A DNA stretch of 40,595 nucleotides from Myxococcales bacterium (GTDB lineage Bacteria; Myxococcota_A; Polyangia; Polyangiales; Houyiibacteriaceae), in NCBI GenBank assembly GCA_024640845.1, contig JAHEEE010000035.1, positions 1-40,595 of the forward strand. Reading direction: 5' to 3'. Below are positions 1-40,595 of the stretch, one piece after another. Made by a program: the position numbers and the translations under genes. How positions within the stretch are numbered: position 1 is the stretch's first letter; the number at the start of each line of letters is the position of its first letter. The notes beneath the pieces were generated by a model. The model was not told the DNA's origin. It ran no database searches and saw only the letters and a program-made list of their open reading frames with translations.

Positions 1-671
1 ACATTCGCAGCATCGACAGACAGCTCGCGCGTGGCGAAGCCGCCATCGCCGCGGCCGTTCTGTTGCTCATGATCGCGGTCGCGGCCACACAGGCCGCGCT
101 CCGCAACCTCACCAACCTCGACTTCGACTGGGCCAACCTGGTGCTCGAGCGCATGGAGTGGGCCGATTCTTTCTTGCAGAAGGGCACGCTCTGGCTCGCG
201 TTCTTCGGGGCGTCGCTCTCGACCTACGACGAAAAGCACATCGCCATCGATGTCTTGCCTCGGCTGGCGCCCCCGCGCGGCAAGCAACTTCTGCGCGCCA
301 TCGTGTGCACCTTTTCCGCGGTGACCTGTTTCTACCTAGGACGCGTGTTTTGGCTGTCCGTGCTCAACAATGCGCGCGAGATTCCTCTCGAGTACTCGGT
401 GCTCGGCGCTTCAGATCAGATGATTCACATCTGCGAGGCGCCTCTCCAGATTCTGGCGGAGACTGGTCTCTCACGCCCCAGCATCTTCTGCGCGATTCGA
501 AGCGGCCTCGAAGTATTCGGCGCGCGGATGTCCACGCCGGACGTCGCGCTGCAGCTCATCGTCCCTGCGATGTTCATCTGGATGTCGGTGCGCTTCTTGA
601 GCAGAGCCATCGCTGCAAGCGCGGCCTTCATCAGCAACAAGCTTCCCGCTGCCACTGAAGGGGAGGGCTGA
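1..671 (+). CDS. dctQ: TRAP transporter small permease DctQ (5' partial)
   Basis: Small membrane subunit of a tripartite ATP-independent periplasmic transporter; with DctM it forms the inner-membrane part that takes up organic acids using a sodium or proton gradient. The frame is open from the window edge (first full codon at base 3) and reads an N-terminal amphipathic stretch then a hydrophobic helix, so the true start lies upstream; the internal TTG at 63 is not a likely start. The segment FGASLSTYDEKHIAID matches the DctQ pattern of a helix followed by a charged HIxID turn. Further hydrophobic helices lie at about codons 100-120 and near the C-terminus. The stop is 3 nt before dctM, so the two are co-transcribed. 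The periplasmic DctP should be just outside the window. The substrate cannot be told from this subunit. Confidence 0.85.
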   Translation, partial: IRSIDRQLARGEAAIAAAVLLLMIAVAATQAALRNLTNLDFDWANLVLERMEWADSFLQKGTLWLAFFGASLSTYDEKHIAIDVLPRLAPPRGKQLLRAIVCTFSAVTCFYLGRVFWLSVLNNAREIPLEYSVLGASDQMIHICEAPLQILAETGLSRPSIFCAIRSGLEVFGARMSTPDVALQLIVPAMFIWMSVRFLSRAIAASAAFISNKLPAATEGEG

Positions 672-674
672 GCC

Positions 675-2228
675 ATGGATACGATGTGGATCGTCCTGCT
701 CATCGCGCTTGCCCTCCTCGGGGCTCCGCTCTTCGCGATCTTCGGCGCCGCCGCGATGCTTCTTTTCGGAGCGCTCCCCGACACGAGCATCACCGGCACG
801 GCCAACGATGTCTTCAGCGAGAAGTTCGCCGACTCGCCCTTGCTCGTCACGATTCCGCTGTTCACGTTCGCCGGCTACGTGCTCGCCGAAAGCGGCACAC
901 CTGACCGCCTCGTCAAGATGTCCCGCGCCTGGCTCGGCTGGATGCCAGGCGGCTTGGCGATGGTGTGCCTCGTCGCCTCCGCCTTCTTCACGACCTTCAC
1001 CGGCGGCAGCGGCATCACGATCGTCGCGATCGGCGGTCTTCTTTATCCGGCTCTGATCGCCGATAGGTACAAGGAGAACTTCTCGCTCGGCCTCGTGACG
1101 ACTGGCGGCTCCCTCGGTCTGTTGTTCCCGCCGAGCGTCCCGATGATCATCTACGGGGTCGTTGCCGGGATCATGATCGAGAAGCTGTTCCTGGCAGGTC
1201 TGATCCCAGGCATCATCACGGTCGCGGCGCTCGCGATCTACAGCTCGGCCACCGGCATCAAGAACAAGATGCCGCGGACCAGATTCGATGCGAAGGTCGC
1301 GATGAGGGCTCTCTGGGAGACCAAGTGGGAAGCGTTGCTCCCCGTTGCACTCCTCGGCGGCATGTACAGCGGCCTGCTCCGCATCCACGAGGCGGCGGCT
1401 TTCACGGCCATTTACACGCTCGTCATCGAGGTGTGGATCTACAAGGACGTCAGCTTCCGGGTCGACCTGCCGCGCATCATCCGGGAGTCGATGACCTTGG
1501 TCGGGGCCATCCTGGCCATCCTCGCAACCGCCATTGGCTTCACCGCGTTCCTGATTCAGGCGCGTGTCCCCATGATGATTCTCGAAGCCATGGAGGGCTT
1601 CATCACCTCTCAGGTGGTCTTCCTGATCGCGCTCAACTTCTTCCTCATCGGTGTCGGCATGCTGATGGACATCTTCTCGGCGATCGTCGTCGTGGTGCCG
1701 CTGATCGTGCCCATCGCGCTGAGGTTTGGCGTGGATCCTTACCACCTCGGTATCGTCTTCCTCCTAAACCTCGAGATCGGCTATATGACGCCGCCGGTCG
1801 GCCTCAACCTCTTCATTTCGAGCTTCCGCTTCAACAAACCGATCACACAGCTCTATCGATCGGTGCTTCCGTTCATCGGTTTGCTCGGTCTCGCGTTGAT
1901 CATCGTCACCTACATTCCATCGCTTTCGACCTGGCTTCCGAGCCTGGTCGAGACCAATGCCGTGGATCTCGACCGTGGCGGCGACTCCTACGACGAGCAG
2001 GGCGTAGGCCTCGACCTCGAGGCGCTCGAAGGGGACGAGGACACGCTCGACCTCGATTCGCTCGAGGGCGACGACGAAGAGCTCGACCTCGATGCATTGG
2101 AAGGCGATGACGAAGAGCTCGACCTCGATGCATTGGAAGGCGATGACGAAGAGCTCGACCTCGATGCATTGGAAGGCGACGACGAAGAGCCCGACCTCGA
2201 TGCGTTGGAAGGCACGCCCGAGGAGTAG
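675..2228 (+). CDS. dctM: TRAP transporter large permease DctM with acidic repeat tail
   Basis: Large permease subunit of the TRAP transporter, about 12 membrane helices, carrying the substrate and ion pathway. Family features seen: GGSGITIVAIGG (about 110-121), a GGSLGLLFPPSVPMI-type re-entrant segment (about 144-158) and a second PPVGLNLF segment (about 373-380). The membrane domain ends near residue 425, the normal family length. Residues 426-517 are an extra, very acidic tail made of 12-residue units of the type LDLDALEGDDEE, which is not part of the TRAP fold. ATG at 675 follows dctQ by 3 nt. The tail follows the last helix and its side of the membrane is uncertain. It may bind cations or a partner protein, but no function is known to me. 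The permease call is firm. Confidence 0.92.
   Translation: MDTMWIVLLIALALLGAPLFAIFGAAAMLLFGALPDTSITGTANDVFSEKFADSPLLVTIPLFTFAGYVLAESGTPDRLVKMSRAWLGWMPGGLAMVCLVASAFFTTFTGGSGITIVAIGGLLYPALIADRYKENFSLGLVTTGGSLGLLFPPSVPMIIYGVVAGIMIEKLFLAGLIPGIITVAALAIYSSATGIKNKMPRTRFDAKVAMRALWETKWEALLPVALLGGMYSGLLRIHEAAAFTAIYTLVIEVWIYKDVSFRVDLPRIIRESMTLVGAILAILATAIGFTAFLIQARVPMMILEAMEGFITSQVVFLIALNFFLIGVGMLMDIFSAIVVVVPLIVPIALRFGVDPYHLGIVFLLNLEIGYMTPPVGLNLFISSFRFNKPITQLYRSVLPFIGLLGLALIIVTYIPSLSTWLPSLVETNAVDLDRGGDSYDEQGVGLDLEALEGDEDTLDLDSLEGDDEELDLDALEGDDEELDLDALEGDDEELDLDALEGDDEEPDLDALEGTPEE
2010..2225 (+). repeat. Six in-frame 36-bp tandem repeats in the 3' end of dctM
   Basis: Six contiguous 36-bp units run at 2010, 2046, 2082, 2118, 2154 and 2190, each encoding a variant of LDLDALEGDDEE, and end exactly at the stop codon. 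The central copies (2082, 2118, 2154) are nearly identical at DNA level, including the same synonymous codons, while the outer copies have diverged. That indicates recent copy-number expansion by slippage or unequal crossover. It is coding, uninterrupted by spacers, and therefore not a CRISPR array. Confidence 0.95.
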
Positions 2229-2229
2229 C

Positions 2230-2252
2230 GCCGCAAGAGCTGCTCTCGCGGC
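2230..2252. terminator. Hairpin between convergent dctM and hydrolase genes
   Basis: An inverted repeat of 11 bp with one mismatch (GCCGCAAGAGC / GCTCTCGCGGC) fills the space between the two convergent stop codons exactly. It has no T-run on either strand, so it is a possible bidirectional or Rho-assisted terminator rather than a classical intrinsic one. Confidence 0.5.
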
Positions 2253-3515
2253 TCAGGCCGCGCGCGCAGGCAGGAGCTCGATGAGCGGGCCGTGCCGGAG
2301 CGTGTGCCGGATCCCGCGGTAAAGTCCCAGGGACTCGTAGATCGCCGCGGTGATCATGACGGTCCGCATCTGGCCCGCGAACGAGAGCGGGAATCCGTTG
2401 TGCGCGTGTGCGGCTGCGAGCTCGAGCTCCGGGTTCGCCCAGCCGCCTGCGCCGCCCAAGCCGAAGTGACCGAACGCGCGCGGCACATCCATCAAGAGCG
2501 CATCGGCACGGTGGTACCCCAAACGCCAGTGGAGCGGATAGACCACGACCTTGTCGCGCCGCTTCATCTGAACCTCGGTCGCTCGCCGAAGGGTATCTTC
2601 GCGGACGAGGCGCACGCCGTCGAGCTCGCCCCCGAGCGACAAGGCCGCATACATCTTCCCGAGCGAGCGTGACGTGCAGACCCCGTTCATCGCGGGGAGG
2701 CATGCTTTCCAAAACGAAGGGTGCGTAAAAAGCTCCTTCATGTGCTTGGGCGTGAGCCCTCGGCGAACGAGGCTCCGTATCGGGCCGCGCGGCAACCAGC
2801 TCGGTGCGGCGTAGTCGTCAGGCAATGGAGCGGCGTCCTGTCGCCGAAGCGGCGGGAGTCCGACGAGGTCCGCGAGGCGATCCATCTGGCCGTCCGCCTC
2901 GCCGATCCGAAGCCCATCGAGACCGAGCGGCTCGACGATGCGCTCCTGAATGAAATCCGGAAAGCGCTGTCCAGACACCCGGTGCACGAGCTCGCCCACC
3001 AGCCAGCCAAACGTGACCGCATGATAGCCATTTGCCGTGCCCGGGTGGAAGTCGGGCTCGGTCTCGGCGAGCCGTCCGACGATCAAATCCCAATCGAGGA
3101 TGTCGGTGAGCTGGTCGACCAGGGGGACGGTCTTGTGAAGGCCCGCTTGATGAGCGAGCACCTGGCGGACGGTGATATTTTCTTTTCCATTGCAGCCGAA
3201 TTCGGGCCAGTAGCGCGCGACCGGTGCGTCGTAGTCGAGCAGGCCGTCGGACGCGAGCATGTGAATCGCCGTTGCGGCCACACCTTTCGTGCCCGAGAAG
3301 CAAATCGACATGGTGTCGCGCTCCCACGGGGTGCCGTCGCGACGCGCGCTTCCCGCCCAGATATCCACGACGCACTTGCCGTGGAGGTACACTGTCGCTG
3401 CGCCGCCTCCGCCAAAGGTCACGACCTGCTTGCGCAGCACGTCGGCGACTGGCTCGAAGCGAGGTTCGTAGTCGCCGTGAATGATGACGTCGTTCGTGGT
3501 CAAAGCGTCGTTCAA
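2253..3515 (-). CDS. Serine hydrolase, class C beta-lactamase/esterase (EstB-like) family
   Basis: Predicted serine hydrolase of the beta-lactamase-related fold (esterases, carboxypeptidases, 6-aminohexanoate-dimer hydrolase relatives). Seen: the SxxK nucleophile motif as FSGTKG, a tyrosine motif region GYHAVTFGWL, a QAGL segment after VRQVLAH, and a C-terminal HFGLGGAGG in the place of the KTG/HxG box. No clear signal peptide is visible. I chose the TTG at 3515 because GAGGG lies 8 nt upstream and it gives 420 residues, usual for the family; the frame stays open to a TTG at 3641, which would add 42 residues of low-complexity N-terminus. It is convergent with dctM and lies downstream of the Rnf-region operon on the same strand, with its own probable promoter. 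The substrate is unknown. Confidence 0.85.
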   Translation of the reverse strand: MNDALTTNDVIIHGDYEPRFEPVADVLRKQVVTFGGGGAATVYLHGKCVVDIWAGSARRDGTPWERDTMSICFSGTKGVAATAIHMLASDGLLDYDAPVARYWPEFGCNGKENITVRQVLAHQAGLHKTVPLVDQLTDILDWDLIVGRLAETEPDFHPGTANGYHAVTFGWLVGELVHRVSGQRFPDFIQERIVEPLGLDGLRIGEADGQMDRLADLVGLPPLRRQDAAPLPDDYAAPSWLPRGPIRSLVRRGLTPKHMKELFTHPSFWKACLPAMNGVCTSRSLGKMYAALSLGGELDGVRLVREDTLRRATEVQMKRRDKVVVYPLHWRLGYHRADALLMDVPRAFGHFGLGGAGGWANPELELAAAHAHNGFPLSFAGQMRTVMITAAIYESLGLYRGIRHTLRHGPLIELLPARAA

Positions 3516-3676
3516 GAAAGCAACCCTCGCGTGGTCTGACAAGAAAACGGCGAAACCACTGCCGCCGTCTTGCAGACAGGTTGGGGCCGAAAATGCGGCG
3601 CGCAAACGAGCTCGCAACGGGTTTTGCGATCGAATTTGCAACTCCGCGGACTCGCAGCGAAATCAACTTGTCATCG

Positions 3677-3696
3677 CGTAAAGCAAACGCTTTACG
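3677..3696. promoter_or_regulatory. Perfect palindrome CGTAAAGC-N4-GCTTTACG, putative operator
   Basis: An 8-bp perfect inverted repeat with a 4-nt spacer lies in the 5' region of the hydrolase gene. It sits just downstream of a possible -10 box and would overlap the transcription start, as expected for a repressor site (TetR-type palindromes have such a form). No T-run follows it on the minus strand, so a terminator for the upstream operon is less likely but not excluded. Confidence 0.45.
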
Positions 3697-3704
3697 GGAT
3701 GTAT

Positions 3705-3710
3705 ATTATC
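3705..3710 (-). promoter_or_regulatory. Possible -10 box (GATAAT) for the serine hydrolase
   Basis: Minus-strand GATAAT lies in the only AT-rich patch between the reductase stop and the hydrolase, 8 nt upstream of the palindrome. No good -35 is visible at 16-18 nt spacing, so the call is tentative. Confidence 0.3.
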
Positions 3711-3726
3711 CCAGGAACGCGGCTGC

Positions 3727-4608
3727 TCAGTAGAGGACCTCGACCCAGCGGCGTCCTGCGATCAGCTCGGCCTTGCGACGCTCCCACTTCTCGTCGGAGC
3801 CGGCAATCTCGCGAAACGCTTTGTCGAGCTCGGCGCGCATCTTCTCGAGGCCGGCGACGTACACGTAGGTGTGAGGCTGTTGTAGAAGCGCCCATAGCTT
3901 CTCACCACGCTGCGCGAGCGCTCCTTCCCAGTCGATGGGCGCCGCCCAAGCCGGTCGGGGGCTGAGCGCCTTGAACGCTTCGAAGGTCTCGTCGTCGTAG
4001 TACTGGGCAAAGTCGTCGTTTTTGTCGTTCATGTAGAGAAGCTCGAGGCCGCTCCTCGCGCCGTAGAAGAGCGTGATGGTGCCCTTCCACTCGGGGACGT
4101 TCCGGTAGAGGTGCTTCACGAACGCGCGGAACGGCGCGATGCCCGTGCTGGTGCCGATCAGGATGAGGTTGGCATCCATCTCTTCGGGAACCTCGAAGGC
4201 AAGGCCGTAGGGACCCGACATCGTAATTCGGTCGCCAGGGGTCAAGTTGCAGAGGTAGTTGCTGGCCACGCCCGGGTACTCTTCGCCGCTGTATTTGTCG
4301 ATGTAGCTGGTTCGGCGCACGACGATCTTGATCCGCGGAAGCCCTGCGGCTCCTCGCTCGGGGAGGTCGGCCACGCTGTAGAGCCGAAAGTGGTGCTTCT
4401 GACCGAAATCCGCGTTGCCCGGAGCGAGCACACCGACGCTCTGACCGAGCTGGAACTCGAAGTCCGGCTTCTGAACATCGAGTGTGAGCTCGCGGACCTC
4501 GATGCCAGACTCTTCGCTCGTGATCCGTTCGCTGGACACCACGGTGGCCTGGAACGGCTGCTCGGTATCGTAGTCTTCGAGATGGGTGACCGTGCTCGTA
4601 CTGTTCAT
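3727..4608 (-). CDS. Plant-type ferredoxin/flavodoxin-NADP(+) reductase
   Basis: FAD enzyme that moves electrons between reduced ferredoxin (or flavodoxin) and NADP(H). Seen: the FAD-binding RLYS motif (75-78), the NADP-binding motif GTSTGIAPFR (152-161), an FYGAR segment, and a C-terminal WVEVLY ending in an aromatic residue, the hallmark of plant-type FNR whose terminal Tyr stacks on the flavin. Length 293 residues fits a soluble FNR. The ATG at 4608 has AGGAGGAG upstream and overlaps the stop of the preceding small Cys-rich gene by 4 nt. It is the last gene of the Kor/PFOR/Rnf operon, so it probably draws NADPH from the ferredoxin pool reduced by those enzymes. The direction in vivo is inference. 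Confidence 0.92.
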   Translation of the reverse strand: MNSTSTVTHLEDYDTEQPFQATVVSSERITSEESGIEVRELTLDVQKPDFEFQLGQSVGVLAPGNADFGQKHHFRLYSVADLPERGAAGLPRIKIVVRRTSYIDKYSGEEYPGVASNYLCNLTPGDRITMSGPYGLAFEVPEEMDANLILIGTSTGIAPFRAFVKHLYRNVPEWKGTITLFYGARSGLELLYMNDKNDDFAQYYDDETFEAFKALSPRPAWAAPIDWEGALAQRGEKLWALLQQPHTYVYVAGLEKMRAELDKAFREIAGSDEKWERRKAELIAGRRWVEVLY

Positions 4609-4820
4609 CGCTTCTCCTCCTGAGCCTCACATGCTCCGCTTTGCCGCCCACGGCTGCACTGCCCGGGATTGCTACAACCGTGGCAGCCCGAGCGCCCTGC
4701 AAGTGCATCGGGGTCATCCCCCGCTTCGGGGAACGCACTCCGCCACGCGCGCTGCACGCCAAGCCACGCTGCGGATAGCAGCACGAACGCCCCGACGCCG
4801 ATGATGTAGTGATGCAGCAT
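4605..4820 (-). CDS. Small membrane-anchored Cys-rich protein in the rnf operon (NqrM-like layout)
   Basis: A 71-residue protein with one N-terminal membrane helix (about residues 4-22) and a short cytosolic-type tail carrying four cysteines in the form CxxC-x5-C-x8-C, within GCHGCSNPGQCS and SGAC. ATG at 4820 has AGGAGG upstream inside the end of rnfA; its stop overlaps the reductase start (ATGA). The layout of one helix plus a four-Cys cluster, and its place in the operon, resemble NqrM (DUF539), the maturation factor that supplies iron to the intramembrane cysteine site of Na+-NQR. Rnf has the homologous site between RnfA and RnfE. The functional match is inference from layout and position, not from alignment; a FeoB-associated Cys-rich small protein or DUF6587-type protein is the main alternative. 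Confidence 0.75.
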   Translation of the reverse strand: MLHHYIIGVGAFVLLSAAWLGVQRAWRSAFPEAGDDPDALAGRSGCHGCSNPGQCSRGRQSGACEAQEEKR

Positions 4821-4825
4821 TGGAT

Positions 4826-5407
4826 CTAGCCTCCTAGGCCCCCGAAGCCCATGAAACTGACCGAGAGCAGTCCGGCCAGCATGAGGGCCAACGCGGTTCC
4901 CCTCGTCACTTCGGGCACCTCCGCGAGCTCGAGCTTCTCGCGGAGGCCCGCGATGAGCACGAGGGCCAGAGTGAATCCCGCTCCCGCGCCGAGCGCGTAG
5001 ACGATGCACTGGAGAAAACCGTAGCCCTTGTTGGTCTGAAAAAGCGCCAACCCGAGGATCGCGCAATTGGTCGTGATGAGCGGGAGGAAGATGCCGAGCG
5101 CCCGGAAGAGCGCGGGGCTGAACTTCTTGATGAACATCTCGACGAGCTGCACCGTGGACGCGATGACCGCGATGAACGAGATGAGCTTGAGATAGGGCGC
5201 GTCGATCGCCACGAGTAAGAGCTGAATCCCAAACGCACAGATCGAGCTCACAAACATGACGAAGGTCACGGCGCCTCCCATGCGGGCTGCCGTGTCGAGC
5301 TTCGATGAGACGCCGAGAAACGGACAGATGCCGAGGAAGTACGCCAGGACGAAGTTGTTCACGAGCGAGGCGTTGATGAAGATCGACCAAAGGGGCTCTT
5401 GGTTCAT
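4826..5407 (-). CDS. rnfA: Rnf electron transport complex subunit RnfA
   Basis: Integral membrane subunit of the ion-pumping Rnf complex (ferredoxin:NAD+ oxidoreductase). 193 residues with about six helices. Two conserved half-helix cysteines are present, in GICPFLG (near residue 29) and TTNCAILG (near residue 112); with the matching pair in RnfE they hold the intramembrane [2Fe-2S] centre known from Rnf structures. ATG at 5407 overlaps the rnfE stop by 4 nt (ATGA), giving translational coupling. It is followed after 5 nt by the small Cys-rich gene. Paralogous to RnfE and to NqrE. Confidence 0.96.
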   Translation of the reverse strand: MNQEPLWSIFINASLVNNFVLAYFLGICPFLGVSSKLDTAARMGGAVTFVMFVSSICAFGIQLLLVAIDAPYLKLISFIAVIASTVQLVEMFIKKFSPALFRALGIFLPLITTNCAILGLALFQTNKGYGFLQCIVYALGAGAGFTLALVLIAGLREKLELAEVPEVTRGTALALMLAGLLSVSFMGFGGLGG

Positions 5408-6060
5408 TGGGCCGCCTCCCCCGCGAGCGTCAGCGCGGCTGACTGTTCTTTCTTGGCTTTGCGCTGTTTCATCCAGTTGAAGAGCAGCAACCAGCCGGCA
5501 AGCGTGAAGAAACCGCCGCTCGGCAGGACCATCACGACCCAATCCTGAAAGGAATCGTGGAACAACTCGACGCCAAAGAGCGAGCCTGAGCCCAAGATCT
5601 CTCGCACCGCGCCGAGGCAGAGGAGGGCGAAGGCAAAGCCGATTCCCATCCCTAGGCCGTCCATCGTGGAGCGCACCACGGTGTTCTTGGACGCGAAAGC
5701 TTCCGCGCGACCGAGGATCAAGCAGTTGACCACGATCAGCGAAATGAACGCGCCGAGCGCCTTGTAGAGATCGAGGCTGATGGCCTGGATCACGTAGTCG
5801 ACCACGGTGACGAACGTTGCGATCACCAGAATGTAGGTCGCGATGCGAACCTCTTTGGGGATGAAGCTCCGGAGCAACGACACCACGATGTTGGACATGA
5901 TCAGCACGAAGGCGGTCGCCAAACCCATCGCGAGCGCGTTGATCGCGGTGTTCGACACGGCCAGGACTGGACACATTCCGAGCACCTGGACGAACACCGG
6001 GTTCTCTTTCCACAAACCCTTGATGAACTCGTCGGTGGTTGTCTTGGTCGAGGTCGCCAT
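5404..6060 (-). CDS. rnfE: Rnf electron transport complex subunit RnfE
   Basis: Membrane subunit paired with RnfA in the core of the Rnf complex. 218 residues with about six helices. The two family cysteines are seen in GMCPVLAVS (near residue 29) and VVNCLILGR (near residue 111), the RnfE half of the intramembrane iron-sulfur site. The C-terminus is a lysine-rich extension (MKQRKAKKEQ) expected in the cytoplasm. The ATG at 6060 starts 3 nt after the rnfG stop, and the stop overlaps rnfA. Homologous to NqrD. Confidence 0.96.
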   Translation of the reverse strand: MATSTKTTTDEFIKGLWKENPVFVQVLGMCPVLAVSNTAINALAMGLATAFVLIMSNIVVSLLRSFIPKEVRIATYILVIATFVTVVDYVIQAISLDLYKALGAFISLIVVNCLILGRAEAFASKNTVVRSTMDGLGMGIGFAFALLCLGAVREILGSGSLFGVELFHDSFQDWVVMVLPSGGFFTLAGWLLLFNWMKQRKAKKEQSAALTLAGEAAQ

Positions 6061-6063
6061 GCG

Positions 6064-6750
6064 CTACTCCTGCCCTTCGAAATCGGCACGCTTGGCATGC
6101 ATACGCGGAACCCAGAACTCGGCGCTCTGATCGAGGATGTTGGCGATGGCCTTCGACGAGATCGTCGCTCCGGTGATCCCATCCACCTGCCAAGGATGGG
6201 TCTTCTCGCCGTGCTTGACCGGTACGATCGCGTTCGCGAGCGTCGTCTGGTCGTCGGTCAACGATACGTCGAGGCGCTTGAAGTTTTCGAGAAAGTCGGG
6301 ATCGGTCTCGATCCTATCGCCAAGGCCTGGGGTCTCTTTGCTTTCGAGTACCCGAATCCCGACGATGGCGTCGTTCTCGAACGAATACCCGTAGATCAGC
6401 CGAATGACGTCCTGATACCCCATGCCATGGGCTTCCACGGCGATGCCCACCAGCGCGTGTTCGTCGTCGTAGCCCGCGTAGACCAGCTGCTCCCCCGCGT
6501 CCTTGCCCTCGGACACCTGAAAACCGTCGGGCTCCTGTAGGCGATAGGTCGTGCTGGTGACAGCTCCGGGAAGAACGTCGAAGATCGCCGCCTGAAGCGC
6601 CTCGGCCTTGTTCCGCTCGATCACGGGCAACGTCACCTGGTACACGCTGACGATGAGAAGCCCGCAGCATACGCCTATCCCGACCATGGCGCGGTACATG
6701 TGCCATGTGCTCGTCGGCGGCGCGCCTGCGCTGAGCTCGGCGTTGCTCAC
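6064..6750 (-). CDS. rnfG: Rnf electron transport complex subunit RnfG (covalent FMN)
   Basis: Single-helix subunit whose periplasmic domain carries covalently bound FMN and relays electrons in Rnf. 228 residues: N-terminal cytosolic tail, membrane helix at about 23-40, then the FMN_bind domain. The flavinylation motif reads GITGATISS (about 191-199), with Thr196 as the expected phosphoester site. Start chosen as GTG at 6750 because it overlaps the rnfD stop by 4 nt, the same coupling as in neighbouring pairs; an upstream GTG/ATG in frame would run deep into rnfD. No separate flavin transferase (ApbE) gene is visible in the window, so it must be supplied elsewhere. Confidence 0.95.
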   Translation of the reverse strand: MSNAELSAGAPPTSTWHMYRAMVGIGVCCGLLIVSVYQVTLPVIERNKAEALQAAIFDVLPGAVTSTTYRLQEPDGFQVSEGKDAGEQLVYAGYDDEHALVGIAVEAHGMGYQDVIRLIYGYSFENDAIVGIRVLESKETPGLGDRIETDPDFLENFKRLDVSLTDDQTTLANAIVPVKHGEKTHPWQVDGITGATISSKAIANILDQSAEFWVPRMHAKRADFEGQE

Positions 6751-7772
6751 GTCGATGCCTCCTTGCTCCTCGTCCCGTACACGGTCGGCCGGAACCATCG
6801 ATCGAGCTGAGGCGTGACCGCGTTGCCCAAGAGGATGGCGTACATCACGCCTTCGGGCAGGCCGCCCCAGATGCGAATCACTACCGTCACGACGCCGATG
6901 AGCGCACCGTAGACGTAGCAGCCGCGCGCGGTCATCGGGGAGCCCACCATATCGGTCGCCATGAACATGGCGCCAAGCATCAATCCTCCGGACAAAAGCA
7001 TGAAGGCTGGGGATGCGTAACTCGACGGGTCGGCGAGATGGAGAGCGCCGCTCAGCGCGATCACCGCGCCGAAGATCGCGACCGGAATGCGCCAGTTCAT
7101 CATGTTACGGGCGACGAGATAAATGCCGCCAAGCAAAATGAGCACGCTCGACGTTTCACCAGCGGACCCGCTGATGAAGCCCAATGCCAAGTCGACCGTT
7201 GCCGTCGTTTCGCCGCCAAACTTCCACGCAGCCAGAGGTGTCGCCGCTGTGATCGCATCGACCGTCGGCTGGGTGAACGGCAGGGTGAGGGTAGACGATG
7301 GGAGTGAAGAGAACCGATCCGGGCCGAACCCCGGGATCCAGGTGGTCATCGCGACGGGAAACGCCGCCTGGAGCACGGCTCGTCCCACCAGCGCCGGGTT
7401 GAACGTGTTGTATCCGAGCCCCCCGAACAACGCCTTGCCCATCGCCACGGAGATGACGCCCCCGACCGCAACCATCCACAGCGGCAGCGCCGGTGGCAGC
7501 ACCAGGCCGTACAGAAGGCCAGTGATCGTGACCGACCAATCCCCGATGGTGGTCGGTTTGCCCGACGCGCGGCAGATGAGGTGCTCGGTGAGCACGCAGG
7601 ACGCGAGCGCAACGGAGAGGGTCAGCAAGCCAGCGAGGCCAAACGCGAACACTGCGAACGCCGTCGTCGGAAGCAGCGCGAGCACGACGTTGAACATGAT
7701 CGTGTCGACGCTGTTGCCACTCAGAATGTGCGGCGACGTGCGAATCTCGAGTGTCTTGCCCGACGCCGGCAT
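6747..7772 (-). CDS. rnfD: Rnf electron transport complex subunit RnfD (covalent FMN)
   Basis: Polytopic subunit of Rnf homologous to NqrB, believed to carry the ion pathway. 341 residues, about ten helices. The covalent FMN motif is DAITAATPL (172-180), with Thr178 the expected attachment site; the C-terminal FMATDMVGSP segment is also typical. Start ATG at 7772 overlaps the rnfC stop by 1 nt (TAATG), and the stop overlaps rnfG. The N-terminal HILSG segment preceding the first helix fits the family start. Confidence 0.96.
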   Translation of the reverse strand: MPASGKTLEIRTSPHILSGNSVDTIMFNVVLALLPTTAFAVFAFGLAGLLTLSVALASCVLTEHLICRASGKPTTIGDWSVTITGLLYGLVLPPALPLWMVAVGGVISVAMGKALFGGLGYNTFNPALVGRAVLQAAFPVAMTTWIPGFGPDRFSSLPSSTLTLPFTQPTVDAITAATPLAAWKFGGETTATVDLALGFISGSAGETSSVLILLGGIYLVARNMMNWRIPVAIFGAVIALSGALHLADPSSYASPAFMLLSGGLMLGAMFMATDMVGSPMTARGCYVYGALIGVVTVVIRIWGGLPEGVMYAILLGNAVTPQLDRWFRPTVYGTRSKEAST

Positions 7773-9121
7773 TAGGCTGCCCCCGCTTTGTGCGCTGCGG
7801 CCTTTCGCACGGCCGCCTTCGAAGCGCGAAACCGTTGGACGAGTGGAATGTGCGATGGGCAGACGAAGGAGCAGGAGCCGCACTCGAAGCAGTCCATCAG
7901 GTTGTGCGCTTCTGCCATGACCGAGAACTCTTCGTTGGCGGCCAGCTTCCCGAGCAGGGCGGGGTCGAGGAAGATCGGGCAGGCGTCGACGCAGTAGCCG
8001 CATCGGATACACGGGTACACTTGGCTGTGCGTTCGTTCTGCAGCCGAGTCGGTGAAAGCAGTGACGCCGGAAGTGCCCTTGGTGATCGAGATCTCCAAGC
8101 TCGAGACGGCGGCGCCCATCATCGGGCCGCCTAGGAAAACCCGGTTCACGTCTTCCGCGACGCCAGCGTACTCGAGTAAGAAGCGAAGAGGCGTTCCGAT
8201 GGGGATACGGTAGTTGCCCTTCCGCCTCACGGCAGGGCCGGTCACGGTGATGACGCGCTCTTGAATCCCCCGCCCCTTGGGCAGCAGGCGACCGATCTCG
8301 GCCGTCGTGGCGACGTTGCAGCAGAGTGCCTGGATGTCCAAAGGAAGGCCGCCGGAAGGCACCTCTCGGCCGAGAAGGGCGGAGAACAGCATCTTCTCGG
8401 CCCCTTGGGGATACTTGACCTCGAGGACCTCGACCGTTCCGTTGATGTCGCTCGGGAAACGCTCCCGGAGATGAGCCGCCGCATCGGGCTTGTTGGCCTC
8501 GACCGCGATGATGACCTTCTCCGCGCCCGTTACTTTCAACAAGTAGCGGATTCCCATGAAAACGTCATCGCTCTGTTCGAGCATGACGCGGTGGTCGGTA
8601 GTGAGGAACGGCTCGCACTCGACCCCGTTGATGATCAGTGTGTCGACGACCTTGCCTTCGGGCACCTTGAGCTTTGCGTGTGTGGGGAACGCCGCGCCTC
8701 CAAGTCCGACCACGCCTGCGTCTTGAATCGCCGCAATGATCTCTTCGGGAGTCGACGTTTCGAGAGGGCAGGGGGTGCCGTCCAGAACTTCCTGTGTCGA
8801 GCCGGGAAACGGCTCCAAGTACACGGCCGGCACCATGCGGCCGCTGATACTCGGTGCGAGGGCGATCTTGCGTACCACGCCCGACGCAGAAGCGTGCATG
8901 GAGACCGACATGAAGCCGTCGGCGCGAGCGATCCGTTGACCGCGCCAGACCTCCTGCCCCTCAGCGACTTCTGGGATCGAGGGAGCCCCCATGTGCTGGA
9001 CCAGCGGGATGATGAGCAGTGGCGCAAAGGGGAACTGACGGATCGGCAGCCCGCTCGTCTCGTCTTTCGATTCCGGCGGGTGTACCCCGTGCCGAAAGGT
9101 CTTGGTTCCCAGGAGTCTCAT
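7772..9121 (-). CDS. rnfC: Rnf electron transport complex subunit RnfC (NADH/FMN, 2x[4Fe-4S])
   Basis: Peripheral cytoplasmic subunit that binds NAD(H) and FMN and exchanges electrons with RnfB. 449 residues: an N-terminal biotinyl-lipoyl-like domain (about 1-100), a nucleotide/FMN domain with GVVGLGGAAFPTHAKL (136-151) and NGVECEPFLTTDHRVM (165-180), then a SLBB region and two ferredoxin motifs, CIRCGYCVDACP (371-382) and CFECGSCSFVCP (411-422). The C-terminus is short; the long Ala/Lys repeats of enterobacterial RsxC are absent. ATG at 9121 has GAGG upstream. It follows the giant PFOR gene by 22 nt. Confidence 0.96.
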   Translation of the reverse strand: MRLLGTKTFRHGVHPPESKDETSGLPIRQFPFAPLLIIPLVQHMGAPSIPEVAEGQEVWRGQRIARADGFMSVSMHASASGVVRKIALAPSISGRMVPAVYLEPFPGSTQEVLDGTPCPLETSTPEEIIAAIQDAGVVGLGGAAFPTHAKLKVPEGKVVDTLIINGVECEPFLTTDHRVMLEQSDDVFMGIRYLLKVTGAEKVIIAVEANKPDAAAHLRERFPSDINGTVEVLEVKYPQGAEKMLFSALLGREVPSGGLPLDIQALCCNVATTAEIGRLLPKGRGIQERVITVTGPAVRRKGNYRIPIGTPLRFLLEYAGVAEDVNRVFLGGPMMGAAVSSLEISITKGTSGVTAFTDSAAERTHSQVYPCIRCGYCVDACPIFLDPALLGKLAANEEFSVMAEAHNLMDCFECGSCSFVCPSHIPLVQRFRASKAAVRKAAAHKAGAA

Positions 9122-9143
9122 CTGCCTCGTGCCGAGCCGCCGC

Positions 9144-12100
9144 TCAGTTGTATTTCTCGCCGCGTTTGATCCACTTTTCGATGCCTTTTTCGTTTCGGTT
9201 TCTCGGCAGGCCGGGGTGAATGACTCGCGCTGTGCAGCGTTCCGCGGCTTTGACCAAATCCTTGTACGACCCGGCTTCTGGGTTCTTGATGATCGCTTTC
9301 TTGTCCGCGTTGTACTCGAAGATTTTGGAGTTGATCTGAATGCACTCATCACAGGCGGTGCAGTTGACCGTGTCGATCCACGGCGCGGAGTAGTCGCCCG
9401 AGCTGCCGGCCGATGGAGCCGGAGCCGATGCGGCTGCCGATGCGGCTGCCGGAGCCGCCGCAGCTGGCGCGGCAGCGTTGTCCGCTCCTGGCTCGTCGGC
9501 GACCAATGCCAAGAGGCTGTCGTCGGAGCCGGAAGCGATTTGAAGCAGCTCGGACATCATCCTTCCGACCACATCTTGGCGGGCCTGCTCGACGAGCGCC
9601 TCGGTGTCTGGTTGGTCCTCGCTAGTGAAAGAGCGCAGCATTGTCCAGAAGTCTCGACGATCCTCGCACGACTCGACAATCGGCTGGCCGACCAGAAGGC
9701 GCGTGAGACGGTTCTCCTTGTCGACCATCCACACGTACGGGAACTGACCCTCACGATCGTCCTCGTCGAGCTCGAGGAACTCAGCAAGCGGGACCATATT
9801 CTCGTTCCAGGTGTCTGGTGGCGCGACTCGAAAATGCTTTCGGAAACGCGTCTCGGTCATCGCAAAGTCCGCAAAGGTCAGCGGCAGCTCCATCTCTTTT
9901 TCGACGCCGTCCTCCAGGTACTTGATCTTGTAGGTCGCCCAGTCCTCGTCTGGGGCCGGGTTGCCGTCCAAGTCGAAGCACTCCTGTGGCGTCTTGCCGG
10001 CGTCGGGGTCGTATCGGAAGAGGGGGTATGCCCTCGACTCGACCGCCAGCTTCGATTGGGCCGAGCTCATGTCGTCGCCGATGCCGTGCTCGGGTTGGCA
10101 GTTGCTGTAGAGGTTGAACAGGGCGGGCCGGCGAGCCTTCAGACCCTGGATGAAGCCTTCGATCATGTGGCTCGGGTGCGCAATGGTGCTTTGCATCACG
10201 TAGGTCGTCCGATGCGCCATGCCGATGAGCCCGATCTCCTTTCGCGGTTCCTGCTTGCCTTTGATCGCCTTCCCGTACTGCGCCATGTCCGAAATCTGGC
10301 CGATGAACCCTGACGTACACGCTTGCCCGCCCGTGTTGGAGTACACCTGCGTGTCGACGACCACGACCTTGATCGGTTTGCCCGATGCCATCAGGCGGGA
10401 GAGGTTCTGGAAACCGATGTCGTACATCGCTCCATCCCCACCGACCGCGACGACCGGCGGGCAGAGCTCCCACTCCTCGTCGCTGAACTGACGCCAGTCG
10501 AAGTAGGTGAGGAAATCGTCGTGCTCAGCGGGGTTGTACTTGCCCTCTAGCTCGAGCTCGGCGACGCGGAGCGCCTTGAAGCCTTCCGCCATCTTGGCCA
10601 TGTGCCCTTCGAAGATGCCCATGGCCATCGATGGCGAGTCCTGGAAGAGGTGATTCGACCAGGGGAACGGGTAGGGGTTGAAGGGATAGGTGCTGCCCCA
10701 AACGGAGGTGCACCCAGTGCTGTTGATCATCCCCATGCTGGTTCGGCCGCGGCCGGTGACGCCTTCGACGTACTTCCATTTGAGGTCCTGGAGCTTGGCG
10801 ACGAGCCCGCTCATCCTGTGCAGCCAATCTTGGTCGATCGGCTGACCCCCTCCCATGCTCTCCACACGTTCGGCGATCGCTGCGAGCGTGACGTCCCGAT
10901 CGCCGATGTCCGCGATCACCTTCGCGATGATCCCGGGGTCACTCACGTCGATTTCGCCAGCGAGCCGGAGCTGGATGTGCTTCTTCAGGCGATCGATGAC
11001 CTCGCTTATGTGATCGAGGTGCCTCGCGACTCGCGGCTTCATCAAGGCTTCGACCGTTGCGACGAAGAGGTGGATCGCCGTCTTTTCCGAGCAACCTAGG
11101 CACGCGCCATCACCGCTGGTGAACGGCAGGTAGTTCGACTTGTCGAGAAGGATGGACTCCAGCGTGCCGATGCCTTCTTCGAGATCATCGATTCGCATGT
11201 ACTTCTCGGGCGTGCTCGGCAAGTCGGTCCAGAGGTCCCAGTTGTCGCGCAGATGCTGCACCGATTCGGTGGTCTGCCTCATCGGGCGCAGCGCGTCGTC
11301 GTTGCATACTTCGACGCACTCCATACAGCCCTTGCAGGTGTAGGGGTTCACGGTGATCGAAAGCAGGCCGCCACTGCCCGGCTGGTCTTGTTCGGCCAAG
11401 GTGTAGTGCGGTCGCGTCAGCGCGAACTGAAACCCATTCAGCTCTTCTTTGAAGTACCCGAGCTCTTTTTCGAGCTCGTCTTTCTCGCTGCCTTGGAGCT
11501 CGCTCTGGCGCAGTGTCTGGTCCATGGCCTGGTCCATGAGGACGGTCACCGAGTCGCTCTCCTTCGACTCCTTGAAGAGAGCCCGAAGATTGCGTTCCAT
11601 CACTCTCACAGCTTTCGGCAGGTGTTTGACCTCGGCGCCGTGACCGTTCTTCCGTACCCGGTTGACGACGGTGTCGAGCACCTGCCCCACCTCGTTGACC
11701 AAACCTGGCAGAGCGGTATCGGGGCAGACCGTGTAACAATCCCCGCAGGCCGTGCAGTTCTCCGGGATCCACTTGGGGTGCTCGAAGCGAATGCCCGTCA
11801 TATCGCGAAACAACGCAGAGGAGGGCGGCATGATGCCGAGGCCGATGAAGGGATCCGCCAGGTTGTCGTTCCCGAGGCCCCGCGAATAGAAGTTGCCCGT
11901 CTGTTCCCAGAAACGATGGATGTCGGTCATCGGCGCCTTGCTCTGGGGAAGCGGCTTCGCCATCATCGGGAGCTGAAGCCCGGCGCGTTTTCCGTCCGCC
12001 TTCACCGCGCTGATCGCACCGGGGACGACCTCCGTGACCTGATCGAAGCCTCGCTTGACGACCCGGATGTTGTCTTCGACGACACGCTTGCCCTTGGACC

Positions 12101-14138
12101 CGAACTTGTCTTGGATCTGGTCGTGGATGGCTTGCAGGAGCTGCTCGTCGCTCAGCCCCGCCTTCTTCATCACCGGCGAGACCGCGAAGAACGCACCCTG
12201 GAAGGCGATGCCTTGCATCCGCAGCTGGAGATCCGAATCGGTGGCCTCTTCGCGCGCAATCTTGAACGCATCGAGGTAGTACACCTTGATCTCGTTGTCC
12301 CGAATGATCCTCTGGTAGATCGGTGGAATGCTTTCCCACATGGCTTCGGGCGACTCGGCGTCGCTTTGAATGATGAACACGCCGCCGCGCTTCAAACCCG
12401 CGAGCGCGTTCGTGTGCCCAAACACGTTCGGGTCCGGTGAGAGCACGACGTCGACGTAGAAGTACTCGCAGTTGACTTTGATCGGCTCGGGCGCAGCCGA
12501 AAGGTAGTAGGTCGTCGGTTGCCCCTTCTTCTCCGAGCCATACTTGGGGTTGGCCTTGATGTGATAGCCGAGCAGATCGAAGAGGGTCATCGCGAGGTTC
12601 TTGCCGGTCGTGATTGCACCCCAACCGCCGACGGAGTGAAAACGCACCGTGATGCTGTCCTTGGGCATCAGGTTGGGGTTCTCAGAGCCGCGCACGACCA
12701 GCTCTCTGACGTCGGGATAGGACTCCTCGATCGTCTGCTGGTAGATGTCCTGTTTGGGCGTGAGGGCCTCGTCCCGCAAGAAGTCGATAGAGAGGTAGAA
12801 CAGCTTTTTGCGCGCACCCCCGTCGATCATGTTCTCCACCGCGCCGACGAGCCCCTCGGGCTGAAGGTCTCGGCTGCCCATGCCGTACGAGCCGGAGTAA
12901 AGCGGCGGCGCGTCGGCGAGCGACTTGTATGAAGCGAGCTCGGGATAGGCCGGGTGCTTGGCGTCGGTTCCGTTCTCCAGGCACTTGCTGAGCGTCGCGC
13001 GGATCTCTCGCATGAGGGGCAAGTCGGCCGCGAGGGGCTGGTCGAGTCGCTCGAGCACGGTGACGCCCTTCTTCCCGCGCAAGATGTGCCCGATGAGGTC
13101 GCTCGGGAACGGCCGGAACATGAGCATGTCCACCACGCCGACTTTGAGACCCCGCGTCTCCCGGAGATAGTCCACGACGGCTTCGGCCGATGGAATCATG
13201 CTGCCCTGGCCGACGATGAGGTAGTCGGCGTCGTCGGCGCGATAGCTCATCACGCGCGCATAGCGCCTGCCGGTGAGCGCGTAGTACTCCTCGAAGGCCC
13301 GATCGGTGAGCGCCTGGATGTGATCGAAGAAGAACGGGCGCTGAGCGGCGACGCTCTGCATGTAGGAATCCTGGTTTTGAACCAAACCGGACATCACTGG
13401 ATTGTCGACGTCCCACAGGAGCGGGATGCGGCGGCGGGTTTCGCCATAGATGATCCTTTGGGCGGGCGTCGGCGTCTCGATGATGTCGTCGGGGCGCCCG
13501 AGATACTCGGCGATGAGCTCGCGCTCCGGCACGAGGATCGATTCGATGAGGTGCGTGGTCAGGAAGCCGTCTTGAGCGATGATTCCCGGGGTCAGCGCAA
13601 GCTCTGCGATCCGGTGGCTGATGACATTCAGATCGGCCGCGCCCTGCGCGTTTTTGGCGAACATCTGAAAGAAGCCCACATCGTCGACGCAATGGTAGTC
13701 GTCGTGGCCGGCGTGCACGTTGAGGGTGGCTTTCGTCATCGCTCGTGCGCCGACGTTGAGAACATAGGTCAACCGCTTGCCCGTTGCCGCGTAGAGCGAC
13801 TCGTGCATGTACGCGATCCCCTGACCGGAGGAGAAGTTCGCCGCGCGCATACCGGTCATCGCCATGCCCGCTGTCACCGCAGCCGCTGCGTGCTCGCCTT
13901 CGGGTTCGACGAAGATCAGCGGGCGGCCGGAGATGTTGAGATGCCCGGCGGCCGCGGCTTCCGCCCAGAACTCGCCCATCTGCGTGGACGGCGTGATCGG
14001 GTAGGCGCCTGCAGCGTCGGTAGACTCACGCTCGCACATGATGACGGCGGAGTTGCCATCGAGCGCCGCGGTCGAACCGGGATACTTGAACTTGTTCCCG
14101 CTGTCTTTTTTTCTCTTGCCGAACAGTCGTGGGGACAT
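9144..14138 (-). CDS. Giant pyruvate:ferredoxin oxidoreductase (NifJ-type) with tethered C-terminal ferredoxin
   Basis: Oxidises a 2-oxoacid (pyruvate most likely) with CoA and passes electrons through Fe-S clusters to ferredoxin. 1664 residues against about 1200 for classic PFOR; residue numbers below start at the GTG at 14147. Seen in order: pyrimidine domain (YPITPST, 49-55), gamma domain (SVGGWGAITTGKN, 505-517), two ferredoxin motifs CTACGDCYTVCP (798-809) and CKGCMECVEVCN (938-949) with a long charged spacer, TPP domain with CLGCSE (1016-1021), STGC (1143-1146), GGDGAMYDIG (1236-1245) and NTGGQ (1271-1275). An Ala/Pro/Ser linker (about 1550-1585) leads to a single-cluster ferredoxin domain (CTACDEC at 1597, last Cys near 1638). 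I prefer the ATG at 14138 with AGGT 6 nt upstream. It lies between rnfB and rnfC, which implies direct delivery of electrons to Rnf. Confidence 0.93.
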   Translation of the reverse strand: MSPRLFGKRKKDSGNKFKYPGSTAALDGNSAVIMCERESTDAAGAYPITPSTQMGEFWAEAAAAGHLNISGRPLIFVEPEGEHAAAAVTAGMAMTGMRAANFSSGQGIAYMHESLYAATGKRLTYVLNVGARAMTKATLNVHAGHDDYHCVDDVGFFQMFAKNAQGAADLNVISHRIAELALTPGIIAQDGFLTTHLIESILVPERELIAEYLGRPDDIIETPTPAQRIIYGETRRRIPLLWDVDNPVMSGLVQNQDSYMQSVAAQRPFFFDHIQALTDRAFEEYYALTGRRYARVMSYRADDADYLIVGQGSMIPSAEAVVDYLRETRGLKVGVVDMLMFRPFPSDLIGHILRGKKGVTVLERLDQPLAADLPLMREIRATLSKCLENGTDAKHPAYPELASYKSLADAPPLYSGSYGMGSRDLQPEGLVGAVENMIDGGARKKLFYLSIDFLRDEALTPKQDIYQQTIEESYPDVRELVVRGSENPNLMPKDSITVRFHSVGGWGAITTGKNLAMTLFDLLGYHIKANPKYGSEKKGQPTTYYLSAAPEPIKVNCEYFYVDVVLSPDPNVFGHTNALAGLKRGGVFIIQSDAESPEAMWESIPPIYQRIIRDNEIKVYYLDAFKIAREEATDSDLQLRMQGIAFQGAFFAVSPVMKKAGLSDEQLLQAIHDQIQDKFGSKGKRVVEDNIRVVKRGFDQVTEVVPGAISAVKADGKRAGLQLPMMAKPLPQSKAPMTDIHRFWEQTGNFYSRGLGNDNLADPFIGLGIMPPSSALFRDMTGIRFEHPKWIPENCTACGDCYTVCPDTALPGLVNEVGQVLDTVVNRVRKNGHGAEVKHLPKAVRVMERNLRALFKESKESDSVTVLMDQAMDQTLRQSELQGSEKDELEKELGYFKEELNGFQFALTRPHYTLAEQDQPGSGGLLSITVNPYTCKGCMECVEVCNDDALRPMRQTTESVQHLRDNWDLWTDLPSTPEKYMRIDDLEEGIGTLESILLDKSNYLPFTSGDGACLGCSEKTAIHLFVATVEALMKPRVARHLDHISEVIDRLKKHIQLRLAGEIDVSDPGIIAKVIADIGDRDVTLAAIAERVESMGGGQPIDQDWLHRMSGLVAKLQDLKWKYVEGVTGRGRTSMGMINSTGCTSVWGSTYPFNPYPFPWSNHLFQDSPSMAMGIFEGHMAKMAEGFKALRVAELELEGKYNPAEHDDFLTYFDWRQFSDEEWELCPPVVAVGGDGAMYDIGFQNLSRLMASGKPIKVVVVDTQVYSNTGGQACTSGFIGQISDMAQYGKAIKGKQEPRKEIGLIGMAHRTTYVMQSTIAHPSHMIEGFIQGLKARRPALFNLYSNCQPEHGIGDDMSSAQSKLAVESRAYPLFRYDPDAGKTPQECFDLDGNPAPDEDWATYKIKYLEDGVEKEMELPLTFADFAMTETRFRKHFRVAPPDTWNENMVPLAEFLELDEDDREGQFPYVWMVDKENRLTRLLVGQPIVESCEDRRDFWTMLRSFTSEDQPDTEALVEQARQDVVGRMMSELLQIASGSDDSLLALVADEPGADNAAAPAAAAPAAASAAASAPAPSAGSSGDYSAPWIDTVNCTACDECIQINSKIFEYNADKKAIIKNPEAGSYKDLVKAAERCTARVIHPGLPRNRNEKGIEKWIKRGEKYN

Positions 14139-14186
14139 CGGAATCACCTATGGGGCTCTTGCGGTCGGTTCTAGATTGGGGCGTCT

Positions 14187-15053
14187 CTAAGTCGGGGCGT
14201 CGCGTAGCGTGCCCTTGCGAATGATCTTCTTGGCGGCGGGGCCTTTCGTCGGGCCCGACTTTTCATCTATCCAGACGATAGCCCCGGTTGGACATCGTTC
14301 AATCGGCTTCCGCGTTTTGTGCGGCCGGGTATAGTCTACGACCGGAAGGTTCTTCCGGATGGTGATGAGACCTTGCGGCGCATCCATTTCGCATCGACCG
14401 CAGGCAGTGCATGCGACCTCGCAGTCCTCGAGGATCTCGTCGCCGGCTTCGAGGGAGCTGCAAGCAACCCACAAGCGATGACTTTGCTTGTGGAGGGAGA
14501 ACAAATCCTTGGGGCAGACTTCGACACAATCGCCACAGGCGGTGCACAAATCCTCGTCCACCACCGGCAGTCCGTGCGCGTTCATGTGGATCGCGTCGAA
14601 GTCACAGGCGACATCGCAATCGCCCAAGCCGAGGCAGCCCCAGAAGCAGCCTTTGCCCCCGCCAGCGACGCGAGCCGCCGCACGGCAAGTCTGCTCGCCG
14701 TGATATCTCGCGTGATTGCGGGCTACGTTGTCGCCTCCCGCGCATGCGAGCCGGGCGACGACTTTCTCCGCGGCTCCGACGTCGACCCCCAAAAAGTGGG
14801 CAATTTGCGTTCTCTCCTCGCCCGAGCTGACCGTGCACAGGGCAGGTTGTGCGTTGCCTTTCGTCAGGGCCTCGGCAAAGGGACGACACCCCGGGAAGCC
14901 GCATGCGCCGCAGTTGGCATGGGGCAACATCTCCTCCACGATGTCGATTCGCGGATCCTCATAGACGTAGAGCTTCTTGTTCGCGACCGCCAAGGCGGTT
15001 GCGAGAAGAACGGTGAGACTGGTGATCGCCCCGACTGCCGTGAGAAACAGCAT
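14187..15053 (-). CDS. rnfB: Rnf electron transport complex subunit RnfB (multi-cluster ferredoxin type)
   Basis: Electron entry subunit of Rnf that accepts electrons from reduced ferredoxin. 288 residues: N-terminal membrane helix (about 5-25), the four-Cys domain NCGACGFPGC plus a distal Cys (about 48-73), then ferredoxin-type motifs: CxxxC-x5-CxxxC in CFWGCLGLGDCDVAC, CTACGDCVEVCP, and a third, CTACGRC, followed by EMDA where a Cys is expected. Where long RnfB proteins carry a fourth CxxCxxC this one has YTRPHKTRKPIERCP with only the last Cys. ATG at 15053 chosen; a TTG sits immediately before it. The gene is separated from the rnfCDGEA block by the PFOR gene, unlike the common rnfABCDGE and rnfCDGEAB orders. 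Confidence 0.94.
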   Translation of the reverse strand: MLFLTAVGAITSLTVLLATALAVANKKLYVYEDPRIDIVEEMLPHANCGACGFPGCRPFAEALTKGNAQPALCTVSSGEERTQIAHFLGVDVGAAEKVVARLACAGGDNVARNHARYHGEQTCRAAARVAGGGKGCFWGCLGLGDCDVACDFDAIHMNAHGLPVVDEDLCTACGDCVEVCPKDLFSLHKQSHRLWVACSSLEAGDEILEDCEVACTACGRCEMDAPQGLITIRKNLPVVDYTRPHKTRKPIERCPTGAIVWIDEKSGPTKGPAAKKIIRKGTLRDAPT

Positions 15054-15093
15054 CAATAGGTCCGCCGATCATAGCGCCTTGTCGCGCTAACAC

Positions 15094-16575
15094 TCAAGGG
15101 TTCATGGCCGCGCCCGAAAGGCGAGCGACCAACCTTCGCACGGCGTTGGTTACCGCCGTCTTCTCTCGTTGGAGAGCCTTGTCCTCCATCTCTCGTCGCA
15201 GACTCTCGAGTTGTGCGTCACGTTCGGCGCTCAACTCTCGCCGAAGCGCGATTTGCGAAGCGTTGACGTAGGGGTTGTCGACGCCCGCGAGCTCCTGAAA
15301 GGTGCGCCAGAGGTGCATCCGCTCCGCGCATTGAAGCACCAGGCTCCGGCCGACGCTCTTGCGAACCGCGTTCCCATCGCTGCCTGCCACCCAAATGAAG
15401 GGCGTTTTCCCGACTCGTTGAGGGCGCGTGAGCTCCAAGAACTCGACCAAGGGCACGGGAATGCCGGTATTGGCGGGCAATTCGTCGAGCTCCGAGGCGA
15501 GCTCGGACTCCGACGCGGCGAAGTGGGCGAAGGTAAACGCTTCTTGCACTTCGGTGGGCTGATCTTCGGAGTCGAGACCGGGGAGCGCTTCGGTGGTCCA
15601 CAGATTCTCGAGCGATGGATTGCCCGACAGATCAAAGCAGTTGACGAAGCGCTCATCTCGATCCGGGTCGTACACGCACATCGGAAAGGCCCGCGCACGC
15701 ACGGCGCGCTCGGCCCTTGCGACAAAGGCATCGTCGGACTCGTCATTCCGGGGACCGAGGATCGAGATCACACTGGGCCGCGGCGACGCTAGCGCAGCCA
15801 GCATGTGCTCGCGAAAATTTTGCGCGGTCAAAGTTGCTTGGAGGAAGTAGACCCCCCGCATCGCGAGCGGGAGCGTTTCAACCGTCATTCGTGCTGGCAC
15901 GCGAATGTCGGAGTCGGCGCGGTGGTGATCGTGGAAGCCCGAGCGGAGGGCAAGCGCTTTGATCGGCATGCCGCTCTCGAGCAGCCACATCAGTTCGTGG
16001 AGCCGCGCACCGTCATCGGTATCGAAGTTCACCAAGACCAGGAAGGGAGGACATAGTCGAAGCTCCCCGGGGCCGAGCTCGCGCCAGGTGAACTCGGCGA
16101 AGACCGCGTCGTGCAGCTGGGCCTCGTACTTCGAGCGGATCTCGAGTTGGGCGATGCGCTCCGCCCGAAACACGCGTGCGAGCCGACTAAAATGCGCCTC
16201 TGCAAGCGCCCGAATCTCTTCATCCGGCCTGTCGATGTCGATCAAGGCGGCATCGAGCGGCGCGTTCGACCATTGCTTGCGCAGCTCGAGGAGCAGCGGA
16301 ATCAGCGCCTCCACTCGTTCGCGGCGCTCCGGCGCCATGGCCCGCGAGCGTGTGCTGCCTTCGAGCACGCGGGAAAGGGAGCCGACGTCCAGGCTGCTTG
16401 CAGCCAGGGGCCCGAGAGCGCGCTCTAGCTGATCGGGATCGTGTCCATGCCGATGGTGCTCGTCCAGTCCTAGAAGCCCGTGCAACTCGTCGATCGTCTC
16501 GGCAAGGGCGTCGACGAGCTCTTTGCAACGCTCGCGCCAGACCTCTTCGACCGATGGTAGAACCTGTTGTTTCAT
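15094..16575 (-). CDS. Degenerate, TPP-less paralogue of the PFOR C-terminal domain (putative pseudoenzyme)
   Basis: I recognise no named family, but the protein reads as a diverged copy of residues about 1035-1520 of the adjacent PFOR. Matching landmarks in the same order: IAQLEIRSKY / VAELELEGKY, RLCPP / ELCPP, SGMPIK / SGKPIK, AFPMCVYDPD / AYPLFRYDPD, CFDLSGNP / CFDLDGNP, FTFAHFA / LTFADFA, LVEFLEL / LAEFLEL and TPFIWV / FPYVWM. The catalytic parts are gone: GGDGAMYDIG is replaced by VNFDTDDGAR (182-191), NTGGQ by a His-rich HDHHRAD, and the CLGC and STGC cluster cysteines are absent. 493 residues, no signal peptide or membrane helix; the tail (about 440-493) is a charged helix. ATG at 16575 chosen, 14 nt after the korB stop. 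Likely a structural or regulatory partner of the oxidoreductases; that role is inference. Confidence 0.75.
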   Translation of the reverse strand: MKQQVLPSVEEVWRERCKELVDALAETIDELHGLLGLDEHHRHGHDPDQLERALGPLAASSLDVGSLSRVLEGSTRSRAMAPERRERVEALIPLLLELRKQWSNAPLDAALIDIDRPDEEIRALAEAHFSRLARVFRAERIAQLEIRSKYEAQLHDAVFAEFTWRELGPGELRLCPPFLVLVNFDTDDGARLHELMWLLESGMPIKALALRSGFHDHHRADSDIRVPARMTVETLPLAMRGVYFLQATLTAQNFREHMLAALASPRPSVISILGPRNDESDDAFVARAERAVRARAFPMCVYDPDRDERFVNCFDLSGNPSLENLWTTEALPGLDSEDQPTEVQEAFTFAHFAASESELASELDELPANTGIPVPLVEFLELTRPQRVGKTPFIWVAGSDGNAVRKSVGRSLVLQCAERMHLWRTFQELAGVDNPYVNASQIALRRELSAERDAQLESLRREMEDKALQREKTAVTNAVRRLVARLSGAAMNP

Positions 16576-16589
16576 GGCGGGGATACGAA

Positions 16590-17546
16590 TCAGCTCACGG
16601 TGTAGTTGTCCATCGCGGCGTCGAGACGCTGAAGGAAGGTCTCGTAGTCGGGCTTGGCCTTGCGCTGCCATCGGATCTCCTCGTAGGCAGGGACCTCGGG
16701 GTTTTGATAGAGGAGACCCATCGGGGCGGGGTCGACCGTGACGGCAACTCGCTGTGCTTCGTTGATGTTGCGATGGTCGTGGGGCTGGGCGGGGCCGCGA
16801 TTGAGGAGCGAGGGATGAATGGGGATGCCGTCCTCGTGCTCGAGGAAGACGACTGGAAAGTGCACCCCGCCCTCACCGAACGCCGTAGGCATGAACACGG
16901 GACACCGCTGCAGGATTCGAACGAACGAGAGCCCGTGATGGTCCCACGCCTTTTCGATGGTTTCGTCGAGGTGAGCCGGCAGCCAGGTTGCGGTTTGGGC
17001 GAGGAACGAGACGTTGGTCATTCCCATGACCGCGCTCAACGGATTGAGAGGATGAAGGTAGGTGCCCCGCGGCGTCGTGTTGGTTTTCCAACCGTCGGGA
17101 GTGGTGGGCGAAGCCTGCATCTTCGTCAGTGCGTAGACCTCGTTGTCGAGTACCAGCACGACGGCATTGATGTTGTAGCGGATGGCATGCAGCCAGTGGT
17201 TGCCACCGATGCTGAAGCAGTCCCCATCGCCCATGATCGCGATGACCGGCAGCTCGGGGCGGGATAGGCGTACGCCGGTCGCAATGGGTAGCGCCCGGCC
17301 GTGAATGCCGTGAAAACCGTAGGTGTTGAGATAGTGGGGGAGGCGGCTCGAGCATCCGATCCCGGACACTGCGACTGCGTTCTCGGGTTCGACGTTGTTC
17401 TTCCGCAGGACGCGTTGGAGCGCAGCGAGCACACCATGGTCGCCGCAGCCCTTGCACCATCGAGGCCGCTCGGCATCGTAATCCTCGAGCGTGTGGGTGT
17501 CGGCCGCGCAGACCTCGAGCAAGCTCTCTTTCGCAATCGCAGACAT
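16590..17546 (-). CDS. korB: 2-oxoacid:ferredoxin oxidoreductase beta subunit (KorB-like)
   Basis: TPP-binding beta subunit of a 2-oxoacid:ferredoxin oxidoreductase, catalysing CoA-dependent oxidative decarboxylation with ferredoxin as acceptor. 318 residues. Seen: CKGCGDHG (31-38) and IGCSS (Cys65), plus RCPVF (Cys215), the four cysteines of the single [4Fe-4S] cluster; the TPP motif MGDGDCFSIGGNH (105-117) and LDNEVYALTKMQ with the conserved NxxY. The separate alpha/beta layout and the residues resemble 2-oxoglutarate (Kor) enzymes more than pyruvate enzymes, but substrate is not certain. The ATG at 17546 follows the korA stop by 2 nt, so the two are tightly coupled. Lacks its own ferredoxin subunit, which the tethered ferredoxin of the PFOR or a free ferredoxin could replace. 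Confidence 0.92.
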   Translation of the reverse strand: MSAIAKESLLEVCAADTHTLEDYDAERPRWCKGCGDHGVLAALQRVLRKNNVEPENAVAVSGIGCSSRLPHYLNTYGFHGIHGRALPIATGVRLSRPELPVIAIMGDGDCFSIGGNHWLHAIRYNINAVVLVLDNEVYALTKMQASPTTPDGWKTNTTPRGTYLHPLNPLSAVMGMTNVSFLAQTATWLPAHLDETIEKAWDHHGLSFVRILQRCPVFMPTAFGEGGVHFPVVFLEHEDGIPIHPSLLNRGPAQPHDHRNINEAQRVAVTVDPAPMGLLYQNPEVPAYEEIRWQRKAKPDYETFLQRLDAAMDNYTVS

Positions 17547-17548
17547 CG

Positions 17549-19453
17549 TCAACTGACTCCTTCGACTGCGGTGAGCCGCTGGGCCGGGCTTTTGGTGTCC
17601 ATCGTGGCGAGGATGCGTTTCGCCTCGTCGAGGATCTCGACCGGCATGTAGGGGCGGCCGGGCACGTTGGCAAAACAGTCGATGTCGAGGAGCGTGGCGG
17701 CCCGAAGGACCCACGCCAACTGGCCGTAGCGCCGGTTCTCTTCGGTGATGAGGGGGGCCTGCGGATCATCGCTGTAGTTGAGCTCGACCGTGATGACGCG
17801 GCGGAACTTGGTGAAGATGTCTTTGAGCCCAGGCGGGAGCGGACTGAGGAATTGCAGATGCACGGAGGACACCGAGTGCCCCGCGCCACGCGCCATGTCC
17901 ACGGCTTCTTCGATCGCGCCGCGCGTGCTTCCCCAACCCACAAGCAGCAGCTCGCCTTCCGGCGCACCGTGCACCCTAGGCCGTTGGAGCGTCTGTTGCA
18001 GTGCGGCCAACTTGCGGCTCCGCATGGCGTGGCCGCGCTTGTTCCGCTCGGCGTCGTAGCAGGCCTTCCCGTCGCGGTCGTGGTTCAGCGAGGTGGTGAC
18101 GCCCATGCCGCCGGGTTGCCCCGGGATCAGGCGTTCGGAGAGCCCCGTCGTCGGGTCCCACGCGTAGGGGAGAGCGTTCGTCGGCACTGGGCTCAGGTCG
18201 AGTTGGGAGCGCGGCGGCGTCGCGAAGACGTTAGGGCGATCGAAGAGCTGCTGGCCGGTCGCGAGGTTCGCGTCCGACAAGACGATGACCAGCATGCGAA
18301 ACTCCTCGGCGATCTTACGGGCGACCGAAAGGATGTAGTAGCACTCCTCGATGGTGCTCGGCGCGAGGACCACTTTGGGGGCGTCGCCCGGAGCTCCGTA
18401 GAGCGCATGAAGCAAATCGGATTGCTCGATCTTCGTGGGTAGACCCGTGCTTGGTCCGCCGCGCTGAACATCCACGATGACCAGTGGTGTCTCGGTCATG
18501 ACGGCTAAGCCTTGGAACTCGGCCTTGAGGGCCATCCCCGGTCCCGAGGTGATCGTCAGCGCCGTCTTACCCGCATACGAGGCTCCGAGTGCGACGCCGA
18601 TGGCGGCGATTTCATCCTCTGCCTGGTGCACGAAGCCGCCGAAGTCCTCGAAGAGGTCCGACAGCGCGTGCGATGCGGAGGTTGCCGGGGTGATCGGATA
18701 CATCGAGCAAAGCTCGAATCCGGCAGCGATGGCTCCTAACGCCAACGCGGTGTTCCCGTTCATGGCGACTTTGGGGACATCGGTCGGGACCGCGTTGATC
18801 TCGAAGCATTGTTCGAGGTTGGCGAGCCCGTATTCGTAGCCGGCGCCCGCTAGCTTGACGGCCAGGTCGACGACCTGCTTCGATTTGCCCTTGAAGATCT
18901 TGCGAATCACCTCCTGGAGGACCAACACGTCTTTGCTGTAGAGCGCGCACAGGAGGCCGACGGCAAACATGTTCTTGCCTTGTTGCGCATCCTCGACGTG
19001 GCGCAGAGTCTCTCGTTGGAGGGGAATCTCGAGGATAGTCGAGCCCCGCGCTCGGAACTGTTCGACTACGTCGCGATAGGAGACACGGTAATTCTCGTTC
19101 TCATGAGTCGCCCACTGGTCGTCGATGAGCACGAGGACGTCGTCGGCGAGGCTCTCGGCCTGCAGCCGGGAAAGGAGAGCCATCTCGTTGAACGCCAGCA
19201 CGACGTTTGCGAGATTGCCGGCGTTCGTGACCTGGCTGCGCTCGGCAAGACGGATTCGGTTTCCGCTCGCGCTCCCGGTGGTGTGCGGCGGGGGCCGGAT
19301 CTCCGACGGGATGATCTCGACGGTCCAGAGGCCGTTGCCGGCTTTGGCGCAGAGCTGGGCAAACGCGATGGCGGCTTTTTGCGCACCCTCGCCGGCGTCG
19401 CTCACGATTTCGACGGTGTGCTCTGGCAACGAGATGCGGCGAGGTCTAGTCAC
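17549..19453 (-). CDS. korA: 2-oxoacid:ferredoxin oxidoreductase, fused gamma-alpha subunit (KorA-like)
   Basis: Fused gamma and alpha subunits of the KorAB enzyme. 634 residues: N-terminal gamma domain (about 10-190, starting VEIVSDAGEGAQKAA and including NVVLAFNEMALLSRL), then the alpha pyrimidine domain with MYPITPATSASHAL (251-264), SGPGMALKAEFQGLA (303-317) and the GPSTGLPTKIEQSDL segment (333-347), which is the usual CoA/TPP signature. The C-terminal third is the transketolase-like domain with LLVGWGST. The start is a GTG at 19453; no strong ribosome site is visible, so the first few residues are uncertain. First gene of the 12-gene minus-strand operon, divergent from the channel gene at 19705. 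Confidence 0.92.
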   Translation of the reverse strand: MTRPRRISLPEHTVEIVSDAGEGAQKAAIAFAQLCAKAGNGLWTVEIIPSEIRPPPHTTGSASGNRIRLAERSQVTNAGNLANVVLAFNEMALLSRLQAESLADDVLVLIDDQWATHENENYRVSYRDVVEQFRARGSTILEIPLQRETLRHVEDAQQGKNMFAVGLLCALYSKDVLVLQEVIRKIFKGKSKQVVDLAVKLAGAGYEYGLANLEQCFEINAVPTDVPKVAMNGNTALALGAIAAGFELCSMYPITPATSASHALSDLFEDFGGFVHQAEDEIAAIGVALGASYAGKTALTITSGPGMALKAEFQGLAVMTETPLVIVDVQRGGPSTGLPTKIEQSDLLHALYGAPGDAPKVVLAPSTIEECYYILSVARKIAEEFRMLVIVLSDANLATGQQLFDRPNVFATPPRSQLDLSPVPTNALPYAWDPTTGLSERLIPGQPGGMGVTTSLNHDRDGKACYDAERNKRGHAMRSRKLAALQQTLQRPRVHGAPEGELLLVGWGSTRGAIEEAVDMARGAGHSVSSVHLQFLSPLPPGLKDIFTKFRRVITVELNYSDDPQAPLITEENRRYGQLAWVLRAATLLDIDCFANVPGRPYMPVEILDEAKRILATMDTKSPAQRLTAVEGVS

Positions 19454-19704
19454 GGCCTTTGACGACCTACCACGAGCCTGGCGGTCATGGTAGCCCTTGT
19501 CGTTTCGGTCATGTAAATATACCCCTGCATGCCCTCTCCAGCTCGGAAACGCAACGCAAAATCTGCAACTGAGAGGCGTCGGTCAACGTTGGTCGCCGCC
19601 GTGCCCTGCGCCACTTTGGTCGTTCGCTCCGGGGACACCCTCACCCTCCGAGGCCTGAGCAGCCAACAGACGGTTGTCTTCACGCTCGTGAGCTAGTCTT
19701 TTCG
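19454..19704. other. Divergent intergenic region upstream of the korA operon and the channel gene
   Basis: 251 bp without a credible gene. It must hold the promoters of both the 15.7-kb minus-strand operon and the plus-strand Cache-channel gene. The only AT-rich patch, near 19513-19521, contains a possible minus-strand -10 box. No ribosome site is seen before the plus-strand TTG start. Confidence 0.6.
19516..19521 (-). promoter_or_regulatory. Possible -10 box (TATATT) for the kor-PFOR-rnf operon
   Basis: Minus-strand TATATT within GGGGTATATTTACATG, 62 nt upstream of the GTG of korA. No convincing -35 hexamer at the right distance, so activation by a regulator or another sigma factor is possible. 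Confidence 0.3.
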
Positions 19705-21789
19705 TTGAAGCTACGAACACTCGTACTCGTCCTGGTGACCATCGGCGCAGCCGGGCTAACCGTGTACTCGATCGCCGACTACCTGCGTTATAACCAGGAA
19801 CGCCAGGAGAGGAGCATCGAGCTCGGTCAGCGAGCGGGCATTCACGTGGCCGAAGCGCTCGATGCAACGCTGTTCGAGATCGCGGGGCGGGCGCGTGAGT
19901 ATGCCGCCGAAATTGCGGACATCGACTCCGAGGCCGGTCTCTTGGAGAGCATCGAGCGGGAGAGCCGACGCTTTGCGCTCGTGTCGGGTGTAACGGTTGC
20001 CTTCGAGCCTGGCGCGTTCGCTGGCAAGGAGCGGTACGCGCCGTTTTTCAACAAGGCGCGTGGTGAGTTCCAGTTCGTGGAGGACACGTACGACTACAGG
20101 TCGAGGAAGCTCGAGACCGCCCAGTGGTACACGCGCGTCGTCGAATCGAGGCAGGCGCAGTGGTCGGCGCCTTACTACGCGGAGGCGGCGGAGACGATGG
20201 TGGTCGATTACGGGGTGCCCGTCGCGGATGAACAAGGTCGAGTCACCGGAGTGGTCGACTACACGATTTCGTTGAGCGATTTCACCCGCATCGTGGACTC
20301 GCTCAGCGTAGGTGAGGCGGGGTACGGCTTCACCTACGACCCGAACGGTACGATTCTGTCCCATCCGAATCCCATCTACCTGCTCGAGAACGTATTCAGG
20401 CTCACCGATGGCAAGGACGAAGCCATCTTGAGAGCGATGCGGGAGGATGCGGAAGGGGTCGTGGCCTACAACAGCACCTATACCTACAAGTACTCCTGGT
20501 TCTTTTTCAGGGAGCTCGAGTCCACGGGCTGGAAGAGCGTGCTCGTATTCGCCGAGGACGACTTGCTTGGGGCATCGCATGCTGGGCGGCGCAAGATCAT
20601 CCATATCGGGATGGGCATTGGGACCCTCTTGCTGGCGCTGTTGGCGTTCGTCCAAGGGATCGACGGCTTCAGCCGTGTCGAGCTCTGGCGCATGGTCGTG
20701 CTCAGCTCGCTGGTGATTTGCGGCAACATCGTTCTCATTTGGTATTTGAACCTGACCACCGACTTTTCGCGCTTCGACGGCGACGTCGAGCGCATCGTCA
20801 ACGAAAGCATTCTCAACAAATACACGGATCAATACGACGACGAGCTTCACAAGCTCGTCAACGCCCGCTACCACAAAGTCCCCACCGGGATCTTCATCGA
20901 GTCCTATGAGCTGTCTTCGTTCGAGGCCAGCCTGATCGGGAAGTTGTGGATGAAGTACCCGAAAGACCTCTACGAAAGCGCACCGCCAGCGTTCTATTTC
21001 CCCGATGTCTCAGCGCGGGAGACGCGCGGGCTCGTGAGCGACAAACTCTCTGAAGTCGAATACGAGGACTATGTGCTGGTGACCTGGCGGTTCCGAGTGA
21101 CGGCCGAGCAGGACTTCAGCTACCGGCAGTTCCCGTTCGAGCAGAACGACATTCGCCTAGACGTCCTCTATCCCGACTTCAGCAAGAACATCCTGCTGGC
21201 GCCGGATCTGGACAGCTACGCCATCCTCAATCCGTCCGTGAAGCCAGGGATGAATCCGAACATCACCGTCCCCTCTTCCGAGACGATCGCTTCCTTCTTT
21301 GCGCTACGCACCATGGAATTCAAATCGACGTTCGGCGGCGACCGGTTGGTGAAGACTCATCCGATGCTGAGCTTCAACATGGTTGTGAAGCGCATCTACC
21401 TGAATCCCTTCATCGCCAACATGATCCCCATCCTGATCGTGGCGCTGATCATGTTCGTCATGCTCTACGTGTCCTCCAATCAGGAGGACGGTCGTTCCGG
21501 GCTCACCACGATGAATGTCATCCAGAGCTCCGCGGGATTCCTGTTCATCCTGTTGCTGGCGCACGTGAACGAACGAAATCGTATCGAGACGCCCGAGATC
21601 GCCTACATCGAGCTGTTCTATTTCTCGATGTACCTCTACATCACGCTGCAAACCCTCGCGCTGGCAACGATGTTTCGCGGGCTCGATTGGAAGCTGTTTC
21701 GCTACGAAGACAACCTGATCCTGAAGCTCTCGTTCTGGCCCATGCTACTCACGATCTGGTACGTCTTCACGCTGGCGAGGTTCTACTAG
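19705..21789 (+). CDS. Cache-domain sensor fused to a pentameric ligand-gated ion channel (GLIC-like)
   Basis: Predicted ligand-gated ion channel subunit with an extra sensor. 694 residues. TM1 at about 4-22; double-Cache-like periplasmic domain about 30-290 (WY at 141-142, SAPYY, YGVPVADEQGRVTGVVDY); TM2 about 297-317; TM3 about 328-350; then a pLGIC extracellular domain with QFPFEQNDIRL (475-485), the Pro-loop signature, and NILLAPDL (495-502), which resembles NIVLAVDL of GLIC; M1 about 563-590 with the conserved Pro in NMIPIL; M2 about 600-622; M3 about 631-655 after ETPEIAY; M4 about 671-692. The topology is self-consistent: both sensor domains are periplasmic. Start is TTG at 19705 with no clear ribosome site. 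Divergent from the korA operon. Ion selectivity and ligand are unknown. Confidence 0.85.
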   Translation: MKLRTLVLVLVTIGAAGLTVYSIADYLRYNQERQERSIELGQRAGIHVAEALDATLFEIAGRAREYAAEIADIDSEAGLLESIERESRRFALVSGVTVAFEPGAFAGKERYAPFFNKARGEFQFVEDTYDYRSRKLETAQWYTRVVESRQAQWSAPYYAEAAETMVVDYGVPVADEQGRVTGVVDYTISLSDFTRIVDSLSVGEAGYGFTYDPNGTILSHPNPIYLLENVFRLTDGKDEAILRAMREDAEGVVAYNSTYTYKYSWFFFRELESTGWKSVLVFAEDDLLGASHAGRRKIIHIGMGIGTLLLALLAFVQGIDGFSRVELWRMVVLSSLVICGNIVLIWYLNLTTDFSRFDGDVERIVNESILNKYTDQYDDELHKLVNARYHKVPTGIFIESYELSSFEASLIGKLWMKYPKDLYESAPPAFYFPDVSARETRGLVSDKLSEVEYEDYVLVTWRFRVTAEQDFSYRQFPFEQNDIRLDVLYPDFSKNILLAPDLDSYAILNPSVKPGMNPNITVPSSETIASFFALRTMEFKSTFGGDRLVKTHPMLSFNMVVKRIYLNPFIANMIPILIVALIMFVMLYVSSNQEDGRSGLTTMNVIQSSAGFLFILLLAHVNERNRIETPEIAYIELFYFSMYLYITLQTLALATMFRGLDWKLFRYEDNLILKLSFWPMLLTIWYVFTLARFY

Positions 21790-21801
21790 GCCGTCAGGCC
21801 T
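21788..21801. terminator. Short hairpin at the convergent channel/flippase junction
   Basis: AGGCC-gtca-GGCCT spans the two convergent stop codons, with an A-run on the plus strand just beyond (a T-run cannot be used in the minus direction here because it precedes the stem inside the gene). Only a 5-bp stem, so weak. Confidence 0.25.
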
Positions 21802-22813
21802 GAGAAAAACCGGTCGTGCGAATCGAATCGCGGCGCTGGTGCCGGACGCGTCGAATTCCGGGAAGGCACACGAACAGGCCGATCACGGTCCATGGCACGG
21901 TCGCCATGAAATGACCGGCGACGGCGATGGAAGCCGCGACGGCCGGCGGCGCGCCCATGAGCTCGAGCGCGTAGGCCGCGGCCAGGTGAAAGGTGCCGAT
22001 GAAACCAGGAGACGAGGGGATCATCGTTCCGATCGAAATGAAGAGGATAACGACCAGGGGCGCGTAGAGCGGAAGAGACAAACCGAACGCCCAGAGCCAA
22101 CACTGAATCGTGAGCATGCCAACGGTGCGTGTGAGAAGCGTGATGAGGAGGACCCCCAGCACGCTCTTCCAAGAACGGAGACTTCCGAGTCCTTCGGAGA
22201 ACTGCACCGCCTTCTCCGTGAACCAGATCTGGGCTTTGCGGCCCATCGGCCGGACGAGCGCAGCCACGAAGCGCGAGATCACGGATGGATGGGTGGCCAG
22301 CCACAGTACGAGGCTGACACAGGCGATCACGATGCCGGCCACGAGAATCAATCGGTTCGCCCGAGCGAGATCGATCGTCAGGACCGGAGCCGCGACCACG
22401 AGCAGGATGAGGAGCGACACTAGATCGAGGAGGCGGTCGACACCAACGACCGCGGTCGTCGAGCTTCGCGGGAGCGGTCCCGCGCGCGCGAGCAGGTCGA
22501 TGCGCACGAGCTCGCCGATGCGCAGTGGGAAGAGGTTGTCCGTGACGAACCCGGAAAGCCACGGCACGAAACACTCGACGAAGCGATAACGTCGGAGTGG
22601 AAGGAGAAGGATGCGTGTTCTCGTGGCATTGAGGGCCAAGACCAGGCCCTTCGTGAGCACGCAAAGCAACAGAATCCAGAGGTTTGCTGACCTGAGGGCC
22701 GTCAGTAGCTGTTGCCCATCGACACGCCCCAGGAAGTAGTAGAGCGCGAGCCCGGAAAGCCCGAACCCGACTGCGATGAGAATCCACTGCCTCACCTGCG
22801 ATGCCCCTGTCAT
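21794..22813 (-). CDS. Lysylphosphatidylglycerol synthase TM-domain family membrane protein
   Basis: Integral membrane protein of the LPG_synthase_TM (UPF0104) family, 339 residues, about eight helices. It lacks the C-terminal aminoacyl transferase domain of MprF, so it is the flippase-like membrane half only. The family segment LSGFVTDNLFPLRIGELVR and a C-terminal SSPGFIGTFH loop are visible. Such proteins commonly sit in glycan and glycolipid clusters and are thought to move or modify lipids. ATG at 22813 overlaps the upstream kinase fusion stop by 4 nt, so it is the last gene of the 26478-21794 operon. Substrate unknown. Confidence 0.85.
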   Translation of the reverse strand: MTGASQVRQWILIAVGFGLSGLALYYFLGRVDGQQLLTALRSANLWILLLCVLTKGLVLALNATRTRILLLPLRRYRFVECFVPWLSGFVTDNLFPLRIGELVRIDLLARAGPLPRSSTTAVVGVDRLLDLVSLLILLVVAAPVLTIDLARANRLILVAGIVIACVSLVLWLATHPSVISRFVAALVRPMGRKAQIWFTEKAVQFSEGLGSLRSWKSVLGVLLITLLTRTVGMLTIQCWLWAFGLSLPLYAPLVVILFISIGTMIPSSPGFIGTFHLAAAYALELMGAPPAVAASIAVAGHFMATVPWTVIGLFVCLPGIRRVRHQRRDSIRTTGFSQA

Positions 22814-24363
22814 TCCCCGGCGAGCTCCAACCGTCGTTCGAAGAAATCGTAGACCTCCGGTAGGGGGGCCCCCTCGTTCCCGAGGACGCTGGCCGATATC
22901 GAGGCCAACGAGCTTCCGATGTACATCCCGATCGGTGACGGCTCCCCAGCGAGTTGCGAGAGGCTGGCCCCAGTGAGGAAGACATCGCCAGCGCCGACTG
23001 CATCCACCTCGTTGATTTCCAGCGCCGGAAGATAGTGCGTCCGAAGACGCTGACCCTTCTTCGTCGGAGGCTCGAAGCCGAGCGAACCTCGCGGCCCCAT
23101 CGTCACGATCAGACCGCTTGCGCCACTCGCGGCGTAGTAGCGGCTCGCGAGATTCGAGATTCCGCTTTCCGCATCGGCCATCGCAAATCGAAGCTCGTCT
23201 TCGGTGGGCGTGGCCAACTGGGGACCGCGAAACTTGAGAATGTTGGCCTGACCGTTGGTGCTTACGTCTGCGAAGTAGGGTTTCCTTGCCTTCGTGACGA
23301 GGTCCGGGATCGCTTCCGAAAGCGTCGCTCCGAAGAGCCCATAGCCGAAATCCGTGACGATCAACCCGTCATGTGATTCGAGCAAGTCCCCGAGCACAGC
23401 GGTGAGCTCGGCGGCAGTCTCGATCGGGATCGGTGCCGGATTGCCACGATCGACCTTGAACACCTTCTGCCCGCCCACGATGAATCGACTCTTGGTGTAC
23501 GTGCCCCGGCCCGGTACGGTGAGATTGTGGACGTCCACGTCGAACAACCGGAGCGTGCTCCGAATCCGTTCTAGCCCCTCGTCTTCGTCGCTGCAGGTCA
23601 AGAACGTGGCTTTGGCGCCGAGGGTAGCAGCCTGCCTCGCAATCAAACCCGCTCCGCCGACGAACCACTCCTCGCTGACCGGCTTGACGGATACGATCGG
23701 ACTCTCAGACGCTACTTTCGCTCCCTCGCAGTGGAGATAGTGGTCGATGATCGCATCGCCCAGGACCAATACGCGCAGGTCGGAGAAGCGCGAGATCGTG
23801 TTCTTCAGCCGCGTGGACGTGATCTCGTTGATTCGACAGAAGTGCTGAATCTTTTGCTGCTCCATGTCGAGGGAGTTGCGCTTGCGCCGGCCGATCTCCG
23901 TGGACGAGAAGATCACATCTCCGGACCCGAGGACCACTCGGCCGCCATACGATTCGACGATCTTCATTTCCTTGGCGAAGCGAGGATCGCTCTTCGACTC
24001 GTACTCACGGCCCTTGACGTAGATGTCGGGCTGAATGGCCTCGAGAACCGGGCCCGCCCACTCGTCTTCGCTGAGAGCCACGTAGTCAACGCAGCCGAGC
24101 TCGGCTAGATTGTCGAGCCGCAGGTCCTCTGGAATGTAAGGCCTTTCGTAGCCCTTCATGACCATATCGTCGCTACTCACGGTGACGATGAGCACGTCCC
24201 CGAGGCTACGAGCGAATCTCAGGTATCGAATGTGGCCCGGATGCACGATGTCGAAGCAACCGTGGCACTGGACGACGGTCTTGCCTTCCTGTCGGAGCCG
24301 CGCGCGCTCCTCGGTCAAGTCTGAGACGGAAAGGATCTTTCGGTCGGCCTCAGTGGTTCGCAC
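22810..24363 (-). CDS. Nucleotidyltransferase-PfkB kinase fusion (HldE-like, reversed domain order)
   Basis: Bifunctional sugar kinase and nucleotidyltransferase, probably making a nucleotide-activated heptose or similar sugar for the surface glycan. 517 residues. N-terminal cytidylyltransferase-fold domain (about 25-170) with HGCFDIVHPGH (34-44, the HxGH motif) and YVKGREYESKSD; C-terminal PfkB/ribokinase domain (about 190-510) with GGAGLIARQAATLGA and the catalytic AVGAGD (455-460). In HldE the kinase comes first and the transferase second; here the order is reversed. GTG at 24363 chosen: GGAG lies 8 nt upstream and it overlaps the preceding aminotransferase by 14 nt. The frame is open further upstream but only inside that gene. 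Confidence 0.88.
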   Translation of the reverse strand: MRTTEADRKILSVSDLTEERARLRQEGKTVVQCHGCFDIVHPGHIRYLRFARSLGDVLIVTVSSDDMVMKGYERPYIPEDLRLDNLAELGCVDYVALSEDEWAGPVLEAIQPDIYVKGREYESKSDPRFAKEMKIVESYGGRVVLGSGDVIFSSTEIGRRKRNSLDMEQQKIQHFCRINEITSTRLKNTISRFSDLRVLVLGDAIIDHYLHCEGAKVASESPIVSVKPVSEEWFVGGAGLIARQAATLGAKATFLTCSDEDEGLERIRSTLRLFDVDVHNLTVPGRGTYTKSRFIVGGQKVFKVDRGNPAPIPIETAAELTAVLGDLLESHDGLIVTDFGYGLFGATLSEAIPDLVTKARKPYFADVSTNGQANILKFRGPQLATPTEDELRFAMADAESGISNLASRYYAASGASGLIVTMGPRGSLGFEPPTKKGQRLRTHYLPALEINEVDAVGAGDVFLTGASLSQLAGEPSPIGMYIGSSLASISASVLGNEGAPLPEVYDFFERRLELAGE

Positions 24364-25456
24364 GCGTCTTGCTCCAGGTGAGAAGAGTGTCGATGAGGGC
24401 ATCACGTTGCGACGGGTCGAGCTCCGGAGAGACGGGAAGGCTGACGATTCGCCGCACCAAGGCTTCGGTTCGAGGCAGGGACGCGGAAGGGTAGGATTCA
24501 AGGGCCTTTTGCTTGTGGATCGGAACCGGATAGTGGACCTTGGCTTCGAAACCTCGCTCCGCAAGATGTGCGATCAGGGCGTCTCGTTCGTCGTGGCGGA
24601 TGACGAAAGAGCTGAACGCGGGTTCGCAAGCGTTCGTGAGCGCGGTCAGCTCGAAGCAGGGTCCTAGCGCTTCGCGATATACGGCGCCGTGGTGCTGCCG
24701 AGCCGCGACCCAGCTTTTCAGGTGCGGCAGCTTCACGTTGAGAATGGCCGCCTGCAGCGTATCGAGACGACCGTTCTCACTCGCGAAGTCGACATGGTCT
24801 CGATCGCGATGACCAAGCGATCGCAGCTTTCGAAGGAGCTCTGCCCGTTCGCCGTCGCGGGTCGTGATGAACCCCCCGTCGCCGCACGCAGCCAACGTTT
24901 TCAGCGGATGAAGAGAGAAACAGCCGGTGCCAAAGCTCCCAACGCTCTGCCCTCGGTAGTTGGCTCCGATCGCCTGGGCGCAGTCCTCGATCAGATGCAA
25001 TCGGTGCGCGCTGCAGAAGGCGTCGATAGGCTCGATGTCGCACGGAACCCCGCCTAGATGTACCGGGATGACGGCCTTCGTTCTCGCCGTGAGGGCCTGC
25101 GGCAACAGACTAGAATCCATCAGCCCGGTCGCCGCGTCGATGTCGACGAAGACCGGCGTTGCCCCGACCAAAAGAACCGAGGTTGCGGTGGCTACGTACG
25201 AGTGCGCCACTGTAATGACTTCGTCGCCGGGCCCAATGCCCAAGGCTCGCATGGCCAAGGTCAGAGCAGCCGTCCCCGAGGCGACGCCGATGACGTGTTC
25301 GACGCCGAGCACGCGAGCGAGGCCTTTTTCGAGCTCGTCGACCTCGGGCCCGTTGATGAACTGCCCGTGGCACAAGACGCGGTCGATCGCCTCGAGAATC
25401 TCATGCCTCATCGCGGCGTTTTGCTTGACGAGATCGACGTAGGGTACCGCGGTCAT
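24350..25456 (-). CDS. DegT/DnrJ/EryC1/StrS family sugar aminotransferase
   Basis: PLP-dependent aminotransferase acting on nucleotide-linked keto sugars. 368 residues. Seen: an N-terminal YVDL/FINGPEVDELE start typical of the family, GVASGTAALTLAMRAL, IEDCAQAIGA with the Asp that contacts the PLP ring, and SLHPLKTLAACGDGG with the Schiff-base lysine. ATG at 25456 overlaps the upstream epimerase stop by 4 nt. With the epimerase and the kinase/nucleotidyltransferase it forms a sugar-nucleotide module. Product not predictable. Confidence 0.93.
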   Translation of the reverse strand: MTAVPYVDLVKQNAAMRHEILEAIDRVLCHGQFINGPEVDELEKGLARVLGVEHVIGVASGTAALTLAMRALGIGPGDEVITVAHSYVATATSVLLVGATPVFVDIDAATGLMDSSLLPQALTARTKAVIPVHLGGVPCDIEPIDAFCSAHRLHLIEDCAQAIGANYRGQSVGSFGTGCFSLHPLKTLAACGDGGFITTRDGERAELLRKLRSLGHRDRDHVDFASENGRLDTLQAAILNVKLPHLKSWVAARQHHGAVYREALGPCFELTALTNACEPAFSSFVIRHDERDALIAHLAERGFEAKVHYPVPIHKQKALESYPSASLPRTEALVRRIVSLPVSPELDPSQRDALIDTLLTWSKTRANH

Positions 25457-26478
25457 GAGGCTTGCTTTGTGAGGCCTCTCCAAATGATTGGGTGCGCCTT
25501 CATCCACGCCACGTTCCGATAGATTGGCGAGCTTCTGTCGGGAACGAGACCAGAGGCATAAGCGTCTCTCAGCTCTCGGACCGCCACGACGAGATCGCGC
25601 TCTGGTTCGAAGCCGATTCGGTCGCGAGCCTTGTCGGCACATAAATGATAGGAACGCGGATCGTCCGACGGAACGGTCTCGATCGGCAGAGATGGATCCA
25701 ACTCGCCTTGAATCATCTCTGCAAGCGATCTGACCGACGCGTTCGCACGACAGACATTGAAGGCCTCGCCCGAGATCGTGGAGGCCGGAGCGTCGAGCAA
25801 GGTTCTGTAGAAACGGCTCAGGTCTCGCACGTGCACGTTCGGCCGCATCTGTGCACCCCCGAACACTCGGATCCGGCGGTCGGTGAGGGCTTGGTCGGTG
25901 AGGAGGTTGATGGTGAGGTCGAGTCGGAGCCGCGGCGAATAGCCGCACACGGTGGCAGAGCGAACCGATACACCCACGAAGTCGTCATCGACCAGACTGT
26001 TGAGGATGTCCTCTCCCCGCGCCTTGCACTCGGCGTAGATGGTGATCGGCTCGAGCGGCAGGTCCTCGGTCACGTTCTCCGTGTCTTTCACCCCATAGAC
26101 GCTCGCTGAGGACGCGTATAGGAACCGTTTCACGCCGTGCCGCTTTGCAGAACGCATCAGGTGGTCGACCGCATCTAGATTGACGCTTTTGGTGACCTCC
26201 GGATCGAGAGCGGAGCTCGGGTCGTTGGAAATCGCGGCGAGATGGATGACCGTTTCGAAGCTTCCTCGCGCCAACACGGAGTCGACGAAGCCGAAGTCCC
26301 GAATGTCGGCTCGGATCCTTCTGCATCGGTCATGCACCATTGGGTCGGAGCTCGGATCCGTCCCGTAGAGGAATGCATCGAGCACGGTCACGTCGTGACC
26401 CTGCCCGACGAGCTCGGGCACGAGCACTGCACCGATGTAGCCCGCGCCCCCCGTCACGAGTATCTTCTTGTCTGACAT
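25453..26478 (-). CDS. NAD-dependent epimerase/dehydratase (extended SDR)
   Basis: Extended short-chain dehydrogenase acting on nucleotide sugars. 341 residues. Rossmann motif GGAGYIG at the N-terminus, HLAAISNDP, the SSASVYG segment and the catalytic YxxxK as YAECK are all present. ATG at 26478 with GGGAG upstream; the longer open frame is rejected because it crosses the intergenic region into the divergent HAD gene. First gene of an operon with the DegT aminotransferase, kinase fusion and flippase-like protein. UDP-glucose 4-epimerase-like or heptose epimerase-like; the exact reaction is open. Confidence 0.92.
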   Translation of the reverse strand: MSDKKILVTGGAGYIGAVLVPELVGQGHDVTVLDAFLYGTDPSSDPMVHDRCRRIRADIRDFGFVDSVLARGSFETVIHLAAISNDPSSALDPEVTKSVNLDAVDHLMRSAKRHGVKRFLYASSASVYGVKDTENVTEDLPLEPITIYAECKARGEDILNSLVDDDFVGVSVRSATVCGYSPRLRLDLTINLLTDQALTDRRIRVFGGAQMRPNVHVRDLSRFYRTLLDAPASTISGEAFNVCRANASVRSLAEMIQGELDPSLPIETVPSDDPRSYHLCADKARDRIGFEPERDLVVAVRELRDAYASGLVPDRSSPIYRNVAWMKAHPIIWRGLTKQAS

Positions 26479-26528
26479 CGTCTCCCCTCGTTCGGCACAA
26501 GATATCCTATTCAGCGAATGAATGAAAA

Positions 26529-27188
26529 ATGACGACATCTGCGGTTCTCTTCGATATGGACGGGGTTTTAGTCGATTCGGCGTCACTTCATCTGCGAGCG
26601 TACGAGCAAGTGTTCGCTCAAGCAGGGCTCTCCTTCACCGAGGAGGCGAGAACCGCAGTTCGAAACGGCAAGTCGCGGTCCAACGTCCTGAGCATCGCGC
26701 TTCCGGACGCCCAGCCGAGCCTGAGGAGCGAGCTCGGAGATGCCAAGCCCGAAGCGCTACGCGCACTGCTCGAAGATCACGGGGATTGCAGCATGCCGGG
26801 GGCGATCGAAACCGTGCGTGCTCTCGAGCATGCCGGTGTCCCGATGGCTGTAGTGACCAACAGCCGCACGCCCGAGATCTGGCTCGCGAAGCTCGGGATC
26901 TCGAACCAGATAAGCGTCGTGATTTCGGGCAACGATGTTTCCATTCCCAAACCGGCCGCGGAGGGGTACCTCTGCGGCGCGGCGCGTCTCGGTGTCGTTC
27001 CTGATCGCTGCCTCGCGCTCGAAGATTCGCGTGACGGCTGGATGGCTGCTCGAAGCGCAGGAATGCGGGTCGCCGTGGTGGCGAAGGAACGACCCGCATG
27101 GCTCGATGCCGAAACCGTGCGCTTGAGCGAGCTCGATCCGATTCAGATCCTCCATTTGGCGGGGCTCAGTTCGGCAGCTCGCCCGTAG
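26529..27188 (+). CDS. HAD-family phosphatase/phosphoglucomutase-like hydrolase
   Basis: Haloacid dehalogenase superfamily subfamily I, 219 residues. Motif I DMDGVLVDS (nucleophile and acid Asp), motif II TNS, motif III Lys in PKP, and motif IV LEDS are all present, with an alpha-helical C1 cap. Likely removes or transfers a sugar phosphate, consistent with a glycan locus (for example a heptose or hexose phosphate phosphatase). It diverges from the epimerase across only 50 bp, and its 3' end overlaps the convergent membrane glycosyltransferase by 23 nt. ATG at 26529 is preceded by an A-rich stretch but no strong Shine-Dalgarno. Confidence 0.9.
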   Translation: MTTSAVLFDMDGVLVDSASLHLRAYEQVFAQAGLSFTEEARTAVRNGKSRSNVLSIALPDAQPSLRSELGDAKPEALRALLEDHGDCSMPGAIETVRALEHAGVPMAVVTNSRTPEIWLAKLGISNQISVVISGNDVSIPKPAAEGYLCGAARLGVVPDRCLALEDSRDGWMAARSAGMRVAVVAKERPAWLDAETVRLSELDPIQILHLAGLSSAARP

Positions 27189-28989
27189 GCGGATGATCGT
27201 CTGTGTAGGGCTCCGCTCCCATGTTCCCGTTGGGAATTCCGCGGTCGGCGGCTTCGTCGATGGGTATCAGCTCCAGCCTGCACGGATTGTCGCTCCACAA
27301 CAGGACGTACCCCTCACGACCTGGAAACGCAGCCAGCAACTTCCGGTCTTGCTCGATGGACAGATGATTGGCCCAGATGATGTCGTTCTGGAAATCTGGG
27401 TCATTGACCGGCCACCAAAACACGAAATGCCTCGGAAGGCCGGCCCGGTTCGAGTAACACATGTCCGCCCAAGGGCGGTTCGAGAATATCACCGCATTTC
27501 GAATACCGCTTTGCTCGATCGCATCGAAGGGACGGCGAGTCATCTCGCCGATATCGCGCACGGCTTTCAAACGATAGGGCGTGAACAGCAAGAGCGACGC
27601 GGCTACGAACGAAAAGACCAGGTTTCGAGGCAGAGAAGCGGCGTCGGTCGAGACCTTCGCGCCCCACGCCGTCGCCCGCTGACATCCGAGCAACGTCAGA
27701 ACGAGAATCGGCAGGGCCAACTCGAACCAATGCGTTGGTCCGAAGGTGTCGATGCCGGCATCGAACAAGCCAAGATGAGTAGCGACGTAGGTGGCGACGC
27801 AGGCCCACCACATGTTGGCGGACCGAAGACCGATCGCCAATGGCAGGAGTCCGAGAGACAGGGGCCAGCCGAATAAAGACATGTTCAGACGCAAGATGCC
27901 GACGCTCGCCATGCTGAGCATCTCATCCAGTCCACCCGTCGCCATCATGACGGTTGCGCCGACCCGCATGGGCATGACGTGAGTGAAGCGTAGCCCGTTC
28001 TCGACGCCGTACTGAAAGGCCCGCTGGTACGCGACACCAAAAACCGACCCAGTGAGCTCGGCGTTGACCAGGAGAAACACGGCGCCAAGCATGGACGTTG
28101 GGATGGCGAACCACAGCAGGTTGATGAAGCTGCGGTTCCTGAGCTGTGTCCACAACCAAAGCAAGCCCCACGGGAGACCGACCGCCACGGCGGAGGCGGG
28201 CCGCACGAAGAACGCCACCGAAAGCGCCAGCCCGAATCCAAAATGCGTGGCAGGACCCCCGCCCCGAAGCGCCAACCCGGCGAGCCACATTGCATACACC
28301 AGCGCGCCGAGGGCAGAGGTGTGAGACATCTCCGTCGCGGCCGCGATTTGAATCATCGGCGATGTGAGAAATACCAGGACGCCCACCCGCGCCCAAGTTA
28401 CTCCGACGACGTCTTTCAACAGCTGGTAGAGCGCCGGGACCGTGGCACCCGAGACCAACGAATTCACATAACCTGTCGCACCAAAGGGGATACCGATCGC
28501 CATGATGGCGGGCCATCCGAGAAAGTACTGTGAGTACATTCTCCCGTCGTTGACCATGAACGCATGGTCGAAGAACAGCTTCAGTGGGTGCGAAGGTGCG
28601 GTCAGCCGACCGGACGCAAGCAGCGCAGCCGAGAAGCGGTAGACGGCTTCATCATCGGCGACGGCGCCGCCCGAGAGCACCAAACAACGGATGATGGCCG
28701 GAATCGCGATTGCGAGTCCGGTGGCGACGAAGACGAACCAACGCCCATCTTCGACAAAGAACGGGGAGAACCCGCGTGACACGCCCACTGCAATGCAGGC
28801 CGCCCCAGCGCCACCCAGGAGCCCGTAAAACATCGTAAAGGCCACGAATTGGTAGTGTGGAAATCCGAGGTTTCCTAGCCCCAGGGCGTAGCCACCTTGG
28901 GCGGGCGCCATGAGCTGGAAAGCAGCCCAGAACGAGAGCCCTAGCAGGATCAGGAGGAGCGCGGAGGTGTTGCTTCGTCGCTTTTGCAA
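27166..28989 (-). CDS. GT-C type membrane glycosyltransferase (ArnT/PMT-like)
   Basis: Large polytopic membrane protein of 607 residues with about 12 helices and a C-terminal soluble domain (about 480-607). The loop after the third hydrophobic helix contains VADDEAVYRF, matching the acidic DDE-type catalytic loop of GT-C glycosyltransferases, which use polyprenyl-phosphate sugars on the periplasmic side. No acceptor can be named. The frame starts at TTG 28989 directly before the first helix; no good ribosome site is seen, so a short shift is possible. Convergent overlap of 23 nt with the HAD gene. Confidence 0.8.
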   Translation of the reverse strand: MQKRRSNTSALLLILLGLSFWAAFQLMAPAQGGYALGLGNLGFPHYQFVAFTMFYGLLGGAGAACIAVGVSRGFSPFFVEDGRWFVFVATGLAIAIPAIIRCLVLSGGAVADDEAVYRFSAALLASGRLTAPSHPLKLFFDHAFMVNDGRMYSQYFLGWPAIMAIGIPFGATGYVNSLVSGATVPALYQLLKDVVGVTWARVGVLVFLTSPMIQIAAATEMSHTSALGALVYAMWLAGLALRGGGPATHFGFGLALSVAFFVRPASAVAVGLPWGLLWLWTQLRNRSFINLLWFAIPTSMLGAVFLLVNAELTGSVFGVAYQRAFQYGVENGLRFTHVMPMRVGATVMMATGGLDEMLSMASVGILRLNMSLFGWPLSLGLLPLAIGLRSANMWWACVATYVATHLGLFDAGIDTFGPTHWFELALPILVLTLLGCQRATAWGAKVSTDAASLPRNLVFSFVAASLLLFTPYRLKAVRDIGEMTRRPFDAIEQSGIRNAVIFSNRPWADMCYSNRAGLPRHFVFWWPVNDPDFQNDIIWANHLSIEQDRKLLAAFPGREGYVLLWSDNPCRLELIPIDEAADRGIPNGNMGAEPYTDDHPPTGELPN

Positions 28990-29125
28990 GTTCGCCGAAT
29001 GCTAGCCGAAGGCTGGCTCCCCAAAGAAAAGAATGGCGGCCCCGGGCGGCTCTCGTGTGCGCTTCGCGAAGACCACGTTGTTTGGTTCGATATCGACACT
29101 GTTGCTAGACTCGCCTTGCGTTCAC

Positions 29126-29887
29126 ATGAGCCAGACAATCGCAGATTCGAATCAGACGCCCAACGACGAGACCCTCGTGGTGGTGGTCCCTTGCTACAAC
29201 GAGGAGGCCAACGTCGAGCAGACTGTTCAGGCGATCCGCTCGGTCGCCTCAGAGCTTCCCTTGAAAGTCGACGTCTTGCTCATCGACGATGGATCGTTGG
29301 ATGGAACGAAGACCAAGATTACGAGCCTGTGCAACACGTACGGCTATTCCGCGATGTACAACGAGGAGAATCGTGGCGTCGGCTGGTCGCTGATGGAGGC
29401 CTACAAACGCATCGACAAAGATCATTGGGTCACCATCATGCCCGGTGATAACGAGATCGAGTTCGCCTCGATCAAGGGATTCGTCGCGATGCGTGACGAC
29501 TTCGACCTAATTCTCGGCTACCTCCAGAACCCCGTGATCCGTCCTCTCGGGCGGAGACTCTTCTCCGTAGCCTACATGCGTACGGTACAAGTGCTCTATG
29601 GGTTCTCGTTTCGTTATCTGAATGGGATGAAGCTCTTTCGCGCTCGCGTCTTCCAAGGGGTCGACGTCGAAGCCTCGGGCCATGCGTTCAACTCCGAGCT
29701 GATCGCCAAGGCGATCCTCCGTGACCCCGCGCTCCGAATTGGAGAGGCCCCCTTCGTGGCTCGCGGACGCGCAGCCGGGAACTCGAAAGCGATTCGCCCG
29801 TCGGCGGTCGCACAGTCGGTCCTCGAGGTTGGCCGCGGGTGGCGTTCAGTCGCCCAGTATCGCGAACGGGTGACGCGAGGAGACTAG
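29126..29887 (+). CDS. Family 2 glycosyltransferase
   Basis: GT-A fold inverting glycosyltransferase, 253 residues. Seen: VVVPCYNEEANVEQT at the N-terminus, LLIDDGSLDGT, and MPGDNEIE in the place of the metal-binding DxD. It resembles the polyprenyl-phosphate mannosyl/glucosyl transferase branch but lacks the long C-terminal membrane helices, so it is probably peripheral. ATG at 29126 chosen because the conserved core begins 20 residues later; the open frame extends upstream to 29033. It stands alone on the plus strand with the divergent GT-C gene upstream and a 4-nt convergent overlap with the next gene. Confidence 0.9.
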   Translation: MSQTIADSNQTPNDETLVVVVPCYNEEANVEQTVQAIRSVASELPLKVDVLLIDDGSLDGTKTKITSLCNTYGYSAMYNEENRGVGWSLMEAYKRIDKDHWVTIMPGDNEIEFASIKGFVAMRDDFDLILGYLQNPVIRPLGRRLFSVAYMRTVQVLYGFSFRYLNGMKLFRARVFQGVDVEASGHAFNSELIAKAILRDPALRIGEAPFVARGRAAGNSKAIRPSAVAQSVLEVGRGWRSVAQYRERVTRGD

Positions 29888-30951
29888 AACCCGAGCAACT
29901 GGCTGAGGCGTGCGCCGACCCTCTGCATCTCAGCGATTTGGTAGCGCATGTCGACCGGGATCGAGAATGACCGCCGGGACAGCTGTACATGGAGCTCGGG
30001 AACCCCTGCGAGCACCGGTTCGTCGAGCGGCCATAGACGCGACGGGTAGATCCGGTCTGCGATCAGGCCTTTGCGCACTCGATCGCACTCCTCGACCTCG
30101 TCGAACACGCAAAATGCAGAGAACGGAGTCGATGCACTCGATCTCGGCACGAGAATTCGAAAGCCTCGCGCTTCGGGCGCTTGCTGCACCAAAGCTTCGA
30201 AGTTGCGCGTCTGGATCGTGTTCCACTTTTCGAGGGGAAAGGTTGCTAAGGTCGCGCGAGAGAGCGGCGTGACCCGCGAGATTGCCTTTCCGAGCAAGCT
30301 GTGTTCGCCCGACTCGAGGAGGGGTCGAAACTCTTCCTTGGTCACAGGATGCCCCTCCAGGTAGAGACGTTTCAGAAGCATGCCACTTAGCTTTCGGAAA
30401 GCGCCTCGTTCGAGCGTCGAGGTGACCTCCGGCAGATCCCCGAGCGAGTGGCCCCTTGGCGACCAGACCGCGCCTCCGTCCGGGAGCGGGTAGAGCTTAC
30501 GGAGTGAAGCAATACAGAAATCGGCTTTCGAGCTCCGGGCCCAAGCCGACGTAGGCGAGTGTGTGTGGTCCTCGATGATCGCCGCCCGGAATCCGTTCGG
30601 AACCACCAAGTCGTCAGCCGTTCGCAGACCGAAGTAGTTCATGACTAAGACCGCATCACCCGGCTCTTCGCGGATGACCGAGAGGTCCAACGCGGCGCTC
30701 AACGGGCTGTCCGGATACAGCCTGAGCTCTATCCCGGCGCTCGCGATCGCATGCACCACTTCCTGACAGAAGTAGCTCGGCACCCACCATCGCCGATGCC
30801 GACCAAGCCTGGCGATCACTCTCAGCGCATCGCGTCCGGACCCGGTCAGGATTCCGCCATCCCAAGGTCTCGGGTCCGACGGCGGGCCCACCTCGAAGTC
30901 GGCAACGTGGAAAAGGGATCCGACCTCCCAGCGCTTGGGATCGCGCGTCAT
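29884..30951 (-). CDS. PLP-dependent aminotransferase-fold protein (DegT-like, divergent)
   Basis: 355 residues with the landmarks of fold type I PLP enzymes: LTGSGRDALR near the N-terminus, VPSYFCQEVV, IIEDHTHSP with the ring-contacting Asp, and SLRKLYPLPDGGAV with the candidate Schiff-base Lys. It is more divergent than the copy at 24350 and lacks the SxHxxK form. It could act on an aminosugar or be a non-transaminase member of the DegT group (for example a dehydratase). ATG at 30951 overlaps the preceding sulfotransferase stop by 4 nt; last gene of the 36353-29884 operon. Confidence 0.8.
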   Translation of the reverse strand: MTRDPKRWEVGSLFHVADFEVGPPSDPRPWDGGILTGSGRDALRVIARLGRHRRWWVPSYFCQEVVHAIASAGIELRLYPDSPLSAALDLSVIREEPGDAVLVMNYFGLRTADDLVVPNGFRAAIIEDHTHSPTSAWARSSKADFCIASLRKLYPLPDGGAVWSPRGHSLGDLPEVTSTLERGAFRKLSGMLLKRLYLEGHPVTKEEFRPLLESGEHSLLGKAISRVTPLSRATLATFPLEKWNTIQTRNFEALVQQAPEARGFRILVPRSSASTPFSAFCVFDEVEECDRVRKGLIADRIYPSRLWPLDEPVLAGVPELHVQLSRRSFSIPVDMRYQIAEMQRVGARLSQLLGF

Positions 30952-31760
30952 CTCAAGAACCTAGCGAGCTCGGTGCCCTCCAGCTCGGAGAAGATGACTT
31001 CTTGGATCTCCGGTTGTAACTCCGAACGCCACCGGTCTTTCACGGCGGGCGACCGAAACACCGAGTAGTCGCCCGGGACGGATGTCATCTGCGACTGGCG
31101 GAGAAAGCGGGCCGTTTGCTCCGTGTACTCGAGACCGAGCCAATCAAATAGCGATCGGGTCTGTTGCTCGGCGTCGTCGACGAACGTCTCGTAGCGAACG
31201 ATCCGAAACTGCTGAGGCCGCTCGGCGGACAAGCGCAAATGCAGTCGAGTGACCGAGCACCAGTCGTCGAACCCGAAGAAGTCGCCATAGCCAGACTTCT
31301 TTGCGGCCCCGGAGCGCCAGTGCTCCAGAGGATTCGCGTCGGGCGGGAACTCTTTCGGAGCCGTGAGCCAGGAGTGCATTGCGCCGCAGGGGTGTCGAAC
31401 AACGGCAAGCATCTTCAGCTCGGGCAAAAGGGCGAGCATCTCCTCCGTGAGGTTCTGGAAGCGGTTGTACTTGATGACCAGCAGGGGCGGATCGGCCTGC
31501 TTGACCTCGAAGGTCGGATACTCTCCCGCCCTTCGCCTCTCGGTCTGGTTCATGAACTCGTTCTCGGACGAGTAGGCGCCGCGCAGGACCCGCTCCCAGT
31601 CTTGGCGAGTTGCTCCCTCTCTGACCTGGTTCTTGAACTCGTAGGAGAACAAGGGCGACATCTTGTATCGAACCTCCGGGCTACTGTCGACGACCTGGCC
31701 GATCCAGCTCGTTCCCGATCGAGGCATCCCGGTGATTGCCGCGACACGCTGGTACATCAT
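30948..31760 (-). CDS. PAPS-dependent sulfotransferase
   Basis: Transfers sulfate from PAPS to a hydroxyl or amine, here probably of a glycan or lipid. 270 residues. The 5'-phosphosulfate loop reads TGMPRSGTSWIG near the N-terminus and the 3'-phosphate site VVRHPCGAMHSWL (about 121-133); the C-terminal region has the expected DYSVFRSPAVKDRW-like segment that closes the PAPS site. Two adjacent ATG codons (31760 and 31757) precede it; either works, overlapping the methyltransferase stop. Cytoplasmic, as no signal is present. Confidence 0.9.
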   Translation of the reverse strand: MMYQRVAAITGMPRSGTSWIGQVVDSSPEVRYKMSPLFSYEFKNQVREGATRQDWERVLRGAYSSENEFMNQTERRRAGEYPTFEVKQADPPLLVIKYNRFQNLTEEMLALLPELKMLAVVRHPCGAMHSWLTAPKEFPPDANPLEHWRSGAAKKSGYGDFFGFDDWCSVTRLHLRLSAERPQQFRIVRYETFVDDAEQQTRSLFDWLGLEYTEQTARFLRQSQMTSVPGDYSVFRSPAVKDRWRSELQPEIQEVIFSELEGTELARFLR

Positions 31761-32458
31761 CGTGGTCCCGGCTTCATGACTGCGTTGAAGCGGTAGTGCG
31801 AAGTGTTGAGGCGCTCATCCTGGGCGAAGAACTCGGCTTCGTAGCCGTGCTCTGTGGCGATCCGCTGGATTTCAGCGCGGGTCCACCATCGCCCCATGAC
31901 TTCTTTTCCCTCTTTGCGCTGCTGTTCGTAGCTGGCGCGGCGCTCCGGTGTGTCGAAGAAGCTCCATTTCGCTTCCTCGTCGAGAACTCCGGAAAACAGG
32001 ACTCTTGAGTGGGGTGGGCCGGTCGGCGCGATGCCCCCGAGAATCGCGGCGAGGTCGTCGGGGCTGAAATACGCCAAGGACTCGATCATGCAGACCTTGT
32101 CGAATACCCCATCCACGAGTTGCCCGAGCTCGAGAACGGAGCCCTCGATGTACTCGACGTTCTCGCGCGCGTGGTGGGCCCGAGCAACCGCAACCATTGG
32201 TTCGGAGAAATCGACTCCGACGACCGCTCCGCAACGCTCGGCGAACTGGGCGCTCAGCAGCCCGTTTCCACAACAGAGGTCCAGAAGTCGATCGTTCGGG
32301 CCCAATTGCAAACAGGCGACGACCTCTGCAACGACTGCATCGAGCTCGGGGGCCGGCGTGGGCACACCGCCGTTGGCGGTCCTCCCCACCTGCCGGCGAA
32401 AATCGTCATCGGCGAACTCTCGCGGGAATCGCGTCCAATACTCGCGCCAATCGATCAT
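31757..32458 (-). CDS. SAM-dependent class I methyltransferase
   Basis: 233 residues with the class I SAM-binding motif LLDLCCGNGLLS, VVGVDFSEPMV as the post-beta2 acidic segment, and a downstream SLAYFSPDDL region. The Cys-Cys in motif I is a common variant (DLGCGxG to DLCCGxG). ATG at 32458 chosen because GGAGG lies 9 nt upstream; a TTG at 32467 overlaps the previous stop but has no room for a ribosome site. Located between an aminotransferase-fold gene and a sulfotransferase, so probably an O- or N-methyltransferase for the same glycan. Confidence 0.88.
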   Translation of the reverse strand: MIDWREYWTRFPREFADDDFRRQVGRTANGGVPTPAPELDAVVAEVVACLQLGPNDRLLDLCCGNGLLSAQFAERCGAVVGVDFSEPMVAVARAHHARENVEYIEGSVLELGQLVDGVFDKVCMIESLAYFSPDDLAAILGGIAPTGPPHSRVLFSGVLDEEAKWSFFDTPERRASYEQQRKEGKEVMGRWWTRAEIQRIATEHGYEAEFFAQDERLNTSHYRFNAVMKPGPR

Positions 32459-32463
32459 CTCGA

Positions 32464-33402
32464 TCAACCTCCTAGCTCCGTAAGTGCACCGCTCAACGTT
32501 TCGACGATGATCCCGATGTCCTCGGTTCCCACATCCTGGTGAATCGGTAGGTTCAGAATCTTTCGCGACACTTCGTGAGAGGTCGCGAACCTGTCTGGCT
32601 CGATCGCGTCGACCAACGTGTGATAGAGCGCGACCACGCCAACGCCTTGCGCCCGCATTCGCTTGTAGACCTCGAATCTATCTACATCTTCGATGAGAAT
32701 GGGGAGGTTCAAGGGAGCGGTCCCCTCCGACAGGAGCGACCAGAACTGGCTGATCCCCGGAAGGCCATCAAGCGCCGCCGCAAGTGCCTCGTAGTTCCCG
32801 ATCCGCCGAGCGGCGATCTCCTCGAATAGAGCGTCGCGCCATAGGCGAACGGGCAGTTCCGACGCGCGTGACTCGCGGGGGAGCGTTCCGGGCTCGAGCG
32901 CGTCGCGATTGGTCTGCAAGATGCCGCCGTCACTGCAGGGCAGCACCTTGTGAATTGAGAACAGCGCGAAGTCTCCAATCTCTCCGATTCCACGGCCGGG
33001 CAGATCCAAGCAATGGCAACAGTCTTCGACGAGTACGGCGCCTGCATCGTGGCACAGCGTCTTCGCCTTTCGGAGCTCCGGCTGCAAGCTAGCAAAGTAA
33101 TGGATTGCCATGCCCGCGAACACGTCGCCCCGTGCCAGCTCGTTCTCCAGACTCGTGAGATCGATTTCGAGCCGTTCGTCGACACGGTAGAACGAGTAAG
33201 GAATCCCTAGCTCGGTCAAAGGGTCGAGGATACCAGAGCCCTCGAGGGGCGAATGGCCGATGTAGGCGGGAAGCACGATCCTCGAAGAGCCCCCCGGCCA
33301 AAGATGCCTGAGGAGGTGGCGAAACCCGTCCCGCGCCCGGGTAGAAAATGCCCGGTCACGAATGAAGCAGTGCTGGTCGATCGGCTCCTTTTCGACCGTC
33401 AT
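32464..33402 (-). CDS. DegT/DnrJ-type PLP aminotransferase-fold protein
   Basis: 312 residues, short for the family (usual about 370). Seen: LVEDCCHCLDLPGRG with the PLP-ring Asp, and FSIHKVLPCSDGGI with the Schiff-base Lys in the expected SxHK form. The N-terminal region is compressed, lacking a full NFGPG/GSGTAAL-type glycine-rich segment, so the substrate pocket may differ. ATG at 33402 overlaps the wbqC-like stop by 4 nt. Third PLP protein of the locus, suggesting more than one amino sugar or a stepwise pathway. Confidence 0.82.
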   Translation of the reverse strand: MTVEKEPIDQHCFIRDRAFSTRARDGFRHLLRHLWPGGSSRIVLPAYIGHSPLEGSGILDPLTELGIPYSFYRVDERLEIDLTSLENELARGDVFAGMAIHYFASLQPELRKAKTLCHDAGAVLVEDCCHCLDLPGRGIGEIGDFALFSIHKVLPCSDGGILQTNRDALEPGTLPRESRASELPVRLWRDALFEEIAARRIGNYEALAAALDGLPGISQFWSLLSEGTAPLNLPILIEDVDRFEVYKRMRAQGVGVVALYHTLVDAIEPDRFATSHEVSRKILNLPIHQDVGTEDIGIIVETLSGALTELGG

Positions 33403-34124
33403 CGTTGGCCCCGCTCAAACTGCTCTCGTGCGCGGGCGAGGTGCTCCGTGATTGTGCTGACTGAACACCACATCATCACGTCGATGACCGAAAGCATCGG
33501 GATGAATTCATACCCGCGAGGCTCGTAGCAGAGCTCGTCGAATTCGCGGATCGTCAGCTTGACGCCGATCTCTTCGAATGCGCGCGGGTCGAAGAGGTTC
33601 CGCCCTCCCGGCGGGTTCACATACTCGGTGGCGCCCATGGCTTCGCTGATCCGCAACGCCCAGTCGCCCGGCCCCTCTACCGGACCGATCGGAAGGTCCA
33701 TCTCCGAGAAGAAGGAGCACGCGAAAGGAATGTCGAGCCGCAGGCATACCTCCGACAACATATGGGTCGAGAACTTCACAAGCGAGTCCGTATCCGCGCC
33801 AAGGCAGCGCTCGAGCAACTCGCGGGTATCGTCGAAGAAAGGGGCTTTCTTTCGGTAGTGCTCTACCTGTCGAAGGATCAGGTCGCGCCAGTCGCGCTCG
33901 GGAGCCAGTCGCACATCTCGAATGGGCGTTCCACGGTGCACCTTACCGGTCTTCGCCTTGATGTACTGCCACCCTGACGACGGGTGCAGGACACGATTTC
34001 TGACCATCCAGCTCTTCGCGCGAAAGTCTGTCACGTCGAAGACGACCCATTTGTCGCACAAAGAGATGAGATCGAAGTACCCGAGCGCGGGCGCAAAATA
34101 CGGCTGCATGATGCCTAGCCTCAT
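33399..34124 (-). CDS. WbqC-like family protein
   Basis: 241 residues matching the WbqC family of O-antigen clusters: the N-terminal MQPYFAPALGYFDLI, YIKAKTGKVHRGTPIRDVRL after the first third, and C-terminal SVIDVMMWCS are the typical conserved blocks. The biochemical role of the family is not settled; members are found with aminotransferases in aminosugar-acylation pathways. ATG at 34124 lies 10 nt after a GC-rich hairpin, which may influence translation. 100 nt downstream of the sulfotransferase gene. Confidence 0.88.
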   Translation of the reverse strand: MRLGIMQPYFAPALGYFDLISLCDKWVVFDVTDFRAKSWMVRNRVLHPSSGWQYIKAKTGKVHRGTPIRDVRLAPERDWRDLILRQVEHYRKKAPFFDDTRELLERCLGADTDSLVKFSTHMLSEVCLRLDIPFACSFFSEMDLPIGPVEGPGDWALRISEAMGATEYVNPPGGRNLFDPRAFEEIGVKLTIREFDELCYEPRGYEFIPMLSVIDVMMWCSVSTITEHLARAREQFERGQR

Positions 34125-34133
34125 CGTCGCTGT

Positions 34134-34148
34134 GCGGCGAAACGCCGC
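34134..34148. repeat. GC hairpin and C8 tract in the 5' leader of the wbqC-like gene
   Basis: GCGGCG-aaa-CGCCGC, a perfect 6-bp stem with a 3-nt loop, lies 10 nt upstream of the start codon and is followed on the plus strand by a run of eight C. It would sit over the ribosome site on the minus-strand mRNA and could lower initiation; slippage at the C-run is possible. Confidence 0.4.
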
Positions 34149-34224
34149 CCCCCCCTCGTCGGAACTCTAGCATGCCAGTAGCCAGTGATGCCTTTTTTGG
34201 CTGGAAACGACGACCTGATGCCGC

Positions 34225-35496
34225 CTACCCCCCCGAACCGGCAACCCCGAATCTCTCGGAGTAGAAGCGGAGCGCACGCCGCCGCTCCTCGGGGCTCACC
34301 CCAAGATCCTCGAGCCGGTAGTCGACGAGTCCGTGCTTGCCCTTCGGGTTGTCTTCGAGGAAGCGATCGAGAGCGCGATCGGTGCCTTCGGTGAAAGGCA
34401 GCCCAGCGTGCTCGAGGATGCTTCGCACGGTCCCTTTCATGTCCGCCATGAAGTCCTCGAAGTGCACGTCGATCACCTGCTCCGGCGGCAAGAGGCGCCG
34501 ATCTTCGACGCTCGCCCGCAGAAAATCCTCGGTGCGCCTGGACCAGTACTGAGCAACCTCCCGCGGGTCGGCGCCGCGCTGCTGCATGCGAGCGCCATAG
34601 GCGATCATCACGGTGAGCGAGGCCGTGATGCGAACCGGGTCCCGGTGGGTCTGCACGAACGTTGCATCGGGAAATGCCTCGACTAGGGCGCCGAGGTTCA
34701 TCAGGTGCTCGGGGGTCTTCAGAAGCCAGCGCTCCTTGCGGTTCAAGAACTGGAGCGCCTTGAGGCAGCGTTTGAGAAACCCATAGGCCGGCCGCCGATC
34801 GGCCTGCTTGTACCAAGCGGAATAGCTCGGGATGTGCCAACTGGTCTCGAACAGCACGCTCGTAAAATCCATCGCGAGCAACTGGATCTCCTCGTGCGGT
34901 CCCTCCGGGGTGAACTCGTGCATGGCGTTGAAAAGCGGCATGATCCACTCGAGAAACTTCAGCGTTCCCTCTGCGCGCTTGATGCGCGGATCCCGTCCGT
35001 CTTTGGCGGGCTTTTCACTCGCGTCGGGAATCGGCTCCAGGCTCTCCCAGTAAGGAATCCAGCGGAGCGATGAGTGCTGCGCGAGCAGATTGAACAGGTG
35101 AGTCGTCCCCGTCCGGGGAAGCCCGGCGACGATGATCGGCCGCCCAATGACTTCGTCTTCGATCTCCGGGTGCCGACGGTAGAGCTCCTCGAGTCGAAGC
35201 CTTCCGACGAGCATCTGCACGATGAAATGGCGCGACACCAGTCTGCCGAACGGCGAAAGAGGCGCCTCGGTGCGGAGCGCCTTCAACAGCACCCCGAGTG
35301 GCTCGACGAAGCGCTCATCGCCGAAGTTGTCGAGCGCGCTCTTCTTGCGCGCGTCGGCCAAGACCGAGTCGAGGTCGAGCTTCACGCGGTTGCGCGTCGG
35401 CCATTCCGCCACGGCGTTGAAGATCCGCAGCGGCACGGGCAGCCAGGGTTTGTCCCAGTCTTCGATTCGCGTTGGAGTGGGAGTGTCGACACTCAT
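34225..35496 (-). CDS. Sulfotransferase family protein (Sulfotransfer_3 type)
   Basis: 423 residues. Seen: 5'-phosphosulfate loop AGLPRTGTTHLFNLL (about 129-143) and 3'-phosphate site FVQTHRDPVRITAS, with LLKTPEHL between them. Larger than the sulfotransferase at 30948, with an N-terminal 120-residue region typical of the Sulfotransfer_3 group that acts on glycolipids or small lipids. ATG at 35496 overlaps the SDR stop by 4 nt; a longer frame to 35664 is rejected because it lies wholly inside the SDR gene. Confidence 0.9.
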   Translation of the reverse strand: MSVDTPTPTRIEDWDKPWLPVPLRIFNAVAEWPTRNRVKLDLDSVLADARKKSALDNFGDERFVEPLGVLLKALRTEAPLSPFGRLVSRHFIVQMLVGRLRLEELYRRHPEIEDEVIGRPIIVAGLPRTGTTHLFNLLAQHSSLRWIPYWESLEPIPDASEKPAKDGRDPRIKRAEGTLKFLEWIMPLFNAMHEFTPEGPHEEIQLLAMDFTSVLFETSWHIPSYSAWYKQADRRPAYGFLKRCLKALQFLNRKERWLLKTPEHLMNLGALVEAFPDATFVQTHRDPVRITASLTVMIAYGARMQQRGADPREVAQYWSRRTEDFLRASVEDRRLLPPEQVIDVHFEDFMADMKGTVRSILEHAGLPFTEGTDRALDRFLEDNPKGKHGLVDYRLEDLGVSPEERRRALRFYSERFGVAGSGG

Positions 35497-36353
35497 GAGT
35501 TTCGGAACATCTTCTCGAAGATGGTCTCCTGCGCGCTCTTCGAGGCCCAGCGGTTGATCGTCGGGAGGATCCATGCGCTCGGGCCAAGCACATACCGGGG
35601 CTTCATCTTCTTCGAGCAAATCACCTTTGCATACGTGACGTCGGCAAACTTTTCGGGCGACCAAAACGACGCCGAGGCTTTTCCGAGAACCTCACCCGGG
35701 TATTTCCAGAAGCGCTGATAGTCGCCCAGCAGATGCTCGGGGAAGGTCTTCCAAAGGTCGATCCTCTCTTGCTCCGGAAACGAGGTCATCGGTGTGGCGA
35801 CTCCGTTCGGCTCGAGCGACGTCACCTGGATACCAAACGGCTTGAGCTCGAGGCGCAACGCTTCGGTCATCTTGGCAAGCGCGACTTTGCTGATCGGGTA
35901 CTGCGCGCCCAGCGGAATCGTCAGGTACTGCGAGGGCGAACCCACCATGACGATGCGGGGGTCTGGGCTCTTTCGAAGCTCGGGCAGCAGCGCCTGAGTC
36001 ACCCGGAGCGCACCCCAGAAGTTCACCTCGAACAGGTGATGGAAGCTGTCGAGGTCGACGTTTTCCATCCCCCCACCGCCGTTGGCGGTGGTCGCGGCGT
36101 TGTTCACCAGGAGATCGAGCGGCGAGCCGCCAAGCGCCTCTCGAATCTCGGTGGTGGCCTCTTTGACGCTCTGAGGGTCGCTAATCGTGCACCGCACTGC
36201 TTTCATCGAAGGGCCGCATGCCGCGATCAACGCATTGGGAGGGGTTCGGTTGTAGCCCGCGAACACGCGCCATCCTTCGCGGTCGAGCTTCTCCGCCAAC
36301 CCCTTTCCGATGCCCGTCGCCGCTCCTGTGACGAATGCCGTCTTGTCGCGCAC
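35493..36353 (-). CDS. Short-chain dehydrogenase/reductase
   Basis: Classical SDR, 286 residues. Cofactor motif TGAATGIG (about 10-17), NNAATT, and the catalytic Ser ... Tyr-xxx-Lys with YPISK (active-site serine in the VGSPSQ segment). It has a 60-residue C-terminal extension beyond the catalytic core, as in lipid- or steroid-acting SDRs. Start GTG at 36353. First gene of the operon with the large sulfotransferase; the pairing suggests oxidation or reduction of an alcohol on a lipid that is also sulfated, but this is inference. Confidence 0.9.
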   Translation of the reverse strand: MRDKTAFVTGAATGIGKGLAEKLDREGWRVFAGYNRTPPNALIAACGPSMKAVRCTISDPQSVKEATTEIREALGGSPLDLLVNNAATTANGGGGMENVDLDSFHHLFEVNFWGALRVTQALLPELRKSPDPRIVMVGSPSQYLTIPLGAQYPISKVALAKMTEALRLELKPFGIQVTSLEPNGVATPMTSFPEQERIDLWKTFPEHLLGDYQRFWKYPGEVLGKASASFWSPEKFADVTYAKVICSKKMKPRYVLGPSAWILPTINRWASKSAQETIFEKMFRNS

Positions 36354-36480
36354 CGCGCCTCCTTACCGATGATTGGCGCGGAAGCTTAGCATTCGAGGCC
36401 GATTGCGAAACGAGAGGGTGCTCGAGCCACGATCGCTCCGCTAGAACGAGCCACGGGCACGTGGCAAATCAGGCAAACAC

Positions 36481-36727
36481 ATGTCGAAAACCTCATCGAT
36501 TTGTGCTCTCGTATTCGTTTTGTCGACATGACGTTCCGTCAGCGTGCTCTTCCCCGGGCGTGGACGACATGCCAGCCGATGTCAGCGGGTGGAAGACCGA
36601 CTTCTTCGACGACTTCGACACCTTCGACCCCGACAACTGGCAGGACCAAATCCTGTGGGTCAACAACGGAGGCCTTGGCGACGAATACCCCGAGGCGCTC
36701 ATGCGCTCTCGACCGACCGGCGCGTGA
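36481..36727 (+). pseudogene. Frameshifted, truncated GH16-like lipoprotein remnant
   Basis: An ATG at 36481 (AGG 7 nt upstream) opens MSKTSSICALVFVLST, which looks like a signal peptide and then stops. In the next frame the text continues with VPSACSS, a lipobox-like site, then DDMPADVSGWKTDFFDDF and FDPDNWQDQILWVNN, which resembles the start of a family 16 glycoside hydrolase. So a single frameshift near 36520-36535 breaks the gene, and it is cut off at 36727, where it overlaps the end of the antiporter gene on the other strand. A normal GH16 enzyme has about 250-300 residues; here about 50 remain. The family call rests on a short segment and is moderate. Confidence 0.55.
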
Positions 36728-37937
36728 CGTAGCCAATCGAAAGTCCCTGCACGAGGATGGAGAACACGACGACGCCGTAGGTCAATGAGACGACGGTATC
36801 CCGGTCGGCGCCCAAGGGTAGTGACAGGGCAAGGGCCACCGAAATGCCGCCACGCAGACCGCCCCAGGTGAGCACCTTCCATGACCCGTGTGGAAGCTTG
36901 AACACCCCTCTGAAAAGCATGGCCGGCAGCCCGACCATGAGGAGTCGTGCGAGCAGCGTCACGACGACGGCCAGGCATGCGGCGACCAGCAGGCTGGCCG
37001 AGAAGACGACCAGCAATACCTCCATGCCGATCAGGACGAAGAGCACTGCGTTGAGTATCTCGTCTACCAGCTCCCAGAACATGTCGAGGTAGTTCCGCGT
37101 CGTATCGGACATGGCCAGTGCACGACCGTGGTTGCCGATCATCAGGCCTGCGACCACCATGGCCAGCGGGCCGGACACGTGCAGCTGGCTCGCGAGCGCA
37201 TAGCCGCCTGTGACCGTGGCCAGCGTGAGCAACACTTCTACCTGGTAACTGTCCACGCTCTTCAGAAGTCGAAAGGTCAGGTAACCGAGCACAAAGCCGA
37301 ACAGCAGGCCGCCACCCGCCTCGAAAAGTAGCAGTTGCAGACCATGAGCAGGCGTGGGCGCGGCACCGCTCGTCAGCATCTCGAGCAACAGCGAGAAGAT
37401 CACGACACCCACGCCATCATTGAAAAGCGACTCGCCTGCGATCACCAACTCCAGTTCTTTGGGTGCGCCAGCGGACTTGAGGATACCCATTACGGCGATC
37501 GGGTCGGTTGGCGAGATCAGCGCGCCGAAGCACATGCAATACATCAGGGGTATCTCTACACCGACGAACGGCAGCACAAACCACATTCCGTAGCCCACCA
37601 AGAGGGTCGACAGCAGCGTTCCCAGCACCGCCAGCAGGATGACCGGCAGGCGGTAGGTCTTGAGCTCGCTCAGGTCGACGTGCAGCGCGCCGGCAAAGAG
37701 CAGCAGCGAGAGCATGCCCTGCATCAGCACCTGCGAAAAATCGATCGAGCGGAGCAAGGAGCGTTCGTACTGCAGCAGGCTCTCCGCCACTCCCAAGGCG
37801 TTCAGCCCGACGAGCGACAGCGACAGGACCAGGGCGGCGCTCATGACGCCGATGGTCGTTGGCATGCGGATGAAGCGGTGGTTCAGATAGGCAAGCAGCG
37901 CCGTAATGACCAAAAAGAGGGCGGCAATATTGAGCAT
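36699..37937 (-). CDS. CPA1-family Na+/H+ antiporter
   Basis: Monovalent cation:proton antiporter, 412 residues, about 12-13 helices. The ion-binding Asp pair region is seen as SPTDPIAVMGILK (about 141-153) and ESLFNDGVGVV (about 168-178), the ND motif of electroneutral CPA1 exchangers; GGLRGGISVALAL near residue 375 is the conserved Arg-containing helix. No C-terminal TrkA or cyclic-nucleotide domain. ATG at 37937. Not part of the glycan operon: it lies between broken genes on both sides and may be a transferred piece. It would help pH or Na+ control, and could share the Na+ pool with Rnf, though nothing here links them. Confidence 0.92.
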   Translation of the reverse strand: MLNIAALFLVITALLAYLNHRFIRMPTTIGVMSAALVLSLSLVGLNALGVAESLLQYERSLLRSIDFSQVLMQGMLSLLLFAGALHVDLSELKTYRLPVILLAVLGTLLSTLLVGYGMWFVLPFVGVEIPLMYCMCFGALISPTDPIAVMGILKSAGAPKELELVIAGESLFNDGVGVVIFSLLLEMLTSGAAPTPAHGLQLLLFEAGGGLLFGFVLGYLTFRLLKSVDSYQVEVLLTLATVTGGYALASQLHVSGPLAMVVAGLMIGNHGRALAMSDTTRNYLDMFWELVDEILNAVLFVLIGMEVLLVVFSASLLVAACLAVVVTLLARLLMVGLPAMLFRGVFKLPHGSWKVLTWGGLRGGISVALALSLPLGADRDTVVSLTYGVVVFSILVQGLSIGYVTRRSVESA

Positions 37938-38190
37938 GGGATCGATCGAAATTGTACCGGGCGAGACGGAGGCTACCGTGACTGCGACTCAGTCGTAAGC
38001 TGCTCCGTCATGGCGATAGCTCCTAAGCAGAGAGTCTGGTGAATTTTTGGCGAGCTTCCGTCGGTAGATGGTTTTCCCGACAACGGCTCAGTGCGAGGGA
38101 CAGGACTCGAAGCTGTACGCCCGGAGGACAGTGGAACCTGAACGCAGGCCAGGCAGCCCGCTTCACGCGAATTTTTTTCGGAAAGATGCG
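37938..38190. other. Intergenic segment with no credible gene
   Basis: 253 bp between the antiporter and the CDP-alcohol phosphatidyltransferase. Only short open frames are visible. It contains two T-runs (near 38043 and 38170) and a T-arm-like piece with no cloverleaf. It separates stretches of clearly different GC content. Confidence 0.5.
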
Positions 38191-39120
38191 TCAGGTCGCC
38201 GCGCCCGCCGCGAGCGCGCGCCGGTGCGCCCGGGCGATCAGGGGGAGCAGCGGCAAGAACACGACGTTCGAGGCCACGAAGTAGAGCCAGGCCCAGACCG
38301 GGGCCCCGGCGAACGAGGTCGCGATGAGGACGATCATCTGGGTGCCGCCGGCGAAGAACGACATCATCTTGATGTACGGCTTGAGCGCCGCGCGGTAGCC
38401 CGGGATGGGGGATGCGGGCGGCGGGGTCGGGCGGGGGCTCGACGGCGAGAGGCGGAGCACGATCGGGACGACGACCTTCTCCAGCCAGTAGCCGCGGCGC
38501 CCGCGGAGCGCCTCGTACTCCTCGCGCACGCGCGTGAGGTTGGGGTACGAGGGCTCGCTGAACCCCAGGGCGCACCGCCGGTAGACCTCGACCCAGTGGT
38601 TGCGCGCGTGCACCTGGGCGGCGAGGGACGCGCCGGCAAGGATGCACAGCCCCCAGGCGTGCGCGACCGGCGAGGCCGCGAAGGGGTAGGGGACCGGCCC
38701 CCACGAATCGGCGCGCGTCATCCCAATCGCGATGCCGAGGAAGCAGAGCACGACCTTCGCGGGGTCGCAGAGCACCTCGAAGATCTTGCCGGTCTCCGTC
38801 TTCTCGGGGCGCGTGCGGGCGAGCTCGCCGTCGAGTCCGTCGATGAGGACCGAGAGGAAGAGGAAGGCGCCGCCGACGGCGATGCCGGTGCGGGTGAAGG
38901 TCGCGTAGCCAACGGCCGCGAGTACGCCGCAGAGGACCGTCGAGGCCGACAGCTGGTTCGGCCGCACCCGCGTCGGGACCAGGAGGCGCACGAGCGGCGG
39001 GTGCATCGGCCCAAAGATGAGCCGATCGATGATGGCGTACAGCTCCCAGTTGCGCCATGCCTCGACCACGAAGGCCGCGGCGCGGGCGGGGGCGCCGCGA
39101 GAAGCCTGCGGCTCACTCAT
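38191..39120 (-). CDS. CDP-alcohol phosphatidyltransferase family protein (variant motif)
   Basis: Membrane enzyme that joins a CDP-activated alcohol or diacylglycerol to an alcohol acceptor in phospholipid synthesis. 309 residues. The family motif D-xx-DG-xx-AR-x8-G-xxx-D-xxx-D reads DGLDGELAR, eight residues, GKIFEVLCD: the third Asp, a metal ligand, is Glu here, while the last Asp, the catalytic base, is kept. Six or so helices follow, with a proline-rich loop (about 235-250). Unusually it has a 60-residue N-terminal cytosolic part. ATG at 39120 chosen; an open frame upstream to 39261 is GC-rich and not conserved-looking. Neighbours give no clue to the acceptor; inositol phosphate- or archaetidyl-type activities are possible. 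Confidence 0.82.
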   Translation of the reverse strand: MSEPQASRGAPARAAAFVVEAWRNWELYAIIDRLIFGPMHPPLVRLLVPTRVRPNQLSASTVLCGVLAAVGYATFTRTGIAVGGAFLFLSVLIDGLDGELARTRPEKTETGKIFEVLCDPAKVVLCFLGIAIGMTRADSWGPVPYPFAASPVAHAWGLCILAGASLAAQVHARNHWVEVYRRCALGFSEPSYPNLTRVREEYEALRGRRGYWLEKVVVPIVLRLSPSSPRPTPPPASPIPGYRAALKPYIKMMSFFAGGTQMIVLIATSFAGAPVWAWLYFVASNVVFLPLLPLIARAHRRALAAGAAT

Positions 39121-39348
39121 GCCGGGTTCCCCCGGCTGACGCGCGTTGTTCCCATGCTGCTCCAGATCGATCCGATGCCGTCGTGCTCCTCGCGCCGGGC
39201 ATCCCGGCCGTGCGCCGATCCCGCCCCGAAGTGCTGGTTTCGCGGGGGACTCTCGCGGCATCGGGGGTCGAAGTCAAGAACCGGCGGCGCTCCCCGTGGC
39301 CTGTTGCGTCATCGGCGTCGCCAAGGCCGGTCAGCTCGGAGAGAAGCT
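39121..39348. other. GC-rich intergenic segment, no gene seen
   Basis: 228 bp between the phosphatidyltransferase start and the truncated epimerase. Only shadow frames; possibly decayed remains of the epimerase body, since the minus-strand frame following its stop codon has no recognisable continuation. Confidence 0.45.
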
Positions 39349-39444
39349 CTAGCGAGCCGCTCCGGAGGCCTGCGCGCCGCCGAGGGCGCGCACGAGATGG
39401 GTGCCCATGAAGCCGTTCGCGCCCGTGACGAAGACCGTCGACAT
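39349..39444 (-). pseudogene. Truncated N-terminus of an NAD-dependent epimerase
   Basis: A 31-codon frame from ATG at 39444 reads MSTVFVTGANGFMGTHLVRAL, the first beta-alpha unit of an extended SDR with GANGFMG as the NAD motif, and then ends at a TAG after a short GC-rich run. The rest of the enzyme (about 280 residues) is missing. It lies head to head with the plus-strand CPBP gene, which is followed by a separate epimerase. Coding as a real short protein is unlikely. Confidence 0.55.
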
Positions 39445-39455
39445 TGACAGGTCGT

Positions 39456-40190
39456 ATGGTAAGAGGACGCGTGCCCTCGCCGATACCCTTCCTGCCGGAC
39501 GAAACCGAGCAGGTCTTGCGGCCCGGCCGCCTTGCCTTCTACCTGACGGTCGCGACCCTCTGTATGGTCGCCTACTGGTATCTGGGGACGCCGGGGCCCC
39601 AGCTGGCGGCGGACTACGAGCGCGGCTTCGATGCCGCGGTCGGTCACATGGCGTGGGCCGTGGCGTTCTATCTGGTGGTCCCGCTGCTCGCGTTGGTCTT
39701 CGCCCGCGACTCGGTGTCCGAGGCGGGGCTCCGCGTCGGGGACGCGGCTTACGGGATCAAGACGTTCGCCGTCGTGACCGTGATCATCGTTCCCATCATG
39801 TTCTTGAGCGCGAACGATCCGCTCATCCAAGGCACCTACCCGTGGCCGGGCGCGTGGCCAGGCCAGTCGCCGGCCAACCTGGCGCTGTGGCTGGCGATCT
39901 ACTTCCCGTACTTCGTCGCCTTCGAGTTCTTTTTTCGCGGCTTTCTCATCCAGGCCATTCGGCCCCAGTGGGGGGTCGGCGCGGCGATCTGGGTGCAGGC
40001 CTTCGCGGCCACCGCCGTGCACTTCGGCAAGCCCCTGCCCGAGACCCTGGCCGCCCTGCCGGGGAGCTTGCTGTTCGGGTTGATGGCCGTTCGCGCGCGC
40101 TCGATCGTGTGGCCCGCTTTGCTCCACTTCGTGGTCGGGGCCAGCACCGACGTCTTCTCCCTGTACCGCCAGGGGCAGCTGTTCCCATGA
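39456..40190 (+). CDS. CPBP/Abi-family membrane protein (CAAX protease-like)
   Basis: 244 residues, about six to eight helices, with the three CPBP motifs: EFFFRGFL (motif 1, EExxxR group, here FE rather than EE), FAATAVHFGKP (motif 2, FxxxH) and HFVVGASTD (motif 3, HxxxN/D-like). Members are intramembrane glutamic-type proteases or related proteins. The second Glu of motif 1 and the Arg are kept, so activity is possible. Start: ATG at 39456; a TTG at 39444 and a GTG at 39471 (with AGAGG 4 nt upstream) are alternatives. The stop overlaps the following epimerase start (ATGA), so the two are co-translated. Confidence 0.82.
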   Translation: MVRGRVPSPIPFLPDETEQVLRPGRLAFYLTVATLCMVAYWYLGTPGPQLAADYERGFDAAVGHMAWAVAFYLVVPLLALVFARDSVSEAGLRVGDAAYGIKTFAVVTVIIVPIMFLSANDPLIQGTYPWPGAWPGQSPANLALWLAIYFPYFVAFEFFFRGFLIQAIRPQWGVGAAIWVQAFAATAVHFGKPLPETLAALPGSLLFGLMAVRARSIVWPALLHFVVGASTDVFSLYRQGQLFP

Positions 40191-40595
40191 AGGCTCTGGT
40201 CACCGGCGGCCACGGATTCATCGGCAGCCACATCGTCGATCGTCTGCTCGACGAGGGCATCGAGGTTCGCGTGCTCGTCTCCCCGTGGGGCAAGCTCGAC
40301 AACCTCGGCGACGTGGACGCACGCGAGGGTCTCGAGGTGGTCCGCGCCGACATCACCAAGCCCGAGACGCTGGCCGGGACTTGCGAGGGCTGCCACCTCG
40401 TCTACCACTCCGCCGCTCGGGTCGCCGACTGGGGCCGGTGGAAGGCGTTCGAGATCGCCAACGTCGAGGGCACCAAGAACGTGCTCGAACAAGCCAAGCG
40501 CGCCGGCGTCGGGCGCTGGGTGCAGGTCTCGAGCGTGGCCGTGCACGAGTACTCGGGCTTTCGGGACGCCGACCCTCGGACCACGCCACGCGGCG
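40187..40595 (+). CDS. NAD-dependent epimerase/dehydratase (3' partial)
   Basis: The first 136 codons of an extended SDR: ALVTGGHGFIGSH Rossmann motif, RADITKPETL acidic turn, YHSAARVADWG and NVEGTKNVLEQAKRAGV, then VQVSSVAVHEY up to the window edge, just before the catalytic YxxxK. The pattern (HSAARV, NVxGTxN) is that of 3-beta-hydroxysteroid dehydrogenase-like or dihydroflavonol reductase-like epimerases rather than GalE. ATG at 40187 overlaps the CPBP stop by 4 nt. Confidence 0.88.
   Translation, partial: MKALVTGGHGFIGSHIVDRLLDEGIEVRVLVSPWGKLDNLGDVDAREGLEVVRADITKPETLAGTCEGCHLVYHSAARVADWGRWKAFEIANVEGTKNVLEQAKRAGVGRWVQVSSVAVHEYSGFRDADPRTTPRG

Follow-up and report, generated by a model that had tools for sequence, protein, structure and literature searches.

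The stretch of DNA analysed here (the window; 40,595 nucleotides) encodes a 493-residue protein, P0001 (15094–16575, minus strand), which our analysis shows to be a predicted pseudoenzyme under constraint, descended from domain VI of PFOR. Its partnership with KorAB is well supported. We give an even chance to the further proposal that P0001 would serve one KorAB type as a dedicated third subunit without catalytic activity, adapting this KorAB to a PFOR-family electron conduit on Rnf. Based on its sequence relationships, P0001 is a shortened representative of a broader, unnamed group of putative PFOR-derived pseudo-subunits that are tied to KorAB and, in most loci of the phylum, appear to be tied to Rnf as well.

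Descent of P0001 from PFOR domain VI

The P0001 reading frame runs on the minus strand from an ATG at 16575, 14 nt behind the korB stop, to a stop at 15094, and its start is shared with orthologues, which have the same MK-x-Q beginning. A plus-strand reading of the same interval was ruled out because it contains stops. Gene order on the minus strand is KorA (17549–19453), a fused gamma-alpha OAFO subunit that scores above the TIGR03710 cut-off and has YPITP intact; KorB (16590–17546), an OFOR beta subunit in which the TPP motif (GDGDC) and the CxxC/C cluster motifs are intact; P0001; RnfB (14187–15056), with FeS and ferredoxin domains; a long PFOR of 1663 aa (9144–14147), with every catalytic motif intact and two ferredoxin-type clusters; RnfC (7772–9124); RnfD (6747–7780); RnfG (6064–6798); RnfE (5404–6060); RnfA (4826–5407); and an FNR-like FAD/NAD-binding flavoprotein (3727–4608). 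Within the PFOR, the domain VI region homologous to P0001 is encoded at 9579–11039 and a C-terminal single-cluster ferredoxin tail at 9210–9380; P0001 lacks such a tail, while its A-type relatives (described below) have one. To our knowledge, rnfB and rnfC are not separated by a PFOR or pseudo-PFOR gene in standard Rnf operons.

Two other genes of the window, both on the plus strand, have features of their own. The TRAP-type large permease at 675–2228 ends in an acidic C-terminal tail (2010–2213) encoded by a 36-base unit (LDLDALEGDDEE) that is repeated 5.7 times in tandem. The protein at 19705–21789 has a Cache sensor domain, and its C-terminal part, for which no Pfam or PDB sequence match was found, resembles several membrane helices; judged by eye only, the product is possibly a Cache-linked ligand-gated channel.

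In BLASTP, residues 123–435 of P0001 align with residues 1173–1509 of the window PFOR (29% identity, 145 bits, E = 1e-40), and profile–profile comparison of 11 P0001 orthologues with 27 PFORs (hhalign) lengthens this co-linear match to 407 columns (E = 3e-49). A preliminary description of this DNA had put the co-linear span at about PFOR residues 1035–1520; the profile comparison indicates that this was essentially right, with the N-terminal third visible at profile level only. All of the shared motifs that it named were recovered (LCPP, SGxPIK, YDPD, CFDLxGNP, TFAxFA, EFLEL and PFIWV/FPYVWM), and the losses that it reported are real: the TPP motifs GDG...N and NTGGQ are missing from 11 of 11 sequences (P0001 and 10 orthologues), and the cysteines of the proximal [4Fe-4S] cluster are gone, with no CxGC, no STGC and no fourth Cys. 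Only C175 and C313 are invariant among the cysteines of the 11 P0001 orthologues, and these are probably structural, since both also occur in the window PFOR (in LCPP and CFDL).

Searches of Pfam and NCBIfam returned no significant family match for P0001, including none to POR_N, PFOR_II, POR or Fer4, and for these two collections the statement that P0001 belongs to no named family holds. The OFOR beta models TIGR02177 and PF02775, whose TPP motif P0001 also lacks, gave no match at E 0.1. A Pfam HTH_18 match was dismissed as chance (17 bits vs a cut-off of 33.6), and a PDB sequence search with the P0001 orthologue profile gave no match. Among the features of TIGR02176-type PFORs, P0001 has the fold and descent of domain VI and lacks domains I–III and the dicluster domain.

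The predicted P0001 fold (mean pLDDT 64, moderate) is closest to PFOR domain VI (6cio; Z 11.2 over 225 residues, 5.6 Å) and then to OFOR beta subunits (Z 8–10), above all else; the unrelated fold that the preliminary description had named as refuting evidence was not what the prediction gave. Residues 1–350 are predicted to match domain VI of the PFORs of Desulfovibrio africanus (1b0p) and Moorella thermoacetica (6cin/6cio), with co-linear motifs, which we attribute to common descent via the long PFOR. Unlike these enzymes, P0001 is without the TPP motif, the proximal-cluster cysteines and domains I–V, and it has an extra C-terminal coiled coil. The TPP-domain fold is likewise that of OFOR/KorAB beta subunits (Magnetococcus 6n2n, H. 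pylori OorB 8ys5 and oxalate oxidoreductase beta 5c4i), but P0001 is predicted to be non-catalytic and is encoded besides a normal, intact KorB. The codon-level comparison proposed earlier gave a dN/dS of 0.25–0.38 for the closest P0001 pairs, which indicates that the protein is constrained and not a relic, although this constraint is weaker than that on KorB (0.08–0.29). The earlier suggestion of a pseudoenzyme is thus upheld, as one derived from PFOR domain VI and under constraint.

KorAB as the partner within the genus

This KorB type and P0001 are present or absent together in 19 of 19 genomes of the genus, with fragments of both in G006 and G014 scored as present. Wherever both genes are readable in the genus, P0001 follows KorB. 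In at least four genomes (G004, G005, G011 and G012), the KorA-KorB-P0001 trio is encoded at a distance from Rnf and PFOR, and in G003, where the trio is divergent from RnfB-PFOR, P0001 is still behind KorB. A second KorAB type (KorB ~47%) had no P0001-like neighbour in the three loci read. Homologues lying mostly far from any oxidoreductase gene had been named in advance as evidence against a role in the complex; what we found is that P0001 stays with KorAB.

A fixed position between korB and rnfB, from which the preliminary description had argued for a fixed role, was rejected, since the trio is unlinked from Rnf in several genomes; the fixed role stands, with KorB as the only constant neighbour. 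Although P0001 shares a gene neighbourhood with the Rnf complex (RnfABCDGE) in the window, it is not an Rnf subunit, which would always be encoded in the rnf operon: the trio is off rnf in G004, G005, G011, G012 and L004.

Among the 10 genomes at least 90% complete, seven have the full set of KorAB, P0001, RnfB and PFOR, and three have none of these (Fisher p 0.008 for joint presence or absence, ancestry not being corrected for). RnfB and PFOR occur without P0001 only in G002 and G009, and PFOR alone in G010, all three of them 80–82% complete; the trio was not found in these genomes, which suggests that Rnf-PFOR may not need P0001. The idea that P0001 travels with PFOR was disfavoured on the basis of the same three genomes. 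Each congener has one RnfB locus, and G002 has a second, partial match. Gene distances in G013 and G014 were given no weight, as these are single-contig genomes of 81% and 66% completeness; on both contigs (G013:C1 and G014:C1) the distances look unreliable, with pieces of PFOR far apart.

Relatives and locus types across the phylum

A profile search with P0001 found relatives, the A family, throughout the phylum. Of 377 genomes sampled from the phylum, 43 have this KorB type, at 44 loci in all, and the gene after it belongs to the A family in 34 of the 39 testable loci, that is, those not cut off by a contig end (the window included, and the X proteins described below counted as A-family). 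All five exceptions come from genus g143, in which A is encoded elsewhere in the genome and Rnf is present in all five. At two loci of this genus (L105 and L106, in G218 and G186, respectively), A-type proteins are unlinked from KorAB, with KorAB and Rnf elsewhere in the genome; the A-type gene of L105 lies beside MgsA, exonuclease VII and kinase genes.

In type (i) loci, RnfB is followed by a live long PFOR that ends in a ferredoxin tail, by RnfC to RnfA, and then usually by the FNR-like gene, which closes these clusters and was not found in those of type (ii). Type (ii), the commonest, has the order KorA, KorB, A, RnfB, B, RnfC to RnfA. Here A combines a dead PFOR domain VI, to which remnants of earlier domains are sometimes attached, with a single-cluster ferredoxin tail. 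B is a full-length dead PFOR: YPITP, the CoA-domain motif, GDG, NTGGQ and the cysteines of the proximal cluster have been lost, the two ferredoxin-type clusters are retained, and there is no tail. Type (iii) consists of KorA, KorB, X (~345 aa), RnfB, a live tailed PFOR and RnfC to RnfA. The likeness of X to A appears only in profile–profile comparison (96.6%, E 5e-10, 257 columns), co-linear motifs and synteny; a plain HMMER search for X proteins found none above noise. In several genomes (G315, G384, G141 and G283), type (i) is accompanied by type (ii), or an Rnf locus with a live PFOR by a KorAB-A locus.

B proteins of ~1400–1500 aa adjoin RnfB/RnfC in the KorAB loci L097–L104, L113, L045 and L046, and X takes the slot of P0001 between KorB and RnfB in L128, L129, L130 and L131. 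In the window, in L115, L120, L122, L123, L124 and L128–L131, and in an uncultured Opitutales MAG, rnfB and rnfC flank the gene of a live long PFOR. Many genomes across the phylum share this gene order, and it looks as though PFOR belonged to the Rnf assembly. The Opitutales MAG also has the KorA-KorB-P0001 trio, on a contig of its own (KorA 77%, KorB 75% and P0001 43–45%); elsewhere it encodes RnfB-PFOR-RnfC-G-E-A, with the PFOR at 61–62%.

The single-cluster ferredoxin tail is found at the C-terminus of full-length A proteins and in none of the P0001 orthologues. It is carried by A where the partner is a dead B, and by PFOR where the adaptor is tail-less (P0001 or X), with no exception in ~18 loci in which both partners are visible, a count that has few independent evolutionary events behind it.

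In a tree of domain VI, live PFORs, B and P0001 formed separate groups, and P0001 grouped with A, apart from both PFOR and B (UFB 97). A site-heterogeneous model (C20) supported the side uniting P0001 and A at 100/100 and placed P0001 beside the A protein of G380 (93/77), although the order within this group is unsure because its branches are long. Synteny independently agrees with the grouping, and P0001 resembles the A family both in its tree placement and in being the next gene after KorB. The RnfB of the window matches most type-(i) loci of distant families at 66–73% and type-(ii) loci, those of its own order included, at 47–55%; its KorA matches type (ii) at 50–57% vs 35–36% for the second KorAB type. 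Since its Rnf resembles type (i) and its KorAB type (ii), we read the window as a type-(i) PFOR-Rnf cluster together with a reduced type-(ii) KorAB-adaptor pair.

Proposed role and significance

We propose that the domain VI of a long PFOR gave rise to P0001, that its binding of TPP and Fe-S was lost, and that it may have been retained for docking or adaptor use. P0001 would bind KorAB and enable it to dock to the PFOR-family protein that accompanies RnfB/RnfC; this docking to PFOR/Rnf we infer. Having no redox centre, P0001 cannot itself carry electrons. Those of KorAB would not be released on free ferredoxin but would pass to the ferredoxin-type clusters and tail of PFOR and from there to RnfB. 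In relatives with a dead Rnf-linked PFOR (B), the same adaptor would bear the ferredoxin tail, and in the genus of the window, in which the live PFOR carries the tail, the adaptor could for this reason have been cut down to the dead domain alone. The KorAB-linked and PFOR-family proteins would then form one assembly needing one tail, with the live active site on KorAB, on PFOR or on both, which would be the simplest account of the complementary distribution of tails. Of the scaffold suggested in the preliminary description, linking PFOR with KorAB or Rnf, the adaptor function thus remains plausible, with KorAB and not PFOR as the partner. Nothing positive was found in favour of 2-oxoacid sensing by P0001, also suggested there.

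The concordance of KorB and P0001, their constant adjacency and the trios that stand by themselves in several genomes would also fit a subunit that serves KorAB only and does not touch PFOR or Rnf, with a part in assembly, stability, protection from oxygen or the control of activity. We regard this as a credible but rather doubtful alternative: over most of the phylum, KorB and RnfB have the A-family gene between them, and its product has a ferredoxin tail, which implies electron transfer, and the whole set is kept or lost jointly in near-complete congeners. A mixed dimer with PFOR, the leading idea of the preliminary description, or a P0001 that fills the domain VI position on PFOR, would draw on the common fold and the 29% identity to PFOR domain VI. 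It is nonetheless disfavoured as the main role, and improbable in our judgement, because the gene follows KorAB: PFOR occurs without P0001 in the three genomes noted above (80–82% complete), KorB never does so in the genus, and P0001 is downstream of KorB even where PFOR is distant. Within the genus, P0001 evolves faster than KorB (55–61% vs 81–87% identity), and the stepwise shortening from A to P0001 could likewise point to a decaying, functionless remnant; however, dN/dS values of 0.25–0.38, a frame that is open in nearly all copies and retention in two phyla make this very improbable indeed.

As an adaptor for KorAB, P0001 would be comparable to the PorD/KorD delta subunits, which are small ferredoxin-like OFOR subunits. 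Both are extra subunits encoded with a 2-oxoacid oxidoreductase, and the A-type relatives of P0001 have a ferredoxin tail; in contrast, P0001 is derived from domain VI, unrelated to PorD/KorD and without a cluster. A literature search at the level of titles and abstracts found no description of such a component.

Rnf is usually described as being fed electrons by diffusible ferredoxin. We suggest, tentatively and at somewhat short of an even chance, that this phylum builds Rnf supercomplexes to which a 2-oxoacid oxidoreductase is directly attached. One version would have a live PFOR whose gene lies between those of RnfB and RnfC; in the other, KorAB would be docked via a gutted PFOR retained in two parts, an adaptor made of the dead domain VI (A, here P0001) and a body that is dead but bears clusters (B). 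In both, electrons would reach the ion pump without free ferredoxin. If true, P0001 would clearly exemplify how a domain of one enzyme can lose catalysis and be put to new use as an adaptor that connects a different enzyme with a respiratory ion pump, and 2-oxoacid oxidation could be wired to Rnf. The live and dead versions found side by side in G315, G384, G141 and G283 would then constitute a natural experiment in which each step is testable.
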